Source of the DNA: Roseomonas nitratireducens
Lineage (GTDB): Bacteria > Pseudomonadota > Alphaproteobacteria > Acetobacterales > Acetobacteraceae
Length of the DNA: 64,000 bases
Direction: 5' to 3'
Assembly (NCBI RefSeq): GCF_017813355.1
Contig: NZ_JAGIYZ010000006.1
Coordinates: 24,001 to 88,000, forward strand
The first letter of the stretch is position 1; each line of letters begins with the position of its first letter. Position numbers and translations under genes: made by a program. The notes beneath the pieces were generated by a model. It ran no database searches. It saw nothing but the letters and a program-made list of their open reading frames with translations, and was not told the DNA's origin. Below, in pieces: positions 1 to 64,000 of the stretch.

Positions 1-732
1 CCACGGCGGCGTGTCGCCCGTAAGGCCGTAGCGATAGTTCCGTGCCGCAACGGCCGGGATCACTGGCGTAGCGGGCACTGCCTGTCTCTGCGAGGCGGGC
101 GGCTGCGGATAGGCCCAGGCGACGGCCGGCATATAGGGGCGTTCGCCCGAGCGCAGCTCGATCATGTAGATGCGACGGTCGGTGGTGATGACCAGATTGG
201 TCGTGATGTCTGGCCGGGTCGGCTTTACGAGAACATGGACGCGGCGCGTGATCCCCGAGCCGCTCTCGGTGTCGCCGATGATCCAGCGCGCCGTGTCGCC
301 CGCAGCGATCGGGCCGGCGCCAGTCAGGCTTTCGCCGGGTTCCAGCGCGATGTTGGTGATCTGCCCGGGGGCGGCATAGACCTGATAGAGCGCGCCCTCG
401 CTCCACGGATAGATCTGGATCGAGTTGTAATACCCCTCGCGACGTGGCTCGACGCGCGCGGCGGCATTGGCATTCTCAACGCGGGCCGCCGGCGTCCCTG
501 CGGCAGCACCACCGCGCGCGGGCGTCCAGGCGGGCGGTGTGTGAAGCGGCCTTGGTGGCGCCTCCGTGACGGCAGCCGGCACCGGGGGAAGCGGCGGTAC
601 ATCGGCGTCATAACTGATCTGCGGCGGTCGGTTGGTCGCGCAGCCGGCCAGCGCCAATCCGGAGATCAGCAAAAGCGCAGAGCCTGATAGGCGGACGCCA
701 CGGCTCGCGGGTCGGCGGAGATGATCTCTCAT
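1..732 (-). CDS. trbG: TrbG, VirB9-like outer-membrane conjugation protein (3' end missing)
   Basis: This is the VirB9-type component of the mating-pair channel, a periplasmic/outer-membrane protein that forms the core complex with TrbF and TrbI partners. The reading frame stays open from the ATG at 732 to the left edge, giving 244 codons without a stop, so the C-terminus is outside the window. The N-terminus has a hydrophobic segment ending in LALAGC, a lipoprotein lipobox with Cys about residue 32, followed by a Pro-rich linker typical of TrbG. The segment around YYNSIQIYPWSEGALYQVY and the later TTDRRIYMIELRSG match the TrbG/VirB9/CagX domain. The start overlaps the trbF stop in ATGA, so the two are translationally coupled. 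Identification rests on the family motifs and on the conserved trb order. Confidence 0.93.
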   Translation of the reverse strand, partial: MRDHLRRPASRGVRLSGSALLLISGLALAGCATNRPPQISYDADVPPLPPVPAAVTEAPPRPLHTPPAWTPARGGAAAGTPAARVENANAAARVEPRREGYYNSIQIYPWSEGALYQVYAAPGQITNIALEPGESLTGAGPIAAGDTARWIIGDTESGSGITRRVHVLVKPTRPDITTNLVITTDRRIYMIELRSGERPYMPAVAWAYPQPPASQRQAVPATPVIPAVAARNYRYGLTGDTPPW

Positions 733-1418
733 TGCCCCATCTCCCGCGACCAGTTGATGGCGTTGACGTAGATCCCGAGCGGATTGGCCCGCAGCCGCTC
801 TGCATCGCGCGGGGGTTGGATCACGATGGTCAGGATGGCCGTCCAGCGCTGTGTCGTGGAGAGCTGGCCGTTCTCGTACTGGCGTTCGGTCCAGGCGACG
901 CGAAAGCTATCAGGCGACGCGCGGATAACGCTCGACACCTCGATCGATACCTGCTGCTTCCCGACGCGGGTGAACGGATCGTTGGCGCGGGCGAAGTCGT
1001 TGAGGGCCGCCGCGCCGCGATCGGTCGTGAACTCGTAGGCGCGCAGCCAATTCTGCCGCACGACGATGGCGTCGGCGGGGATCGAGCGGACCTGCTCGAT
1101 GAACCGCGCCAGATGCCAGGCCACCTGCGGGTCGGTGGGGCGGTAGTCGGCCTGCGCTGGCGCGACCGCCTGCGCCTGGCCGAGATTGTCGACCTGGACC
1201 ACCCACGGGACGATGGTCCCGCGCGCCGACTGCCAGACCAGCGCGGCGGCGAAGCCGGCGGAGAGGATCAGGCAGCCGAAGGCCATGAGCCGCCAGTTTC
1301 GGGCCTGGACACGCGCTGAACCGATCCGATCGTCCCAGATCTGCGCTGCGCGCTGATACGGCGTCTCGGGCTCGGGCGTTTTGCCATAGTGGGTTGCGGG
1401 TCGCTTGAAGAAGCTCAT
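729..1418 (-). CDS. trbF: TrbF, VirB8-like inner-membrane conjugation protein
   Basis: TrbF is the VirB8-type bitopic inner-membrane protein of the transfer channel. The 229-residue product has a cytoplasmic tail (MSFFKRPATHYGKTPEPETPY), one membrane segment near residues 45-65, and a periplasmic domain with W-x-V-QVDNLGQAQAV and repeated aromatic positions of the VirB8 fold. I chose the ATG at 1418 because it overlaps the trbL stop in ATGA and the protein begins with the usual family N-terminus; upstream in-frame ATGs lie inside trbL. It ends in an ATGA overlap with trbG. Gene order trbL-trbF-trbG is the standard trb arrangement. Confidence 0.94.
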   Translation of the reverse strand: MSFFKRPATHYGKTPEPETPYQRAAQIWDDRIGSARVQARNWRLMAFGCLILSAGFAAALVWQSARGTIVPWVVQVDNLGQAQAVAPAQADYRPTDPQVAWHLARFIEQVRSIPADAIVVRQNWLRAYEFTTDRGAAALNDFARANDPFTRVGKQQVSIEVSSVIRASPDSFRVAWTERQYENGQLSTTQRWTAILTIVIQPPRDAERLRANPLGIYVNAINWSREMGQ

Positions 1419-2764
1419 GTGCGGTCGCCTCCGGAGAGATTGATGGAAGAGCCGCCGCCATGGCTGTCGCCCGATCGGATCGCGTGTGCCGCGAGCGTGA
1501 CGCCGTGGCTCATGGTCTGCCCACGCCGCATGCGCTGCGCCCAAGCCGGCGGGTTGGCGGCAGAGCCTGTCGCAGCTGGTGCGGCCGAACCGGCATCATT
1601 CGCGACCGTTCCCATGCTCGAGGAGCCGCCGGTGGCGCCGAAGCCGCTTTTGACGCCGTCGGCGAAGCTCGAGCGAACGCTTTGCGCGGCCCGGCGCAGC
1701 GGAGAGGCTGCCGCGCCGCCGGCCGCTCGTGCGACGCCGCCGAGGCCGGACGCGACGCCGGCGGCGCCCGACTGGCCGAGGGAACCGAGACTGTAGGCAG
1801 CGGAGGCGGCTCCCGCCGCGCTGGCTCCACCGCGCACGGCGGCGCCGCCGCCGGAAATAGCGCTCGCGCCACCGCGCAGGGCGAGCCCGGCCGCGCCCCC
1901 GGCAGCCATGGCTGCGCCGCCCGCGACGAGGCCGGTGCCGATGGCGGAGCCTGCGCCGAGTTGCGGGCCGCCGGAAACGATGCCGTTGGCGATACCAGGC
2001 CCGAAGATGCCGAGACCAAGAAGCGACAGCGCCGCCAATACGACGGCCATCGCGTCGTCGATGGTCGGTGGCTGGCCGCCGAAGCCTGCCGTGAACTGGC
2101 TGAACAGAGTCGAGCCGATGCCGATGATGACGGCGAGCACCAGCACCTTGATCCCTGACGAGATGACGTTGCCCAGCACGCGCTCGGCCATGAAGGCGGT
2201 CTTTCCGAACAGGCCGAACGGGATCAGGACGAAGCCGGCCAAAGTGGTCAGCTTGAACTCGATCAGCGTGATGAAGAGCTGGATGGCGAGGATGAAGAAG
2301 GCGAGCAGCACCAGCGCCCAGGCGAAGAGCAAGCAGGCGATCTGGATGAAGTTTTCGAAGAAGGCGATCCAGCCCATCAGGTTTGAGATGGATTCGAGCA
2401 GCGGCCTTGCTGCATCGAGACCCGTCTGCGCGACCCGGCCCGGGCGCATCAGGTCCTGGATGGAAAACCCGGTGCCAGACGCCTGAAGTCCGAGGCCGGC
2501 GAAGCTTTCGAAGACGATCCGCGCGAGGTTGTTCCAGTTGCCGATGATGTAGGCGAAGACGCCCACAAACAGCGTTTTCTTCACAAGGCGTGCGATGATG
2601 TCGTCGTCCGCGCCCCAGCTCCAGAACAGGGCGGCCAGCGTGACGTCGATGACGATCAGCGTCGTCGCGATGAACGCCACCTCGCCGCCGAGCAGGCCGA
2701 ACCCGCTGTCGATGTAGGAGGTGAAGACCCCGAGGAAATTGTCGATGACGCCGCTGCCGCCCAT
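1415..2764 (-). CDS. trbL: TrbL, VirB6-like polytopic membrane protein
   Basis: TrbL is the VirB6-like inner-membrane component of the conjugative channel. The 449-residue protein starts with a short amphipathic region and then has about six hydrophobic segments between residues 20 and 260, including long Leu/Ile/Val/Ala runs. The C-terminal 190 residues are a low-complexity Gly/Ala/Ser-rich tail, common in TrbL proteins and here very GC-rich. It lies between trbK and trbF and overlaps trbF by 4 bases. There is no sign of truncation. The tail is the least conserved part and explains the many long spurious frames on the other strand. Confidence 0.93.
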   Translation of the reverse strand: MGGSGVIDNFLGVFTSYIDSGFGLLGGEVAFIATTLIVIDVTLAALFWSWGADDDIIARLVKKTLFVGVFAYIIGNWNNLARIVFESFAGLGLQASGTGFSIQDLMRPGRVAQTGLDAARPLLESISNLMGWIAFFENFIQIACLLFAWALVLLAFFILAIQLFITLIEFKLTTLAGFVLIPFGLFGKTAFMAERVLGNVISSGIKVLVLAVIIGIGSTLFSQFTAGFGGQPPTIDDAMAVVLAALSLLGLGIFGPGIANGIVSGGPQLGAGSAIGTGLVAGGAAMAAGGAAGLALRGGASAISGGGAAVRGGASAAGAASAAYSLGSLGQSGAAGVASGLGGVARAAGGAAASPLRRAAQSVRSSFADGVKSGFGATGGSSSMGTVANDAGSAAPAATGSAANPPAWAQRMRRGQTMSHGVTLAAHAIRSGDSHGGGSSINLSGGDRT

Positions 2765-2767
2765 GGC

Positions 2768-3049
2768 TCACCGCCCTTCGTCGGCGCGTCGCGGCACGGT
2801 GCGGCTGCCAAGGAAACGGTCGCGGGTTTCGGCCCAGATGCGCAGACACTCACTGTCTCTGGCTGCGGCTTCCCCCATCTGCTGGCACCGACGCTGGCCC
2901 TCGCGCAGCGGGTCCTCCGCCTCCTCAAGCACGGGCGTCGGCCGAACCGCTGGCCTATCCTCTTTCCGGGTCATCTCGATCGCCGTTGCGGTGATCGCGA
3001 CGGAGACGAAGATGATTGCGCCCACGCGGGCCAGCGTCTTGCCGTCCAT
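2768..3049 (-). CDS. trbK: TrbK-alt, putative entry-exclusion protein
   Basis: This 93-residue protein has one N-terminal membrane segment (about residues 8-25, VGAIIFVSVAITATAIEM) followed by a charged, Cys-containing periplasmic region with RRCQQMGEAAARDSECLRIWAE. That layout and its place between trbJ and trbL match the alternative TrbK family. Members are annotated as putative entry-exclusion proteins, which would stop transfer between cells already carrying the element. The two Cys residues are spaced as in related proteins and may form a disulfide. It is separated from trbL by only 3 bases and from trbJ by 10, so it is part of the trb operon. The exclusion role is inferred from the family, not visible in the sequence. 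Confidence 0.85.
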   Translation of the reverse strand: MDGKTLARVGAIIFVSVAITATAIEMTRKEDRPAVRPTPVLEEAEDPLREGQRRCQQMGEAAARDSECLRIWAETRDRFLGSRTVPRRADEGR

Positions 3050-3059
3050 CCTGCTGTCC

Positions 3060-3821
3060 TCAGTTGCCGTTCGGGAACATCCGGGCGTTGCCGGGCTGAT
3101 AGCCGGAGCCGGGCGTCAGGAACCGGCGGCGCTGTTCACGGCCTTGTTCGGCGGCTGCGGCGCGCTCGGCATCGACAAGCGCCCGCGCTCGGCCGTTCGC
3201 AGCGACCACGGCGACCAGGTCTGCAAGTTGCTGCGCCTGCAATGCGAGCAACTGGTTGCCGGCCTGGGTTGCCTGAAGCGCGCCGGTCGCACCCTGGCTC
3301 TGCCCGACCAGAGCCGCCATCTCGGCGCGGTTGGTGTCGATATTGCCGACGACACCGGCCTGCACGCGCAGCGCGTCCTGAAGGCCGCCGACCGTGTTCT
3401 GCCAGCGCGATCGTGCATCGGAGACGAGACGCTGATCCGAAGTCGACAGCGAGATGTTGCCGTACTGGCTCTGGAAGGCCTGATCGATCTGTTGCACGTC
3501 GAAGGCGATGCGCTGTGCCTGACCCAGAAGCGCTTGCGTGCGCTGCACCGATTGCTGGAGCTGCTGAAGCGAGGAATAGGGCAGGCTTGCGAGATTTCGG
3601 GCCTGGTTGATCAGCATCTGCGCTTCGTTCTGGAGGCTCTGGATCTGGTTGTTGATCTGCTCGAGCGCCCGCGCAGCCGATAGGACATTCTGGACGTAGT
3701 TGGTCGGATCATAGACCACCCACTGCGCCGCTGCCGGGGTGACGAACACGGGCGAGAAGGCGACGGGCAGCGACAGGATGGTTGCAGCGAACAGCGCAGA
3801 GCGAGAGCGTCGGATCATCAT
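3060..3821 (-). CDS. trbJ: TrbJ, VirB5-like pilus-associated protein
   Basis: TrbJ is the VirB5-type secreted component thought to sit at the pilus tip. The 253-residue product begins with a Sec signal peptide (hydrophobic run after MMIRRSRS, likely cleavage after the AAA before QWVVYDP). The mature part is long, Gln-rich and predicted helical, with many repeats of QxxxxxQ as in TrbJ. The ATG at 3821 overlaps the trbE stop (ATGATGA, with a second possible ATG at 3818). Longer in-frame starts lie within trbE and would place the signal peptide internally, so they were rejected. Confidence 0.92.
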   Translation of the reverse strand: MMIRRSRSALFAATILSLPVAFSPVFVTPAAAQWVVYDPTNYVQNVLSAARALEQINNQIQSLQNEAQMLINQARNLASLPYSSLQQLQQSVQRTQALLGQAQRIAFDVQQIDQAFQSQYGNISLSTSDQRLVSDARSRWQNTVGGLQDALRVQAGVVGNIDTNRAEMAALVGQSQGATGALQATQAGNQLLALQAQQLADLVAVVAANGRARALVDAERAAAAEQGREQRRRFLTPGSGYQPGNARMFPNGN

Positions 3822-6262
3822 GGGTTGGGCTCCAGGTTGGTGAGGTCGGGGATGAGATCGGCAGCCCATCCGATATCGCGGGCGCGCAGCCAGGCGGGCA
3901 GAAAGCCGTCGCGGCCATGCTCGGCGAGGATCGCCTCGATCGCTGCCTGATCAGCTTTCGAGGATGCCGCACAAAGCGCGAGGGCGACTTCGGAGAGCCC
4001 CAGGTCGAACAGCCGGTTGCCGCGCCGCGACTGGCAGTAATAGTCGCGCTTGGGCGTGGCCCGGCCGAGGATCTCGATCTGGCGGTCGTTCAAGCCGAAG
4101 CGCCTGTATATCGCGGTGATCTGCGGTTCGATCGCGCGTTCGTTCGGCAGCAAAAGGCGCGTCTGGCAGCTCTCGATGATGGCCGGAGCGATCGCGCTCC
4201 CATCGATGTCGGCCAACGACTGCGTGGCGAAGACGACGGACGCGTTCTTCTTGCGCAACGTCTTCAGCCATTCGCGCAGTTGCGCCGCGAAGCCCTCGTC
4301 GTCGAGCGCGAGCCAGCCTTCGTCGACGATCAGGAGCGTGGGCCGTCCATCCAGACGGTCGCCGATCCGATGGAAGAGATAGGTGAGGACCGCCGGCGCC
4401 GCGCCGCCGCCGATCAGTCCCTCGGTTTCAAAGGCCTGGACTGCGGCTTCCCCCAGCTGCTCGCCTTCGGCGTCCAGCAGCCGTCCATAGGCACCGCCCA
4501 CGCAATAGGGTCGCAGCGCCTGTTTGAGATCGTTCGACTGGAGGAGGACGGCGAGGCCCGTCAACGTGCGCTCTGGGATCGGCGCGGACGCCAGCGAGGT
4601 CAGCGCCGTCCAGAGATGTTCCTTCACCTCCGGCGTGATCGTGACGCCCTCGCGGGCAAGGATCGCCGCGACCCAGTCGGCTGCCCAGGCACGCTCATGG
4701 GTCTCGTGAACGCGCGCGAGTGGCTGGAGGGAGACCGACGACGCGGCGCCGTCCGTCAGGCTGCCACCGAGGTCGTGCCAATCGCCTCCCATGGCGAGCG
4801 CGGCCGCGCGGATCGAGCCGCCGAAGTCGAAGGCGAAGACTTGGGCGTCCGGATAGCGCCGGAACTGAAGCGCGATGAGCGCGAGCAACACAGACTTGCC
4901 CGCGCCTGTCGGTCCGACCACCAGCGTGTGGCCGACGTCGCCGACATGCAGCGAAAAGCGAAACGGCGTGCTGCCTTCGGTCTTGCCGTAGAGCAGCGGC
5001 GGCGCACCGAAATGCTCGTCCCGTTCCGGCCCGGCCCAGACCGCCGATAGCGGAATCATGTGGGCGAGGTTCAGGGTGGAGATCGGTGGTTGCCGCACGT
5101 TGGCGTAGACGTGGCCGGGCAGCGAACCGAGCCAGGCATCGACGGCGTTGATGGTCTCGGACATCGCGGTAAAGTCGCGGCCCTGGATCACCTTTTCCAC
5201 AAGGCGCAGCTTCTCGTCGGCGGTGCGCGGATCGGCGTCCCAGACGGTGACGGTGGCGGTCACATAGGCCTGACCGGCATAGTCGGCGCCTAGCTCCTGC
5301 AAGGCCATGTCGGCATCGGCCGCCTTGTTCGCAGCGTCCGTGTCGACAAGCGCGGAGGCCTCGTTGGTCATCACCTCCTTCAGGATTGCGGCGATCGACT
5401 TGCGCTTGGCGAACCACTGCCGCCGGATGCGCGTCAGCAGTTTCGTGGCGTCCGTCTTGTCGAGGAGGATCGCCCGCGTGGACCAGCGATAGGGAAAGGC
5501 GAGCCGGTTGAGATCGTCGAGAATCCCTGGCGTCGTCGCCGTCGGAAAGCCGTTGATCGTCAGCACGCGCAGATGGGCGGCGCCGAGCCGCGGCTCGAGG
5601 CCGCCGGTCAGCGGCTCATCGGCGAGAAGCGCATCGAGGTAGAACGGCGTTTCGGGCACGCGGACGCGGTGGCGCTTCGTCGAGACAGTCGAGTGCAGGT
5701 AAGTCAGGGTCTCGGCGTCATCGAGCCACCGGCATTCCGGCATAAAGCCATCGACGAGCTGGAGGACGCGGTTGGTGCGGTCAATGAAGGCCGCGAGGGC
5801 TTCATGGGGATCGACGCCGGACTGTTGGCGACCCTCGTAGAGCCAGGTCTCCGCCCGCGCGGCGTCCTCGGCAGGCGGGAGATAGAGGAAGGTCAGGAAG
5901 TAGCTCGACTCGTAATGCGCGTCCGCTTCCTCGAAGTCGGCCTTGCGCTCTGCATCAAGGAGGGCGGAGGCGGCGTCCGTGAAGCGGCTTGCCGGATAGG
6001 AGGCGGCTTCGTGGCGCTGCGCTTCGACGAAGATCGCCCAGCCCGAGCCCAGACGCCGGAAGGCGTTGTTGAGGCGACTGGCGACGGCCACCAGTTCGGC
6101 GGCCACAGCAGAGTCGAGATCGGGACCACGAAAGCGCGCGCTACGCTCGAAGCTGCCATCCTTGTTGAGCACAACCCCTTCGCCGACCAGCGCCGCCCAG
6201 GGCAGGAAATCAGCAAGGCGGGTCGCGGTTCGGCGATATTCGGCGAGGTTCATCATGGCCAT
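3818..6262 (-). CDS. trbE: TrbE, VirB4-family conjugation ATPase
   Basis: TrbE is the VirB4-type AAA+ ATPase that energises channel and pilus assembly at the inner membrane. The 814-residue protein is full length for the family. It has a CagE/TrbE/VirB4 N-terminal domain in the first 400 residues, a Walker A motif GPTGAGKS at about 450-457, and a Walker B region ending LLIVDEGW near 640. A later FATQSLADIDGS segment matches the conserved sensor region. The first ATG at 6262 lies 4 bases after the trbD stop. The in-frame ATG at 6256 has a GAGG about 7 bases upstream and is an equally good start. Confidence 0.95.
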   Translation of the reverse strand: MAMMNLAEYRRTATRLADFLPWAALVGEGVVLNKDGSFERSARFRGPDLDSAVAAELVAVASRLNNAFRRLGSGWAIFVEAQRHEAASYPASRFTDAASALLDAERKADFEEADAHYESSYFLTFLYLPPAEDAARAETWLYEGRQQSGVDPHEALAAFIDRTNRVLQLVDGFMPECRWLDDAETLTYLHSTVSTKRHRVRVPETPFYLDALLADEPLTGGLEPRLGAAHLRVLTINGFPTATTPGILDDLNRLAFPYRWSTRAILLDKTDATKLLTRIRRQWFAKRKSIAAILKEVMTNEASALVDTDAANKAADADMALQELGADYAGQAYVTATVTVWDADPRTADEKLRLVEKVIQGRDFTAMSETINAVDAWLGSLPGHVYANVRQPPISTLNLAHMIPLSAVWAGPERDEHFGAPPLLYGKTEGSTPFRFSLHVGDVGHTLVVGPTGAGKSVLLALIALQFRRYPDAQVFAFDFGGSIRAAALAMGGDWHDLGGSLTDGAASSVSLQPLARVHETHERAWAADWVAAILAREGVTITPEVKEHLWTALTSLASAPIPERTLTGLAVLLQSNDLKQALRPYCVGGAYGRLLDAEGEQLGEAAVQAFETEGLIGGGAAPAVLTYLFHRIGDRLDGRPTLLIVDEGWLALDDEGFAAQLREWLKTLRKKNASVVFATQSLADIDGSAIAPAIIESCQTRLLLPNERAIEPQITAIYRRFGLNDRQIEILGRATPKRDYYCQSRRGNRLFDLGLSEVALALCAASSKADQAAIEAILAEHGRDGFLPAWLRARDIGWAADLIPDLTNLEPNP

Positions 6263-6265
6263 GCC

Positions 6266-6547
6266 TCAGACCGTGAGATGGCCCGGAATGCGCAGATGCC
6301 GGCGGCCGACTTCGACAAAGAGCGGATCGCGCTTTGCTGCCCAGACGGCGGCGAAATGGCCGATCGCCCAGATGAGGAGACCAACCAGCCATAGCCGCAA
6401 GCCGAGACCGACAGCGCCGGCGAGCGTGCCGTTCATGATGGCGATGCTGCGCGGTGCGCCGCCCAGCAGGATGTGCTCGGTCAGCGCGCGGTGGACCGGA
6501 ACCGAGAAGCCCGCGACCTCATCGGGATGATGCAGGAGGCCCGCCAT
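6266..6547 (-). CDS. trbD: TrbD, VirB3-like inner-membrane protein
   Basis: This 93-residue protein matches TrbD/VirB3: a short N-terminal region with VPVHRALTEHILLGGAPR, then two hydrophobic segments at about residues 36-52 and 54-70, then a short basic tail. VirB3 proteins work next to the VirB4 ATPase, and here trbE follows at once. The ATG at 6547 overlaps the trbC stop (ATGA). A longer reading frame upstream of 6547 runs antiparallel to nothing useful and out of frame through trbC, so the short form is the real gene. Confidence 0.93.
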   Translation of the reverse strand: MAGLLHHPDEVAGFSVPVHRALTEHILLGGAPRSIAIMNGTLAGAVGLGLRLWLVGLLIWAIGHFAAVWAAKRDPLFVEVGRRHLRIPGHLTV

Positions 6548-6879
6548 CAGACGAGCGCCCCGCCGCCGAACGAGAAGAACGACAGGAAGAAGCTGGAGGC
6601 CGCGAAGGCGATCGACAGGCCGAAGACGATCTGGATGAGGCGCCGAAATCCTCCGCTCGTGTCGCCGAATGCCAGCGTCAGGCCGGTGACGATGATGATG
6701 ATCACCGCGATGATCTTGGCGACTGGCCCCTCGATCGACTGGAGGATGGACTGCAGTGGCGCTTCCCAGGGCATCGAGGAGCCCGATGCATGGGCGGCGG
6801 GCGCCAGAAGAAAGCTCAGGGTCAGCGCAGTGGTGGCGGTCGCGAGGCGCTGATGGCCGCGCGCGATATGTCGGATCAT
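6547..6879 (-). CDS. trbC: TrbC, VirB2-like pilin precursor
   Basis: TrbC is the conjugative pilin. The 110-residue precursor has a signal peptide ([12 protein letters not shown] then a hydrophobic run to AAHASG) and two hydrophobic helices at about residues 55-70 and 85-100, with a polar loop GDTSGGFRR between them. These are the normal VirB2/TrbC features. It overlaps trbB upstream by 4 bases and trbD downstream by 3, so it is translated as part of the same message. Whether it is cyclised, as in RP4, cannot be told from the sequence. Confidence 0.93.
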   Translation of the reverse strand: MIRHIARGHQRLATATTALTLSFLLAPAAHASGSSMPWEAPLQSILQSIEGPVAKIIAVIIIIVTGLTLAFGDTSGGFRRLIQIVFGLSIAFAASSFFLSFFSFGGGALV

Positions 6880-7865
6880 GCGGGTTCTCCTTGTGGGTCG
6901 GGAGGCTGGGTTGCGGGGGAAAGGCGGTAGTCGGTGTCCGTCCCGAGCCCTTCGACGCGGGCGAGTTCGGCAAGACGCCGCGCAGCGCCGCGGCCGGAGA
7001 GCACGGCCACCAGATCGATGGTCTCGGCGATGAGCGCCCGGGGGACGGTGACGACAGCTTCCTGGATGAGCTGCTCGAGGCGGCGTAGCGCGCCGAGTGC
7101 GGTGCCGGCGTGGATCGTGCCGATCCCGCCGGGATGGCCGGTGCCCCAGGCCTTCAGGAGATCGAGCGCCTCGGCCCCACGCACTTCACCGATCGGGATC
7201 CGATCCGGCCGCAGCCGCAGCGAGGAGCGCACCAGGTCTGACAGCGTCGCGACACCGTCCTTGGTGCGCATGGCGACGATGTTCTGCGCCCTGCATTGCA
7301 GCTCGCGGGTGTCTTCGATGACGATGACGCGGTCAGTAGTCTTCGCGACCTCGGCCAGCAGGGCGTTGGTCAGCGTGGTCTTGCCGGTGCTGGTTCCGCC
7401 GGCGACGAGGATGTTGGCGCGCGCTGCGACCGCCTGCCGGAGGATGACGGCCTGCTCCGCCGTCATGATGCCGGCGGCGACATAGTCGTCGAGCGTGAAG
7501 ACGGCGACCGCGGGCTTGCGGATCGCGAAGACCGGTGCCGTTACGACCGGCGGCAGCAGGCCTTCGAAGCGCTCGCCGGTTTCGGGGAGCTCGGCCGAGA
7601 CGCGCGGTCGACGGTCATGTACCTCGACGCCGACATGATGGGCGACGAGGCGGATGATGCGTTCGCCATCGGCCGCCGAAAGCTGTTCCCCCGTATCGGA
7701 CAGGCCGTCAGAGAGCCGGTCGACCCAGAGCCGTCCATCGGGGTTGAGCATGACCTCGACGATCGCGGGGTCTTCAAGGAATCGGGCGACCGCAGGCCCC
7801 AGCGCGGTGCGCAACATGCGTGCGCCGCGTGAGGCTGCTTCCGATTGCTGATGGTTGACCGCCAC
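6876..7865 (-). CDS. trbB: TrbB, VirB11-family secretion ATPase
   Basis: TrbB is the hexameric VirB11-like ATPase at the cytoplasmic face of the transfer channel. The 329-residue protein has the N-terminal domain ([16 protein letters not shown]), Walker A GGTSTGKT at 156-163, an Asp box VIEDTRELQ near 182-190, Walker B-like [11 protein letters not shown] at 225-235 and the His box [11 protein letters not shown]. It is the first gene of the trb operon. The start shown is a GTG at 7865; an in-frame ATG at 7817 (MLRTALG) is possible but would remove a charged leader that homologues keep. An imperfectly understood 300-base promoter region separates it from the divergent hipB. Confidence 0.94.
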
Positions 7866-7941
7866 GTCGTCCCCGTTCGCTTGCGGGCCCGCGCGATGCG
7901 CGGCCCTGGATCGGGGATGAGTAAGAAAGGCAGGAATTGGG

Positions 7942-7956
7942 GCGTTGCAACAACGC
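7942..7956. promoter_or_regulatory. 15-bp perfect palindrome upstream of trbB
   Basis: The sequence GCGTTGCAACAACGC is a perfect inverted repeat (6-bp arms, 3-bp centre) about 80 bases upstream of the trbB start. Its place ahead of the trb operon suggests an operator. No binding protein can be assigned, and chance occurrence cannot be excluded. Confidence 0.35.
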
Positions 7957-8049
7957 TCAAGGGGTCATCGTACTGTGGCGAAGAAAGACAGGTGATCGGC
8001 GGACCGGCGTCGAGCCACAGCAGCGTCTGAGGCTTCCGATGAGTCCATT

Positions 8050-8063
8050 TTCCCGAGCGGGAA
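8050..8063. promoter_or_regulatory. HipB-type operator O1
   Basis: TTCCCGAGCGGGAA is a perfect 14-bp palindrome. The same sequence recurs at 8100-8113, and a degenerate copy lies at 8148-8163. Centre-to-centre spacing is 50 and 49 bases, close to a whole number of helical turns, so the three sites face the same side of the DNA. The likely ligand is the HipB-like protein encoded just downstream. Confidence 0.7.
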
Positions 8064-8098
8064 TAATTCAGGTGCGGGAGCCACCCCCAAGCGCAGGC

Positions 8099-8114
8099 TT
8101 TCCCGAGCGGGAAA
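8099..8114. promoter_or_regulatory. HipB-type operator O2
   Basis: TTTCCCGAGCGGGAAA is a perfect 16-bp palindrome whose core is identical to the copy at 8050. It is the best-matched of the three sites. It sits about 60 bases upstream of the hipB start, where the promoter would be expected. Confidence 0.72.
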
Positions 8115-8147
8115 TTCTGATAGACATTCTTCAGGAATCCATGATAC

Positions 8148-8163
8148 TTTCCCGTTCGGTAAA
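8148..8163. promoter_or_regulatory. HipB-type operator O3, overlapping the translation start region
   Basis: TTTCCCGTTCGGTAAA keeps 14 of 16 positions of the O2 palindrome pattern outside the centre and ends 4 bases before the hipB ATG. A repressor here would block transcription and cover the ribosome-binding region. No strong Shine-Dalgarno is visible, which may mean a leaderless or weakly translated antitoxin message. Confidence 0.62.
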
Positions 8164-8167
8164 TATC

Positions 8168-8410
8168 ATGGCCAGACGCAACCTCACCACCGCCGAGATC
8201 GGCGACATCGTCCGAACCACCCGCAAGGCCGCTGGCCTGCGGCAGGACGAGCTTGCGGGTGCAGCGGGCGTCGGCCTGCGCTTCATCGTCGATCTCGAGG
8301 CCGGCAAGCCGACCGCGCAGATCGGCAAGACGCTTCAGGTCCTGGCGGCGCTCGGATGCTCACTCGATATCACACCGCCGCCCGACACCAAAGGAGCGCG
8401 CAAGGCATGA
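8168..8410 (+). CDS. hipB: HipB-like antitoxin, XRE-family regulator
   Basis: This 80-residue protein is a single helix-turn-helix domain. The XRE signature runs through TRKAAGLRQDELAGAAGVG (two helices and turn) to FIVDLEAGKPTAQIGKTLQVL, as in HipB antitoxins. HipB neutralises the HipA kinase and represses its own operon. The ATG at 8168 was chosen because it starts exactly at the family N-terminus and lies just after the third operator; longer in-frame starts would cross all three palindromes. The stop overlaps the hipA start in ATGA, so antitoxin and toxin are translationally coupled. Confidence 0.9.
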   Translation: MARRNLTTAEIGDIVRTTRKAAGLRQDELAGAAGVGLRFIVDLEAGKPTAQIGKTLQVLAALGCSLDITPPPDTKGARKA

Positions 8411-9726
8411 CGCGCACCCTCGATATCTGGTGGGACGGGCGCCTGGTGGGCCAGCTGACGCAGGACCGGCATAGTGAACTCGGCTTCGCCTATGCGCCGG
8501 CTTGGCTTGACGATGAGGAGGCGCAGTCCTTGTCCGCCTCGCTGCCCAAGCGGGCGGAGCCGTTCACCCGCCGCGAGTGCCGCCCGTTTTTCGGCGGTCT
8601 TCTGCCGGAGGAAAGCCAGCGCGATGCCGCGGCTCAGGCACTTGGCGTGTCGCGCGCCAATGATTTCGCCCTTCTTGATCGCCTCGGCGGGGATGTGGCG
8701 GGCGCGCTCCAGCTTCTGCCGCCCGGCGAAGGTCCGGCCCCTCTTGCCCCCGATCAACGGCCAACCCGGCTTGACGATGCGGGCTTGATCCGGGTGCTGG
8801 ACGCGCTGCCCGTCCGCCCACTGCTCGCAGGCGAGGAAGGCCTGCGTCTCTCGCTCGCCGGCGCGCAATCGAAGGTTCCGGTGGTTCTGGTGGATGGCGC
8901 GGTCGCCTTGCCTGCGCCGGGCCAGCCGACGACGCATATTCTGAAGCCTCCGATATCGCGGTTTGCGGCCACGACCGAGAACGAGGCCTTCGTGTTGCGT
9001 CTTGCCGCCGCCATTGGTCTCGATGTCGCGCCGGTGGAAGCGCGCACCGTCAAGGATCGAACATTTCTGCTGGTCAATCGCTATGACCGCGCCGTCGGCG
9101 ACGATGGCGTAGTGCGCCGGATCCATCAGGAGGATTTCTGCCAGGCGCTCGGCGTGCCGCCGGAGACCAAGTACGCCAGCGAAGGCGGCCCGACGTTCAA
9201 GGACTGCTTCGCGCTGCTCCGCCGCGTCGCCGCAAGGCCCGCTGTGGATGTGCTGAAGCTCCTCGATGCCGTGATCTTCAATGTGATCGCCGGGAACGCC
9301 GACGCCCACGGCAAGAATTTCTCGATACTATATGACGCTGAAGGCCCGCGCCTCGCCCCGCTCTATGACTTGCTGGCAACGGTTGCCTACCCCGATCTCT
9401 CGCCGAAGTTCGCCATGAAGATTGGGAAGCGGGCGACGCTTGCCGAACTGGACGCGAGGGGGTGGGCAGCGTTCGCGGCGGACGCGGGTGTCGGCCTGCC
9501 GCTGATACGCAGGCGGGTCGCGGAGATCAGCAAGGGCGTGATCGCGAGAACAGGCGAGGTTGCGGCCGATTTGGTCCGCCCTGGCTTCGATCGGACGTCG
9601 ATCGAAAGTCTTGCCGCGATGGTCCGCGAACGAGCGGAGCGCTGCGCGCTGACGGTGGCGGAATCCGGCCGCTCGGCCAATCAACAGCGCGATGGAGGGA
9701 ATGTCGAAGGGAGCAATGGCGAATGA
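8407..9726 (+). CDS. hipA: HipA-like serine/threonine kinase toxin
   Basis: HipA toxins are kinases that in known cases phosphorylate an aminoacyl-tRNA synthetase and cause growth arrest. The 439-residue protein has an N-terminal HipA domain (DIWWDGRLVGQL, FFGGLLPEES near 61-70) and a C-terminal kinase domain. Visible motifs are GAQSKVPVVL (about 152-161), the VNRYDR segment near 223, IHQEDFCQALG near 239, the catalytic loop GNADAHGKNFS at 296-306 and the metal-binding LAPLYDLL near 316-323. All are intact, so it is probably active. It is coupled to hipB upstream and to the cyclotransferase-like gene downstream by 4-base overlaps. The cassette is on the opposite strand from the flanking transfer genes, consistent with insertion as stability cargo. 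Confidence 0.92.
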   Translation: MTRTLDIWWDGRLVGQLTQDRHSELGFAYAPAWLDDEEAQSLSASLPKRAEPFTRRECRPFFGGLLPEESQRDAAAQALGVSRANDFALLDRLGGDVAGALQLLPPGEGPAPLAPDQRPTRLDDAGLIRVLDALPVRPLLAGEEGLRLSLAGAQSKVPVVLVDGAVALPAPGQPTTHILKPPISRFAATTENEAFVLRLAAAIGLDVAPVEARTVKDRTFLLVNRYDRAVGDDGVVRRIHQEDFCQALGVPPETKYASEGGPTFKDCFALLRRVAARPAVDVLKLLDAVIFNVIAGNADAHGKNFSILYDAEGPRLAPLYDLLATVAYPDLSPKFAMKIGKRATLAELDARGWAAFAADAGVGLPLIRRRVAEISKGVIARTGEVAADLVRPGFDRTSIESLAAMVRERAERCALTVAESGRSANQQRDGGNVEGSNGE

Positions 9727-10259
9727 CATTTCTCTACTTCGCGTATGGCTCCAACATGTTGCCGGCCCGCCTGCTTGGCCGCTGCCCGTCTGCGAGGGTC
9801 GTAGGGACGGGAGTTGCACGCGCCTGGAGTCTTGCGTTTTCGAAGGCGAGTAAGGACGGCTCAGGAAAAGCGACCTTGGTGACCGACCCGAATTCGGCCG
9901 TGCCCGGAGTCATTTTCGAGATTGATCTGGCCGAACGAGAGCAGTTGGACCGGCACGAGGGGGTCGGCTATGGCTACCGGCGCGACGACACCTTCGCCAT
10001 CGAGGGAAGCAGCGTTCCGGCAAGCAGCTATCTTGGCACCTCGTTGGACAACACATTGCGGCCTTTCGATTGGTACCTCGCGACCGTCATTGCCGGCGCG
10101 GAATATCATGGGCTGGATACAGCTCATGTCGCCGCACTGAGGGGCACGCGCTTCGTCGAGGATACTGAATTGGGTCGAAGGACTCGCGTCGAAGCCATTG
10201 AGGCGATGCGAGAGCATGGCATTGAGGATTACCGAACGCTTCTTGAACGCCTGGGATGA
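9723..10259 (+). CDS. Gamma-glutamylcyclotransferase-like protein in the hipBA operon
   Basis: The 178-residue protein opens with LYFAYGSNMLPARLLGRCPSA, the diagnostic YGSN motif of the GGCT/AIG2 fold. The acidic EQLDRHEGVGYGYRR region supplies the likely catalytic Glu. Family members cleave gamma-glutamyl amines or dipeptides to 5-oxoproline, but the substrate here is unknown. It overlaps the hipA stop by 4 bases (ATGA), so it is translated with the toxin-antitoxin pair. Its role there is unclear: it could be carried-along metabolism or a modifier of the arrest response. It ends only 18 bases from the convergent copG gene. Confidence 0.85.
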   Translation: MTFLYFAYGSNMLPARLLGRCPSARVVGTGVARAWSLAFSKASKDGSGKATLVTDPNSAVPGVIFEIDLAEREQLDRHEGVGYGYRRDDTFAIEGSSVPASSYLGTSLDNTLRPFDWYLATVIAGAEYHGLDTAHVAALRGTRFVEDTELGRRTRVEAIEAMREHGIEDYRTLLERLG

Positions 10260-10277
10260 GCCGTTCCGAACGGTACC

Positions 10278-10700
10278 TTAGCCATCTTGTGCGTCCACCC
10301 CGCTGATATCGTCCGGAATCTCCCTCAAGAAGCTTTGCCCCTTCTGCAGGCGCCTCCCCAGCGTCTCGATGAAGCCTTCATAGCGTTCCCGCCCTTTGGC
10401 CTGTGCTGACGCTTGAGCATCGTTCGGCAAAGGCGGCGTGATCGTCAGCCAGAACCGGACGAACAGGGCGAGGGTTTCTGCGGTGACGCCGAGGTCGCGC
10501 TCGAGACGCTGGACCTGACGCGACAGCCGATCAAGGCGGCGCGCGAACGCGGCCTCGCGCTTGTCGGCGCCATCGGGTGACAGGAACGACGCAACCGCCG
10601 CTTCGACGATTGCGGAGCGGGAGAGCTTCTTGCGGTCGGCGAGATCGGCGATCTGGCGGAGCATCTCGGGCGGGAAATAGACGTTCATCCGGTCGCGCAT
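10278..10700 (-). CDS. CopG/RHH-family protein next to traG
   Basis: This 140-residue protein begins with MRDRMNVYFPPEMLRQIADL, a ribbon-helix-helix N-terminus (beta strand NVYFPP, then helices through LSRSAIVEAAVASFL). The rest is a helical, Arg/Gln-rich region that may oligomerise. In ICEs of this type a CopG protein regularly sits between traG and trbB, and it probably regulates transfer genes or binds near the coupling protein. The ATG at 10700 begins 7 bases after the traG stop; another ATG at 10688 is possible. The usual next gene, trbB, is displaced by the hipBA cassette. Confidence 0.82.
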   Translation of the reverse strand: MRDRMNVYFPPEMLRQIADLADRKKLSRSAIVEAAVASFLSPDGADKREAAFARRLDRLSRQVQRLERDLGVTAETLALFVRFWLTITPPLPNDAQASAQAKGRERYEGFIETLGRRLQKGQSFLREIPDDISGVDAQDG

Positions 10701-10707
10701 GGCCGCC

Positions 10708-12696
10708 TCACAAATCGATGCCATCATTCGGATCGAGCGCCACCTGTCGCGCGACGCCGCGCATCTGCTGCCGCAGCGCCTGCCGCTGCCGCGCTGCGTC
10801 TTCCGGCTCATCGTCCAGCATGATGGAAAACTCGTCGGCCGCGGCAGGTCCGGTTGTTTCCTTGGCGATCGCGACATGGTCGGGCAGCTCCGGCTCGCGC
10901 CGCAGCCCGCCATTGGCGGCATCTTCCGCCTTGTCGAGCTGGGCCGCGAGGTCTGCGTCCGGCCGCTGCGGCTTCAACTCGGACCAGGCGTCCTTTCGGG
11001 TCGAACGCCCGGATTTCGCCGGGTCCGGCGATGGCAGGACGCGCTCCTTGAAGCGGCGATCCTCGAAGTAACGGGCCTTCTTGGCTCGGATGGGATGGAC
11101 ACCGGCGGCCATGACGATCTCGTCTGTCGCGGGCAGCTGCATCACCTCGCCGGGCGTGAGGAGCGGCCGCGCCGTCTCCGAGCGCGAGACCATCAGATGA
11201 CCCAGCCAGGGGCTGAGCCGATGCCCGGCATAGTTCCGCATCGCCTTCATCTCGGTCGCGGTGCCGAGCGCGTCGCTGACGCGCTTGGCGGTGCGTTCGT
11301 CATTGGTGGCGAAGCTCACGCGCACATGGCAGTTGTCGAGGATCGCGTTGTTCGGGCCATAGGCCTTCTCGATCTGGTTCAATGACTGGGCGATGAGGAA
11401 CGACTTCAGGCCATAGCCGGCCATGAAAGCGAGCGCGCTCTCGAAGAAGTCGAGGCGGCCGAGCGCCGGGAACTCGTCCAGCATCATCAGCACGCGATGC
11501 CGCCGGTCTCGCGTATGCAGATCCTCGGTCAGGCGTCGGCCGATCTGGTTCAGCACGAGCCGGATGAGCGGCTTCGTCCGGGAGATGTCGGATGGCGGAA
11601 CCACAAGGTAGAGCGTCGCCGGCTTCTCATCGGCGATCAGGTCGGCGATCCGCCAGTCGCAGCGGCGCGTCACCTCCGCCACCACCGGGTCGCGATAGAG
11701 ACCCAGGAACGACATGGCGGTGGACAGGACGCCCGAGCGCTCGTTGTCGCTCTTGTTGAGAAGTTCGCGCGCTGTTGACGCCACGACCGGATGAGGGCCG
11801 CCGGGTCCGAGATGCGGCGTCGTCATCATCGCCTTCAGCGTCGCTTCGATCGGACGGCGCGGGTCCGACAAGAAGGCGGCGACGCCGGCGAGCGTCTTCT
11901 CCTCCTCCGCGTACAGCACATGCAGGATGGCGCCGACGAGCAAAGAATGGCTCGTCTTCTCCCAGTGATTGCGCTTGTCGAGCGAGCCCTCGGGGTCGAC
12001 GAGCACGTCGGCGACGTTTTGCACGTCGCGGACTTCCCACTCGCCGCGACGCACTTCCAGAAGCGGGTTGTAAGCGGCCGACTTGGCGTTGGTGGGATCG
12101 AACAGCAGGACGCGGCCGTGCCTGGCGCGGAAGCCGGCGGTCAGCTGCCAGTTCTCGCCCTTGATGTCGTGGACGATAGCGGAGCCCGGCCAGGTGAGGA
12201 GCGTGGGAACGACGAGGCCGACACCCTTGCCCGATCGGGTCGGCGCGAAGCACAGGACATGCTCAGGCCCGTCGTGCCGGAGATAGGCGTCGCCGATCTT
12301 GCCGAGGACGACGCCATCGGGTCCGAGCAGGCCCGCTGCCTTCACCTCCCGGAGTTCAGCCCAGCGGGCCGAGCCGTAGGTCTCGACGTTCTTCGCCTCA
12401 CGGGCACGCCATACCGACATTGCGATGGCGACGGCGATGGAGATGAAGCCGCCTGAGGCGGCGATCACCGCGCCTTCGACAAAGATCGGAGGGGCATAGG
12501 CGTCGTAGAAATACCACCACCAGAAGAAGGCGGGGGGGTAGTAGACCGGCCAACCCGCCAGCTCGAACCAGGGCGTGCCGAGCTGCGCCTGAAAGCCAAG
12601 CCGCCAGGCAGTCCATTGGGTCGCGCCCCAGGTCGTGAGCAGCACGATGAGGAACACGGTGGTGATCTGGCCCCAGAGGATTTTCGTCGCAGACAT
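10708..12696 (-). CDS. traG: TraG/VirD4 coupling protein
   Basis: The coupling protein brings the relaxase-DNA complex to the type IV channel and pumps DNA using ATP. The 662-residue product has two N-terminal membrane segments (about residues 10-30 and 75-95, with an aromatic FFWWWYFYDAY loop between), Walker A APTRSGKG at 151-158, and a Walker B region LMMLDEFPALGRL in the middle. The conserved FLIAQSLNQI and RVSFATND segments of TraG follow. The C-terminus is acidic and variable, the part that usually docks substrate. The ATG at 12696 lies 29 bases after the relaxase stop. All motifs are intact. Confidence 0.94.
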   Translation of the reverse strand: MSATKILWGQITTVFLIVLLTTWGATQWTAWRLGFQAQLGTPWFELAGWPVYYPPAFFWWWYFYDAYAPPIFVEGAVIAASGGFISIAVAIAMSVWRAREAKNVETYGSARWAELREVKAAGLLGPDGVVLGKIGDAYLRHDGPEHVLCFAPTRSGKGVGLVVPTLLTWPGSAIVHDIKGENWQLTAGFRARHGRVLLFDPTNAKSAAYNPLLEVRRGEWEVRDVQNVADVLVDPEGSLDKRNHWEKTSHSLLVGAILHVLYAEEEKTLAGVAAFLSDPRRPIEATLKAMMTTPHLGPGGPHPVVASTARELLNKSDNERSGVLSTAMSFLGLYRDPVVAEVTRRCDWRIADLIADEKPATLYLVVPPSDISRTKPLIRLVLNQIGRRLTEDLHTRDRRHRVLMMLDEFPALGRLDFFESALAFMAGYGLKSFLIAQSLNQIEKAYGPNNAILDNCHVRVSFATNDERTAKRVSDALGTATEMKAMRNYAGHRLSPWLGHLMVSRSETARPLLTPGEVMQLPATDEIVMAAGVHPIRAKKARYFEDRRFKERVLPSPDPAKSGRSTRKDAWSELKPQRPDADLAAQLDKAEDAANGGLRREPELPDHVAIAKETTGPAAADEFSIMLDDEPEDAARQRQALRQQMRGVARQVALDPNDGIDL

Positions 12697-12725
12697 CGGC
12701 GGCGGAGTCCTTTCTTCCTTGTTGC

Positions 12726-14489
12726 CTAGAGGGCGAGCCCGCGCTTGCGACCGAGGCCCCATTCGATGCCGCCGCCGTCCTTCACGGCGCCGGCGACATG
12801 CTGGCCGAGCTTGCGCTCGATCTCGCGGGACCAGGGCACGAGCTGGAAGCCGAGGCCGTTGTCGATCATCGCGAAGCGGCCGGAGGAGAGGTCGAGACGC
12901 TGGCGATAGGTGCCCGCGACCTGATCACCGGCGGTCGGTTTCATGTGCGCCAGACCGGTCTCGGCGGAGAGGCGCGCCCCGACCGCATCCAGTTCGCGCC
13001 GCCGCAGCGTGGCGAGGAGGTCGCGTTGCAGGATGATCCGCTGGCCTTGGCGGCGACCGAGGCCTTGGTCGGCGAGATGCTCGGCCCGTGCCTGCATGGC
13101 GTCGCGCACCTCTCGCCCAAAGCCTCCCATCGACAGCGGCATGGGGTCCGCCTCCACGAGCCGATGGTCCAGCCAGGTGGCCCCCGGCGCCTTGATCTGT
13201 TGGCCGAGTTCGAGGTCTGACCGGCTCGCGAGAACAAGCGTCGGGCGCGGCTCATCGGCTTGGCCAAAGCGCCGAACCTCAACGATGCCGCCGATCGCAG
13301 GCGCATGCTCGAAGGCTTCGATACCGCGGAACCGGACGTGGTGGGCGCGGCCGTCGGTGCCGTCGATCACCGCATAGGCTTCGCCCGTCAGCTCGTCGTG
13401 CAGGCCGCGATCGACCAGCCGCCCGATGATCGGTGCCTGTCCGCTCCCGCCTTCGATGACATAGTCGGCGACGGCGCGATCTTCACCGCGCTCGGCAAAG
13501 GCGCGGTGCATGGTCTTGATGATGTCACCGCGAAGCCCGAGATCGCGCAAATGGCGTTCGGCGTCGAGGCCGACCATCCACTCGCCGGGGCTGGCGGATG
13601 ACGCAAGGCCCATCTTCTCCAGGTGCTGGAGCCGGCCGATCATGAGCCGGCGGGTCTGGGGATCAGCGGTGCCGGTTTGCTCGGGACGAAGGTCGATGAA
13701 GCCGGTTTCGTCGGCGGCAATGCGAATCTCGACATCGAGGCGCGTCCAGCGCTCGGCCGTGATTTCGCGCTCGAGCGCCGTCTTGATCTCGTGCTCCGGC
13801 TTCGGGCCGAGTTCGATCGACACGAGATCCTCGGCCCGGGATCGCAAGCCGCGGCTGATGTAGTCGCGTGAGATGACGAGGTCGGCGCCTTGGGTGTCGA
13901 CGCCTCGCACCAGCAGGTGGACGTGGGGATTGTCGGTGTTCCAGTGATCGACCGCGACCCAATCGAGCCGGGTCCCGAGGTCGGCTTCCATTTGGCGCGC
14001 GAGGTCGCGGGTGAAGGCGCGCAGGTCCGTCATCTCGCCGGCGTCCTCGGGCGAGATGATGAAGCGGAAATGGTGCCGGTCGTTCTTGGAGCGCGCGGCG
14101 AAACCAGCGTCGTCGGCGCGGTCGCTGTCGGCATCGAACATCACGGCCTTTTCGCCGTCGCGCGTGACGCCGTCGCGCTTGAGATAGAAGAGATGGGCAT
14201 TGAGCGGCGCAGACCGGAAGGCCCGGCCCTGATGGCGGGCGATCCGCGCCTTGACGACGACGCGGCGCGACGAGCTGAAAAGCCGCGCGCGGCTGAACGC
14301 GATCCGTCCGCGCCCGAAGCTCGAACGGCCATAGCCGGATGCCTTGCGGCCCGGACCGCCGCCGGTGCCGACATGCCCCGAGCGCTTGGCGGCTCGCAGG
14401 ACCTGGTTGATGAAGCTCTTGGGCTTCGGCGCCCGCGTCGAACCGATGCGGCCTGGCCGGACCCGGAAGTCGCTGTCGCCGCCGCTCAT
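12726..14489 (-). CDS. VirD2-like relaxase with DUF3363 C-terminal domain
   Basis: The relaxase nicks oriT and stays bound to the transferred strand. The 587-residue protein has a basic Gly-rich N-terminus, then a relaxase domain with the three-His metal motif in DHWNTDNPHVHLLVRG (His about 182, 189 and 191). An earlier HHFRFIISPEDA segment and a Tyr in HLFYLKRDGV (about 102) match the MobA/VirD2 fold; the last is a candidate catalytic Tyr. The C-terminal half matches DUF3363, usual in this ICE relaxase family (comparable to RlxS of ICEMlSymR7A). The start at 14489 avoids an upstream in-frame extension that runs into the putative oriT region. Confidence 0.9.
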   Translation of the reverse strand: MSGGDSDFRVRPGRIGSTRAPKPKSFINQVLRAAKRSGHVGTGGGPGRKASGYGRSSFGRGRIAFSRARLFSSSRRVVVKARIARHQGRAFRSAPLNAHLFYLKRDGVTRDGEKAVMFDADSDRADDAGFAARSKNDRHHFRFIISPEDAGEMTDLRAFTRDLARQMEADLGTRLDWVAVDHWNTDNPHVHLLVRGVDTQGADLVISRDYISRGLRSRAEDLVSIELGPKPEHEIKTALEREITAERWTRLDVEIRIAADETGFIDLRPEQTGTADPQTRRLMIGRLQHLEKMGLASSASPGEWMVGLDAERHLRDLGLRGDIIKTMHRAFAERGEDRAVADYVIEGGSGQAPIIGRLVDRGLHDELTGEAYAVIDGTDGRAHHVRFRGIEAFEHAPAIGGIVEVRRFGQADEPRPTLVLASRSDLELGQQIKAPGATWLDHRLVEADPMPLSMGGFGREVRDAMQARAEHLADQGLGRRQGQRIILQRDLLATLRRRELDAVGARLSAETGLAHMKPTAGDQVAGTYRQRLDLSSGRFAMIDNGLGFQLVPWSREIERKLGQHVAGAVKDGGGIEWGLGRKRGLAL

Positions 14490-14736
14490 CGTCGGCCTCC
14501 AGCGGGCCAAACGCCGGACAGTGCCGGCAATGTCCTTGTAAAAGCGTGGAAAATAGCCGGAAGCGGCACTGCCCACGACCGACCGGCACGTGAAAAGCCA
14601 TGCGAAAGCAATGGCTTGCGTGAGAGTGGCGAGCCGCTTTTATCTCGCCGTCTGTTGGTCGTGTCTGCCTCGCCCCAACCGCCCCATACCGCCTCTTTCC
14701 CGGAGCTCGCTACACCGCGCCGGAGTGCGATTCTGG
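14490..14736. other. oriT: Candidate oriT region between lytic transglycosylase and relaxase genes
   Basis: This 247-base gap holds two adjacent hairpins, 14595-14617 (arms AAGCCAT/ATGGCTT around a GCGAAAGC core) and 14628-14649 (arms GGCGAG/CTCGCC), plus a GCCGG repeat pair near 14514-14540. Origins of transfer in related elements lie next to the relaxase gene and contain such inverted repeats. I could not identify a nick site with confidence. The region might instead hold a promoter and terminator for the relaxase message. Confidence 0.38.
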
Positions 14737-15489
14737 TCATGGGCGCCCCCCATCATCGGCGCGGGTCACGAAGATGCCTGCCGTCTGCGTCGAACCAGCG
14801 ATTGGGGGTTGCTGCGGATCTGCCGTTCGGCTGCCGTTCCTTTGACGATCGGGCTGCGATCGGTCTGCTGCAACGCTGCCGTTGGAGCGCGCGACGAACA
14901 ACGGAGACCGAGTCCAGGCGAGCGGGTCGACGGTCGCGACAGCGAGCGGCTCACTGCCGATCAACGGCGCGATCGCGGCCACGTAGGCGATGGTCTCGGC
15001 GGGCAGCGAGCGGCCAGCCGAGAGATATTCATCGTAGCGCCCGGGGCCGGCATTGTAGGCCGCAAGGAAGCCCGCCGCGCCGTAGCGGTCGTGCATTTCG
15101 CGCAGATAGGCTGCACCAGCGAGGATGTTGTCGCGCGGGTCAAAGGGATCGGCCCCCAGACCGTGGCGCGCCCGCAGAACTGCCCAGGTCGCGGGCATGA
15201 TCTGCATGAGTCCCATCGCGCCTTTGGGCGAGACCGCGCGGACACGACCGCCGCTCTCGACGCGCATGACTGCCCAGATCCAGCGCTCGGGAATTCCGAA
15301 CCGCTGCGCTGCCTCGGCGACCGCTTGTGTGTAGGGCGAGCCTGCAGCGGGTCGCTCGATGACCGAGGTCTGCGCCAGAGACGGCGCGGGCATCGCGCCA
15401 GCAAAGGCCAGGCCGGAAAGGAGAAGGAAGGGCAGTCGGCGGGCGGCCCCTTTCGCTCCGGCGGCGGGCTGGCGATGGGAGACGCGCAT
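14737..15489 (-). CDS. Lytic transglycosylase (VirB1-like)
   Basis: This enzyme opens peptidoglycan so the transfer channel can cross it. The 250-residue precursor has a signal peptide (basic start, hydrophobic run about 20-32, cleavage near SLAQ). It then has an SLT domain with catalytic Glu about 78 in AVMRVESGGRVRAVS, the AMGLMQIMPATW motif (about 91-102) and AAYNAGPGRY (about 143-152). A Pro/Gln-rich C-terminal tail follows. It is only 3 bases downstream of the DUF736 gene, so co-transcribed with it. All catalytic motifs are present. Confidence 0.92.
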   Translation of the reverse strand: MRVSHRQPAAGAKGAARRLPFLLLSGLAFAGAMPAPSLAQTSVIERPAAGSPYTQAVAEAAQRFGIPERWIWAVMRVESGGRVRAVSPKGAMGLMQIMPATWAVLRARHGLGADPFDPRDNILAGAAYLREMHDRYGAAGFLAAYNAGPGRYDEYLSAGRSLPAETIAYVAAIAPLIGSEPLAVATVDPLAWTRSPLFVARSNGSVAADRSQPDRQRNGSRTADPQQPPIAGSTQTAGIFVTRADDGGRP

Positions 15490-15492
15490 CGG

Positions 15493-15831
15493 TCAGTCCC
15501 GCTCGCTGCGCTTGATCGGCCGGTTCCAGTAGAGACCCCATGCTGACTTGTCGTCGGCCGACTGGAACAGGCTGGCCCGGATCGGCTGTGCGAAAGTCGG
15601 ATCGTCGAGCTGCAACGACACATACTCGCCGGCCTTCTCGCCGGTGCGCTTCCATCCCGCGCCCACTTCAGGCCCATCGGCGTCATCGCCGAGGTGAACG
15701 CGATAGTCGGGCGCGTTCTCGGCGTCGGAGTGCTCCGCCGGCACGAGCACCAGAGCGGCGTCGAGGGCGAGCGTGCGAATGCGGCCGCCATAGCCGCTCT
15801 TGGTGCGGGTGAATTCTCCGATCAGGCTCAT
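15493..15831 (-). CDS. DUF736 protein (copy 1)
   Basis: The 112-residue product fits DUF736: it begins MSLIGEFTRTKSGYGGRIRTL and contains the family pattern APDYRVHLG, VGAGWKRTGEKAGEYVSLQLDDP and ending with LYWNRP. DUF736 proteins are short, soluble and almost confined to alphaproteobacterial ICEs and plasmids, where they sit among transfer genes; their function is not established. A second, diverged copy lies at 21011-21337. It sits between traF and the transglycosylase gene, 45 bases after traF. Confidence 0.9.
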   Translation of the reverse strand: MSLIGEFTRTKSGYGGRIRTLALDAALVLVPAEHSDAENAPDYRVHLGDDADGPEVGAGWKRTGEKAGEYVSLQLDDPTFAQPIRASLFQSADDKSAWGLYWNRPIKRSERD

Positions 15832-15876
15832 GGCAACCTCCTTGGCGATGCGGTGGAACGGGTCATGGCTGCGCCG

Positions 15877-16422
15877 TCACCGCGTCGGCGCGCGCCAAAC
15901 GAAGCGACCGTCGCCGTCTTCGTCGGTGTAGAGAGGCGTGGCCCGCCCGATCACGGTTGTGACGGCGAGAGGCCCGAAGTAGCGGCCGTCCAGGCTGTCT
16001 CGGACGCCGATGTTCATGAGGAAGAGTTCGCTCGCGCCGATCTGGTGGCAGCCCTTCCAGATGGGCAGCGTGCGCCCCAGACGATCGCGGTCGAGCGCCT
16101 TGCCGAGGGCGATTCCGTCGACGGTGATGGCGGCACCCGAACGGCAGACCGTCTGTCCGGGAAGTGCGGCAACGCGCTTCAAGAGCGGCACGCCGCGCGG
16201 CAGATAACCCCGGTCCGCGAGGAATGCGGCAAGCGGCTCCGGCGCATTGACGGCGACAAGGTCGGTGACCTCGAGCGGTGTCGCCGAACCGATCTCATAG
16301 AGGCCGACCGGGACGCTGGCCGATGCGTTCCAGACGAGCCGCGGTGCAACGTGCACCATCGCCAGCGTGATCAGCAGGAGCGCGGCGCCAGTGGCCGTCA
16401 GCAGGTAGCCGGCGCGCGTCAT
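15877..16422 (-). CDS. traF: TraF, S26-family conjugation peptidase
   Basis: TraF is a signal-peptidase-like membrane protease that matures the TrbC pilin in RP4-type systems. The 181-residue protein has one N-terminal membrane segment (about 8-28), then the S26 serine motif NASASVPVGLYEI with nucleophile Ser about 36. The lysine motif PLLKRVAALPGQTVC follows with general-base Lys about 82. The tail segment LFLMNIGVRDSLDGRYFG matches the conserved box E region. It overlaps the DUF2840 gene by 4 bases. Both catalytic residues are present. Confidence 0.93.
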   Translation of the reverse strand: MTRAGYLLTATGAALLLITLAMVHVAPRLVWNASASVPVGLYEIGSATPLEVTDLVAVNAPEPLAAFLADRGYLPRGVPLLKRVAALPGQTVCRSGAAITVDGIALGKALDRDRLGRTLPIWKGCHQIGASELFLMNIGVRDSLDGRYFGPLAVTTVIGRATPLYTDEDGDGRFVWRAPTR

Positions 16423-16934
16423 GGCTCGGCCCTCTGTCGCAAGCGCCAGGCGCGATGCTGCTGTCGGGAGTAGGATCGCGGGGCGTCCCCGGCGGCGAGC
16501 CGGTTATGGACATGGCGCCAATAGTCAGGCGCAGCTTCGGCGGGATCGATGTCAAGCGCTTCGATCGCGTCGATCAGAAGCAGCACATGCTCGACGCTCG
16601 GCCAGCCGCTCGTTTGCAGCAGGATTTCACCACCGGGCCGCACCGAGGGCAGCGTCTGATAGCCTTCGCTCGCGCTGACGGCGCGCAGGATGTCGATGCG
16701 CGAGACGACGGTGCCAAAGCCATTCGATGCCCAGCGGACGAAGGCGAAGACAGCCCCGGCGGGGAAGCTGAGGACGCGGCGCCGTCGGTCGAGGATCTGC
16801 TCGTGGACCGCATGGCCGAAGCGGATCCAGTGTTCGATCTGCTTCTCGCGCCAGACCAGTTCAACCTCGGTGAGCGCGCCCGGAGGTGATGACGTCCGAA
16901 CGCCCGCTGCGCCATGAATTGCCGTTGCGCTCAT
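16419..16934 (-). CDS. DUF2840 protein
   Basis: The 171-residue soluble protein matches DUF2840 from the pattern VELVWREKQIEHWIRFG, FAFVRWASNGFGTVVSRIDILRA and YWRHVHNRLAAG. Genes of this family occur between parA and traF in alphaproteobacterial ICEs, as here. Its function is not established; position suggests a role in processing or regulation of conjugation. It is joined by 4-base overlaps to the small gene upstream and to traF downstream. Confidence 0.87.
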   Translation of the reverse strand: MSATAIHGAAGVRTSSPPGALTEVELVWREKQIEHWIRFGHAVHEQILDRRRRVLSFPAGAVFAFVRWASNGFGTVVSRIDILRAVSASEGYQTLPSVRPGGEILLQTSGWPSVEHVLLLIDAIEALDIDPAEAAPDYWRHVHNRLAAGDAPRSYSRQQHRAWRLRQRAEP

Positions 16935-17170
16935 GGCGCGTCCCCCTCGGCAGGAAACGCGTCCGCGAGGAGATCGCGCAGCATGTCCGCCACAGTCTGG
17001 CCGCGCTGGAACGCAGTGACCTTGATCCGACCGCGCAGGTCCGGCGTGACGTCGATCGTGAGGCGCGCCGTGTAGGCGATGGCGTCAGCCCTGCGGCCGC
17101 GCGGATCGTCGGCGGCCTTGATCCAGGTGTCCGGGTCGCCGGGCCGTGCGGCGAAACTGCGCCTGGTCAT
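16931..17170 (-). CDS. Small ribbon-helix-helix-like protein after ParA
   Basis: This 79-residue protein has a segment TARLTIDVTPDLRGRIKVTAFQRGQTVADMLRDLL typical in spacing of a ribbon-helix-helix DNA-binding domain (beta strand then two helices). Its start overlaps the parA stop in ATGA and its stop overlaps the DUF2840 start. Small RHH partners directly downstream of parA often act as ParB-like centromere binders or operon repressors, so that role is plausible. It is an inference from context and the short motif only. Longer in-frame extensions lie inside parA and were rejected. Confidence 0.78.
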   Translation of the reverse strand: MTRRSFAARPGDPDTWIKAADDPRGRRADAIAYTARLTIDVTPDLRGRIKVTAFQRGQTVADMLRDLLADAFPAEGDAP

Positions 17171-17808
17171 GGTGCGAGCCTTCCAACTTCGGCGCAGAGC
17201 GCGGCGATCTCGCGCGTACCGGCACGCTGGCCATCGAGCTCCGAGATCAGGCGGCCGGATTGCGCGGCATCCGCGAAGCCGACGCGTTGGCCTATCGCGC
17301 TCGCCAGCACCGGCGGATCGTGTTCGGCGAGCGCCTTGGCAGTCTCGCGTGCGATGATGGTGCGCGCGCCACAGCGGTTGAGCACGAACCGAGCGACAAG
17401 CGACGGGCGGAACAGGCGTGCTTCGCGGAGCAGCGCCAGCATCTCGGCTGACGCCCATCCGTCGAAGGGCGACGGCTGAACCGGGATGAGGACGAGATCG
17501 GCGGCGAGCAGGGCCGAGCGCATGAGGCCGGCGACGCGCGGGGGACCATCGATCACCACATGATCGGCGCCGCGCCCCAGTTCGGGCGCTTCGCGGTGCA
17601 AGGTGTCGCGCGCAAGTCCGATGACGGCGAACCGGCGGGGCAGGCCTTCACGGGCGCGCGCTTCGGACCAGTCGAGTGAAGAGCCCTGCGGATCGGCGTC
17701 GATGAGCATGACGCGTTGATCCCGGCTGGCCCATTCGCCGGCGAGATGGAGGGCGAGCGTCGTTTTGCCGACGCCGCCTTTCTGGTTGAGCAACGCGACG
17801 ATCATCAC
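17167..17808 (-). CDS. parA: ParA-family partition ATPase
   Basis: ParA ATPases segregate plasmid copies and, in ICEs, stabilise the excised circle. The 213-residue protein has a deviant Walker A KGGVGKTT at 10-17, Walker A' LIDADPQGSSLDW near 35-47, and Walker B-like HVVIDGPPRV near 83-92. The length fits small Ib-type ParA proteins without an N-terminal DNA-binding domain. It overlaps repA by 4 bases upstream and the RHH-like gene downstream. The repA-parA-small gene order looks like a plasmid maintenance block carried in the ICE. Confidence 0.92.
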   Translation of the reverse strand: MMIVALLNQKGGVGKTTLALHLAGEWASRDQRVMLIDADPQGSSLDWSEARAREGLPRRFAVIGLARDTLHREAPELGRGADHVVIDGPPRVAGLMRSALLAADLVLIPVQPSPFDGWASAEMLALLREARLFRPSLVARFVLNRCGARTIIARETAKALAEHDPPVLASAIGQRVGFADAAQSGRLISELDGQRAGTREIAALCAEVGRLAP

Positions 17809-18938
17809 CGCGCGCTCCGTCGGCCGCGGGGCGGTTTTCCTCCGTCGCCCCGCTCCAACAAGAAGTTAGATTCCTTGTTAGACTCTAAGTTAAGGCTCGG
17901 AATCGCCGTTTCAGGCCAGAGGGTTAGCTGCGATCCGCGCGCCCGAAGTCCCGATGCGGCTGCGCCCGAAATCCCGATACCCTTTGCGCCCGAAGTCCCG
18001 AACGCATCCACAACGCCATCCACAGGGCCTGTGGACAAATTGATGGGGCGGATATGCAGGCGTTCCTGACGACCGGCGCGCTCCAGCGCCAAGCGATAGC
18101 CGGGCAGCGGCTGGCGGGCGACGATGCGGCGGATGTCGATGGCAAAGTCGGAGATACGCGCCTGGCTGCCCGACTTGGCGTGAAGGTGTGCGATTTCAAA
18201 GGTCCAGCCTGTGGGCTGACGGCCGGCATGCTTGCGGGCGACCCGATAGAGCCAGCGCTCGATGCCGCCGGTCAGTCGGAAATAGGCGGGATCGATGGCG
18301 AGCACGAGCGAGCGATCGATGACACCGCGATAGAGCCAGTCGGGCAGGACGAATTCCATGCCCTCCACGCGGCCGTCGCGCGTCATGCATTCCCCCCATT
18401 CGTTGATCCAGGAGAATTGCTGACGCCGCCAATGCTCGCCGTTGCGGATCGTGGTGCGGATGACCGTCGACTGAAGGCGCGCGAGAGCGCCCTTGAGAAG
18501 CCGATAGTCGCGCGATCCGGTCTGGCGCCCGATGGCGGTTAGGAGCTGATACGGCGTGAAGCGCAGGAAGCGTGAGGTTTGGAACCCGAGGTTCGCGGCT
18601 TCGACGATCTGGCTCGCAGCCCAGATCAGGATATCGGCGTCCCAGATTGTCGCCATGCCATGTTCGGGGACCGCGAAGACTTCGACGCGGACGTCGCCGG
18701 ATTCGTAGTGGATTGGTGAGGTACGCTTGGTCTTGGCGAGCGAGAAGAAGGGCCGTTCCATCAGATCGCGCTGGTCGCGCGGGCTGGCGTCGCCGGTGGC
18801 GACGACGAAGGGGTCGAGCCGCGATCGTTCGCTCAAGGAGAGGGGGCGCTGCCGCGGGGACATGTCGGATGGCTCAGCGGGCTTGGCCGCCGCCGAAGGC
18901 AGGCGTGACGGCGGCATGGCGCTTGGCGGGAAGGACAT
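17805..18938 (-). CDS. repA: RepA-like replication initiator
   Basis: The 377-residue product matches the plasmid replication initiator RPA family: RDQRDLMERPFFSLAKTKRTSPI, then the winged-helix pattern ATIWDADILIWAASQI and FTPYQLLTAIGRQTGSRDYRLLKGALARL. Such genes sit next to rdfS/parA in this ICE family and may let the excised element replicate. The ATG at 18938 overlaps the rdfS 3' end by 65 bases; an ATG at 18863 (MSPRQRPLSL) begins 10 bases after the rdfS stop and may be the true start. The C-terminal part contains three iteron-like DNA repeats (17939-18002). It overlaps parA by 4 bases. Confidence 0.88.
   Translation of the reverse strand: MSFPPSAMPPSRLPSAAAKPAEPSDMSPRQRPLSLSERSRLDPFVVATGDASPRDQRDLMERPFFSLAKTKRTSPIHYESGDVRVEVFAVPEHGMATIWDADILIWAASQIVEAANLGFQTSRFLRFTPYQLLTAIGRQTGSRDYRLLKGALARLQSTVIRTTIRNGEHWRRQQFSWINEWGECMTRDGRVEGMEFVLPDWLYRGVIDRSLVLAIDPAYFRLTGGIERWLYRVARKHAGRQPTGWTFEIAHLHAKSGSQARISDFAIDIRRIVARQPLPGYRLALERAGRQERLHIRPINLSTGPVDGVVDAFGTSGAKGIGISGAAASGLRARGSQLTLWPETAIPSLNLESNKESNFLLERGDGGKPPRGRRSAR
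17939..18002. repeat. Three 17-bp iteron-like direct repeats inside the repA 3' region
   Basis: Copies of GCGCCCGAARTCCCGAW lie at 17939-17955, 17962-17978 and 17986-18002, differing at one or two bases. Spacing is 23 and 24 bases, about two helical turns. Because the spacings differ by one, the leftmost copy is read in another codon frame, giving SGLRAR rather than SGAK or SGAA, yet its DNA is conserved. That points to a DNA-level function such as initiator binding. Confidence 0.65.
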
Positions 18939-19155
18939 TCCCGCGCGGATCGGACGTCGAGGTGACGAAGCCGCGGTCGGCCCAGGCTTTCAGGTCCTCG
19001 AGCGCGTAGACGACGCGCCCGCCGAGCTTGCGATAGGCGGGACCGGTGCCGTAGGTCCGGTGCTTCTCGAGCGTGCGATCCGAGAGACCGAGGAAGCGGG
19101 CCGCTTCAGGCGTGCGGAGAAAGCGTTGCGGCACGCCGGCGCCATTGGGTGACAT
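18874..19155 (-). CDS. rdfS: RdfS-like excisionase (helix-turn-helix)
   Basis: This 93-residue basic protein has an AlpA/MerR-type winged helix-turn-helix: FLRTPEAARFLGLSDRTLEKHRTYGTGPAYRKLGGRVVYALEDLKAWADRG. Its length, fold and position upstream of repA/parA/traF and downstream of the fseA gene match RdfS, the recombination directionality factor that drives excision of ICEMlSymR7A. In that system FseA switches on rdfS. The RdfS name is therefore an inference from domain plus gene order; a generic AlpA-like regulator is the alternative. Its 3' end overlaps the longest form of repA. The start at 19155 is the only reasonable ATG. Confidence 0.75.
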   Translation of the reverse strand: MSPNGAGVPQRFLRTPEAARFLGLSDRTLEKHRTYGTGPAYRKLGGRVVYALEDLKAWADRGFVTSTSDPRGNVLPAKRHAAVTPAFGGGQAR

Positions 19156-19280
19156 GATCGGGCCTCCGAGTTTGCGCGAGAGCCGCAGGGGGACAGCGGC
19201 GGTTGGCGGCTACCCTGGCGGAGCGCGAACTTGCAGAGGGAGTGGGAAGCTGGCGGGAGCACATCGCCACACCAGGCGTG

Positions 19281-20055
19281 CTAGCGTCGACGGCGATGGC
19301 TCAGCAGGCGTCGATAGCCGCCGGCGATCATGGCGAGGCCGCCGCGCACGAGGTCCATCGTCGCAAACCTGCGCGAGGATGTTTTCCACGGTTCATCGGC
19401 GAGGTCGCGCGTGCCGAACAGGGTCACCGCGATTTCGCGGTAACTGGCGCCGCTGAGGCGACCGTCCACGGCCTGCAACATCCGTCGCGCACGGTGACGC
19501 TGCTGCTTGGTCAGCCGCGTGTCGGCAGGGATCGCGCGACCATGAAGCGAACTCAGGAGACGGGCGACGGCCTCGAGCCGATCGAAGCCTTCGGGGCCGA
19601 GCGGGATGACGGCCGCCGCGCCTTCGTCCGCGCCTGATCCGCCGAGACGCAGGATCTGGAGCCGTTCGCCATTCGTGAGGGAGTGGACGAAGTGGGAGCC
19701 TTGCGCGTCTGATTGGCCGGGCGCCTGCGCGTCAATGGATTGTGACGTCTCGTCCTTCGGCAGGATGGCGGGCGGTGCGGTCAGAAGTATGACGCCAGTG
19801 TTCACGGTGGGTGCCCAGATGGGAGCGGCCTCTTTGGCGTCGAGGGCCGGCGGCAACAGGAAATCGCAGCCCCCATCGAGACCTCGCGGCCTCGGTTGCT
19901 GCGGTGTCGGCGTTCGGTTCCAGCTGAGCGGCCTCGAAGTCGCGCTGATAGTCTTCGTTCCGGCGTAGCCATTCCCAGGCGAGTTCAGGCGAGACGAGGT
20001 CTTGGACGTACTCGTAGCGCTCGGATGATCGCCAATGCGAGATGTCGGGGGTCAT
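19281..20055 (-). CDS. fseA: FseA-like excision activator made by +1 programmed frameshift (DUF6499 + DUF2285)
   Basis: Two overlapping frames together encode one protein. The first starts at 20055 (MTPDISHWRSSERYEYVQDL, DUF6499) and reaches RWGLRF; its zero frame runs on only to a stop at 19732 (108 residues). The second, ending at 19281, carries DUF2285 (QQRHRARRMLQAVDGRLSGASYREIAVTLFG). The join lies at a TTTC at 19863-19860: slipping from TTT to TTC continues as CTG TTG CCG CCG, giving RWGLRF then LLPPALD. This is the +1 slip of tRNA-Phe from UUU to UUC, in a conserved motif, described for msi172-msi171 (FseA) of ICEMlSymR7A. The fused product would be 257 residues. In the known system FseA activates rdfS and is held inactive by QseM. 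A simple frameshift mutation is the alternative, but the exact match of site, direction and domains makes programmed slipping much more likely. Confidence 0.85.
19860..19866 (-). promoter_or_regulatory. +1 ribosomal frameshift site (CGA TTT C)
   Basis: On the minus strand the codons CTG CGA TTT are followed by C then CTG. The TTT codon is in frame with the DUF6499 start at 20055; the CTG beginning at 19859 is in frame with DUF2285. One-base forward slipping of the Phe tRNA joins them. The coding motif is RWGLRF. Confidence 0.8.
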
Positions 20056-20170
20056 GCATCCTCCGCCAGCAAAGCTGCAGTAGCCTCGCTGCGCAGGATT
20101 CCGCCATGCGAGTGCCAGCGGAAGCCGGAGAAATGGAAACGGGCGATGCCGCCGCGGCATCACCCCCGCA

Positions 20171-20437
20171 TCAACGACGCGGGTGCTCGTGTGCGAGCTC
20201 GCGGTAGCCGTGCTGGGTCATCCATTTGGCACGATCGAGATGGCTGTCATGGATGCGGCGGGCGCGCTCCGGCTCGGCGGCCGGGTCGATGCCGAACAAG
20301 ATCGACACGGCTTCTTCCCAGGCCGCGCCGTCCGACGCGGCATCGAGGAGGCGAAGGTAGAGCGTCATGTGCGCCCGATCATAGTCGGTGACCGACGCGC
20401 TCTCGGGCGGTCGTTCGAGGAAGTCTGCCTTGGTCAC
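20171..20437 (-). CDS. qseM: QseM-like DUF2285 antiactivator
   Basis: The 88-residue acidic protein contains DYDRAHMTLYLRLLDAASDGAAW and a PERARRIHDSHLDRAKWMTQHGYREL tail, the pattern of short DUF2285 proteins. In ICEMlSymR7A the 87-residue DUF2285 protein QseM binds and blocks both the quorum-sensing activator TraR and FseA. Here it lies between a qseC-like regulator and fseA, the expected neighbourhood. The role is inferred from size, domain and context. It is 115 bases upstream of fseA and downstream of the qseC-like gene on the same strand. Confidence 0.75.
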   Translation of the reverse strand: MTKADFLERPPESASVTDYDRAHMTLYLRLLDAASDGAAWEEAVSILFGIDPAAEPERARRIHDSHLDRAKWMTQHGYRELAHEHPRR

Positions 20438-20557
20438 GACGCCCCACCTGGAATCGCAGAGCCCCTGCGTGTCGACATGGCGTTAACCAAGCCCGACTTC
20501 GACGGCAACTGGGATAGCTGCTGGCCCTCAACGTTGCTCGGACGTCGGGGAACGGCG

Positions 20558-20821
20558 CTAGTTTCTCTTCCGCATGTCGCTGGCGGCTTTTCGGCCATGG
20601 ACGAGCATCACCCCTTCACCTTGGTCGGACTGCAAGAGGACGATGCCATGCGCTTCGAATGCCCGGCGCACCTGATCGCGCGTGCTCTCGTAGACCTTCA
20701 AGTCGCTCTCCGACTCGAGGCGCTTGAGCGCGGTCAGTGACACACGGGCTTCGTCAGCGAGCGTCTCCTGTGTCCAACCCAGCAACGCGCGTGCGGCCCG
20801 CGACAGTCGGGCGGTGATCAT
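20558..20821 (-). CDS. qseC: QseC-like XRE regulator of excision
   Basis: The 87-residue protein has an XRE helix-turn-helix: LSRAARALLGWTQETLADEARVSLTALKRLE, then a short C-terminal region RAFEAHGIVLLQSDQGEGVML. The size and place next to the qseM-like gene match QseC, the switch protein that controls qseM in ICEMlSymR7A. A very strong Shine-Dalgarno (GGAGGTGATC) lies 5 bases before the ATG at 20821. A 17-bp palindrome at 20863-20879 is the probable operator, suggesting autoregulation. In the R7A element, as I recall it, the two genes are divergent; here they point the same way, so wiring may differ. Confidence 0.75.
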   Translation of the reverse strand: MITARLSRAARALLGWTQETLADEARVSLTALKRLESESDLKVYESTRDQVRRAFEAHGIVLLQSDQGEGVMLVHGRKAASDMRKRN

Positions 20822-20862
20822 GCATGATCACCTCCACTCGGACCTCAGCGCACGCCAGAACT

Positions 20863-20879
20863 ACGACTATAATAGTCGT
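20863..20879. promoter_or_regulatory. 17-bp palindromic operator upstream of the qseC-like gene
   Basis: ACGACTATAATAGTCGT is a perfect palindrome about a central A. It contains TATAAT on the plus strand and TATTAT on the minus strand, so it can overlap a -10 box in either direction. It ends about 40 bases before the start of the XRE gene and is markedly AT-richer than its surroundings. Confidence 0.68.
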
Positions 20880-20971
20880 TCTTGGCTTCTCAGGCCAGAC
20901 TGAAGAGCGTCTATTGCGGTCGTTCGAGTAGTTCAGGCCGCAACCTGATTCGGATGCTTTGGCTGACGAAG

Positions 20972-20998
20972 GCCCCGTCCGGATCGACCGGACGGGGC
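20972..20998. terminator. Strong hairpin after the second DUF736 gene
   Basis: GCCCCGTCCGG / CCGGACGGGGC are perfect 11-bp arms around ATCGA. It lies just past the DUF736 stop on the minus strand but has no following T-run, so termination would be imperfect or Rho-assisted. A near-identical arm recurs in inverted orientation at 21963-21986. Confidence 0.5.
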
Positions 20999-21010
20999 GT
21001 CGCCGGAGCC

Positions 21011-21337
21011 TCAGTCGCCGTTGCGGCGGCTGGGGCGGGACCAGATGAGGCTGAAAGCTTCGCCGTCCTCGTCGTCGAAGAGGTTGGCGTAGATCGGGGC
21101 GTTGAAGCTCGGGTCGTCCAGCTTGAGACCAAGATAGTCGCGGCCCTCGTTGGAGCGCTTGGACCAGGCGGCGCCGATTTCGGCGCGACCGACCAGGACG
21201 CGGTGGCTGGGGGCGTTCTCGCCAGTGGCCCGGGTCTCGGGGACGATGCGGACGTTCTTGGCCTGAACGCTCAGGGTGACGATCTCGCCGGTGAACTCGT
21301 TCGTGCCGGTCTTCTTGAAGGTGCCGATGGTGGCCAT
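21011..21337 (-). CDS. DUF736 protein (copy 2)
   Basis: This 108-residue protein starts MATIGTFKKTGTNEFTGEIVTL and contains AAWSKRSNEGRDYLGLKLDDPSF and ANLFDDEDGEAFSLIWSRP, the standard DUF736 pattern. It is clearly a paralogue of 15493-15831 but much diverged, and closer to the copy found near toprim/ParB genes in other ICEs. The ATG at 21337 follows GAGGAGAA, a good ribosome-binding site. A long structured leader (21338-21535) precedes it. It is monocistronic, with a strong hairpin after the stop. Function is not established. Confidence 0.92.
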   Translation of the reverse strand: MATIGTFKKTGTNEFTGEIVTLSVQAKNVRIVPETRATGENAPSHRVLVGRAEIGAAWSKRSNEGRDYLGLKLDDPSFNAPIYANLFDDEDGEAFSLIWSRPSRRNGD

Positions 21338-21948
21338 GTCATTTCTCCTCGATCTGAAGTCTCGAGCCCGCACCATTGCGGCCTCGATGGCGATCGACGG
21401 GCCGGAGACGCTCGGCGGCGCACCCCAGCCAGGGGTCCCCGGTTTGCCGGGGTAGGCTTGGGGCCTGACAGCAAAGGAGGAACTTTCTTGTCCCGCGAGG
21501 AATGTCGGCGCAGCCGGCAGGGGAAGAAAGTTGCGACGCCGCTGTTGCGCCATAGGCGAGCGAGGCATGAGCCGGTCTTCGGCCAGATCAGGCCATTGAA
21601 GAGGCCGCTCGGGTGCGCTCGATCCGGCTAGATCCCGAGGGGATGACGTGGCGGCGCAGGGCATCGGCCGAGTTGGCACGCGCGCGGTTTACGTGATCGG
21701 CGTTTTTTGAGCCCGGACCTGGCACGTCGCGTCCTGCTGATGAGGAACGCCTGACCGATGACGCCGATCGGCCTGCGTTTGGTCGGTCGGCAGTTGATCA
21801 GCCTGAGATCAGACGTTCAGCGAGCCCTGCGGCATGACAGGTTGCGCGCTGCCGTGCGCATATTCGCCCGATCCCACATCAGTTCGGTCGATGGCTGGTG
21901 CGTGGTGCACGTCCACTCTCTGGTCCGGCTCTGCGGTCAGCTCGACAC
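21338..21948 (-). promoter_or_regulatory. 611-base non-coding region: structured leader of DUF736
   Basis: No convincing gene lies here. Near the DUF736 start are a perfect hairpin at 21437-21452 (CCCCGG-TTTG-CCGGGG) and a further inverted repeat AACTTTCTT (21482-21490) / AAGAAAGTT (about 21526-21534). The same kind of leader, with a conserved CACCCC ... GGGGCC ... TTGTCNCGCGA pattern, precedes the DUF2493 gene at 24312-24465. From about 21560 to 21948 I see nothing recognisable; open frames there have poor codon character. Confidence 0.45.
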
Positions 21949-22389
21949 TCAGGCATTGGCAACGCCCCGTCCGGTCGATCCTGGCGGGGTGAGTGACGTC
22001 ACGCGGATGAAGGTCGTGACTGCAAAGGCGATCGCCCCGATGACCGAGAACACGAGCTGCCAGGTTTCCGAGGGCATGGTGTGCTTCACGATGCCATGCG
22101 TCGCGTGAAAGCCCGCGATGGCTGCGGGCGCGACGAAAGCCAAGGCGACGAGGATTTTCAGCCAGACCGGCCGCAGAACTGCGAGCAGAAGCTGGCCGAC
22201 GCCGAGTGCGGTACCGGCACCAACGGCGCCGATGACAATGGCACCGAGCAGGCCGGCGCCGGTCTGATGCGCCCAGATGCCGACGCTGACGCCGACGAAG
22301 GCTGGGAGCGCAAAGACAGCGAGTGTAAACAGTAACCAGCAAAGCACGCCGATGGCGGCGAGCGAACCGAGAATGGCGAAGACGATCAT
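21949..22389 (-). CDS. Unknown polytopic membrane protein
   Basis: The 146-residue protein is almost wholly hydrophobic, with four likely membrane helices (about 1-20, 22-42, 48-70, 80-100) and a fifth near 115-135. I do not recognise a named family. The ATG at 22389 is preceded by GGAGG at 8 bases. It sits among ICE accessory genes and ends with a small palindromic stretch that repeats, inverted, the hairpin after the DUF736 gene. A channel, holin-like or exclusion role cannot be told apart. It could contribute to surface exclusion, but nothing shows this. Confidence 0.7.
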   Translation of the reverse strand: MIVFAILGSLAAIGVLCWLLFTLAVFALPAFVGVSVGIWAHQTGAGLLGAIVIGAVGAGTALGVGQLLLAVLRPVWLKILVALAFVAPAAIAGFHATHGIVKHTMPSETWQLVFSVIGAIAFAVTTFIRVTSLTPPGSTGRGVANA

Positions 22390-22530
22390 GGTGGTGGCCT
22401 CCGTGAGAATAGGTCTGACGGCTGCGCCGACCACCACCACCAAGGCGCGATTGAAAGTATAGCCAGTTTCGATGAGCATCGGGAGCGGAAATCGAACCGA
22501 TCTCCGCCCGCGAAGCAGTTCCGCCGGACG

Positions 22531-22695
22531 TCAGACGTCGAACGGATCGATCTCGGCCACGATCTCGGCATCGCCGTCGAACTCGTTGCAGGGCGTGACG
22601 GACAGCGTGCCGTCGCCCGCCCGGAAGATGATGATGGCGACCATCAGGGTGCCAGCGAGGCTGTTTGCGAAGGCATAAGCGGCGTCGAGGGACAT
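22531..22695 (-). CDS. Small unknown protein (54 aa)
   Basis: A 54-residue frame (MSLDAAYAFANSLAGTLMVA ... AEIDPFDV) starts at an ATG with AGGAG 8 bases upstream. It has a weak hydrophobic stretch and an acidic C-terminus (CNEFDGDAEIVAEIDPFDV). I do not recognise it. Small acidic genes of this kind are common beside DUF2493/toprim genes in ICEs. The good ribosome-binding site and co-orientation are the only support. Confidence 0.5.
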   Translation of the reverse strand: MSLDAAYAFANSLAGTLMVAIIIFRAGDGTLSVTPCNEFDGDAEIVAEIDPFDV

Positions 22696-23021
22696 CGGTC
22701 CGGCTCCTGTTCCGAGCGGAGGACCATCCCCCGCTGACAGGCGCCCGATGTGTCCGGCCGAGGGCCGCAATCACCGCGGTGGCGAAGACGAAGCGGCGGC
22801 ACGCCAAGGCGTAGCTGACCCTTCACGGGTTGATGGCGTCAGGCCCTCGGTTGGATCAAGGATAAGCGCAGAAAAAAGCGGGGCGGTGGCTCTGCCTCTG
22901 GCGCCAGTGCAGCCGGTCGACGACCAGTAGCGTGGCCATATCAGGTTGCGGTATCCCGTATGCGATCTCCCTCATGGATAAGGAGGGCAGAGAGCGGTAT
23001 TCCAAAGCCAAAGGGAGAGGG

Positions 23022-23378
23022 ATGTTGAGGTTTCGTGATTTTGTAAATCTGCCGACGCTGACCGAAGTAATTGTGTCCAAAGATAACGAGAGTTTCGAGC
23101 GGCTTGACGAAGGCAAATGGGTGAACGGTCGGTTCGACAAAAACATCCGTATCGACCAGCCGACACACGGCGTTGGTCAGACGCATGCGCATGTATACGG
23201 GCGCAGAGGGACAGAAGTAGGCGTGGTGAATTTGGACGGCTCATCAAGTCACGGGACCCAATGCCGGTTGAGCGATGCAGATGCCGCCGCCCTGCGAGCA
23301 CGTGGCTTCACGATAAAGCCGGGTAACATCGTAGAGTGGATCATGCTGCCCACGCAGCCACAGCTTCTGTTCGGCTGA
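23022..23378 (+). CDS. Orphan hypothetical protein on the opposite strand
   Basis: The 118-residue product (MLRFRDFVNLPTLTEVIVSK ...) is on the plus strand among minus-strand genes. It has a conserved-looking middle, GVGQTHAHVYGRRGTEVGVVNLDGSSSHG, and an end RGFTIKPGNIVEWIML. I recall proteins with this GQTHAHVYGR pattern as uncharacterised. The ATG at 23022 follows AGGGAGAGG; longer starts at 22974 (ATG) and 22932 (GTG) lack a visible Shine-Dalgarno. Base composition at 22990-23100 is AT-richer than its neighbours, so it looks like a recent single-gene arrival. No function can be given. Confidence 0.65.
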   Translation: MLRFRDFVNLPTLTEVIVSKDNESFERLDEGKWVNGRFDKNIRIDQPTHGVGQTHAHVYGRRGTEVGVVNLDGSSSHGTQCRLSDADAAALRARGFTIKPGNIVEWIMLPTQPQLLFG

Positions 23379-23387
23379 AGGCGGCGC

Positions 23388-24311
23388 TTATGCGCCGCCG
23401 AACCTCCAGACCGGGATGCCGAGCCTCTTCGCCTTGTCGGCCAGGTTGTCCTGGATGCCGGTGCCGGGGAACACGATGACCCCGATCGGCAGCACGTCCA
23501 GCATCTGATCGTTGCGCTTGAACGGGGCGGAGCGGCCATGTTTGGTCCAGTCGGGGGCAAAGCCGATCTGCGCGACGCCGCGGTGGTCGGCCCAGCGGGC
23601 CGCGATCTTCTCGGCCCCTTTTGGAGACTTGCCGTGCATCAGCACCATGTCGGGGTGCTTCGCGCGGACCTGGTCGAGCTTGGCCCAGATCAGTTGATGG
23701 TCGTTGAAGTCGAGCCCGCCGGTCAGCGCGATCTTCGGCCCGGCCGGCAGCAGCACCTCGCGATCGGCACGCTTGCGGGCGGCGATGAAGTCGCGGCTGT
23801 CGATCATCGCGGAGGTGAGCTGGCGATGGTTGACGCGAGAGCCGTGGCGGGGCGACCAGTTCGAGCCGGTTGTCTTCCGGTAGAGGTCGGCGCCGGTGTC
23901 ACGGAAGAGCTCGAGGGCGTCACGGCGTTCGATGAGCCGCTGTCCCGTGGCGATCAGCGCTTCGAGTTGCACGGCCTTCACCTCGGAGCCGTCCTGTTCG
24001 CGCTGCCCCTGCTTTTGCGCCTGCTCGTTGTCGTCGAGTGTGCGTTCGACCCGTTCGACGGCGCGGTGGAAGGTGTTGACCGTTGACCACAGCAGGTCGT
24101 CGAGATCTGCGTCGAGGCCGGTATCGGCGATGGTGGCGATCAGCGCGTCGAAGATGTCGGCGACGGCGCCGGTGATCACGCGATCTTCCGGGATCGGTCG
24201 AGGATCGGGTTCATCGTCGCGGGGAAGGAAGCCGTAGAGCTGAAGCTCGGTCAGAACGTGGTCGGTGGAAGAAGAGATGTGGTCGGGCTCAAATTCGTCA
24301 TGCTCGCTCAT
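23388..24311 (-). CDS. DUF2493 (SLOG-like) protein
   Basis: The 307-residue protein ends in a DUF2493 domain: PKIALTGGLDFNDHQLIWAKLDQV, then PDMVLMHGKSPKGAEKIAARWADHRG and VIVFPGTGIQDNLADKAKRLGIPVW. This is a Rossmann-like SLOG fold that in other proteins binds nucleotides. The N-terminal 180 residues are helical and acidic. Such genes are standard cargo of alphaproteobacterial ICEs and plasmids; function is unknown. The ATG at 24311 has GGAG 6 bases upstream. Its stop lies 9 bases from the orphan plus-strand gene. Confidence 0.88.
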   Translation of the reverse strand: MSEHDEFEPDHISSSTDHVLTELQLYGFLPRDDEPDPRPIPEDRVITGAVADIFDALIATIADTGLDADLDDLLWSTVNTFHRAVERVERTLDDNEQAQKQGQREQDGSEVKAVQLEALIATGQRLIERRDALELFRDTGADLYRKTTGSNWSPRHGSRVNHRQLTSAMIDSRDFIAARKRADREVLLPAGPKIALTGGLDFNDHQLIWAKLDQVRAKHPDMVLMHGKSPKGAEKIAARWADHRGVAQIGFAPDWTKHGRSAPFKRNDQMLDVLPIGVIVFPGTGIQDNLADKAKRLGIPVWRFGGA

Positions 24312-24665
24312 GGGAAGCTCCGTTCGCTGGACCGCGACCGCCGCGGCCTTCATGGCGACGAAGCCGTCGGACGGGCTGGGCTGGCACCCCGAGCGACAGC
24401 GAGGGGCCGCAGCGTGAGCGAAGGACCGCAGGGGCCGGCTATTTTGTCTCGCGATGGAAAGGCCCGAGCCGGGGTCCCCGCGCGGCTTGACTGCGTGGGG
24501 TGGAACGGGCCGCCGGAAAATAGTCGGCCACAAGGTTGCCTGGATGGACCGTCTGATGGCCGAACGCCCTCTGGAAGGCCGGGGCGCGGTCCTCTGGCGA
24601 ACGGTCATCCCAGATGCGGGCGTTGATCGAAGTGCTCGACCGGCAGCCGCCTGCCTCTATCCCGG
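24312..24665 (-). promoter_or_regulatory. 354-base non-coding leader of the DUF2493 gene
   Basis: No gene is visible. The proximal part (24358-24465) resembles the DUF736 leader at 21400-21500: a GACGGG element, CACCCC, GGGGCC and a TTGTCTCGCGA box in the same order. Several GGGGTCCCCG-like inverted repeats occur near 24474. It probably holds the promoter and a shared regulatory element. The distal 150 bases show nothing I can name. Confidence 0.4.
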
Positions 24666-25730
24666 TCAGGCTGCATGCTCCATGAAGCGTGCGACGTCCT
24701 GGGGCGCGATCTGGACACGGATGGCCGCCCGGAGCGCCGCGAGTCCCAGCAGCCGTAGGTCCTCATTGAAGTCGCCACGCGTCGGAGACAGGATGACCGC
24801 CTCGATGCCGGCTTCCTCCGCGCGGGTCATCAGGGTCCTCACCGCTGCATCGCCGGCGGGATCGTCATCACGCGCGACATACAGCCGGTGCAGGGTGTCG
24901 GGGAACTGGATGGCGGCAAGATGTGCCGCCGACAGCGCGGCCGCCATCGGCATGGTCGGCAGGACGCAGCGCAGCGACAGCATGGTCTCGACGCCTTCGC
25001 CGGCCGCCATCACCGAGCCCGGCAGCCCGAAGCGCACGGCAGAACCGAGGAGATTGCCCATCGCCCGTCTCGGTGTCTCGACTGGCGCCTTGCCTAAGGT
25101 CGCTTCGTTGAAGCCGTCAGGGTCCAGCCAGGTGCGATGTGCGCCGGTGAGCTCGCCATTGAGATCCGTGACGGCGGCAATGATCGCCGGCCAGATCTCG
25201 GTCGGGGAATGCTCATCGGGGCGGAAGAAGCAGCGGGGATGAAAGCGCAGCGATCCGGTTTCGTGCAAAGATGTAATGCCGCGTCTACGCAGATACGTCT
25301 CGCCGAGTGTACGGCTGATTGGCCGTGCCATCGCGAAGAGACGCTTCGCGGCTTCTGGTGAACCCATTGGCGCCAAGGACGTCTTAGCCCGCCGCGACTC
25401 TCGTGCGGGCTCTGGATGCGGGAGGCTCAAGAAGCGCCGCGCCTCATCGGCGATTTGCTTGAAGTCAGGAAGGCCGCAGGTTTCGCGAATGACATCGAGC
25501 AGATCGCCATGCTCGCCAGTCGCGGCGTCGGTCCACTTGCCGGCGGCGCCCTTACCCGTCTGCGGCCCCTTGAGCCGCACGAACATTGAGCGGCCCGGCG
25601 TGTTGCGAACATCGCCGACCAGCCAGTAGCCTCCCTGCCTTGTGCCGTTAAACAGATAGTGCCGGCACACGGCTTCGGCTTGGCCGGCGAGGCGGGCGGC
25701 CAGATCGGATGCGTCAAAGCTGGCCATCAC
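24666..25730 (-). CDS. Toprim/primase-like protein
   Basis: The 354-residue protein has an N-terminal region with CRHYLFNGTRQGGYWLVGDVRN and KGAAGKWTDAATGEHGDLLDVI (a primase-zinc-finger-like DUF7146 domain), then a toprim domain. The toprim Glu lies in SVMAAGEGVETMLSL and the DxD-like pair in LYVARDDDPAGDAA. Proteins of this kind occur on ICEs and phages and probably prime DNA synthesis of the transferred strand. The start is a GTG at 25730 overlapping the stop of the notch-like gene (GTGA); an ATG follows at 25727. It is coupled to that gene. Confidence 0.88.
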   Translation of the reverse strand: MMASFDASDLAARLAGQAEAVCRHYLFNGTRQGGYWLVGDVRNTPGRSMFVRLKGPQTGKGAAGKWTDAATGEHGDLLDVIRETCGLPDFKQIADEARRFLSLPHPEPARESRRAKTSLAPMGSPEAAKRLFAMARPISRTLGETYLRRRGITSLHETGSLRFHPRCFFRPDEHSPTEIWPAIIAAVTDLNGELTGAHRTWLDPDGFNEATLGKAPVETPRRAMGNLLGSAVRFGLPGSVMAAGEGVETMLSLRCVLPTMPMAAALSAAHLAAIQFPDTLHRLYVARDDDPAGDAAVRTLMTRAEEAGIEAVILSPTRGDFNEDLRLLGLAALRAAIRVQIAPQDVARFMEHAA

Positions 25731-28700
25731 GCGGCCTCCCGTTCGGAGATCCGCGTGACCGGATAGCGCTCCATCACCTTGGCAAGGACGGCCACGCCGG
25801 TCGCATCGGTGGGAACGAACATCCGGAGCTTCCAGGAGATGATCTCGTGGAACAGGCCGTAGGACCGGAGGCGATCGCGCATCGTGTCGGAGAAGCCCGA
25901 TAGCTCGATGCGGTGGACGCCCATCACCCGCGCGCGATGAAGCTGGAGGCCCTCAGTGAGATCGAGGACGGTGCTGCCGGCCACCAGGGCTCCGAAGGCA
26001 TCTGCAGCCGTCAGCGTCGGCGCTCCGATCGCGAGCGCGTTGGCCGCCCAGGCTGGAGAAACGCGTCGCCCGATGATGCGTTCGCCGTCGTCCGTCTGGA
26101 GGCGATAGACACGCGTGCACTCATCCGGGAGACGCTTCCAGATCGGAAGCAGGAGCCCGGCGACGACATGGATCGTGCTGTCGGTGAACTCGGGGATCTG
26201 ACCCAGTTCGCGCTGCCACGCCGCCGCGAAGACCTCGCGATCGGCCGCCCGCCAATGGCTTTCCGCCATCGACGCCAGCGATGCATGGTGATGTTCCATC
26301 GGCCGGAGCAAGCGCACCCGGCGTTCGATTTCGCCATCATCCAGCATGATGCTCGGGGCAGGCACCTGAACCGCCGCCCTGGCGGATCGCTCGTTGATCA
26401 GCAGAGCTGCACGTGGATCGGCGAGAAGCTCGAAGGCTTGGTCGAGCGACAGGGGCCGGTTGCGCTCGCGCTGGGTGATCGTCAGCAAGCGGGTTTCCGC
26501 GCCAGTGGCGGGATGCGTGTAGATGGTGTGCCGGTCGGTGACGATGAAGCTTTCGGCCTTCAGCGTTTCCAGCCCGATGTCATAGGTGCCGCTGGCCAGT
26601 GCTCCGGCAATCCGGGCATTGAGAAGCTGCTCGAAGGCGGTGAACAATATGCCCTGCAGATCGATCGTCAGCGCCAGCAACCGATTGAGAAAGGTCGTGA
26701 TCGGCGGCAGCTCGTCGCGGATGCCCGTGTCGTCCATCAGGCTGAGGCCGGTGGCGCTCTCGAAGAGCTGGAGCGGGCAGCCATCGACCTTGCCGCGGAC
26801 GATCAGCAGGTAAAGTTGGCGCAGCGCGTCGCGCGCGTGGGGGCTTTCGAGATTGTCCTCGGGTCTGAAGAGGCCCTGTCCGCCGGTCTGGCGCTGGCCG
26901 CGGGTGATTGCCCCGAGCGTGTCGAGCCGCCGGGCAATGGTCGACAGGAAGCGCTTCTCGGCTTTCACGTCGGTTGCGATCGGACGAAACAGCGGCGGCT
27001 GCGCCTGGTTGGTGCGGTTGGTGCGACCAAGGCCCTGAATGGCGGCGTCGGCTTTCCAGCCCGGCTCGAGGAGATAGTGGATGCGAAGACGCTGGTTACG
27101 CGCCGCGAGATCGGCGTGATAGCTGCGCCCGGTGCCGCCAGCATCACTGAACACGAGGATGCGCTTGGCATCATCCATGAAGGCAGCGGTCTCGGCGAGG
27201 TTGGCGGAGCCCGGACGGTTCTCGACCATGAGCCGATCACCTTTGCGGATGATGCGCCGCGATCGCCCGGTCACCTCGGCAACCAAGTCCACTCCGAAGC
27301 GCTGGACGATCTGATCGAGCGCGCCAGGCACCGGCGGCAGGCTTGCGAGTTTCTCGATCAGCCGGTCACGCCGGGCGACCGCTTCACGGCTTTCGACGGG
27401 CTGGCCGTCGCGGGTGACAGGTCGCGAAGAGAGATAGCCATCCGCGTCGGTGAACGGCTCGTAGAGCTGCACCGGGAAGGAGTGTTGAAGGTAAGACAGC
27501 ACATATTCGCGCGGCGTGATGTCGACGCGCACGTCGTTCCATTCCTCGGTCGGCACCTCGGCCAGTCGCCGCTCCATCAGTGCCTCGCCGGTGGAGACGA
27601 TCTGGACGACAGCCGCGTGCCCGTCATCGAGATCGCGCTGGATCGAGCGGATCAGCGTTGGGGTCTTCATCGAGGTCAGCAGGTGCCCGAAGAAGCGCTG
27701 CTTGGTGCTTTCGAAGACCGAACGGGCGGCAGATTTGGCGCGCGGGTTGAGCGTGCCGGTCTCGCTGGTGATGTTCGCGGCGCGCATCGCGGCATCGAGG
27801 TTGTTGTGGATGATCGAGAACGCGCCAGCATAGGCGTCATAGATGCGGCGTTGCTCGTCGGTGAGCGCGTGCTCAACCAGCTCGTACTCGACCCCGTCAT
27901 AGGACAGGGATCTGGCGGTATAGAGGCCGAGGGCGCGAAGATCGCGGGCCAGCACCTCCATCGCTGCGACACCGCCGGCCTCGATGGCAGCGACGAATTC
28001 GGCCCGGGTTGCGAACGGGAAATCTTCGCCGCCCCACAGGCCGAGACGCTGGGCATAGGCGAGATTGTGGACGCTGGTGGCACCTGTCGCCGAGACGTAG
28101 ACGATCCGAGCGACCGGGAGCGCGTGCTGGAGGCGCAAGCCGGCACGGCCCTGCTGCGACGGCGCAACATCGCCTCGTTCTCCCTTTCCGCCGCCGGCAT
28201 TCTGCATGGCATGGCTCTCGTCGAAGATGACCACCCCGTCGAAATCGGAGCCCAACCAATCGACGATCTGGCGGACGCGCGAAACCTTGTCGGCCTTCTC
28301 GTCGGACCGCAGCGTGGCATAGGTGGTGAATAGGACGCCTTCCGCCAGTGTGATCGATCGTCCCTGCGGGAAGCGGGAGAGCGGCGTCACGAGCAGGCGC
28401 TCCATCCCCAGGGCCGACCAGTCGCGCTGCGCATCCTCAATCAGCTTGTCCGACTTCGAGATCCAGACGGCCTTGCGCCGACCGTGCAGCCAGTTGTCGA
28501 GGATGATGGCGGCGGACTGACGGCCCTTACCCGCTCCCGTGCCGTCGCCGAGCATGAAGCCGCGCCGGAAGCGCACGGCGGATGCCGCTTTGTCAGGTGC
28601 GGCAGAGACGACATCGAACGTCGCGTCGACAGTCCAGGCGCCGCTGAGGAAGCCCGTATGGGCCTCGCCGGCATAGATCACGGTTTCGAGCTGGGCGTCC

Positions 28701-30061
28701 GACAGTACGCCCTCGTTGATGAGCCGTTCGGGCAGGCGTGGATGATAGCTTGGCTTGGGCGGCGCGACCGATGCCATGGCCGCCGATTGCACAAGCTTGG
28801 TCGGATGGGCCTGAGAGCCGGGAATGCGGATCGTCTGAAGTCCGTATTCCTCGTAGATGGCGTCGGTCAGCCGACCACCCTCGGCCGGCTTCCAGTCGAG
28901 GGTCTCATAGGCGAGGTCCAGGTAACCCGGCTCCTCGAGTGATGACCTCTGCGGCGCGTTCGCAGTGCCGCGCGCGATCGGACGGGCAACCCGCTTCGGC
29001 ACCATTGCCGACGGCGCTGGAGGGGCAATGGAACCGGCCAGCGTGAGCCTTGGGGGAACGTGCTCGGTGACCCAGCCTAGAAGGGTCTGCGTGTCGGGTG
29101 CTTGACCCGGTGATGCGGGAAACCGGGCCGGATCGTCTGCCGGCAGCTTGTCGAAGACGGTGAGCCGCGTCTCAATGGTGGTGCCGTGCTTGGCGTAGAC
29201 GGAGCCGTCGATGCTCGCGGTGAATACGACGCGCCCGCGCTCCTGCAGGCGGATGAACGCCTCGCGCCAGGCGGGATGCTCCGGACTGATATTGGCACCG
29301 GTGATGGCCACCAGGCGGCCACCCTCGGCGAGGCGGGCAAGCGCGGATGCGATGTGTCGCAGCGCTGCGTCGGCCATGCGTCCGGAGACGTTCGTCATCG
29401 CTGAGAATGGCGGGTTCATCAGCACGACCGTCGGGACCAAGGCTGGGTGCAGATGATCGTCGATCTGCGCCGCGTCCAAGCATGTGACTCCGACGGCCGG
29501 GAAGAGGGAGGAGAGGAGGCTGGCGCGGGTCTCCGCCAGTTCGTTAAGGATCAAGGTCGCGCCCGCAATCTCGGGCAGGATGGCGAGCAGGCCGGTCCCG
29601 GCGGACGGTTCGAGCACATGGTCGGCAGGTGAGATAGCTGCCGCGCGCAACGCGATGAATCCGAGGGGGATGGGCGTTGAGAATTGCTGGAACGTCTCGC
29701 TTTCGAGGGAGCGGCGGGTATGCGTGGGGAGCAGGCCGGCGACTTTCGCGAAAAGCGGCAGGGCTGCTGCCGGAGAGCCGGCTTTGTGCAAAAGCACTTT
29801 GCCGTATTTGCGGAGGAAGAGAACAGTCGCTGCCTCGCAGGCGTCGTAGGCCAGCTTCCAGTCCCAGGCTCCGGTTGCGTCGCCCGCGTTGAAGCTCGCT
29901 TCCATCGCGTCACGAAGCAGGGTGGCGTCGACACGTCGGCCTGCTTCGAGATGGACGAGAATGGATCGGGCGGCATCGAGCAGGGCGGCCGTCCGGTCGA
30001 CACGTTGCGGATAAGACGCCGGCATGTATTCTTGCGCGCAAGATGCGGAACGATCGTGCAT
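25727..30061 (-). CDS. Strawberry-notch-like helicase with N-terminal methyltransferase domain
   Basis: At 1444 residues this is the largest protein in the window. The N-terminal 300 residues form an adenine-type methyltransferase with EPSAGTG at about 151-157 and NPPF at about 216-219. The middle holds an SF2 helicase of the Strawberry-notch type: Walker A GDGTGAGKGR near 505 and DESH in VVIFDESHAMQN near 614. The conserved RFGVDLVAEVTGRSRR and LGRTNRTNQAQPP segments follow, the latter replacing the usual motif VI. Such fusions are typical ICE and large-plasmid genes; a role in DNA metabolism or protection of incoming DNA is supposed but not shown. The ATG at 30061 gives the normal N-terminus. 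A structured leader (30062-30141) precedes it and the toprim gene follows in overlap. Confidence 0.9.
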   Translation of the reverse strand: MHDRSASCAQEYMPASYPQRVDRTAALLDAARSILVHLEAGRRVDATLLRDAMEASFNAGDATGAWDWKLAYDACEAATVLFLRKYGKVLLHKAGSPAAALPLFAKVAGLLPTHTRRSLESETFQQFSTPIPLGFIALRAAAISPADHVLEPSAGTGLLAILPEIAGATLILNELAETRASLLSSLFPAVGVTCLDAAQIDDHLHPALVPTVVLMNPPFSAMTNVSGRMADAALRHIASALARLAEGGRLVAITGANISPEHPAWREAFIRLQERGRVVFTASIDGSVYAKHGTTIETRLTVFDKLPADDPARFPASPGQAPDTQTLLGWVTEHVPPRLTLAGSIAPPAPSAMVPKRVARPIARGTANAPQRSSLEEPGYLDLAYETLDWKPAEGGRLTDAIYEEYGLQTIRIPGSQAHPTKLVQSAAMASVAPPKPSYHPRLPERLINEGVLSDAQLETVIYAGEAHTGFLSGAWTVDATFDVVSAAPDKAASAVRFRRGFMLGDGTGAGKGRQSAAIILDNWLHGRRKAVWISKSDKLIEDAQRDWSALGMERLLVTPLSRFPQGRSITLAEGVLFTTYATLRSDEKADKVSRVRQIVDWLGSDFDGVVIFDESHAMQNAGGGKGERGDVAPSQQGRAGLRLQHALPVARIVYVSATGATSVHNLAYAQRLGLWGGEDFPFATRAEFVAAIEAGGVAAMEVLARDLRALGLYTARSLSYDGVEYELVEHALTDEQRRIYDAYAGAFSIIHNNLDAAMRAANITSETGTLNPRAKSAARSVFESTKQRFFGHLLTSMKTPTLIRSIQRDLDDGHAAVVQIVSTGEALMERRLAEVPTEEWNDVRVDITPREYVLSYLQHSFPVQLYEPFTDADGYLSSRPVTRDGQPVESREAVARRDRLIEKLASLPPVPGALDQIVQRFGVDLVAEVTGRSRRIIRKGDRLMVENRPGSANLAETAAFMDDAKRILVFSDAGGTGRSYHADLAARNQRLRIHYLLEPGWKADAAIQGLGRTNRTNQAQPPLFRPIATDVKAEKRFLSTIARRLDTLGAITRGQRQTGGQGLFRPEDNLESPHARDALRQLYLLIVRGKVDGCPLQLFESATGLSLMDDTGIRDELPPITTFLNRLLALTIDLQGILFTAFEQLLNARIAGALASGTYDIGLETLKAESFIVTDRHTIYTHPATGAETRLLTITQRERNRPLSLDQAFELLADPRAALLINERSARAAVQVPAPSIMLDDGEIERRVRLLRPMEHHHASLASMAESHWRAADREVFAAAWQRELGQIPEFTDSTIHVVAGLLLPIWKRLPDECTRVYRLQTDDGERIIGRRVSPAWAANALAIGAPTLTAADAFGALVAGSTVLDLTEGLQLHRARVMGVHRIELSGFSDTMRDRLRSYGLFHEIISWKLRMFVPTDATGVAVLAKVMERYPVTRISEREAA

Positions 30062-30141
30062 GGGGAAGACCTCGAGGAGAGCGGGAAACGGGGCGAGCCC
30101 TTGGGCGCTCTCTCTCGACCGTCCGGGCTCAAACCCGTCCC
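30062..30141 (-). ncRNA. Structured leader, diverged third copy
   Basis: The 80 bases before the notch-like gene contain GACGGGTT, then a GAGAGAGAG stretch and a distal CCCCGTTTC, ending close to the ATG. The order of elements resembles the better conserved leaders of the parB-like (33485-33540) and ardC (34614-34669) genes. The inner stem is not conserved, so membership is tentative. Confidence 0.42.
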
Positions 30142-30180
30142 GGCCTCCTCTGCCTCTCGACGTAAGAGCGGCAGGCTGCA

Positions 30181-30825
30181 TCAGCCGAAGCGCCGGCCCG
30201 CTTCCGTGAAGGTGTAGCCGTTCGCCGCGATCGCCTCGTCGACCGCCTCGACCGAGGTCATATGCTCGTATGCCCGTTCAAGCTGGCGGTAGAGCCAGCG
30301 GGCCAGATCGCGGAGCGCTTCCGAGACGGCATCTTCCGCATCGGCGGTCATGTCCTGACCCACGGGACTGTCGCGATCGACCGCGATCGCCATGCAATGC
30401 TCGTGATAGTAGCGCCCCCGGTGGGTCACGGCGGCGCGTAGCTGGTAGAAGTTGCGGCGCTGAACGGTCTGGAGGGTGTCGGCGATCCCGTGAAGCGCGG
30501 TATCCGTTGGTGCATAGGCCCGGATGCGGCGGGCGGCGGAGTTCAAATGCCTGTAGTCGCCCTCGAAGCAGGCCCCGTCGCCCTGGCTCCAGAAGCCGGA
30601 AAACCAGATGCAGGGTTTCGAGCGGGTGCCGCCGCCGAACAGCCGGACGGGGCGCGTCCTGAGGCGGATGCCGAGGATCGCGCAGATACGTTCGAAGTCG
30701 TCATAGACAAACTCGAACCAGTCATAATCGAGGCCGCCCTCGCGGTACCATCCGCGCGCGGCGTCCTTCGCCGCATCGGAGAGTTCGTCGAGGCGATAGA
30801 CGATGGTTTCGATGACCTCAGGCAT
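30181..30825 (-). CDS. Unknown conserved ICE protein (214 aa)
   Basis: The 214-residue acidic protein has ETIVYRLDELSDAAKDAARGWYREGGLDYDWFEFVYDDFERICAILGIRL and later PCIWFSGFWSQGDGACFEGDY. I recognise this pattern only as an uncharacterised family of mobile elements and phages. It has no membrane segment or obvious catalytic motif. The ATG at 30825 follows GGAGGTGATC, an almost perfect anti-Shine-Dalgarno complement, so it should be well translated. It overlaps the preceding gene by 8 bases and forms a pair with it. Confidence 0.72.
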   Translation of the reverse strand: MPEVIETIVYRLDELSDAAKDAARGWYREGGLDYDWFEFVYDDFERICAILGIRLRTRPVRLFGGGTRSKPCIWFSGFWSQGDGACFEGDYRHLNSAARRIRAYAPTDTALHGIADTLQTVQRRNFYQLRAAVTHRGRYYHEHCMAIAVDRDSPVGQDMTADAEDAVSEALRDLARWLYRQLERAYEHMTSVEAVDEAIAANGYTFTEAGRRFG

Positions 30826-31234
30826 CGTGATCACCTCCATCCACCGCGGCGGCGAGCCAGCCATCGGTGTCGATCCATCCGACGGTCTCGCCCGTCCCGA
30901 GGTCGAGGACGTGCGCGCCGCCGCCAAACGCACTGAGCCGGGGCCGCGAGCAGGTATTGGCGTATTGGAAGCCCCAACGGCCTTTCAGGCTGAATTCCGC
31001 CGCGCAGAGTTTCACGAACTGGATCTGCCGTTCGGGATCGCCGGAGACGTCATCCCGTAGCCAGAGCTGCGAGCCGCCGTGCTCCGGCTGGATGGAGAGA
31101 AGGAAGCCCTCCGACGGCGGTTCTTCTGACGCGCCGGCCTCGGACAAGGCATTGTAGAGATCGAGCGCACGCGCGGCATTTTGTGGCGTGCCGACGTCGA
31201 GCAGGCACGAGAAGTGCGTGAAATAGTCTGCCAT
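30818..31234 (-). CDS. Unknown ICE protein (138 aa)
   Basis: This 138-residue acidic protein (MADYFTHFSCLLDVGTPQNAARAL ...) contains PEHGGSQLWLRDDVSGDPERQIQFVKLCA and WGFQYANTCSRPRLSAFGGGAHVLDLGTGE. No known family came to mind. It is the first gene of a two-gene unit with the 214-residue protein and starts 22 bases after a hairpin with a T-run that should end the upstream parB-like message. It probably works with its partner, but nothing indicates how. Confidence 0.7.
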   Translation of the reverse strand: MADYFTHFSCLLDVGTPQNAARALDLYNALSEAGASEEPPSEGFLLSIQPEHGGSQLWLRDDVSGDPERQIQFVKLCAAEFSLKGRWGFQYANTCSRPRLSAFGGGAHVLDLGTGETVGWIDTDGWLAAAVDGGDHDA

Positions 31235-31255
31235 GACAGTCTCCCACGAACATGG

Positions 31256-31280
31256 AAAAGCCCGGCGTGGCGACCGGGCT
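31256..31280 (-). terminator. Intrinsic terminator after the parB-like gene
   Basis: On the minus strand AGCCCGG-TCGCCACG-CCGGGCT forms a 7-bp stem followed by TTTT. It lies between the parB-like stop (31340) and the next start (31234). A second, stronger hairpin without T-run precedes it at 31307-31330. Confidence 0.65.
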
Positions 31281-31306
31281 GATGGAACGGGCGTGTGAGG
31301 AAAGAT

Positions 31307-31330
31307 GCGGGACCGCCGGAGCGGTCCCGC
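31307..31330 (-). terminator. Second hairpin after the parB-like gene
   Basis: GCGGGACCGC-TCCG-GCGGTCCCGC is a perfect 10-bp stem with a 4-base loop, 10 bases past the parB-like stop. Only ATCTTTCC follows on the minus strand. It may stabilise the mRNA end or act with the T-run terminator at 31256. Confidence 0.5.
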
Positions 31331-31339
31331 CTGGATCGG

Positions 31340-33484
31340 CTACTCGGCGGCAATGGCCGGGAGCGGCTCCGCATCCTCGTCCGAGGCTTCCTCGTCGCCA
31401 GACAGGAACGCCGGAAGATCCACGGAGCTTGCCTGAGCTTCGGGTTCGCCCGCTTCGGACGATGTGTCCGTCTCAGCGAGCCGCAGCGGCTCGGGGAGCC
31501 ACCGGGCGTCGGCGAGAAGGCGTTCGGCTTCCTTGGCCATCTCAGCCTTCTTCAGATGCTCGATGAGCTGCGCCGCCCGCTCTCCCGCGCCCTCACGCAC
31601 GGCCTCGACGATGCGACGCTTCGGCACCCGGCCGAGATAATTGTCGACCGAAGGACGCCATCCGGCCTCCACCATATCGAGACCAGTCGCCCGCGCGAGC
31701 CGGTCGGCCTGGGTGAGACGGCGTTGGAGCCCGTGCTGGGACACGCCGTTCCCCCCGTAGGGGTTCGGCTTCTCGTAAAGCGCGTTGACGCCGAAGCTCA
31801 CGCAATGAGCGAGCAGCGAGAGTCGGCTCGCATCGTCGAGTGCCGACAGCCAGTCCCAGAGCGCCCGATCGTCCTGCGGAAGATCGGCCTTCCAGGCGTC
31901 CTGACGCTCCGCGATCGCGCGTGCGGAGGGGCTGTCCTTGAGGTCGGCGGCCTGCGCTGGGAAGAAGACGTGCCGCACGGACGCTTCGAGGCATCCGCCC
32001 CCGATGTTGGTGCGCTGGAACGTGTCGATGACGAGCTTGTGCAGCAGCGCCGTCAACGCGATCTGCGGGTTGCTCGCCACGGCGTCGCGCAGCGCAAGCG
32101 TGCGATGGGCGGTCAATTCGATCACCAGGCGCTCGGGCAACGGCTTGATCACGTCGTCCTCGTCGTCCTCGCTTTCGATCTGCTGCCCGCCGACCGTGAT
32201 GACGGTGCGGGACGTGCCGCTCGGTCCGGGTTCGCCGGCTCGGGCGATGGTCGCCGCCGTAGCGCCATCGGTCTCGTCATCGGGCAGCGCGAGGGGCGCC
32301 TCGTCGTCCGGGCGAACATAGCCGCGGTCGACCATGAGCCTGCCGTCCGCGCCGATGCTCACGAAGACGCCTGCACGGGTGATGTCGCTCGGATCAAAGA
32401 TCACCGGCCGGTTGTCGAGCTCGTCCAGCAGGGCCTCGATCTCGCCGAGCCGCGCATCGACCTCGTCTGGCAATTCGTCCGCATCTTCATACTCGGCCTC
32501 GAGCCGCTGATACTCGGCGTTGAGCGCGTCGATCGTGGCCTGCTCGTCAGCCGATCGTTCGGCGGCGACACCGTCGATCTGGCGCAGACCGTGGGTGTGA
32601 CCGTAGGGGAAGTCGGCAGCGACCTCGATCCACTTCCAACCTTCGGCCGCGATGGCCTCGGCCTCTGTCTTCAGCTTGGCGGCGACCAGGGTATCGAGCA
32701 GGGCGACATCGGCGAGCCAGCCGCCATCGTCCTGTTGGAAGAGATCGCGCAGGACCGTGCCGCCAGCCGCTTCATAGGCATCGAGCCCGACGAACATGGC
32801 GCGGCGGTCCGACGCGCGCACCGTCTTCTCGGTCAGCATCCGGCGGATCTGATACGGCTCCTTGGACCAGGATCTTGCGATCGTTTCCCAGACCTGTTCC
32901 TGCCTTGCATGGTCGGCGCTGACCGTGAAGGCCATCAGCTGCTCCAGCGTCATGCCGTCCTCGGCATAGATGTCGAGAAGCTTCGGCGAGATACCTGCAA
33001 GGCGCAGACGCTGCTTCACGACATGGGCGGAGGTGAAGAAGGCCGCAGCAATGTCTTCCTCGGACTGGCCCTTCTCGCGCAGCGCCTGGAACGCCCGGAA
33101 CTGATCGAGCGGGTGCAGCGGGGCACGCTGAAGGTTCTCGGCGAGGGAGTCGTCTTCGGCCATGATAGGCGACGCGGGATCGCGCACGACGCACGGCACG
33201 GGGGCAGTCTTGGCGAGGCGCTTCTGCTTCACCAGGCGCTCGAGCGCCCGGTAGCGACGCCCGCCGGCCGGGATTTCGTACAGGCCGGTCTCTGCGCCGT
33301 CGGCATCGAGGACGGGCCGGACGTTGAGGCTCTGCAGCAGACCGCGGCGCGCGATGTCCTCGGCGAGTTCCTCGATCGACACACCGGCTTTGATGCGCCG
33401 GACGTTCGCCTGCGAGAGCGTGAGCTTGTGGAAGGGGATGTCGCGCGACGGCGACAGGGTGATCTTCTGAATGGCAGTGGACAT
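31340..33484 (-). CDS. ParB/Spo0J-like DNA-binding protein
   Basis: The 714-residue protein has a complete ParB N-terminal domain: ANVRRIKAGVSIEELAEDIARRGLLQSLNVRP, the CTPase motif GGRRYRAL at 74-81 and the ENLQR box at 116-120. A helix-turn-helix follows (LREKGQSEEDIAAAFFTSAHVVKQRLRLAGIS). The C-terminal 450 residues are an ICE-specific extension with acidic coiled segments. Proteins of this layout are widespread in alphaproteobacterial ICEs and large plasmids; they may load on DNA and regulate genes rather than partition. The ATG at 33484 follows the conserved structured leader. It is not linked to parA at 17167. Confidence 0.9.
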   Translation of the reverse strand: MSTAIQKITLSPSRDIPFHKLTLSQANVRRIKAGVSIEELAEDIARRGLLQSLNVRPVLDADGAETGLYEIPAGGRRYRALERLVKQKRLAKTAPVPCVVRDPASPIMAEDDSLAENLQRAPLHPLDQFRAFQALREKGQSEEDIAAAFFTSAHVVKQRLRLAGISPKLLDIYAEDGMTLEQLMAFTVSADHARQEQVWETIARSWSKEPYQIRRMLTEKTVRASDRRAMFVGLDAYEAAGGTVLRDLFQQDDGGWLADVALLDTLVAAKLKTEAEAIAAEGWKWIEVAADFPYGHTHGLRQIDGVAAERSADEQATIDALNAEYQRLEAEYEDADELPDEVDARLGEIEALLDELDNRPVIFDPSDITRAGVFVSIGADGRLMVDRGYVRPDDEAPLALPDDETDGATAATIARAGEPGPSGTSRTVITVGGQQIESEDDEDDVIKPLPERLVIELTAHRTLALRDAVASNPQIALTALLHKLVIDTFQRTNIGGGCLEASVRHVFFPAQAADLKDSPSARAIAERQDAWKADLPQDDRALWDWLSALDDASRLSLLAHCVSFGVNALYEKPNPYGGNGVSQHGLQRRLTQADRLARATGLDMVEAGWRPSVDNYLGRVPKRRIVEAVREGAGERAAQLIEHLKKAEMAKEAERLLADARWLPEPLRLAETDTSSEAGEPEAQASSVDLPAFLSGDEEASDEDAEPLPAIAAE

Positions 33485-33540
33485 GGCAGGTCTCCGCGAC
33501 GGGCGGCCGGGAGCCTCTCTCCCGACCTCCAACCCGTCAC
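33485..33540 (-). ncRNA. Conserved structured 5' leader of the parB-like gene
   Basis: The minus-strand leader folds into an outer stem GACGGG/CCCGTC (33533-33538 with 33498-33503) enclosing an inner stem CGGGAG/CTCCCG (33519-33524 with 33508-33513) with loop AGAGG. It ends in GGAGACC, a possible ribosome-binding site, 4 bases before the ATG. It is about 85% identical to the ardC leader. The radC RNA motif (Rfam), found before antirestriction and methylase genes, is a family to compare; I cannot confirm a match. Confidence 0.72.
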
Positions 33541-33544
33541 GAAA

Positions 33545-33622
33545 ATCGGCGCAGCCCTCTTCCTCTCATCGCTTCCGGAACGCCGGAACGCCGTAAAGCC
33601 AGAAAGACGGGACTGCGCCGAT
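33545..33622. repeat. Long-range inverted repeat ahead of the parB-like leader
   Basis: ATCGGCGCAGCCC at 33545-33557 pairs with GGGACTGCGCCGAT at 33609-33622, with one extra base. It lies between the ardC stop and the parB-like leader and could form a large hairpin that ends ardC transcription or exposes the leader. No T-run is visible. Confidence 0.45.
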
Positions 33623-33644
33623 GCTTGGAGAGATAACGAGTGGG

Positions 33645-34613
33645 TCAGGCCGCCTGGCGTGCGGCCTCGGGGGTGGTGGCAATTGCCTGACCCGGTTCTC
33701 CGGCGTTTGGGGCGAAGGCCAGCAACCAGTCCGCTGCCTTGCTTGCCTGACTGGCTGCCCGGACGATGGCGCGATTGTCCTCGCGCAGGACCTCGGCCCA
33801 GGATCCGATGTAGTCGGCGTGGCGGACGGTCGGTGCGATGCCGAGGGCGGCGCAGCAGAAGGCCGAGGCGATTTCGGCCACCAGTTCCTCGAACGCGTAT
33901 TTCTTGGAGCCGAACGATCCTGTGAGATCGCGTCCCAGCCGATGGGCCGCGCCGCTGGCATGGGCGCATTCATGCAGCGCCGTGCGATGCCAGTTGATGG
34001 GCTCGAAGAAGGCCTGGGGCGGCGGCACCATCACATAGTCAGGCGCCGGCGCGTAGTAAGCCCGGTCGCCGCCGATGCGAAAATCGATCCCGCTCGCCCG
34101 GATCAGCGCGTCGACCGTGGGCTCGATCAGCCCAGGTTCAGGCGCCGGCACGGCCGCCACGAGGTCCTCCGGCAGGCCGTCACACTGAGCGACGTTGAAG
34201 ACCGTGAAGCGCTTCAGGAACGGGATCGCCTGTGCCTCGTCGCCGGTCTCTCGCGCACGACGGCGTTCATCGTCCGGTACGAAGCGGTCGGCATAGACGA
34301 CGGTGGTGCCGCGCTCGCCCTTCCGGACATTGCCGCCGAGCGACAGGGCCTGGCGGAAGGTCAGCCAGCCTTGGCTCGGGAAGCCAAGCGAAATCACCGC
34401 GCCCCAGAGGATCAGCACATTGACCCCCGAGTAGCCGCGCCCGGTCGCAGCGTTGGTCGGCATGGCGAGTGGCGCCTTGGCCGCGGCCGTCCCCCAGGGC
34501 TGGACCCAGGGCAACCGTCCGGCCTCCAGTTCGGCCAGGATCTTGCCGGTGATTTCGTCGTACAGGCTCGTCCGGTCGGCGCTCGGCCGGCCGCGTGGAT
34601 CACGTTTCGACAT
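33645..34613 (-). CDS. ardC: ArdC antirestriction protein
   Basis: ArdC protects incoming single-stranded DNA from type I and other restriction systems. The 322-residue protein has the N-terminal ssDNA-binding domain (LYDEITGKILAELEAGRLPWVQPW, TGRGYSGVNVLILW) and a C-terminal zincin-like metallopeptidase domain. That domain has HECAH at about 214-218, with a further Glu in YAFEELVAEI (about 242-243). All zinc ligands are present. It marks the end of the ICE backbone before the defence island. The ATG at 34613 follows the structured leader at 34614-34669. Confidence 0.94.
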   Translation of the reverse strand: MSKRDPRGRPSADRTSLYDEITGKILAELEAGRLPWVQPWGTAAAKAPLAMPTNAATGRGYSGVNVLILWGAVISLGFPSQGWLTFRQALSLGGNVRKGERGTTVVYADRFVPDDERRRARETGDEAQAIPFLKRFTVFNVAQCDGLPEDLVAAVPAPEPGLIEPTVDALIRASGIDFRIGGDRAYYAPAPDYVMVPPPQAFFEPINWHRTALHECAHASGAAHRLGRDLTGSFGSKKYAFEELVAEIASAFCCAALGIAPTVRHADYIGSWAEVLREDNRAIVRAASQASKAADWLLAFAPNAGEPGQAIATTPEAARQAA

Positions 34614-34669
34614 CGCGGGTCTCCACGACGGGCGCCGGAAGCCTCTCTCCCAGCCTTCAACCCGTCACG
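34614..34669 (-). ncRNA. Conserved structured 5' leader of ardC
   Basis: The leader has the same architecture as at 33485-33540: outer stem GACGGG/CCCGTC (34661-34666 with 34627-34632), inner stem GGGAG/CTTCC (34647-34651 with 34637-34641) and loop AGAGG. One inner pair changes from G-C to G-U, keeping pairing. GGAGACC precedes the ATG. Conservation of paired positions supports a functional RNA. Confidence 0.72.
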
Positions 34670-34870
34670 GCACAGCCAGCCTGCACTCTCACTCTCGGGG
34701 GGCGTTGCGGGGGCACTCGCCGCTAGACAAGGGTCGGCAGAGACAAAGCCCCGCCGCAGGGGAAGACTTTTCCCTCAGATTCTGGGAATGCTCACGATAC
34801 CAATCAGCGGACCATTGACTACAAATCTGCCGAGACTGATGATGCCAATCAGCCGGTAGTCGGAGATGTT
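34670..34870 (+). promoter_or_regulatory. Divergent promoter region of the AAA/DUF4143 gene
   Basis: No gene lies here. Imperfect direct repeats GATACCAATCAGCGG (34796-34810) and GATGCCAATCAGCCGG (34841-34856), 45 bases apart, flank a possible -35 TTGACT at about 34815 with a weak GATGAT 17 bases on. Base composition falls from about 34780, marking the backbone/cargo junction. Confidence 0.4.
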
Positions 34871-36091
34871 ATGTTTCAGCGATTCGTTGAGCGGAGGGCG
34901 GAGGAGGCGCTTGCAGACACGCCGGTCGTCCTCATCGTCGGACCGCGCCGGGCCGGCAAGACGACGCTGGTGCGAAAGATGGGAGAAACCGGCTGGACCT
35001 ACAGCACACTCGACGACCAGACCGTCCTTGAGGCCGCCCAGTCCGACCCGGCCGGGTTCATCCGAGGTCTGGATCGCGCCATCATCGACGAGATCCAGCG
35101 CGCGCCCAATCTGTTGCTGGCGATCAAGAAGTCGGTCGACGAAGATTATCGCCCGGGCCGTTTCCTGCTGACCGGCTCGGCCAATGTGCTGACCTTGCCG
35201 CGCGTCGCTGACAGCCTCGCTGGCCGGATGGAAACCATTCGGATGCTGCCCTTGGCTCGGGCGGAAATCGAAAGCCGAGCACCAACCTTTCTGGAACGCT
35301 TGTTCGAGGGGAATTTAGAGAGTCAAAGCGCCGCCATTGTCGGCGACGAGTTGGTCCAGCTTGCGTTGCGCGGCGGCTTTCCTGAGGCGATTAGCCGCGA
35401 CAGCGAACGCCGGCGACAAGACTGGGCGCGTGCGTATCTCACCTCGATCCTGACCCGTGATCTGCGCGATATCGCTGAAGTTGAGAAGCTCACCGAACTC
35501 CCCAAGTTCGTGCGTCTTCTCGCCGAACATTCCGGGCAGCTCGTCAACTATTCCCAGCTTGCGAGCGGCATCAACGTCAACCACAGGACCGGTCAGCGCT
35601 ATGTCGGTCTGCTCGAACAGGTGTTCCTGATCGCGACCCTGCAGCCATGGTTCACCAATGCGCTCAAGCGCATCGTTAAGACGCCCAAGCTGCATTTCCT
35701 TGATTCCGGCCTGCTGGCTGCCGCGCGCGGGCTGACTTTCGATCGGATCAAGGCGGATCGGGGGACGTTTGGCGCGCTGCTCGAGAGCTTCGTGTTCTCC
35801 GAAGTGCTGAAGCTGATGACGGCCTCAGACCTGCGTCTGACGCCTCACCACTTCCGGGATAGGGACATGCGCGAGGTCGACATCGTGCTCGAGCGCGACG
35901 ACGGCATGATTGCTGCCATCGAGGTGAAGGCGAGCGCAACGGTCAAGGCCAGCGACTTCTCGGGCTTGCGCGCATTGGCAGAGGCTTGTGGGGACCGCTT
36001 CGCGTTTGGCGTTGTCCTCTACGACAGCACGGACGTCGTGCCGTTTGGCGATCGGTTGGCAGCGGCGCCCCTGTCGTCTCTTTGGAGGTGA
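34871..36091 (+). CDS. AAA ATPase with DUF4143 domain
   Basis: The 406-residue protein has an N-terminal AAA_14 P-loop domain (Walker A GPRRAGKTT at 24-32, Walker B-like AIIDEIQRAPNLL) and FLLTGSANVLTLPRV. A C-terminal DUF4143 domain then carries LHFLDSGLLAAARG and EVDIVLERDDGMIAAIEVKASATVK. The last pattern is a PD-(D/E)XK-like core (D, then E-x-K). Many bacterial genomes carry this family as solitary genes of unclear role, some proposed as toxin-like. It starts the plus-strand group and lies just 4 bases before the DUF6361 gene, so it may be part of that operon or an independent neighbour. Confidence 0.88.
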   Translation: MFQRFVERRAEEALADTPVVLIVGPRRAGKTTLVRKMGETGWTYSTLDDQTVLEAAQSDPAGFIRGLDRAIIDEIQRAPNLLLAIKKSVDEDYRPGRFLLTGSANVLTLPRVADSLAGRMETIRMLPLARAEIESRAPTFLERLFEGNLESQSAAIVGDELVQLALRGGFPEAISRDSERRRQDWARAYLTSILTRDLRDIAEVEKLTELPKFVRLLAEHSGQLVNYSQLASGINVNHRTGQRYVGLLEQVFLIATLQPWFTNALKRIVKTPKLHFLDSGLLAAARGLTFDRIKADRGTFGALLESFVFSEVLKLMTASDLRLTPHHFRDRDMREVDIVLERDDGMIAAIEVKASATVKASDFSGLRALAEACGDRFAFGVVLYDSTDVVPFGDRLAAAPLSSLWR

Positions 36092-36095
36092 CCCG

Positions 36096-37325
36096 GTGTC
36101 TCGGCCTATGAGATCACCGCAGGTGCAGCGCGCGGCGCTCGTCGAGCCATCCTTGGGATGGACCTATCTGTCCCGCGAGTCGCTGGCGCGCGCCAAGGCG
36201 CAAATGGACGTAGAATCCATGGGCGTGCGTGACGAGATCGGCTTTCTGACTATCCATCAGCGATACGCGGATCACTTCTTCCCAGGCACGTCCGTCCTGC
36301 ACACTCGGGTGCGCTACGCGATCTTCGTGCCTTGGTTATTCGAGGATCTCGCGGGTTTGACGGGACCAGCTGCTGAGCGTGCACTACGCGAACGCGAAAG
36401 GGTGCTGGCAGGGCGGCTTCGGGATGCCGGCGAATCCCAGGTGATTGGGAGTCGTGTTTTTCCCAAGCCTTCCAGTCAGCCGCCATCGACCGTTTATTGG
36501 AATGCTCTCGCGGTGTGGGGAATCCTGCGCCCGCGTCTTGACGGGCGGACGATTTCTCGGGCGCACGCGCATAGGTTGCTGAAGAGCGTGAGCCTGGCGA
36601 CTGACGATGATGGACAGCCCCTCCTCGGCTTCGATCTGCCGTTCGTTCCGCTACCCAACCGCCCGGCTGGCTGGCGCGATGGATCGATCACTCTCCGGTT
36701 GGCGGCCGCGGAGGCCACATTTCTTCGCGACCGCCTTGCGCAATTGCGCGGCAGCGGAGGTTATGAGCTTTCCTTGCTCGCTCGCCTTGTTCGGACAGAG
36801 GCCGCATCACCGCCGGGAATGTGGGCCGATGAAACCCGTGCGATCGCCGGTCCCGACCGGGCGCCGCTGGTGCGTGCGCATCAGGCGGCCAATCTGGCTG
36901 GCGTGGGGCGCGCCATCTATGACGCTCTCCTCGAACATATCGTCGAGGCCTACGACAAACGGGAGACGTCAACCCGACATCGCGATCACCTCGCCTCGAC
37001 CGTTGCCGAATACGGCGCCGTCGCAGCCAAACTCGATGTCGACGCGCTTGAGGCAGACATTGGCGTACTGCCGTCGAAGTTGCGCGCCGTCGTAGCGGCG
37101 ACGAAGGAGTGGATCGCTTCGAAGCTGACTGATCCCCGACCGCTTTTCGAGGTCTATGAGGCGGCCGAAGCCCGAAAGGGGCCCCGCGCGCGGCTCCCCT
37201 TGACGCCTAATGGTCGCGCGCGGCGGCTCGAATGGGCGAACGACGAACATGGTCTAGCTGGACCTCTCCACTATAGATGGGAGCAGGTCAGCACGCTCCT
37301 TAACGATCTGGCGGAAGCCGAATGA
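36096..37325 (+). CDS. DUF6361 protein
   Basis: The 409-residue protein matches DUF6361 from SLGWTYLSRESLARAKAQMD, VRDEIGFLTIHQRYADHFFPGTSVLHTRVRYAIFVPWLF. The family has no assigned function but is often found beside phospholipase-D and helicase genes. The start is a GTG at 36096 with GGAGG 7 bases upstream; an ATG at 36108 is in frame. It is the first of three genes joined by 4-base overlaps with the PLD-like and helicase genes, so they act together. No membrane segments are visible; a conserved acidic/Arg pattern near the N-terminus could be catalytic. Confidence 0.82.
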   Translation: MSRPMRSPQVQRAALVEPSLGWTYLSRESLARAKAQMDVESMGVRDEIGFLTIHQRYADHFFPGTSVLHTRVRYAIFVPWLFEDLAGLTGPAAERALRERERVLAGRLRDAGESQVIGSRVFPKPSSQPPSTVYWNALAVWGILRPRLDGRTISRAHAHRLLKSVSLATDDDGQPLLGFDLPFVPLPNRPAGWRDGSITLRLAAAEATFLRDRLAQLRGSGGYELSLLARLVRTEAASPPGMWADETRAIAGPDRAPLVRAHQAANLAGVGRAIYDALLEHIVEAYDKRETSTRHRDHLASTVAEYGAVAAKLDVDALEADIGVLPSKLRAVVAATKEWIASKLTDPRPLFEVYEAAEARKGPRARLPLTPNGRARRLEWANDEHGLAGPLHYRWEQVSTLLNDLAEAE

Positions 37326-39175
37326 GCGGGGCGGTCGACAGCTGGCCGGCGCTCTCGTTTCTCGAGTGCCTTCGTCCTGGCCCCGACGAGAATGTCGAAC
37401 TGGCCTTGCTGGCCTCCTATTCGGCGGATCTCGGGACTATTGGCGCAACGCTGCTTGCTTTGGCCGGCAAGGACACAGATGCAGGCAGTGGAAGCCCCTC
37501 CGATTTCGCTGATGCGGTCGAACGCCTTCGTGGAAAGGTGCGCATCATCATTCAGCGAGGGCGGCTGGCGAAGATGCGTCGAACACCGCGTATCGCGGCG
37601 GTCCTCGACCAGTTCGTGCGCGAAGTCGATTTTGATGAAGCTATTCATAGTTGGCATCCCAAAGCAGCCCTTGTTCGCACGCGCGATGCGGGCGGTAGCG
37701 TTGGCTGGCGTCTTTGGATCGGGAGCCGCAATCTCACCGAAAATATAAACCGGGACATCGGACTGTTGCTCCTGTCCGCGGAGAAAGGCGGCGCCTTTAT
37801 CCCAGGCGTAGAGAACTTGGCGCGTGCCCTGGCCGAGAGAGCAGGGTTCCAAGGCGTACGGCCTGCTTCATTGGGCGCTGCCGTTGCAAAGCTAGGCTGG
37901 CGCGCTCCGGCCGGCGTCCGTGTCGAGCGGCTTCACTGGTCGGACGGAACTGGAAACATGGCGGTTCCCGTGCCCACGGCGGGTACTGATGAAGTCGTGG
38001 TGGTGAGTCCGTTCATCGACAAAGCGTTCCTCGCTCGACAAGCGGCACAGGGGTCGAAACCGGCGCACCTCGTATTGTTGACGACCATTCGCGAGATCGA
38101 GCGGATTGGTCCCTCGCTTGCGGCGTTTGATGATATCCTCGTGCTGGATGCACCGGAATATCCAGTCGGCGACCCCGAGCCTGATGCAGACATCGCCGTG
38201 GCGGCTTCCGATCGTGATCCGTCTGATGACGAGGAAGAAGAACTTGGTCGTGGCCTTCACGCGAAGCTGCTGTTCATGCGATCGGGACAAAAGCGGCGGC
38301 TGTGGCTCGGCAGCGCGAATGCGACCATGCGCGCTTGGACTGGCCGCAACGTCGAAGTGACCGCCGAGCTGGTCGTCACGGAGCCTGTCGAGAGAGGACT
38401 GAAAGCACTTATCGGATCAGCTCGGTTGGTAGAGGCGCCTCTCGTGGAACATGCGCCCGACGCCATAGCCCTGGAGGAGGAGGCGCTCGAGCGCGCGCGC
38501 GCGCAGGTCGCGGCCCGATGGGCCGCTCAGCTCGGCTTTGACGACGAAGGCGCGCGCCTCGCGCATCGTTCCGATCTTCATCCAAGCGGGCCACATCCAG
38601 ATGAGCGGAACATCGCGCTCGAGGTGGGCACGCTCCACGGCGAATTGGTTGGGTGGCCCTGCGGGCAAAATATCGTGCCTCTGGGGCCGATGCCTCCAGC
38701 GGAGCGGAGCGAGTTCGTGCGGCTGCGCGTGAGCCGTGCTGGAAAGGGGCTTTCTTGGCTGCAACGCGCGCCCGCAGATCCGCCATTTGGGGAGGATCGT
38801 GACCGCGCGGCGTTCGTTCGCTTTTTGGGCGCCAGAGGGTTCCTCTTGTGGCTCGCCGGATTGCTGGCGGACGACGGCCGCGAGGGGGAAGGCGACTGGA
38901 CGCATGACGAACCACGGAATCGCGCCGATCCGGGAATAAATCCGGCGCTCGATTCCTCGCTGCCGACACTGGAGGAGATGTTGGCGGCTTGGGCGCGTGA
39001 TCCCGAGAAGTTTCGTCAGATCGAACGGCGGGTATCTCAGTATCTGCCTGCTGTGCTTGAGGAGGCCAGGCGGGAAGACTCTCAGACTGCGGATTTGCTG
39101 CGCCGGTTCGATGATTTGTGGGGCAAGCTCCGCCGCGGGCTCGGCGTTGCCGAAATCAAGGGCAAACGCCCATGA
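37322..39175 (+). CDS. Phospholipase D-family nuclease-like protein
   Basis: The 617-residue protein has two PLD half-sites: HPKAALVR at 112-119 followed by GSRNLT at 134-139, and HAKLLFM at 313-319 followed by GSANAT at 330-335. HxK-N-type pairs like these form the active centre of PLD-family nucleases such as DrmC of DISARM. The C-terminal 250 residues are unassigned. It overlaps DUF6361 upstream and the helicase downstream by 4 bases each (ATGA). The likely role is a nuclease component of a defence complex; lipase action is less likely in this context. Confidence 0.87.
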   Translation: MSGAVDSWPALSFLECLRPGPDENVELALLASYSADLGTIGATLLALAGKDTDAGSGSPSDFADAVERLRGKVRIIIQRGRLAKMRRTPRIAAVLDQFVREVDFDEAIHSWHPKAALVRTRDAGGSVGWRLWIGSRNLTENINRDIGLLLLSAEKGGAFIPGVENLARALAERAGFQGVRPASLGAAVAKLGWRAPAGVRVERLHWSDGTGNMAVPVPTAGTDEVVVVSPFIDKAFLARQAAQGSKPAHLVLLTTIREIERIGPSLAAFDDILVLDAPEYPVGDPEPDADIAVAASDRDPSDDEEEELGRGLHAKLLFMRSGQKRRLWLGSANATMRAWTGRNVEVTAELVVTEPVERGLKALIGSARLVEAPLVEHAPDAIALEEEALERARAQVAARWAAQLGFDDEGARLAHRSDLHPSGPHPDERNIALEVGTLHGELVGWPCGQNIVPLGPMPPAERSEFVRLRVSRAGKGLSWLQRAPADPPFGEDRDRAAFVRFLGARGFLLWLAGLLADDGREGEGDWTHDEPRNRADPGINPALDSSLPTLEEMLAAWARDPEKFRQIERRVSQYLPAVLEEARREDSQTADLLRRFDDLWGKLRRGLGVAEIKGKRP

Positions 39176-42100
39176 GCGCCCCAAAGCCATTTCAGAAGGC
39201 GGCCGTCGATGCTGCGTTTGCGGCTTTTGCCGACCTTGACGGCCGACGGCGCTTTCTTGTCGCTGATGAAGTCGGCCTTGGAAAAACCGTCGTGGCGAAG
39301 GAGTTGGCTTGCCGCATGGCTGATGGCGGTCGCCGGCCCCTTACCATCTACTACATCGCCAACGGACACGCTGTGTCGTTCCAGAACAAGAGCCGGGTTG
39401 TCGGCTTCCTGAGCGACTTGCAGCTACGGGATGCGATCAAGACGCCCGATCGGCTTTCGCTGATCGCCGTCGAGAAGCGGCCTGCCAGCCCGGTTTTGAT
39501 CTATGCCCTAACCCCTGCGACCTCGTTTCCGGGCGCGAAGGCTCGCCTGACCGGCGGCCGCAAGGAAGAACGGGCGTTTCTGAAGGTGCTGCTCGAACAG
39601 AGCTACCCGGCTTTCGCTCGCGATCTCGATCCCGACCTCTTGCGGCTTAGTGCGCGCGGCTCCTGGGACTGGGCCGTTACAGAGGCCGAGAAGAAGTTTG
39701 CGGCGTCGCCACCTGGCTTGCGGCAGAGGTTTCGTGAGGCGCTGGAGGTTGAGTTTGGCGAACCTGTGCGTGCGATGCTCGATCTGGCGTTGCACGGCGA
39801 CACCGAGCGCAGAATCAAGCCGCTCAGGCCTACCACCTTCGTTGGCCGTCTCCGGCGAGCCTTGGCCTTGGCGACGTTGCGCCATCAACCCCCGGACCTT
39901 GTCATTCTCGACGAGTTCCAGCGCTACCGGCAGCTTCTGGACGAGAAGGACGCCGACCCGCTCCTGAAGGCGCTGCTGGAGCCTGAAGGCTCGGCCAGGC
40001 GTCCGGCGATCCTGCTGCTGAGCGCCACGCCATATCCGTATCTGACCACGCGATGGGAGGAAGCGCGCGGCGCGCTCGCTCACGCGGAGCTTCTGAAATT
40101 GATTGAGTTTCTCGCCGGCCCGGACGCGCGTGATCGCGCAAAGAATCTCTTTGCGGATTTTGGGGACAAGTTGCGCGCCATCTCCGCCCATTCCGATGCA
40201 AGCCGCCCGGAACTGATGGAAGAGGTGGCAGAGGCACGTCGGCTCAGGGATGAGCTTCGGCGGCTTATGACGCCGGTGATGTCGCGCACGGAGCGGGACA
40301 GCGTGGCTTCATCCGATCCGCTCGCAGGTACCAAGTTTCTCCATGCGGACCCGCTGCCCGAGGATTTTCAGGTGTATCGCCATTTGGCGGAGAGCTTCGC
40401 CGAGCAAGTGCGCTACGAGGCGTTGCCCTACTGGTCGTCGGTTCCGTTGCCGGCCCAGTCCCTCGGGCCGCGCTATGCGGCCTGGAAGAAGGCTAGGATC
40501 AAGGCTGCGCCGAAGCTCACGCGGATGACGCGCGAGCGCCGCAACAAGCTCAATGCGCCGGCCGACTGGCCGGACGCCAAGCTTCGTGCGCTTAACGGTG
40601 TTTCTCCGCCCGCGTTGTTGTCGTTGCCCTGGGTCGCCCCATCGCTTGCATGGTGGCCGCTTCGCGGGGGGTGGGCGGCGGCGGCGGCCGATCAGAAAGG
40701 CGGGGCTGATCCCAAGCTCCTTATGTTCAGCCGGTTCCGCGCAACGCCCCCCAGCGTCGCCGCGCTTCTCAGCTTCGGGGTCGAGGCACGCTGCCTTCCC
40801 AAGAAACAAGGGGGATACGAAAAAGCCTATAGGCGGCGGCGCTTCAAGCTGGCGGCGGTTCCTGGCCCCGTCATGGCGGCGTTTCATCCCTCACCATGGT
40901 TGATCCGTAACACCGACCCGCTCGCAAAAGCGGGGGCGCCGCTGGGTGCTGTCCGCAAGGAAGTTCGCCGACAGATTCTCGCTGCTTTGCCGAGAGGCAT
41001 CATAGAACGGGACACCGTCAGGGCCCGCCGACGCCACAGATCGATTGCCCGCGTCTTGGCGTCCATCGAACGCATGGCAGGTTTTGCGGAACAGTCGGCG
41101 ACGGGATGGAGCAGCGCGATCGGTGATGATCGCGCCGCGCAATCGGCGGTACGAAAGTGGCGCCAGACGCTGCCGATCGACAGGCTTTCACCGGCCGAGC
41201 TTTCCGACCTCGTGGATTACGCAATTGGTGCGCCGGGCGTCGTGCTTGGCCGGGCAATGCGGCGCTATGACCCGACGATCCTGGATGGCCCGCGATACCC
41301 CGAATTGGTCCAGCTCAGTTGGCAGGGCCTGCGCGCCTATCTCGACAACCCGGTTATATTGTCATCGCTGCCAGGCAGAAACGCGGTCGAGCAGGTCATG
41401 GGAGCGGTGGTTGACGGCGGTTTCGAGAGCGTTCTCGACGAGCATTTTTGGCTCCGCGCCCAGAATCTCCATGAGGGCGCTGCGGGTCTTGCCAGGGATC
41501 TGAAGGCGTCGCTCGGGCTCCGTGCCGGCAGTTTCAGTTTTCATGGGATCGGCGGACAGCCGCACAAGATTCCTGTCCGTTGCCATGTCGCCGTCCCCTT
41601 TGGGGACGCGGAAGCCGAGCCGGTGGCCAAGGTGGAGGGAGGCGTGGCGCAGGCCATCCCGGCGCGTCCGGACGAAGTGCGCCGAAGCTTCAACACGCCC
41701 TTTTGGCCGCATGTCTTGGCAACGACATCCGTTGGGCAGGAGGGACTGGATTTTCATCCGTGGTGTTCGCATGTGGTTCATTGGGACCTTTCTTCCAACC
41801 CGCTCGACCTCGAGCAACGCGAAGGCCGCATCCAGCGCTATGCGGGTCTGTCGGTCAGACGGAAGCTGGCGGAAGAGCTGCGCGATGAAGTGCTTAGGGA
41901 TCCCGCCGTGGCTCAACGCTCTCCCTGGCAATGCGTGGAGCGGCACGCGCAGCGCTTTGTTGATAAGAGCGGCCTTCGCCCGTGGTGGGTACTCGATGGC
42001 GCTGAAATCCGGCGGCACGTTTTTGAGCGTCCCTTTGGTCGGGATATGCTGCGGTTCGCGCAACTTCGGGAACAGCGCATGATCTATCGACTGGCCCTCG

Positions 42101-42369
42101 GCCAGCCCAACCAGGAAGACTTTATCGACGTGCTGTCGCGCGGCGGGGAAGCGACCCGCGCGCTGTTGCAACCGCTGGTCCTAGATTTTTCCGCCATGGG
42201 TCTTCGGCAACAACACATGACTGCGCCGGACACATTGGCCAACGGACATGGGCAGATGACGGCGACCGGCGTTCCTGTGTTAAATCAAGGCGATATAATG
42301 GCGGCTGCGTCGGCAACCAACCCACCGATAACCGACATTGATGCCCAGCAGCGGCTCATGCGTGGCTGA
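39172..42369 (+). CDS. SNF2-like/SF2 helicase of the DUF6361-PLD operon
   Basis: The 1065-residue protein has N-terminal helicase motifs: Walker A ADEVGLGKTVVAKEL (about 31-45), DEFQ in place of DEAH (about 247-250) and LLLSATPYPY for motif III. C-terminal motifs are SVGQEGLDFHPWCSHVVHWDL and LEQREGRIQRYAG (motif VI). The ADEVGLGKT form is typical of SNF2-like translocases that act in defence systems. A large insertion (residues 450-750) separates the two lobes. It overlaps the PLD gene by 4 bases and ends 30 bases from the convergent helicase gene. It probably moves along foreign DNA and delivers it to the PLD nuclease. Confidence 0.87.
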   Translation: MSAPKPFQKAAVDAAFAAFADLDGRRRFLVADEVGLGKTVVAKELACRMADGGRRPLTIYYIANGHAVSFQNKSRVVGFLSDLQLRDAIKTPDRLSLIAVEKRPASPVLIYALTPATSFPGAKARLTGGRKEERAFLKVLLEQSYPAFARDLDPDLLRLSARGSWDWAVTEAEKKFAASPPGLRQRFREALEVEFGEPVRAMLDLALHGDTERRIKPLRPTTFVGRLRRALALATLRHQPPDLVILDEFQRYRQLLDEKDADPLLKALLEPEGSARRPAILLLSATPYPYLTTRWEEARGALAHAELLKLIEFLAGPDARDRAKNLFADFGDKLRAISAHSDASRPELMEEVAEARRLRDELRRLMTPVMSRTERDSVASSDPLAGTKFLHADPLPEDFQVYRHLAESFAEQVRYEALPYWSSVPLPAQSLGPRYAAWKKARIKAAPKLTRMTRERRNKLNAPADWPDAKLRALNGVSPPALLSLPWVAPSLAWWPLRGGWAAAAADQKGGADPKLLMFSRFRATPPSVAALLSFGVEARCLPKKQGGYEKAYRRRRFKLAAVPGPVMAAFHPSPWLIRNTDPLAKAGAPLGAVRKEVRRQILAALPRGIIERDTVRARRRHRSIARVLASIERMAGFAEQSATGWSSAIGDDRAAQSAVRKWRQTLPIDRLSPAELSDLVDYAIGAPGVVLGRAMRRYDPTILDGPRYPELVQLSWQGLRAYLDNPVILSSLPGRNAVEQVMGAVVDGGFESVLDEHFWLRAQNLHEGAAGLARDLKASLGLRAGSFSFHGIGGQPHKIPVRCHVAVPFGDAEAEPVAKVEGGVAQAIPARPDEVRRSFNTPFWPHVLATTSVGQEGLDFHPWCSHVVHWDLSSNPLDLEQREGRIQRYAGLSVRRKLAEELRDEVLRDPAVAQRSPWQCVERHAQRFVDKSGLRPWWVLDGAEIRRHVFERPFGRDMLRFAQLREQRMIYRLALGQPNQEDFIDVLSRGGEATRALLQPLVLDFSAMGLRQQHMTAPDTLANGHGQMTATGVPVLNQGDIMAAASATNPPITDIDAQQRLMRG

Positions 42370-42399
42370 TCGGGAAGACGCGAGGCGGCACTATGATGG

Positions 42400-45300
42400 C
42401 TATGCGCTGCCTAAGACCCGCAATTTCATCGCGCGGGTCTCCAGCAAGTAGGTCTCGACCCCAGCGAGCAAGTGCAGCCCCTCTTCGGTGATCGCCGCCC
42501 GTGACAGGCCGGGCTGAATGATGCGGACGTCAAATTCGTAGCGATAGTCCTGCCAGGTCGCTTTCAGCCGCTTGAGGAACGCGGCGTTCCCATGTTCGAA
42601 GCGAGAGTTTTGCCCCTTGTCGAGGCGCAGTTTCTCGCGCCTTAGCATATGCGTGAACATCCGGTTCGGACGGTCGCGCCAGCGGGCGGATTTTTGGGCC
42701 TGCCCGCACACTTCGTAGAGATCTTTCACGCGGGCGCCGGGTGTGTCGGCGCTCGAGAATTTGCAATGATGGAGCGTGACCTGGACAAGGCCCTCTGTGA
42801 CGCGGAGCGTAACCACATCGGCGATCTCGCCGGCGCCATCGTCGTCGAAAACCAGATCGTAGGCGTCTCCGTCGGCGAGTAGGGTCTCAATGACGCGCCG
42901 TTGGACGGAATCCGCACGCTTTTCGGATCCTTGCGATTCTGTTCGGATATTTGTGCCCGACCAGTCCCAAACTTCGATCCGGTCTGAAGGATAGGGCTCG
43001 ACGCGAACGCCATCGGGCAGGGCATAGAGGTGGCTGTAGATCAGGAGAGAGCCATCTCCGAAATCAATCTGCGGGGAGTCTTCGCCAAAGGATTCCGACA
43101 GCGTCTTCACCTTGCCGCCGACTTTGATCGTCGCCTTCGGCCCTGATCGCTGCGGATAGCGGGCGCCGCCTTCCGCGAACACGATTTCGAACTCGGCGCT
43201 CTGGGAATCGCTGCGCACCGCGAAGCGCAGCGGCCCGGTAGCTTGGTGGTCTAGGAGTTCGATGTCGCATTCCGCGAACGGTGCGGCGATGTCGTCGAAG
43301 CTGATCTCGATCCGGTCCTCGATCTGTGTCAGCAGAGATTCCGGCCAGTGAATTGCAACGGGTGGAACGCTCGGCCGCTCACTGATCTGGCGAGGGCGCA
43401 TGGCGCTCTTGAAGACGCCATCGGTGGTGATGCCGGGATCGTTGACGGCTGTGCCGATGTCGTTGCACCACTCGACCCAGTCGGTGAGGTCGCGAACCGG
43501 GGAGATCGACCAGAACTTTCCTTTTGCCGAGCAGCCGCGCGAGGCCGGCACGCCATCGAGAAAGCCGGTCGCAAAGACGTTGTTCTTGATACGGGACTGC
43601 GATTTCGCAGTGTCCAATCCATCGGCGACGTCCACGCCCATATACATTGAATAGCGCACGCCACGGCCCTGATGGTGCGTGAGCCCAAGGTTGCGCAGGA
43701 TGAGGCGATTGAAGCCGTGAAGACTTCGAAAAACGTCCTCACCTTCGACGCGCCGCGTCGTGTCGCCGCAGACGGCCTTGGCCAGCCGGTCATAGGGGCC
43801 CTTTGCCGAGCTACTGATGTAGAGGAGCCTCTTGTCGGGGTCCCAGTGCATCATATGCAGGTCCCAGACGACGTTGGTGGCATGCTGCGCGGTCGTCCAG
43901 CCCGCTTGCTCCTCCGAGCGGGTGACGAAGATGGCCACGCGCTGATGCGGGTTGACCTTCATGCCGAGATAGACGCCGGGATTATACAGGTCTTCGGCAC
44001 GCAGCGGCTCCCAGGCGTCGCAAGCCGTGCGATAGACCACGGCATTCATCTTCGGCTCGAGGGTCTGCAAGGGAATGTCGCTGAGATCGCCGACAAAGCC
44101 CTTGAACATCTCGGCGCGTCGAACTTGCCGGTCGATTTTGGCTGTGCTGAGCGCTTCGACCAGGGCATTCCAGTCAGCGTCCTCGGCATAGAGCTTGGCG
44201 AGCGACCGATCGATGTCATCCACGCCGGTATTGGCGATAACGGTCGCGTCGCCCAGGCGCGGATCTTGCCGGGTGAAGCGGCCGACAAACTGGATGGTGA
44301 CGGCGATGCTTTTGTGCGGATCGTGCAGACCCGCTATCTTCAGTTCCGGGAGATCGAAGCCTTCGCCCAACATGTCGACGCATACGATGATCCGGCTCTC
44401 GAAACGCCGCAGCGCGGCAAGGTTCGCGCGGCGCTCGCGGATCGACTGCTGGCTATGAACGATGACCGGGCGGAACTCGGGGAACATCGAGCTGTAGAGC
44501 TGGTGGAGATACTTGGCGCGCTCGATCGTCTGGCAACGCGCCATTGCCAGATGATTGAGGCCGGCCGCTAGATCGGCCTGGAGGACTTCGCCGAGCTTTT
44601 CGGCGATCGCAAGGTCTGCATCGGGCTGATCGAGCCCGAATACCGCCTCGAACCGGATCGGCTTGAAATAGCCCTCGGCCTGCGCCTTTTTGAGCGGGTA
44701 GGTGTAGATGAACTCACCGTCGACGCGCCGGCCGTCCTCCCGGAAGGGCGTGGCGGTGAACTGGACGATCGGAAGCGGCGGGTCGCGGTCGATGAAAAGG
44801 CCACGGAATCGCGACCAGGTAGGTGCGCCGATATGGTGTGCTTCGTCGATGAACAATGCCGATGCGCGGGCAGCCATCCGTTCCTGAACTGGGGCATCCG
44901 CCCGGCCAGCAATTTGCATTGTGGTGACGACGACATTGGCGCTGTCGAATATTTCATCGACTTCGGCCTGGCTGGTCGGGATATGCGAGAGCCGCATGAC
45001 CAGAGGGAAAGCTGCCGTCTCATCGAGGCATTTCTGCTGCTTCAAGACGCCGAAGGTTTCGAATTTGCTCGCGATCTGCTCGCGCAGCGCGTCGGTAGGC
45101 ACCACCACCAGCAGGCGCTCGAACCTCTGATTGGCATTGAGCGCCAGCATTGTCTCCGTCTTGCCCGTCCCCGTTGGCATGACGATGGTGGCCGGATCCG
45201 TCGATCGCGTCGCGTGGGCAAGCGCAGCATGAAGCGCGCCGATCTGTGGGCGCCGCAGGCCGGGCTGCGCCGCCTCGCCGTTCGCGGCAGTTCGTCCCTC

Positions 45301-45741
45301 GCGCAGATGAACCGCATCGATCCAGGATGCGGAGACTACCTTCAGACGCTCGGCGCGCGCAGATCGATCTAATGTGTCGATTCTGGTCGGCGGGGCATTC
45401 ATCCACCGGGATTCACCGAGTTCCAGTACTTCGGCGATCCGTTCCGGCTCCGTTGCTCCGGGCGCAATGAGAATAAGATCGGCTTCCAGGGGCGTTGCCG
45501 TCTTCGCACTGATGATCTTTAGAGTCTCGCCGGATTCCAAGGTCGTCTCGTAGCCATTGACGCGGCGGATGGCGAAGGGGCGCAGTCGGCAACGCACGCG
45601 TCGGGCCGGAACCGCCAACTGGCGCGTGAGGCTTCCCAGCACTTTGCCGTCGATGGCAAGCCGAGCCGGCAGCAGGAGTTCGACCTCGGGATTAAAGAGA
45701 TCGTCCTGGTTGGAGCCGGTCGGGGGCTTGCGGGAGGCCAT
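42400..45741 (-). CDS. DEAD/DEAH helicase (ResIII type) of the AddAB-like operon
   Basis: The 1113-residue protein is an SF2 helicase: Walker A PTGTGKTETM near 189-198, DEAH at about 299-302, FTATPFREDG motif III, and VDMLGEGFDLPELKIAGLHDPHKS followed by VQFVGRFTRQ (motif VI). The C-terminal half, from about residue 600, is a large unassigned domain. Its start at 45741 lies 14 bases after the stop of the AddA-like gene, with GGAAGGGA as ribosome-binding site, so the three minus-strand genes form an operon. A role as the motor or sensor of a three-part nuclease-helicase system is inferred. Confidence 0.85.
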   Translation of the reverse strand: MASRKPPTGSNQDDLFNPEVELLLPARLAIDGKVLGSLTRQLAVPARRVRCRLRPFAIRRVNGYETTLESGETLKIISAKTATPLEADLILIAPGATEPERIAEVLELGESRWMNAPPTRIDTLDRSARAERLKVVSASWIDAVHLREGRTAANGEAAQPGLRRPQIGALHAALAHATRSTDPATIVMPTGTGKTETMLALNANQRFERLLVVVPTDALREQIASKFETFGVLKQQKCLDETAAFPLVMRLSHIPTSQAEVDEIFDSANVVVTTMQIAGRADAPVQERMAARASALFIDEAHHIGAPTWSRFRGLFIDRDPPLPIVQFTATPFREDGRRVDGEFIYTYPLKKAQAEGYFKPIRFEAVFGLDQPDADLAIAEKLGEVLQADLAAGLNHLAMARCQTIERAKYLHQLYSSMFPEFRPVIVHSQQSIRERRANLAALRRFESRIIVCVDMLGEGFDLPELKIAGLHDPHKSIAVTIQFVGRFTRQDPRLGDATVIANTGVDDIDRSLAKLYAEDADWNALVEALSTAKIDRQVRRAEMFKGFVGDLSDIPLQTLEPKMNAVVYRTACDAWEPLRAEDLYNPGVYLGMKVNPHQRVAIFVTRSEEQAGWTTAQHATNVVWDLHMMHWDPDKRLLYISSSAKGPYDRLAKAVCGDTTRRVEGEDVFRSLHGFNRLILRNLGLTHHQGRGVRYSMYMGVDVADGLDTAKSQSRIKNNVFATGFLDGVPASRGCSAKGKFWSISPVRDLTDWVEWCNDIGTAVNDPGITTDGVFKSAMRPRQISERPSVPPVAIHWPESLLTQIEDRIEISFDDIAAPFAECDIELLDHQATGPLRFAVRSDSQSAEFEIVFAEGGARYPQRSGPKATIKVGGKVKTLSESFGEDSPQIDFGDGSLLIYSHLYALPDGVRVEPYPSDRIEVWDWSGTNIRTESQGSEKRADSVQRRVIETLLADGDAYDLVFDDDGAGEIADVVTLRVTEGLVQVTLHHCKFSSADTPGARVKDLYEVCGQAQKSARWRDRPNRMFTHMLRREKLRLDKGQNSRFEHGNAAFLKRLKATWQDYRYEFDVRIIQPGLSRAAITEEGLHLLAGVETYLLETRAMKLRVLGSA

Positions 45742-45755
45742 CGTGTTCCCTTCCG

Positions 45756-48700
45756 TCAGGCCGCCACCGTCTGCGGCGAGGGCAAGACGGCAATCACCGT
45801 TCCCCTCGTCATCAGAACGACGAGTCCGCGCTCGGCGCCGGTCATATCGAGATAGGCGCGGACCTGAGCCCGATAGTGCTCGAGTATCTGAGCCTCGGGA
45901 TTCACGTCGCTCTTCCAGTCGACGACCACGACCGGTCGGCCATCCTTCCCGACAGTCAGGGCATCGGCGATCCCGGCCGTTACGTTTTCCACGCCGTCGG
46001 CTGCTTGCGCGGAATAAACGGGAAATTCGGCCAGTAGCCCCGGTCGCAGGGCTGCGATGTCAGGCAATGCCAGGGTCCGGGCTACACAGGCCGCCAGTTC
46101 CTGCGCCGACAGTCCTTTCGCCGGGTCGGCGACCGAAGATTGGCCGAGAGCACGGATAAGTTCGGCTGCCCGTTCGATGAGGGCAGCCTCCGTCTCAAGG
46201 ATTTCGCCGGTCAGAACCTCTTCCATGAGCTTATGGAGGATTAGCCCACGTTCGCGGCCGCCCTGCACAAGAATCGCGGCTTCCAATTCGGGAGGCTGCT
46301 CGTCGGCCGCCCCCGTCCAGAGCGCGGCCTCTTCTTCCTGCAAGACGGTCCCGGTGGCGCTTTCATCGCGACTGGGTGCAAGCCAGGTCAACCGCGTCTG
46401 CGCGGCGGCGATGGCTTCGGCTTCGGCGGCGAAGCTCGCACGCGTCTGGGTGTTGCCCGCGCCCGCACCTGCCGCCGTGAGGCCGGCAGGCAGGTGAGAG
46501 ACGTCCAGTCCGGGCAAGCCGGCGAGCGACAGATCGACGAGGCCGATCCAGGCCGATTTCGACGGTGTGGCGTCGAGCCGGGGAAGGACGAGGAGTTCGC
46601 GAGCGCGGGTGGCTGCGACATACCAGAGCCGGATGCGTTCGCGGTCCAGCTCCTCCTTTTCCGCTTGGCGGGCGGTTTCGTAGCCCTCAGGCGTGACGCC
46701 CAGGACCGGGCAATAGAAGGTCTCGGCCTGGCGGTCGATGACGGCGCTGTCGGGCGCCATGACGCTGGTCATGGTGTTGACCGGAATGACGATCGGCCAT
46801 TCCAGCCCCTTGGCCGCGTGCATTGTGAAGAGCGCGACGGCTTCCTCCTGGGCGTCGGGTCGTCCCTCGACGGCGCGTGCCTCGTCGGACCATGCCGCTG
46901 CCATCGCCTCGGCAAAGGCGCGCAGGCCGCGCACGGCGTAGCCGGTCGATAGGCTTAGATAGAGATCTACATTGGCGAGCGCGCGTTCCGCCTGGCCGCG
47001 ATGACGCTCAAGGAGGAGCGGACGGACGCGCATCACGTCCACTGCTTGCGAGAGCAGTGCGTGCGGTGTCGTGCTGTTGCCGCGCCGGGAAAGCGATTGC
47101 AGCCGCTCGATGACTTCGCGCGCGAGTGGGTGCGCGACAACCGCTGAGTCGATGCTGAGATCTAGGCGCGGGATCCGATCCGGCTGTTCCTCCGAGCGCG
47201 GAAGCGCCCAGATGATATCCAGCAATTCTTCTTCAGTGAGGCCGACCAAAGGCCCCCGCAGCAGCGCACCGAGCGCCAGCGTGTCGCGGCGATCGGCGAG
47301 AACTCGGGTCAGGGCGATCAGGTCCTGAATTTCCTGACGGCGGAACAGCCCCTTGCCGGCCTGTGTCGCGACGGGGATGCCACGGCGTTCCAGGGCTTCT
47401 TCATAGCGCCACAACTCCGCACCGGTCGGCGCCAGCAAGGCGATGTCGCCCGGTTGGCAGGGACGCTCTTCGCCGCTGCGACGGTCGATGATGGGATGGC
47501 TTTCGATCAGCCTGGCGCACAGTTCGGCGACGGCATCCGCTTCGGCGTCGCGCTGCCGTTCGGCGCTTGCCTTGCCGTGTTCGTCAGCCACGGCGATGTC
47601 TAAGGCCGCGACGCACAGGCCGCCCGTGTCGTCATGGAACGGGTCGAGAGCGTTGAAGCCCGGCTGCCCATCGGACGAGAGGACGGCCTCGAAGCGTTCG
47701 TTGACGAAGGTGAGGATCGAGGCGCAGGAGCGGAAATTGGTCGAGATTGACAGGAGGCTGCCGGGATCCTGGGCGCGGAAGGCGTCGCGCGCCTGCACAT
47801 AAGCGCCGACGTCGGCACCCCGGAAGCGATAGATCGCCTGCTTCGGGTCGCCGACCAGGAAGAGTGCGCCCGGCCGGATGCGGAAGCGGGTCCAGTCGTC
47901 ATCGCCATCGGCCGGTTCGCCGCAAAGCCGCCAGAAGATTTCGGTTTGCAGGGGATCTGTGTCCTGGAACTCGTCGACGAGGACATGGGCAAAACGCTGC
48001 CCCAGCGCCCGGCGCACGGCATCATGGTCGCGCAGCAAGTCGCGCGCGGCGAAAATCAGATCGTCGAAATCGAGCTGGGCGCTGGAGCGTTTGTGGTCGC
48101 GATAGCGTTGAAGGATCGGACGCGCTTCTTCGATTAGCGCCGCTAGGGCATGGCCGGCGGCGGCCTGCGCCAGCGCGAGCCAGGCATCGCAGCAGCTGGT
48201 GTAGTGGGACTCGGCGCCGTCGTTCAGCCGGTCGCCATCGGCCTTGGAGAGACCGGCCTGCTTGGCGGCAGCGGCCCATTTGCCCTTCTTGCGATAGGAG
48301 GCGAAGGCCCCGGCCTTGGTGCAAAGGTCCGGATGTGGCCGCAAGGTCAGGAGGCGGACGAGGCCCGCAGGCGTTGCGGGATCGGGACCGTTGGCCAAGG
48401 CGGTCGCCATCTCGGCCAGCCGCTCGACGATCGTCACCGTTTCCGGCTCGGCCGCCGTCACACCATCCATGAAGCCTTTGAAATCCGCAGCGGCCTGTCG
48501 GAATGCCGTCAGGTGGCCGTCAAGCGGGGAGACGGCCGGGGCCGCGAGCGTGGGGCGGCGACGTAGGTTTTCGGCGATCTTTTGGATGAGCGCCACGGTT
48601 TCGCCGGGGCTGTGCAGCACCATCTCGGCAAGGATGCCGCCCTGGCCGCCGGACAGGCGTTCGCGCAGCCAGCCATCGACAATCTCGAGGAAGGTAAGAT

Positions 48701-49151
48701 CGGCCTGGTTGCGATCCATGACCCGTGCGCCGGGATCGATGTTGGCCTCCGCGGGATAGGGCTTAATGAGGCGCTGGCAGAAGCCGTGGATGGTCGAGCA
48801 CGTGATCTCGTCGATCCCCGCGCTGCCGGCGGCGAGATTGTTTCGATGGACCTCGGTCAGCCCATCGGGGAACGCGACGCGCAGTTCGGTTGCGATGATA
48901 CCGTCCGAGAGATCGGCGACGAACTCGCGGACGCGCGACAGTAGCTCGCTAGCGGCGAGTTCGGTGAAGGTGACGGCGGCGATGGAACGCGGCGCGACGC
49001 CTTCGGCCAGCATCGCGGCGATGCGGCCAGCCATGACGGCAGTCTTGCCCGAACCTGCGCCGGCCTCGACCAAGATCGAGCGATCATGCAGGCTGATCGC
49101 ATCGCGGCGTGCGCCGTCGTCCTTCAGCACCTTGGACACGCTGCTCATCAT
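45756..49151 (-). CDS. AddA-like UvrD-family helicase with C-terminal nuclease domain
   Basis: The 1131-residue protein combines an SF1A helicase and a RecB-like nuclease. Walker A AGAGSGKT is at 30-37, motif II in HVLVDEFQDTDPLQTEIF, motif III in LFLVGDPKQAIYRFRGADV, and motif V/VI in TMHAAKGLEWPIVI and LWYVAATRAR. The C-terminal motif VVVVDWKSD plus Q-x-x-x-Y gives a PD-(D/E)XK nuclease. This is the layout of AddA, but it is an element-borne copy separate from the chromosomal repair enzyme. It overlaps the AddB-like gene by 4 bases (ATGATGA). Together they would degrade DNA ends. Confidence 0.88.
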   Translation of the reverse strand: MMSSVSKVLKDDGARRDAISLHDRSILVEAGAGSGKTAVMAGRIAAMLAEGVAPRSIAAVTFTELAASELLSRVREFVADLSDGIIATELRVAFPDGLTEVHRNNLAAGSAGIDEITCSTIHGFCQRLIKPYPAEANIDPGARVMDRNQADLTFLEIVDGWLRERLSGGQGGILAEMVLHSPGETVALIQKIAENLRRRPTLAAPAVSPLDGHLTAFRQAAADFKGFMDGVTAAEPETVTIVERLAEMATALANGPDPATPAGLVRLLTLRPHPDLCTKAGAFASYRKKGKWAAAAKQAGLSKADGDRLNDGAESHYTSCCDAWLALAQAAAGHALAALIEEARPILQRYRDHKRSSAQLDFDDLIFAARDLLRDHDAVRRALGQRFAHVLVDEFQDTDPLQTEIFWRLCGEPADGDDDWTRFRIRPGALFLVGDPKQAIYRFRGADVGAYVQARDAFRAQDPGSLLSISTNFRSCASILTFVNERFEAVLSSDGQPGFNALDPFHDDTGGLCVAALDIAVADEHGKASAERQRDAEADAVAELCARLIESHPIIDRRSGEERPCQPGDIALLAPTGAELWRYEEALERRGIPVATQAGKGLFRRQEIQDLIALTRVLADRRDTLALGALLRGPLVGLTEEELLDIIWALPRSEEQPDRIPRLDLSIDSAVVAHPLAREVIERLQSLSRRGNSTTPHALLSQAVDVMRVRPLLLERHRGQAERALANVDLYLSLSTGYAVRGLRAFAEAMAAAWSDEARAVEGRPDAQEEAVALFTMHAAKGLEWPIVIPVNTMTSVMAPDSAVIDRQAETFYCPVLGVTPEGYETARQAEKEELDRERIRLWYVAATRARELLVLPRLDATPSKSAWIGLVDLSLAGLPGLDVSHLPAGLTAAGAGAGNTQTRASFAAEAEAIAAAQTRLTWLAPSRDESATGTVLQEEEAALWTGAADEQPPELEAAILVQGGRERGLILHKLMEEVLTGEILETEAALIERAAELIRALGQSSVADPAKGLSAQELAACVARTLALPDIAALRPGLLAEFPVYSAQAADGVENVTAGIADALTVGKDGRPVVVVDWKSDVNPEAQILEHYRAQVRAYLDMTGAERGLVVLMTRGTVIAVLPSPQTVAA

Positions 49152-51802
49152 TCCGCCTCCCAGACCTGAGCGACATCGCCAAGCCGCTCCGTGGCTGCCG
49201 GCATTTTGCGTTTGCAATAGGTGGCGCTGGCGTTGGCCGGCAGGGCGAAGGCGAGGTCGTCATAGTCGCCGCCGGTGTCCGGGCCAGGCAGTGCCGCACC
49301 GCCGGCGAGACTCGCCCTTGCCGCGCGCAGATAGCCTGTGATGTCGGCCAGCACGGCTTCGGGATCGTCGAGCTGAAGATCCACGGGCTCGCGCGGATAG
49401 AGCAGCGAGGCGCTGATGGCGACGTCGTCGCCGAGGAGCGCCTTCACCGCGAAAGCATAGAGGCAGCGTTGAAGTTCCCGCCCGCCGTTCAGCCGGATGT
49501 CGCTCCGCGGGGGGCGGCCTGTCTTGTAGTCACGCACCAGCGCACGTTTGCCGTCGCCCGAGATGTCGAGCCGATCAATATAACCGGCGATGTTGAAGCC
49601 CGTGCCGGGAATCGTGACCAGCTTGCGCGCATCCCAAGGCGTTTCAGCGTCGGATTTCGGCTCCGATCGACCGAAGGGTACCTCACCGTAGGAGCGCGCG
49701 CCCGGCAGTACATCTTCGCCATAGGACAGGGCTCGGCCCGCCATCACGCGAGCGTCTTCGAGTGTGCGCTGCCAGATGACGGCCGGTGGAACCGGACGTT
49801 CGCTTTCCCAATCGGCGGCGACGGCCTGCGCGGCCTCTGCTACCGCCGCTTCGATGGCTTCGATATCGGAGGAAACAAGGCCGCCTCCGGTTTCGAGTTT
49901 GCGCAAGGCGCGGTCGAGAACCATGTGGACGAGGTCACCGATCCCGAGCGCGTCGAGCACAAGCGGTTCTGCGCTGCTCTGAGGTTCACGCCATCCGAAC
50001 GCATAGACCCAGAGGAAGCTCAGCGGATTTCGCAGCAAGCGGCGCAACGAGCTGGCCGATTGGGTGCGGCTGAGGATGGCGAGAATGAGCGGATGATCCG
50101 CCCGCACGAGCCCGTCATGGGGGGTGATCTGCGCCTGCCGCCAGTCGCGCCAGCAACCCCGAGCGCTGACCGCCTGCGGATCAGTGGCAAACTCCTGGGG
50201 CCGGGCCATGAGGCGGTCGGTCTCGCTGAAGGCGTGGACCGGCGGCGCATTGCGGCGCAGATAAGTCTCGTCGCCATGTCCGGCGAGCAGGGGGCTACGA
50301 CCCAGGAGACGCCCATCGCTGTCGCGCCGGGCGCGCGAGAGAACGATGGTATCGGCCGTCGTGGCGAGGATTGTCTCGAAATCGCGGCGGTCGGCGAGAT
50401 TGACCGGCAGCGGGTCGAGCACTGGGGTCGGGATGATGTGGTCCGGGATCAGGCGGTCCTCGGCGATCCCACGCGGCCAACGCGAGGAGTTCAGGCCGAG
50501 GAGCCGGACAAAGCGGCGAGGCGACGCTGCGAGCGCGCTGGCGGGCATCCAGGCGACGGAAACGCATGCCTCCAGCCCGTCGTCCTGCTTCAGGGTTTCC
50601 AGAGTCGCGTCGATCGAGGCAGCAGGGCCGGCGAGCAGCGCCTTGCGCCAGATCGCGAGCGCGCGGCCCCTCAGGAAGGCTTCTCCGATCTCGCCGGCGG
50701 CGTCCGGCCCTTTCGCCAGAGTCTCGGCCGCTGCGCGCAGCGCTGGAACATGGTCGGCGCCGTCGGGCCAGTCTTCGGGCGCCAACCGGCTCAGCAGGCG
50801 GTTCCAGGCGCCCGACGTCGAGAGCGGCGCATCGGTCGGCAGGACACGCAGCCAGCCTTCAGGCAGGGTCTCGAATGGCCCGCTGTCGCGGCAGAGCGCC
50901 GCGAGGCGACGCAGCCGCGATTGCGACAGGCCACGGACCACGATGACGGCCAGCGCTGCGGCCGCCTGGCCCTCGCGGGTGGTGACCGTGCGGACGCCGT
51001 GGACGAAGTGCAGGTCGATATTGGCGTCGGCGCGCAGGGCCAGGAAATAATCGTCATAGTCGGCGGGCGATGCGGTTGCGATGGCGATATCCGAGGGCGA
51101 GACGCCATTGGCGAGCAGGCTGCGCGCCCAGCGCATCGCCTCGATGGCCTCATGATAGGCGGTCGCGGCGCTGACGGCGCTGATCCCTGGCGTTTGCGCC
51201 GGTGCATGCGCGACCGTGACGCCGATGCCGTCAAGCCAGGCGGGAACGCTTCTCGGGCCGGCCGTCCACTGCACCGGGATATGGGCAGCTAGGTCCTGGA
51301 GCAGTGGCCGCCAGCAGGGCGAGAGTTCGGTAAGACCGACGATTTCCATCGGTCCGAGGACGGCTGGCGCATGAGCGATGCGGGCGGTCGCGGCTGCAAC
51401 GATGTCGTGAGGCCGCATCATCCCGGGCGGAAGCTGGTCGAGGACGGCCGATTCTAGGCGCGCGATGGCGGCGAGACGCGGATGGACACCCGCGCATGCG
51501 GCAAGATCGACACCCGCGCGCCAGACTTTGTGGAGCGTGTCGGCCGCCGCGCCGATCATTCCGGGAAGAGCTTTGATGCCCTCAAGTTCGCCCATCGGCG
51601 TGGCGGGCAGGACGGCCTGGATGGCCGCACGCAGGCTCTCTTCGTCGATAGGGCGAACGAAGCCGCCAGCCAGTCGGACGGCGGCCTGCTCGAACGACAT
51701 GATCTGAAGGCCGTGACGACGGTCACGGCCAGCCGCCAGCCGGCGCTCCCGCATGGCGAGACGACCGTGAACGACCAGGGTGGAACGAAGCGCGATGGTC
51801 AT
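49148..51802 (-). CDS. AddB-like PD-(D/E)XK nuclease
   Basis: The 884-residue protein resembles AddB: an inactivated-helicase-like N-terminal two thirds (FVRLLGLNSSRWPRGIAEDRLIPDH, TILATTADTIVLSRARRDSDGR) and a C-terminal nuclease domain. The nuclease core is in GYIDRLDISGDGKRALVRDYKTG, with D and D-x-K, and later GGRELQRCLYAFA. The start at 51802 follows AAGGAGGGTGGC, a strong ribosome-binding site. It is the first large gene of the minus-strand operon, 11 bases after a 50-residue small protein. It should partner the AddA-like protein. Confidence 0.85.
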   Translation of the reverse strand: MTIALRSTLVVHGRLAMRERRLAAGRDRRHGLQIMSFEQAAVRLAGGFVRPIDEESLRAAIQAVLPATPMGELEGIKALPGMIGAAADTLHKVWRAGVDLAACAGVHPRLAAIARLESAVLDQLPPGMMRPHDIVAAATARIAHAPAVLGPMEIVGLTELSPCWRPLLQDLAAHIPVQWTAGPRSVPAWLDGIGVTVAHAPAQTPGISAVSAATAYHEAIEAMRWARSLLANGVSPSDIAIATASPADYDDYFLALRADANIDLHFVHGVRTVTTREGQAAAALAVIVVRGLSQSRLRRLAALCRDSGPFETLPEGWLRVLPTDAPLSTSGAWNRLLSRLAPEDWPDGADHVPALRAAAETLAKGPDAAGEIGEAFLRGRALAIWRKALLAGPAASIDATLETLKQDDGLEACVSVAWMPASALAASPRRFVRLLGLNSSRWPRGIAEDRLIPDHIIPTPVLDPLPVNLADRRDFETILATTADTIVLSRARRDSDGRLLGRSPLLAGHGDETYLRRNAPPVHAFSETDRLMARPQEFATDPQAVSARGCWRDWRQAQITPHDGLVRADHPLILAILSRTQSASSLRRLLRNPLSFLWVYAFGWREPQSSAEPLVLDALGIGDLVHMVLDRALRKLETGGGLVSSDIEAIEAAVAEAAQAVAADWESERPVPPAVIWQRTLEDARVMAGRALSYGEDVLPGARSYGEVPFGRSEPKSDAETPWDARKLVTIPGTGFNIAGYIDRLDISGDGKRALVRDYKTGRPPRSDIRLNGGRELQRCLYAFAVKALLGDDVAISASLLYPREPVDLQLDDPEAVLADITGYLRAARASLAGGAALPGPDTGGDYDDLAFALPANASATYCKRKMPAATERLGDVAQVWEAE

Positions 51803-51813
51803 TGCCACCCTCC

Positions 51814-51966
51814 TTACTGGTGCTTCTTCTTATTGGGACGCTGGGTTAGCACCGACGCGGCGGCCGTCTTCGCAATCTTGTCGCCCTTGGGGTCCCGCAA
51901 AACCTTCAAGGTTGCCGTGCCTGCTGGCCTGCTGGTGACTTCGCCTTTCGAACCGTGCTTCGGCAT
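51814..51966 (-). CDS. Small basic protein (50 aa) leading the AddAB-like operon
   Basis: A 50-residue basic frame starts MPKHGSKGEVTSRPAG and ends KTAAASVLTQRPNKKKHQ. Short proteins with the ending KTAAASALTQ recur in bacterial genomes, usually unannotated. Its ATG at 51966 has GGGAAGG 7 bases upstream, and it is 11 bases upstream of the AddB-like gene. It could bind nucleic acid or regulate the operon; this is guesswork from its charge and place. A longer start at 51999 (ATG) exists. Confidence 0.55.
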   Translation of the reverse strand: MPKHGSKGEVTSRPAGTATLKVLRDPKGDKIAKTAAASVLTQRPNKKKHQ

Positions 51967-51998
51967 CTGGCGCCTTCCCATCCGAACGCTGATCACCA

Positions 51999-52027
51999 TT
52001 GACGAGCGCCGCTGATGAGAATAATAA
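51999..52027 (+). promoter_or_regulatory. Promoter of the BREX operon
   Basis: TTGACG at 51999-52004 and TAATAA at 52022-52027 are 17 bases apart, a good sigma-70-type promoter. It lies ahead of the WYL-gene start at 52096 and supports that start over an upstream ATG at 52015. The region is notably AT-rich. A weak inverted repeat (CGTTATGA at 52039, TCATACG at 52074) may be a regulator site. Confidence 0.6.
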
Positions 52028-52095
52028 TTACACGGGTCGTTATGATCTGTCCATATAGATTTTATCCCCATCGTCATACGGAGAGACTGAAGGTG

Positions 52096-53019
52096 ATGCG
52101 AGCGGTCGCTGCGACGTTGAAATGGGGGGTGGAGCGCCGGCTGGAGTTCATCGAATTTCGGCTGCTCTGGGAGGGCGGGGTCAACCGCTCCGACATCATC
52201 GAGACGTTCGACGTGTCCGTTCCCCAGGCTTCGAAGGACTTGACGCTCTATCAGGAGCGAGCGCCCCAGAACGCGATCTATGACAAGAGCGCAAAGCGGT
52301 ATGTCGCTGGGCCCCAGTTCTCGCCGGTTTTCCTTAAGCCGGATCCAGACGGGTATCTGTCGCGTCTACGATCATTGGCGGAAGGCCTTGCTGATCCCGG
52401 CGACTCCTGGATCGCGAATCCGCCTGAGACCGACATTGCACTGACGCCGCGCCGCGAGGTGGATACAGGTGTGTTGAAGGCCGTTCTCCAAGCGGTCCGC
52501 GAGAACCGTTCGCTCGAAATCTATTATCAGTCGATGGGGAGCAGGCGAACCGATCCAATGTGGCGGCGCATGACGCCGCATGCCTTCGGCTACGATGGCT
52601 TCCGTTGGCATGTGCGCGGCTATTGTCATATCGATGAAAAGTACAAGGATTTCCTGCTGCCGAGGATTCTCGGCGTGCGCCAGATGGACGTGCCTGGCCC
52701 AGGTGGTGATCAGGATGTCTTGTGGAAAAAGACATTCGATATTGAAATCGGCCCGCATCCAGGGCTGACCCAAAGTCAACGTGCCGTGGTTGCGAAGGAC
52801 TATGGGATGACGAATGAGCGTGCCGTCCTCTCGGTTCGCTATGCCATGCTGTTCTACGTACTCAAGCGGCTCGGTCTCTTGGGGGACGCAAGCCAGCAGA
52901 ATGCGCGCGCCCAGCATATCGTTGCGCTCAATCCCCATGAGACAGAACGGGCGTTGCGCCGCGCGGATTTTGAGTTCGGCGAGGTCGAGCAGACTCCGAA
53001 AACGGTCGGAGAGGCTTGA
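52096..53019 (+). CDS. brxR: BrxR-like WYL transcription regulator
   Basis: The 307-residue protein has a winged helix-turn-helix N-terminus (WGVERRLEFIEFRLLWEGGVNRSDIIETFDVSVPQASKDLTLYQ) and a WYL-type domain with SLEIYYQSM and TPHAFGYDGFRWHVRGYCH. It matches BrxR-type regulators that head BREX operons and repress or tune them. The ATG at 52096 follows GAAGG and lies after the promoter; a 27-residue longer form is ruled out by promoter position. Its stop overlaps brxA (TGATG). The divergent small-protein/AddB operon shares the intergenic region and may be under the same control. Confidence 0.88.
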   Translation: MRAVAATLKWGVERRLEFIEFRLLWEGGVNRSDIIETFDVSVPQASKDLTLYQERAPQNAIYDKSAKRYVAGPQFSPVFLKPDPDGYLSRLRSLAEGLADPGDSWIANPPETDIALTPRREVDTGVLKAVLQAVRENRSLEIYYQSMGSRRTDPMWRRMTPHAFGYDGFRWHVRGYCHIDEKYKDFLLPRILGVRQMDVPGPGGDQDVLWKKTFDIEIGPHPGLTQSQRAVVAKDYGMTNERAVLSVRYAMLFYVLKRLGLLGDASQQNARAQHIVALNPHETERALRRADFEFGEVEQTPKTVGEA

Positions 53020-53639
53020 TGGAGCGTTCGCGGGAACAGCCGTATCTGATGTCCTTTGGGACCGGCGGTCTCTACATCAACGAAAGCGTGGCCATTGCCC
53101 GCCTGCATACATCCGGGAGCGATTGGGAAGCGACCGTGATCGTCGCCCAAGAGAGGGGGGCGTTTCCCGTGCGCAAGGCCAGTTCCGCGCGCCGTTCCAT
53201 TCGGGAGATCGTAAACCGCCTGAGGCGACTATCTGGATATGAACTAGCGCTGCTGATTAAAGGCGAGCGGAGCGAACAGGCGGCGCTGCTATGGCTCGCG
53301 GCCTGTCGTACTTACCGGTTCATCGCCGAGTTTGCCGTTGAGGTGGTGGGCGATAGGTTCCTATCGCTTCGCACGACCCTTACTTACGACGATTTCGACG
53401 CTTTTCTGTCGGCAAAGGAGGAATGGTCGCCGAAGCTCTCTGCGTTGTCGGTATCGACGCGCGCCAAGCTTCGTGCCGTGCTGTTTCGTCTGATGCGAGA
53501 AGCCGGGATCCTTTCGCAGGACAACCAGATCCTCGGGGCAATGTTGTCGCCGCGAGTTCTGGCTGTCATCGAGGCCGGAGACCTCGATGAACTCGGATAC
53601 TTCCCAGGGTCCGCACGGCTGGTGGGGAGGCAGGGATAA
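53019..53639 (+). CDS. brxA: BrxA (DUF1819)
   Basis: BrxA is a small core BREX protein with a DNA-binding fold. The 206-residue product begins MERSREQPYLMSFGTGGLYINESVAIARL, the DUF1819 signature, and continues with RRSIREIVNRLRRLSGYEL. The ATG at 53019 overlaps the brxR stop; a TTG three bases earlier is less likely. It overlaps brxB at TAATG. Its exact role in phage exclusion is not settled in any system. Length is typical. Confidence 0.93.
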   Translation: MERSREQPYLMSFGTGGLYINESVAIARLHTSGSDWEATVIVAQERGAFPVRKASSARRSIREIVNRLRRLSGYELALLIKGERSEQAALLWLAACRTYRFIAEFAVEVVGDRFLSLRTTLTYDDFDAFLSAKEEWSPKLSALSVSTRAKLRAVLFRLMREAGILSQDNQILGAMLSPRVLAVIEAGDLDELGYFPGSARLVGRQG

Positions 53640-54250
53640 TGGCGCGGCTGAGCAAGACAGCAACCGCTAAGGACCGCTTCGACCACCTTCTCAGAGTGAT
53701 CGCCAGCGACAGATTCTTGAAGAAGCAGGGCCTCGGCAATGAAGTGCCGTTCTTCATTTGCCCATATCCGGCTGAGGAAGCGCAGGGCATGGAGACGTTG
53801 CGCGCGAGCCTCGTGAAGCAACTCGAGAACCGCGGCGTACGCGTGTTTGAGATCAATCTCTATGACCTCAGCATCTCCCTGCTGCACAACCGCGGCATCT
53901 GGGACGACGTTCTCGCGGTGGAGCCAAGCATTGGAAAGGACGAGCTCAAAGAGCTTTTGCAAGGGGTTCTCGATCCGGAAACTCATCTCATTCCGGAAAT
54001 TGGTGCCCTTCTTGAGAAGCAGCAGTTCGACGTCCTGTTCCTTTCCGGTGTTGGCGAGGTCTACCCCTACATCCGATCCCACAATGTGTTGAACAACCTC
54101 CAGAGCACCGCCAAGGAAAAGCCAACGGTGATGTTCTTTCCCGGCAAATACACACAAAGTTTGGATGCCGGTGCTTCACTTGATTTGTTCGGTATCCTGC
54201 ACGACGACAAATACTACCGGGCGTTCGACATAACGCACTATGAGGTCTGA
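53639..54250 (+). CDS. brxB: BrxB (DUF1788)
   Basis: The 203-residue protein matches DUF1788: RFDHLLRVIASDRFLKKQGLGNEVPFFICPYPAEE, then LDPETHLIPEIGALLE and FDVLFLSGVGEVYPYIRSHNVLNNLQ, ending in TVMFFPGKY. BrxB is a core BREX component needed for defence and, in some systems, for methylation. It overlaps brxA and lies 7 bases before brxC. All conserved blocks are present. Confidence 0.94.
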   Translation: MARLSKTATAKDRFDHLLRVIASDRFLKKQGLGNEVPFFICPYPAEEAQGMETLRASLVKQLENRGVRVFEINLYDLSISLLHNRGIWDDVLAVEPSIGKDELKELLQGVLDPETHLIPEIGALLEKQQFDVLFLSGVGEVYPYIRSHNVLNNLQSTAKEKPTVMFFPGKYTQSLDAGASLDLFGILHDDKYYRAFDITHYEV

Positions 54251-54257
54251 GGGGCGC

Positions 54258-57200
54258 ATGATCACACTTCGCGATATCTTCGAAAAGCCCGTCGATCGTG
54301 CGATCGAAGGGGTCATAAAGGCCGATGACGAAGCCAGCCTCAAGGTTGAGCTTGAGGAATATGTCATCACGAACGAGATCGAGCGCCAGTTCGAAAAGTT
54401 CCTCGATGCTTACAATAACTATGGCACGGCAAACGGAGTCTGGATTTCTGGCTTCTTCGGCTCAGGCAAATCGCATCTGCTGAAAATGCTCGCGCTCCTT
54501 TTGGAGAACCGGGACATCGGCGGAAGCCCAGCTTACGAGGTTTTCAAACAGAAGTGCGCGCACAATGAGATTCTCGCGGCCGACCTGCGCAAGGCCGTTT
54601 CGATCCCGTCGAAGAGCATCCTGTTCAATATCGACCAGAAAGCCGACGTGATTTCGAAGGGGCAGACCGACGCCCTGCTGTCCGTATTCCAGAAAGTCTT
54701 CGACGAAGTGGGCGGCTATTATGGCAAGCAGCCGCACATCGCGCAGTTCGAGCGCGATCTCGACAGTCGCGAGGTACTTGAGGCGTTCAGGGCGGCCTAT
54801 CAAGCTGTTGCTGGTAAACCCTGGGAGCGCGGACGCGAGCAGGCACTGCTGGAGAACGCGAATGTCGCCAAGGCCTATGCCCAAGCCACCGGCGCCAATC
54901 CCTCCGAAGGCGAAGGCATATTGACGCGGTATCGGCAGGACTTCCGGTCGTCAATCGAGGACTTTGCCGAGAAGGTCAGGGCTTACATCGAATCCCAGAA
55001 GCCGGGCTTCCGGCTGAATTTCTTCGTCGATGAGGTGGGGCAGTACATCGCCGACAACGTCAAGCTCATGACGAACCTCCAGACCATCGCGGAGAGCTTG
55101 AACACCAAGTGCCGCGGTCGGGCCTGGATCATCGTGACGGCGCAGCAGGATATGGCGTCGGTCATCGGCGACATGAACCAGCGACAGGAGAACGACTTCT
55201 CCAAGATTCAGGCACGCTTTGCAAATCGGATGCCACTCAACAGCGCCGATGTCGCCGAGGTGATCCAGAAGCGGCTGCTCAAAAAGACCGAGTCCGGCAT
55301 CACCAGCCTTTCCGACCTCTACCACCGCGAGTCGAATAACCTGAAGACGCTGTTCGACTTCACGGATGGTTCGATCCGGCTAGAGAACTTCCGCGACCGC
55401 GATCATTTCATTCACAGCTATCCTTTTGTTCCTTACCAATATCCGCTTTTCCAGTTGGCGATTCAGAACCTTTCCCAGCACAACGCTTTCGAGGGAAAGC
55501 ATAGCTCGGTCGGTGAAAGGTCCATGCTGGGCGTTTTCCAAGAAGTCGCGGTGCGGCTGGCGGAACTGCCGCTCGGCGGGCTTGCGACGTTCGATCAGAT
55601 GTTCGAGGGCATCCGCACTGCGCTCAAATCGAATGTCCAGCAATCGATCCTGATTGCCGAGAAGAACCTGGGTGACGAATTCGCCACACGGATTCTGAAG
55701 GCGCTGTTTCTGGTCAAATACGTCAAGGGCTTCAAGCCCACGGCCCGCAATGTCGCCGTACTGATGCTTGATAGGTTCGACACGGACCTCACGAAGCATA
55801 AGCGGCGGGTTGATGAAGCGCTGAGCTTGCTTGAGCAGAACACCTACATCCAGCGCAATAGCGAGCTGTTCGAATTCCTGACTGATGAGGAGAAGGACGT
55901 CGAACAGGAGATCAAAGCGATCGAAGTCGACACGGCGGAAATCGCCAAGGAGCTGGAGACGCTGATTTTCGATGGCGTCATCAAGAGCCGTAAGCTCAAG
56001 CACGAGGCGTCCTCGCAGGACTACGCCTTTGCGCGCTACCTCGATGACCGGCTGCTCGGCCGCGACTACGAGCTGGCGATCAACGTCATCACGCCCTTTC
56101 ACGAACAGAGCGGCAACGCCGAAGCGACCGCCATGCGCACCATGTCGAGGGACGAACTCGCCATTGTTCTCAATGCCGACAACCGCTTCGTGAGCGACCT
56201 GATGACCTTCAAGCGGACGGATAAATATGTCCGTCAGGCGCGGTCAGTGACGCAGCAGGCGAGCATCGAACGTATCGTCCGCGAGAAGGGCGAGCAGAAT
56301 AACAGCCGGCAGCGCGATCTCGCCCTCAAGGCTCGCGCTCTGGTGGGCGATGCGCGGCTTTTCGTGCGCGGGGAGGAAATCGAGGTTCGCTCCGAGGATG
56401 CTCAGGCGCGGGTCGAGCGTGCGTTCCAGACCCTTGTCGATAAGGTCCACGTCAATCTCGGAATGCTGCGCGGTGCTGCCTATTCCGATAACGAGATCGG
56501 CCGGTTCCTCACGCACGGCAACGACGGCATGTTCGGCGAGGATGCTGCCAATCTCACGGAGGCCGAGCAGGAGATTCTCAACTTCGCGCAGTCAAACGCG
56601 CGCAACGGCATCAGGACGACGGTAAAGGCCGTCGTCGAGCGCTTCGAACGCAAGCCCTATGGCTGGTCCTACGCCGCCATCCTTTGCACCACGGCTAGCC
56701 TGCTTGGCCGTGGCAAGATCGAAGCGCGCTCTGACGGCAGCCCGTTGGAAGGCGATGCCTTGCTGCGCGGGCTCCAGAACGCCCACGCCCTCGGCAATAT
56801 CGTGCTCGAGCTCCAGGTGGAGTTCACGCCGGCTCAGACGCGCAAGCTCAAGGAATTTTTCCGCGAGTTTTTTGATGCGCAGCCGGCAGGCACCGAGGGC
56901 AAAGCACTCGGAATCGAGACAGCCGAAGCCTTCGGCACGCTCAAGACCGAGCTCGCGGTCCTGGAAGGACAATCCTCGCGTTACCCCTTTCTGTCTGCCC
57001 TGGGTCAGCTTCAGGACGCCCTCCGCGAGGTCACGGGCAAGCCCTACGCCTGGTATCTGCAGGAGCTTGGCCGGCACGAAGATCGACTACTCGATCTTAA
57101 GGAGGGCATTCTCGATCCGATCCGTCGCTTCATGGGGGGCGGTCAAAAGGCGATTTATGACGAGGCGCGGAGCTATCTGGCCGATCAGAATGCCAATTTC

Positions 57201-57791
57201 GGCTATGGCGGCGAAGATCAGGCCCGCGCCATCCAAGAGGTATTGGTTGATCCCAATTGCTTCAAGGGCAACGCAATCCAGCAGATCAAGGGTACCCTTG
57301 ATACCCTGAGGGCTGAGGTTGACCATCGGCTTGCGGCGGAACGTAAGACAGCGATTTCCGATGTCGAGGAGCTTCGCGCCAAGCTTCGAGCGCTCCCCGA
57401 GTTCGCTTCTTTGACGGAGCCTGACCGCCGCGAAATCGAGGCGGCCTTCACAAATGTTCTTGATACCATCGGGACCAGCAAGCTGATCGCGGTGATCCGG
57501 GAGCGCGTGAGCGGATTCCGAGCCTCGGGCTACCCGACGTTGCTCGGCCGCGTAACGGCGCCGCCTTCTGCGAAGAAGGACGGTGACGACGACAAGCCGG
57601 GCGGCTTCAGCGACAGTTCGAGCGGCGCACCGGCGGCGCAGACCCAACCGGAATATGTGGCCGCCAGTGCGCTGCGCGTCACCTATGCGAAGGCGTACCT
57701 AGCCGACGAACGGGACATTGACGCCTATCTGGAGACCCTGCGCGAGACGCTGATCTCCGAAATTCGCTCGGGCAAGCGGGTGACCGTGTAA
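54258..57791 (+). CDS. brxC: BrxC, BREX ATPase
   Basis: BrxC is the large P-loop ATPase of BREX, related to PglY. The 1177-residue protein starts MITLRDIFEKPVDRAIEGVIKADD and has a Walker A GFFGSGKSH at 65-73 and a Walker B region in RLNFFVDEVGQYIAD. The IIVTAQQDM and ARFANRMPLNSADVAEVIQKR segments are typical of the family. Length and sequence fit BrxC of type 1 BREX. It overlaps the next gene at TAATG, an ATPase not part of the core set. Confidence 0.94.
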   Translation: MITLRDIFEKPVDRAIEGVIKADDEASLKVELEEYVITNEIERQFEKFLDAYNNYGTANGVWISGFFGSGKSHLLKMLALLLENRDIGGSPAYEVFKQKCAHNEILAADLRKAVSIPSKSILFNIDQKADVISKGQTDALLSVFQKVFDEVGGYYGKQPHIAQFERDLDSREVLEAFRAAYQAVAGKPWERGREQALLENANVAKAYAQATGANPSEGEGILTRYRQDFRSSIEDFAEKVRAYIESQKPGFRLNFFVDEVGQYIADNVKLMTNLQTIAESLNTKCRGRAWIIVTAQQDMASVIGDMNQRQENDFSKIQARFANRMPLNSADVAEVIQKRLLKKTESGITSLSDLYHRESNNLKTLFDFTDGSIRLENFRDRDHFIHSYPFVPYQYPLFQLAIQNLSQHNAFEGKHSSVGERSMLGVFQEVAVRLAELPLGGLATFDQMFEGIRTALKSNVQQSILIAEKNLGDEFATRILKALFLVKYVKGFKPTARNVAVLMLDRFDTDLTKHKRRVDEALSLLEQNTYIQRNSELFEFLTDEEKDVEQEIKAIEVDTAEIAKELETLIFDGVIKSRKLKHEASSQDYAFARYLDDRLLGRDYELAINVITPFHEQSGNAEATAMRTMSRDELAIVLNADNRFVSDLMTFKRTDKYVRQARSVTQQASIERIVREKGEQNNSRQRDLALKARALVGDARLFVRGEEIEVRSEDAQARVERAFQTLVDKVHVNLGMLRGAAYSDNEIGRFLTHGNDGMFGEDAANLTEAEQEILNFAQSNARNGIRTTVKAVVERFERKPYGWSYAAILCTTASLLGRGKIEARSDGSPLEGDALLRGLQNAHALGNIVLELQVEFTPAQTRKLKEFFREFFDAQPAGTEGKALGIETAEAFGTLKTELAVLEGQSSRYPFLSALGQLQDALREVTGKPYAWYLQELGRHEDRLLDLKEGILDPIRRFMGGGQKAIYDEARSYLADQNANFGYGGEDQARAIQEVLVDPNCFKGNAIQQIKGTLDTLRAEVDHRLAAERKTAISDVEELRAKLRALPEFASLTEPDRREIEAAFTNVLDTIGTSKLIAVIRERVSGFRASGYPTLLGRVTAPPSAKKDGDDDKPGGFSDSSSGAPAAQTQPEYVAASALRVTYAKAYLADERDIDAYLETLRETLISEIRSGKRVTV

Positions 57792-58963
57792 TGATTGCCG
57801 GCGTCGAGATCGAGAACTTCACGGCGTTTGGGAGGCTGCAGCTATCGCTGTCTCCGCGCGTGAATGTCGTCATTGGTTCCAACGGGACGGGCAAAACACA
57901 CCTTCTGAAGGCGATCTATGGCCTGGCGCTGGCGGGCCTGCCGGCATCCGCCGATCGTTCGGCCAAGGAGGTAGCGGCCGACATATCAGGGAAGCTGCTG
58001 CGGCTCTTCTCTCCCGAGGAAAGCAAGATAGGCGCACTGCGAGCCAGCGGCGCGAATGCATTAACGCGGCTTAGCTTGGTAAGCAGCGATGAGACCCGCG
58101 TAGCGATCTCTTTCGGCAGCCGCTCCCAAGCGGTGCAGATCAACGTGGATGCGGGCGGCACGGGCCATGAACTCCAGCCGGTATTCATTCCGACGAAGGA
58201 GGTACTGTCGCTCGTCCGTGGCATGCGCCACCCGGATCATGATCGCGCTACCGTGGAGATGATCTTCGACGACGGCTATATCGACCTCGCGGAACTTCTC
58301 GTCCGTCCGGGTTTCGAGGACGAGGCTGCGAGCCTGGATGAGGATCCGAGGCTATCGAGCGTTGTCCGCGAATTGGTCGACCTAGTCGGCGGACGGTATC
58401 GCTGGACACGCGAAGGCGCTTTCCGCTTCGAGCCTGGCCGCTACGAGGAGAAGGCCGATCCGGCGCGGTCAAAGTCGAAGGCAGCGCAGGCCTACCAGGA
58501 TTCGACGGTCACCCGCTTCGTGCCGAGAGGCGAGCAATCGCTGTCGAGCGGCATGACCGCCGAGGGGTACAGAAAAATCGGTGTGCTGCATCGACTGCTC
58601 AGCAACGGGTCGATCAGCCCCGGCGCCACTGGTGTTCTGCTGTGGGACGAACCGGAGGCAAATCTCAATCCGAAGCTGATGAAGAAGCTCGTGCAGGTCC
58701 TGCTGGAGTTGTCACGCAATGGCCAGCAGATCGTCCTCGCCACACACGACTACGTCCTTTTGAAATGGCTGGACCTGCTGATCGACAAAGGCAAGGACGA
58801 CCATGTTCGGTTTCACGCCCTCTATCGCGATCCAGACTCTCAGAAACTGGCGGTGGAGAGTGCCGACAGCTACTCGCTGATCTCAAAATCGGCAATCTCC
58901 GACACCTTTGCCGAGCTGTTTGACGAGGATGTGGCGCGGGCTCTCGGCGGTGCCAAACCATGA
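57791..58963 (+). CDS. AAA ATPase inserted in BREX (SMC/OLD-like)
   Basis: The 390-residue protein is an ABC/SMC-type ATPase: GVEIENFTAFGRLQLSLSP start, Walker A GSNGTGKT at 29-36, a signature-like SLSSGMTAEGYRKIGVLHRLL, Walker B VLLWDEPEANLNP and H-switch IVLATHDY. It resembles AAA15/OLD proteins of defence pairs. Its start overlaps the brxC stop and its end overlaps the next small gene by 4 bases. It is not part of the canonical brxABC-pglX-pglZ-brxL set. Together with the following nuclease-like gene it looks like an embedded effector module. Confidence 0.88.
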   Translation: MIAGVEIENFTAFGRLQLSLSPRVNVVIGSNGTGKTHLLKAIYGLALAGLPASADRSAKEVAADISGKLLRLFSPEESKIGALRASGANALTRLSLVSSDETRVAISFGSRSQAVQINVDAGGTGHELQPVFIPTKEVLSLVRGMRHPDHDRATVEMIFDDGYIDLAELLVRPGFEDEAASLDEDPRLSSVVRELVDLVGGRYRWTREGAFRFEPGRYEEKADPARSKSKAAQAYQDSTVTRFVPRGEQSLSSGMTAEGYRKIGVLHRLLSNGSISPGATGVLLWDEPEANLNPKLMKKLVQVLLELSRNGQQIVLATHDYVLLKWLDLLIDKGKDDHVRFHALYRDPDSQKLAVESADSYSLISKSAISDTFAELFDEDVARALGGAKP

Positions 58964-59511
58964 AGGCTTACAAGGCTGAACCGAACGCCGATTTGGAATT
59001 CTCATTTCCCGACGAGCTCGTTTGGGAGGAGCTGGACCGTCAGGGCGTTAAGCTGCCGATCCAAATGAAGTTCGTCGATCTCGTGATCGAGAGAGACGAC
59101 GACGTGCTACTGGTCGAGATCAAGGACCCGTCCAACAAGAGGGCGCCCGCTGAGGAACAGCAGGCGTATTTCAAGCGGCTATCGGACAATTCAATCCTTA
59201 CGCAGGAGCTGACGCCCAAGGCCCGCAGTTCATACACTTTTCTCCACCTGATGGAGCGCGATGCGAAGCCCTTCAAGTATGTCGTGCTGCTAGGTCTCGA
59301 CGCGTTCGATGGCGCGCAACAGAAGGCGCTCCTCACCGGCTTCAAGGATCGGCTGCTTGCCGACATTCGTTGTGAGACGGATACGCCCTGGCGACGCCAA
59401 CACATCGCGGATTGCGTCGTGCTTTCCGTAGACATCTGGAACAAAACCTTCGCCGACTGGCCCGTAACTCGGGTTCCTGCTGCGGCCGCAAATGGAGAGG
59501 CAGCCGCCTGA
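58960..59511 (+). CDS. PD-(D/E)XK-like nuclease partner of the inserted ATPase
   Basis: The 183-residue protein contains FVDLVIERDDDVLLVEIKDP, a PD-(D/E)XK core with Asp about 40, Glu about 53 and Lys about 55. An upstream Glu-rich stretch (FPDELVWEELDRQG) may supply the fourth residue. I do not recognise a named family. It overlaps the ATPase gene by 4 bases and pglX at TGATG, so it is fully integrated in the BREX message. The pairing of an SMC-like ATPase with a small nuclease recalls Septu and PARIS in layout only; the protein folds differ from PtuB (HNH) and AriB (toprim). Confidence 0.78.
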   Translation: MKAYKAEPNADLEFSFPDELVWEELDRQGVKLPIQMKFVDLVIERDDDVLLVEIKDPSNKRAPAEEQQAYFKRLSDNSILTQELTPKARSSYTFLHLMERDAKPFKYVVLLGLDAFDGAQQKALLTGFKDRLLADIRCETDTPWRRQHIADCVVLSVDIWNKTFADWPVTRVPAAAANGEAAA

Positions 59512-62500
59512 TGGATACCTCAAAGCTCAAGAAGTTCGCGCAGTTTGCCCGCCGTACCTTGATCGGCCAGGTAAGCGCCAAGCTGGATTCCGTGCTTGCT
59601 CCTGGCGCCCCGGCGCGACGAGAGCATCCCGAAGCGATGAAGAAGCTCGATGCGGCTATCGCCCGGGACGGCAAGACCCAGGTGATCGAGCGGGTGGCCT
59701 ATATTTGGTTCAACCGCTTTACGGCCTTGCGCTTCATGGACGTAAACGACCTCAATCCCGTTCGCGTGATCTCACCCTTGTCCGGTCAATTCCAGCCGGA
59801 AATCCTGGCCGAGGCCAAAGCCGGGAACATCGACGAGGACCGCGTCCCCGATAAGGTTCGCGCTCAGGTCCGTGCCCTTCTGGATGGTCGAGCGCCCAGC
59901 CCCGATGCACAGGCCGAGGCTTACCGGCTCCTGCTCGTTGCGATCTGCAACGATTGGCATCGGGTCATGCCTTTCCTCTTTGAGCGGATCGACGACTACA
60001 CCGAGCTGCTGTTGCCCGAGGATCTGTTATCGAACGGATCCATCCTCGCCTATTTGCGCGAGGCGATGACACCGGACGTCTGCGAGGACGTCGAGGTCAT
60101 CGGTTGGCTCTACCAGTTCTACATCAGCGAGAAGAAGGATGAGGTCTTCGCAGGGCTGAAGAAGAACGTGAAGATCACGGCCGAGAACATCCCGGCCGCG
60201 ACGCAACTCTTCACTCCGCACTGGATCGTCCGTTACCTGGTCGAGAACTCGCTGGGGCGGCTGTGGCTGCTGAACCGGCCGGGGTCGAGGCTGGCCGGGC
60301 AGATGGACTACTACATCGCGCCGGAAGAACCCGAGACGGATTTTCTGAAGATCGGCAAGCCGGAGGAGATCAAAGTCTGTGATCCGGCCTGCGGATCGGG
60401 GCACATGCTGACGTATGCCTTCGACCTGCTCTATGCGATCTACGAAGAAGAAGGATACGAGGCCGACAAGATCCCCGCGCTGATCCTGCAGCACAACCTG
60501 ACCGGAGTCGAAATCGACGACCGCGCAGGCGCGCTGGCGGCCTTTGCGGTGGCGATGAAGGCGGCGGCGCGACTGGGGCGGCGGCGGTTCCTACGGATGG
60601 AGGCGAAGCCCGACATCTGCGTGCTGCAGAACGTGACCTTCACCCCCGCCGAGTTGCGGGACGTGGCCGCTGTGGTGGGGCGCGACCTGTTCACCGACGA
60701 ACTGCGCGAGACGCTGCTGCAGTTCGAGCAGGCCAAGAACTTCGGTTCGCTGATTGTGCCGAAGCTGCGAGACCCAACCGAGGCGCTGCGGGTGGTTGAG
60801 GCGCGGGACTTTGGCTCCGATCTGCTGCTGAACGAGGTGCAGGCGCGCGTTGTGGCCGTGCTGCGCATGGCCGAGACGCTGTCGCCGAAGTATCATGTGG
60901 TGGTGGCCAACCCGCCGTACAAAAAGAAGGCGGACCTTAATGACAAATTGCAGGCTTTCCTTGAGGAGAACTTCAAGGACGGCAAATATGACCTTTATCA
61001 GGCCTTCATCTTGCGAAATTTGGATCTCGCACGCCGGTTCGGACTGGTTGGGATGATCACAATGCAAGGATGGATGTTCGCACCTCGATACGAATCTATT
61101 CGGTCTACGCTTCTTTCCCGCGCAACCATTCGTGGCATGGCCCAACTCGGAGAACGTGCGTTTGACTCGATCGGAGGTGAAGTTGTCACCACAACCTCCT
61201 TTTTGCTCGCCAACGTAGCAGCCCCCGATTTCAAAGGTGATTTCTTAAAGCTGACTGACGGACAAGACGAGTCAGAAAAGGAACGCGACCTACTGAATGC
61301 CGCCAGAGACAAGCGGAATCCGCTCAGGTTCCGCGTTTCGGCTGAGCAGTTTGAGAAGATTCCAGGGGACCCGTTAGTCTACTGGGCGCAAGAGAGGATT
61401 AGAGATTTATTTGGTAGCCACAGCCCCATCTCGGACTCCATAGTCACGCGAGAAGGTCTAGCTACTGGTAGCAACGCCATTTTCCTCAGAGAGTGGCACG
61501 AAGTCAGCTTAGGCAATGCAGGCTTCGGAATGGCCAACAACCAAGAAGCCAAATTATCCCAGATGCGTTGGTTCCCTTACGTCAAAGGCGGTGGTTCTCG
61601 TCGCTGGTATGGTAACCTCGAGCATTTTGTAAACTGGTATGACGATGGCGCTGAGCTTCGAAACTTCAAGGACCAGAAGACGGGGAGGGTACGGTCGCAC
61701 AATTACAACGGTGAATTCGGATTCAGGCGAGGATTCACTTGGTCTGGGATCTCCGGCAATGACTTCGCAATCCGCTTCGTGCCGTCCGGGTTCATGTTCG
61801 ACGCAAAAGGCCCCATGGGGTTCATCGATGAACTAGATCTGGAGGCGCCGGTACAAGGTTTCTTGAATAGTCGAGTTGCAAGCTTTCTGCTGCGGATGCT
61901 GGCTCCAACGCTAGATTTCAAGCTCACGCACGTACTGAGTTTGCCTTTCTCGGTTCAATCGAGGACGTCGCTCGCGCAGATCGTTGAAAGCGCGATTACC
62001 ACGGCGAAATCCGACTGGGACGCCTACGAAACCTCCTGGGATTTCGATACCCTCCCATTGCTCTCGCCTGATCTCCGGGCCGGGACGCTGGAGGCAACTT
62101 ATGCCCGTCTGCGCGCCCACTGGCAGGGCATGACGGACGGGATGCAGCGGCTGGAGGAAGTGAATAATCGCATCTTCATCGACGCCTACGGCCTCCAGGA
62201 CGAGCTGACTCCGCAGGTGCCGATCGAGGAAGTCACTCTCACGTGCAACCCCGCCTACCGTTATGGCTTGAATGGTGCCGAGGAAGACCGCGAAACACGC
62301 CTGCTTGCCGACACAATGGCTGAGTTCATCTCCTATGCTGTGGGCTGTATGTTCGGCCGCTACAGCCTCGACGTGCCCGGCCTGGTTCTTGCTAATCAAG
62401 GGGAGGCACTGGCCGACTACCTGGCCCGAGTGCCGAAGCCGTCCTTTTTGCCGGATGAAGACAACGTTATCCCGGTGCTCGATGGCGACTGGTTCGCCGA

Positions 62501-63041
62501 CGACGTCACCGAACGCTTCCGCCGGTTCCTGCGCGTTACCTTTGGCGAGGAGCATTTCCAGCAAAACCTCGCCTTCGTAGAGGAGGCGCTGGGCAAGGAT
62601 ATCCGCCGGTACTTCACGCGCGACTTTTTCAACGATCACGTGAAGCGCTACAAGAAGCGGCCCATCTACTGGCTGTTCTCCAGCCCCAAGGGCACTTTCA
62701 ACGCGCTGATCTACATGCACCGCTACCGCCCCGATACGGTGAGCGTGGTGCTGAACGATTATCTTCGCGAGTTCCGGTCCAAGCTCGAGGCCTATCGCCG
62801 GGCGCAGGAAGCACTCAGCATCAGCGGAGATGCGTCGCCTGCGCAGAAAACCAAGGCGCTGAAAGAGATCGAGGCGACAGCCCGCCAAATCGAGGAGCTT
62901 GATGGCTGGGAGCGTGATGTCCTGTTCCCGTTGGCGACCCAAAAGATAGAGATCGACCTCGATGATGGGGTGAAGGCGAATTACCCGAAGTTCGGCGCTG
63001 CTCTGAAGCCCATCAAGGGCCTCAACGATTCGGACGACTGA
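59511..63041 (+). CDS. pglX: PglX, BREX type 1 adenine methyltransferase
   Basis: PglX marks host DNA by N6-adenine methylation, which lets BREX tell self from phage. The 1176-residue protein has DPACGSG (motif I) at 291-297 and NPPY (motif IV) at 467-470. The ATG at 59511 gives the usual N-terminus MDTSKLKKFAQFARR and overlaps the nuclease stop. The segment coded by about 60950-62000, after NPPY, is clearly less GC-rich than the flanks, as expected for a swapped target-recognition domain. The C-terminal helical spacer is intact to the stop. Confidence 0.94.
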   Translation: MDTSKLKKFAQFARRTLIGQVSAKLDSVLAPGAPARREHPEAMKKLDAAIARDGKTQVIERVAYIWFNRFTALRFMDVNDLNPVRVISPLSGQFQPEILAEAKAGNIDEDRVPDKVRAQVRALLDGRAPSPDAQAEAYRLLLVAICNDWHRVMPFLFERIDDYTELLLPEDLLSNGSILAYLREAMTPDVCEDVEVIGWLYQFYISEKKDEVFAGLKKNVKITAENIPAATQLFTPHWIVRYLVENSLGRLWLLNRPGSRLAGQMDYYIAPEEPETDFLKIGKPEEIKVCDPACGSGHMLTYAFDLLYAIYEEEGYEADKIPALILQHNLTGVEIDDRAGALAAFAVAMKAAARLGRRRFLRMEAKPDICVLQNVTFTPAELRDVAAVVGRDLFTDELRETLLQFEQAKNFGSLIVPKLRDPTEALRVVEARDFGSDLLLNEVQARVVAVLRMAETLSPKYHVVVANPPYKKKADLNDKLQAFLEENFKDGKYDLYQAFILRNLDLARRFGLVGMITMQGWMFAPRYESIRSTLLSRATIRGMAQLGERAFDSIGGEVVTTTSFLLANVAAPDFKGDFLKLTDGQDESEKERDLLNAARDKRNPLRFRVSAEQFEKIPGDPLVYWAQERIRDLFGSHSPISDSIVTREGLATGSNAIFLREWHEVSLGNAGFGMANNQEAKLSQMRWFPYVKGGGSRRWYGNLEHFVNWYDDGAELRNFKDQKTGRVRSHNYNGEFGFRRGFTWSGISGNDFAIRFVPSGFMFDAKGPMGFIDELDLEAPVQGFLNSRVASFLLRMLAPTLDFKLTHVLSLPFSVQSRTSLAQIVESAITTAKSDWDAYETSWDFDTLPLLSPDLRAGTLEATYARLRAHWQGMTDGMQRLEEVNNRIFIDAYGLQDELTPQVPIEEVTLTCNPAYRYGLNGAEEDRETRLLADTMAEFISYAVGCMFGRYSLDVPGLVLANQGEALADYLARVPKPSFLPDEDNVIPVLDGDWFADDVTERFRRFLRVTFGEEHFQQNLAFVEEALGKDIRRYFTRDFFNDHVKRYKKRPIYWLFSSPKGTFNALIYMHRYRPDTVSVVLNDYLREFRSKLEAYRRAQEALSISGDASPAQKTKALKEIEATARQIEELDGWERDVLFPLATQKIEIDLDDGVKANYPKFGAALKPIKGLNDSDD

Positions 63042-63043
63042 GC

Positions 63044-64000
63044 ATGCAGGACCGGATCGCCAAGGGGCTCGAAGCCCAATTCGACAAGCACCGGATCGTC
63101 TTCTGGTACGATCCGGCGCAAGAATTCCGACAGGCGTTTGAGGCCCTGACGCTCGACGGCGTGGAAAAGATCGAGGTGGCGAACACCGAGTTCGCGGTGA
63201 AGCATCGCGTCCTGCGTGAAGAGCCGAAGCGGCGGTTCCTGCTCTATCGGAACGGGCCGCGCCCCGCCGACATCGATAACTGGCTGCTCGACATCGAGTT
63301 GGCACATGGGGTGTTCAAGAGCGATCAGGTCGCGATCTGGCTGGCGGACCTGGGATTGCCGATCAGTTTCGAGGACGTGGTTCGGGAACACCAGGAATTC
63401 TTTCGGTCAGGTCGGAGGCTGGAGAAACTCAAGGTTGCCGTCCGGGGTGACGACACGAAAGCGAAGCTACGCCTGAGGATGCTCAGCGTGTGCGCCGGGG
63501 CCGATGGTGACTTCGACACGGTCGTCGAGGCGCTGTTGGGAGAGCTAGCTGTCGGAAAGGATGACAGCCTGCGGTTGATCGATCGTGTCGGCTTAAGCGG
63601 TTTCCTCTGGGAACAGATGCAAAGGCTATTCGGCTACCGCACTGAAATGGCGAGCGTCAGCGACTTCGCGATCACGCTGTTCAAATCCTGCTACCAGAGC
63701 GCGGTCGGCGGCGAAGCGATGCTGGCTCCCGAGGCTCTGGTGTTCTTCCGTCGCTGGAAGAACAACCGGAACGCAGAGGAGGCTTTTGCGAGCCTCTCGG
63801 CCGAGTATGCCGAGGCACTGGGGGTGGCCCAGGATCTCGCCAAGCGCGACTTCCGCACGCTCATCGACGTGGACTACTTCGAGGAGGTCGACCGCGCCAT
63901 CATCCGCGCGTTGGTCCATGAGGTCGGCAGCCAAACAGTGGCGCAGGGAGATGTACTGAACTGGATCCGCCAACGTCGGCAGAGCCATTGGTATGGCGCG
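63044..64000 (+). CDS. pglZ: PglZ, BREX alkaline-phosphatase-like protein (5' part)
   Basis: The frame opens with ATG at 63044, 2 bases after the pglX stop, and stays open for 319 codons to the window edge. The N-terminus MQDRIAKGLEAQFDKHRIVFWYDP, then FRQAFEALTLDGVEKIEV and RPADIDNWLLDIELAHGVF, matches the PglZ N-terminal region of type 1 BREX. The phosphatase core lies beyond the window. Its place after pglX completes brxA-B-C-pglX-pglZ order; brxL is expected next. Confidence 0.92.
   Translation, partial: MQDRIAKGLEAQFDKHRIVFWYDPAQEFRQAFEALTLDGVEKIEVANTEFAVKHRVLREEPKRRFLLYRNGPRPADIDNWLLDIELAHGVFKSDQVAIWLADLGLPISFEDVVREHQEFFRSGRRLEKLKVAVRGDDTKAKLRLRMLSVCAGADGDFDTVVEALLGELAVGKDDSLRLIDRVGLSGFLWEQMQRLFGYRTEMASVSDFAITLFKSCYQSAVGGEAMLAPEALVFFRRWKNNRNAEEAFASLSAEYAEALGVAQDLAKRDFRTLIDVDYFEEVDRAIIRALVHEVGSQTVAQGDVLNWIRQRRQSHWYGA

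Follow-up and report, generated by a model that had tools for sequence, protein, structure and literature searches.

Two genes between brxC and pglX

In the window (the whole 64,000-nucleotide stretch of Roseomonas nitratireducens DNA analysed here), a complete type 1 BREX operon contains a pair of genes, hec02A and hec02B, placed flush between brxC and pglX. The operon begins with genes for a WYL regulator, BrxA and BrxB (52015..54250, + strand, identified by profile matches) and continues with brxC (54240..57791, +; 1230 bits to NCBIfam BrxC), the pair, and the methyltransferase gene pglX (59511..63041, +, with its ATG at 59511 and its stop at 63041; 1434 bits to NCBIfam BREX-1 PglX). It leaves the window within a type A pglZ (63044..64000, +), the full gene spanning 63044-65545 in the extended sequence. 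The last member, brxL, follows pglZ beyond the window end (65542-67635 of the extended sequence) and was named from its place together with a tblastn search using its relatives.

Both open reading frames of the pair are intact and have the lengths given in an earlier note on this DNA: hec02A (57791..58963, +), directly downstream of brxC, encodes an ATPase of 390 aa, and hec02B (58960..59511, +) a PD-(D/E)XK-type protein of 183 aa. The note had also described overlaps at all three junctions, and these were found exactly as claimed: TAATG between brxC and the ATPase gene (57789-57793), an ATGA overlap between the adjacent, same-strand genes of the pair (58960-58963), and TGATG between the nuclease gene and pglX (59509-59513). 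The family matches of the neighbouring genes likewise bear out its assignment of the pair to a type 1 BREX operon.

The same gene order was found in 20 further operons (L003-L014, L017, L021-L024, L077, L086 and L087), L086 and L087 being plasmid operons from Methylomonas and Sphingobium respectively. Three of them deviate: brxC is separated from the ATPase gene by a 589-aa gene in L012 and by a gap of 428 nt in L021, and the downstream pglX is split in L014. In all 18 operons whose gaps were measured, the nuclease gene ends within -1 to 19 nt of pglX; the gap between brxC and the ATPase gene is -1 or -4 in 16 of these 18. Since this order is kept, 438 homologues were recovered at E<=1e-3, and dN/dS is low (ATPase 0.084-0.135, nuclease 0.010-0.117; six pairs from four operons), the pair is not a chance feature; judged by the same ratios, purifying selection acts on the two genes as it does on the BREX core.

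The first protein is probably an SMC/Rad50/OLD-like ABC ATPase with the role of sensor and activator. Its residues 29-36 (GSNGTGKT, 57875..57898, +) form a presumed Walker A motif, in which G29, N31, G34, K35 and T36 are invariant across 30 aligned members. In the same 30 members E258, G259, R261 and K262 are invariant in a signature-like AEGYRK (residues 257-262, 58559..58576, +), as are W285, E287 and P288 in the presumed Walker B motif with its catalytic Glu, E287 (GVLLWDEPE, residues 281-289, 58631..58657, +), and both residues of an H-loop-like T318-H319 (58742..58747, +). In the structure model, the C-terminal tail (residues ~341-390, 58811..58960, +), which we propose as the dock for the nuclease, comprises strands at 339-346 and 353-358 and a helix at 368-384. 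A phage search with the ATPase returned 4 distant records.

The second protein is probably a PD-(D/E)XK-type nuclease, with a probable role as effector. Its predicted active site, D40 - E53 - x - K55 (59077..59124, +), lies on successive strands of the structure model. The conservation of these residues, on which the assignment in the earlier note depended, was checked: D40, E53 and K55 are invariant in all 35 aligned members, and of 19 additional relatives picked up by a profile 15 retain them, while one member from a type 2 BREX system (L089) has Arg in place of the triad Lys. Fold matches of the model were middling, and nothing informative came from a PDB sequence search with the nuclease, from Foldseek with its model, or from a search of viral contigs and phages. 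Conceivably, this protein could use a PD-(D/E)XK-like fold to bind DNA or to regulate rather than to cut, with the ATPase serving BREX DNA transactions as a repair or loading factor of the RecF/Rad50 kind; given the conservation of the triad, we regard this as very improbable.

Host systems and history of the pair

In PADLOC, the best family for the ATPase is HEC-02A (332 bits, E 1.1e-99, residues 1-386) and that for its partner HEC-02B (237 bits, E 1.9e-71, residues 1-173). A genome scan for the pair yielded 36 loci. All 22 in which the nuclease is at least 60% identical (L003-L024) are type 1 BREX loci; the remaining 14 (nuclease 36-49% identical) have no window-type BREX gene, and among these are two type 3 BREX loci (L031, L032) and two (L030, L033) that adjoin an HKD+Snf2-type helicase and a large methylase, resembling BREX-related systems. 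On a Polaromonas plasmid, the pair belongs to a type 2 BREX system, flanked by pglX and by a 1240-aa gene that precedes pglZ and, from its place, may encode PglY. Elsewhere, the pair was found directly after HmaB (L139, L140), at the pglX-pglZ junction in a different type 1 lineage (L125, L129), behind the N-terminal half where pglX is split (L015, L016, L018, L019, L020) and, on a Pseudanabaena plasmid, free-standing, with one small gene separating it from an HTH regulator. PADLOC confirmed HEC-02 for the scanned partners of L032, L033, L077, L088, L089, L129, L139 and L140; in L139, the labels of PDLC04145 and PDLC04146 look interchanged between ATPase and nuclease.

Across a phylum-wide sample, 31 of 398 genomes had a HEC-02A match (E<=1e-30), at 37 places, 36 of which were examined (one in G528 was left out). 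Five of these lie in type 1 BREX (the window, L064, L077, L125 and L129) and two in Hma. At the other 29, several of them on stretches that reach contig ends, no gene of the BREX reference set was found beside the pair (E<=1e-6), with the exceptions of L143, where a PglX-like stretch is weak (53 bits), and of L122 and L126, which have relatives of the 910-aa gene adjoining the L033 helicase. Among the neighbours of six other pairs, 9 of 10 had no PADLOC match at 1e-8. HEC-02 pairs are thus found in BREX types 1, 2 and 3, in Hma and in a helicase-methylase system, and also outside them.

Inside such systems the pair adjoins a methyltransferase gene nearly always. We keep this as an observation only: in the type 3 locus L031, small ORFs separate the pair from the methyltransferase gene, other defence genes use the same slots, and Hma offers few junctions away from its methylase. 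HEC-02A could be a guard of modification systems, repeatedly recruited beside methyltransferase genes (BREX 1, 2 and 3, Hma, helicase-methylase), which would sense a block of the methyltransferase machinery and fire a swappable nuclease, the swapped unit being tail plus nuclease. We think this unlikely; if true, one resident sensor would be re-armed with different effectors.

The earlier note had stated that the brxC-pglX junction of type 1 BREX normally holds no gene. A survey of junction contents agrees with this: 15 of 20 operons lacking the pair there have no same-strand ORF of at least 90 aa (two of them with a gap of ~0.5 kb), four hold other genes (L072, L073, L082, L083), and in one (L066) no pglX was seen. 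BrxC was found in 9 of 385 genomes of the class sample and 17 of 398 of the phylum sample, two being common to both, which gives 24 distinct genomes; 22 were fetched, our own operon was taken from the window, and G465 was left out, its brxC lying at a contig end. The sole HEC-02A match of G465 is on another contig (L135), with no BREX genes there. The operon contains the pair in just 4 of the 24, at brxC-pglX in three (our own, G223 and G581) and at pglX-pglZ in one (G518, inferred across two contigs). It is present in a minority of BrxC genomes, and we rejected the idea that it is a core component of type 1 BREX.

The slots beside pglX also receive other genes, including a GmrSD-like HEC-05 between pglX and pglZ (L010), a UG5-nitrilase reverse transcriptase between pglX halves (L014, L015), PsyrTA between brxC and pglX (L073), and another OLD-like ATPase, PDC-M07A (L083). 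L012 has a Schlafen/AlbA-type protein (Pfam) and L073 a protein of the same length with a similar PADLOC profile; a 570-aa gene in L082 had no match in the family scan. Since related operons have other defence genes at these junctions, a position beside pglX may be a general habit of BREX accessories. The presence of HEC-05, UG5-nitrilase and PsyrTA in these slots would also suit an addiction or passenger cassette, kept by toxic loss or as a harmless insertion beside methyltransferase genes, and stabilising the operon rather than acting against phages. This is quite improbable, however: 9 of the 10 slot neighbours chosen for scanning match defence families, the ABC ATPase fold is of sensor type with its ATPase motifs intact, and the analogue WonAB is described in the available text of its report as not a simple toxin-antitoxin pair (PMC12137116).

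In a 73-row ATPase tree, all 26 members from brxC-pglX and split-pglX positions fall in one clade (support 100, SH-aLRT only), which also holds L131, a fragment with its upstream context cut off and with CheW- and MCP-like downstream neighbours. Because the other embeddings are scattered among relatives from other contexts, the pair has likely been recruited into host operons several times independently. In the type 1 clade, the divergence of the ATPase body tracks that of BrxC (rho 0.72; 0.79 once L077, L086 and L087 are dropped), near the values for BrxB-PglZ (0.80 and 0.78), that for BrxC-PglZ being higher (0.91). By these measures the pair is a long-term resident of the type 1 brxC-pglX lineage.

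This residence, as a single supported clade co-diverging with BrxC, and the flush position with overlapping or abutting ends would be consistent with an integral restriction subunit of a BREX sub-lineage, which would act only with BrxC, PglX and PglZ, cut incoming unmethylated DNA, and so supply the double-strand nuclease that classical BREX lacks. But relatives occur outside BREX and the operon holds the pair in so few of the sampled genomes with BrxC, and we judge such a role to be rather unlikely.

Joint exchange of ATPase tail and nuclease

Two operons, L077 and L087, carry a second type of the last ~50 ATPase residues and of the whole nuclease, between aligned flanks of 84-94% DNA identity. 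Compared with L077 by blastn, the window aligns at 89.4% from 51921 to 58817 (ATPase codon ~342), has no match up to 59496, and aligns again at 84.4% from 59497 to 60920 and, after a gap, at 90.6% from 62011. The unalignable stretch (58818..59496, +) thus comprises the ATPase tail and the nuclease as a cassette. L003 against L077 gave the same edges. Similarly, L087 and L023 match at 93.6% up to codon ~340, then not at all until just before pglX, and downstream at 91.3% and, beyond a gap in pglX, 88.4%. A control comparison, L006 against L003, aligned right across the pair at 80.6% and broke only in pglX. Both exchange comparisons also differ over ~1 kb in mid-pglX, a difference common in this set; this variable middle is presumably the target-recognition part.

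The protein identities follow the same edges, at 87% for the body, 40% for the tail and 30% for the nuclease between L077 and L003, and at 97%, 42% and 26% between L087 and L023, while the replacing nucleases of L077 and L087 share 72% identity. The second nuclease type also occurs in a third operon, L086 (52-53% identity), whose tail is 61% identical to that of L077 as against 41% for the body. On the ATPase-body tree (27 rows), the second type requires three changes, or four if L131 is counted (its nuclease being only 33-35% like that type), and L077 and L087 as a single clade are rejected (p-AU 2e-5).

Among 19 loci, the last 50 ATPase residues follow the nuclease with rho 0.92 (171 pairs, which are not independent). 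The remaining ATPase blocks reach 0.39-0.54, blocks within PglX 1-340 reach 0.21-0.45, and the first 50 PglX residues 0.30. With 38 sequences, the last ATPase block again ranks top (0.75 versus 0.16-0.59). Without L077, L086 and L087, the tail does no better than the body (0.81 versus 0.93), so the exchange claim rests on these three loci and not on steady co-variation, and a general co-evolution of tail and nuclease was rejected.

In these comparisons the exchange is one-sided, the ATPase tail following the nuclease and the start of PglX not doing so, unlike plain linkage, which would be expected on both flanks. The joint exchange points to the ATPase tail as a putative nuclease dock. It also bears on the integral-subunit reading: the nuclease type switches while the aligned flanks, brxC and pglZ included, keep 88-94% DNA identity, which would be odd for a part fitted to BREX.

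A candidate fail-safe and its known relatives

On balance, we lean towards the pair being a semi-autonomous abortive-type module (HEC-02) that resides in the type 1 BREX operon and acts as its fail-safe. The ATPase would form an ATP-dependent SMC/OLD-type dimer, whose C-terminal tail probably carries the small PD-(D/E)XK nuclease. In response to an infection cue, which may be that BREX has failed or been inhibited, the ATPase would change state and set the nuclease free to attack nucleic acid of the host or the phage, so that phage production would end while the cell is sacrificed. Co-translated with brxC and pglX, the pair would stay at a level matched to that of BREX. The earlier note had left the choice between a back-up effector and a novel part of the BREX complex: the former stands as the best reading, and the latter is disfavoured by the pair's occurrence, in 4 of 24 BrxC genomes and outside BREX.

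How BREX withstands phage inhibitors is a question to which embedded effectors have been proposed as one answer. The natural chimeras, which differ in tail and nuclease but conserve the ATPase body and the neighbouring core genes, make two points directly testable, namely the tail as nuclease dock and switch and BREX failure as the trigger. The pair is easy to miss, as the public entries for two complete plasmid operons name its proteins 'ATP-binding protein' or 'hypothetical protein'.

As a kind, the pair is not new. The earlier note had stated that its reading would be refuted if the pair were already annotated as a known accessory or system, and as to novelty this is so: HEC-02 in PADLOC already models both proteins and a 2026 survey covers the class of dyads (PMC12839542). 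HEC-02, a PADLOC candidate whose entry carries no function, has the same two proteins in the same order and on the same strand, but is "Hma-embedded" by name (HEC standing for Hma-embedded candidate in the accessible text of PMC12988326 and PMC10855318), whereas the window pair lies inside type 1 BREX; our literature search found no defence paper naming HEC-02. The survey reports BREX operons in which an OLD-ABC ATPase is coupled to a nuclease, of PD-(D/E)XK or another type, and interprets such dyads as backup effectors (Rakesh & Krishnan 2026, PMC12839542). By class description, these BREX/BR backup dyads are likened to the window pair, which has an SMC/OLD-type ABC ATPase, a PD-(D/E)XK partner and BREX core neighbours. 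What our comparisons appear to add is the conservation of the triad, the range of host systems, the long residence in type 1 BREX, and the exchange of a nuclease together with its partner's tail between closely related operons, described here for the window family and not mentioned in the available text of that survey.

Several ATPase-nuclease systems share part of this design. The likeness to Septu and PARIS drawn in the earlier note, with a different nuclease fold, holds up: the partner has a PD-(D/E)XK-type motif and no TOPRIM or HNH match. In a VIA-align comparison of the model, the entire fold of the window ATPase could be aligned with PtuA, the ATPase of Septu (PtuA/PtuB) and of the retron Ec78/Eco7 PtuAB. 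PtuB is an HNH nuclease, and Septu was rejected, the 183-aa protein having no PtuB or HNH match in PADLOC and domain profiles. PARIS (AriA/AriB), reported in BREX operons in the available text of PMC12839542, also joins an OLD-type ATPase to a nuclease, but AriB is a TOPRIM nuclease; the best AriA model scored 78 bits against 332 for HEC-02A, and no AriB/TOPRIM family matched. Gabija, with a TOPRIM fused in GajA and the helicase GajB, was set aside, the 390-aa ATPase having no TOPRIM match and its partner not being a helicase. So was PD-T4-4, an ATPase-nuclease system likened to WonAB in the accessible text of PMC12137116, with only 38 bits for PD-T4-4_A and no match for PD-T4-4_B. The MADS literature held nothing bearing on the pair.

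The closest tested analogue we found, going by the available part of its report, is WonAB itself, an abortive-infection pair with translation shut-off (Adams et al. 2025, PMC12137116). By description it has the same kinds of parts, an OLD-ABC ATPase and a PD-(D/E)xK nuclease, and differs in being free-standing and prophage-borne with a smaller nuclease (16.1 kDa), where the window pair lies in BREX with one of 183 aa. The WonAB nuclease is predicted, in the same portion of the paper, to bind the C-terminal extensions of its ATPase; because the unit exchanged among BREX operons matches what a tail dock of this type predicts, a WonAB-like fail-safe is the reading that we favour.

Genes in the brxC-pglX and pglX slots

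In one of the compared loci from other genomes, L073, the HEC-02 pair, an ABC ATPase gene and a PD-(D/E)XK-type nuclease gene, is replaced at the brxC-pglX junction (6562-11952, reverse strand) by a PsyrT/PsyrA pair together with a 589-aa protein, which resembles the Schlafen/AlbA-type protein of locus L012. Genes were also found in or beside pglX in operons that possess the HEC-02 pair. The pglX gene is split in both L014 and L015, where a gene for a UG5-nitrilase reverse transcriptase (12786-15755 and 10555-13575, respectively) separates the two halves and the HEC-02 pair is present too. Loci L016 and L019 contain ORFs of 1006 and 1004 aa, which are similar in size to this reverse transcriptase gene. 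Downstream of the HEC-02 pair in L017 lie tandem long pglX genes (1330 and 1159 aa; 10552-18023), and the BREX operon of a Methylomonas plasmid (L086) carries, in addition to the pair, a further PDDEXK nuclease gene in the public annotation, located at the pglX-pglZ junction (15969-17126).

HEC-02 nucleases and ATPases in other loci

In L131 (205-5138, reverse strand), genes for a CheW-like protein and a methyl-accepting chemotaxis protein, which overlap each other, lie downstream of the HEC-02 pair, and the upstream context is cut by the contig end close to the pair; its nuclease has the predicted active-site triad N-E-K (D40/E53/K55 in the window protein). Between L005 and L006, dS of the nuclease gene (0.42) was lower than that of the ATPase gene (0.89) or brxC (1.05), which hints that these two lineages exchanged the nuclease more recently.

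In L139 (8509-10084, minus strand), the PADLOC profile PDLC04145 (170 positions, labelled HEC-02A) matches the nuclease and PDLC04146 (344 positions, labelled HEC-02B) the ATPase, so that the two labels look interchanged.

Genes upstream of the BREX operon

A 1484-aa protein of the window (25727-30181, minus strand) gave a weak match (38 bits) to the MADS protein Mad2. On the plus strand, PADLOC profiles matched PDC-S01 (566 bits) and, downstream of it, the genes of a ZacA-ZacB-ZacC operon (296, 384 and 881 bits; 34871-42369 together). Immediately preceding the BREX operon, on the opposite (minus) strand, is a group (42400-51808) with an AddAB-like layout, which encodes a ResIII/DEAD helicase and two PD-(D/E)XK proteins, one of them a UvrD-type helicase.
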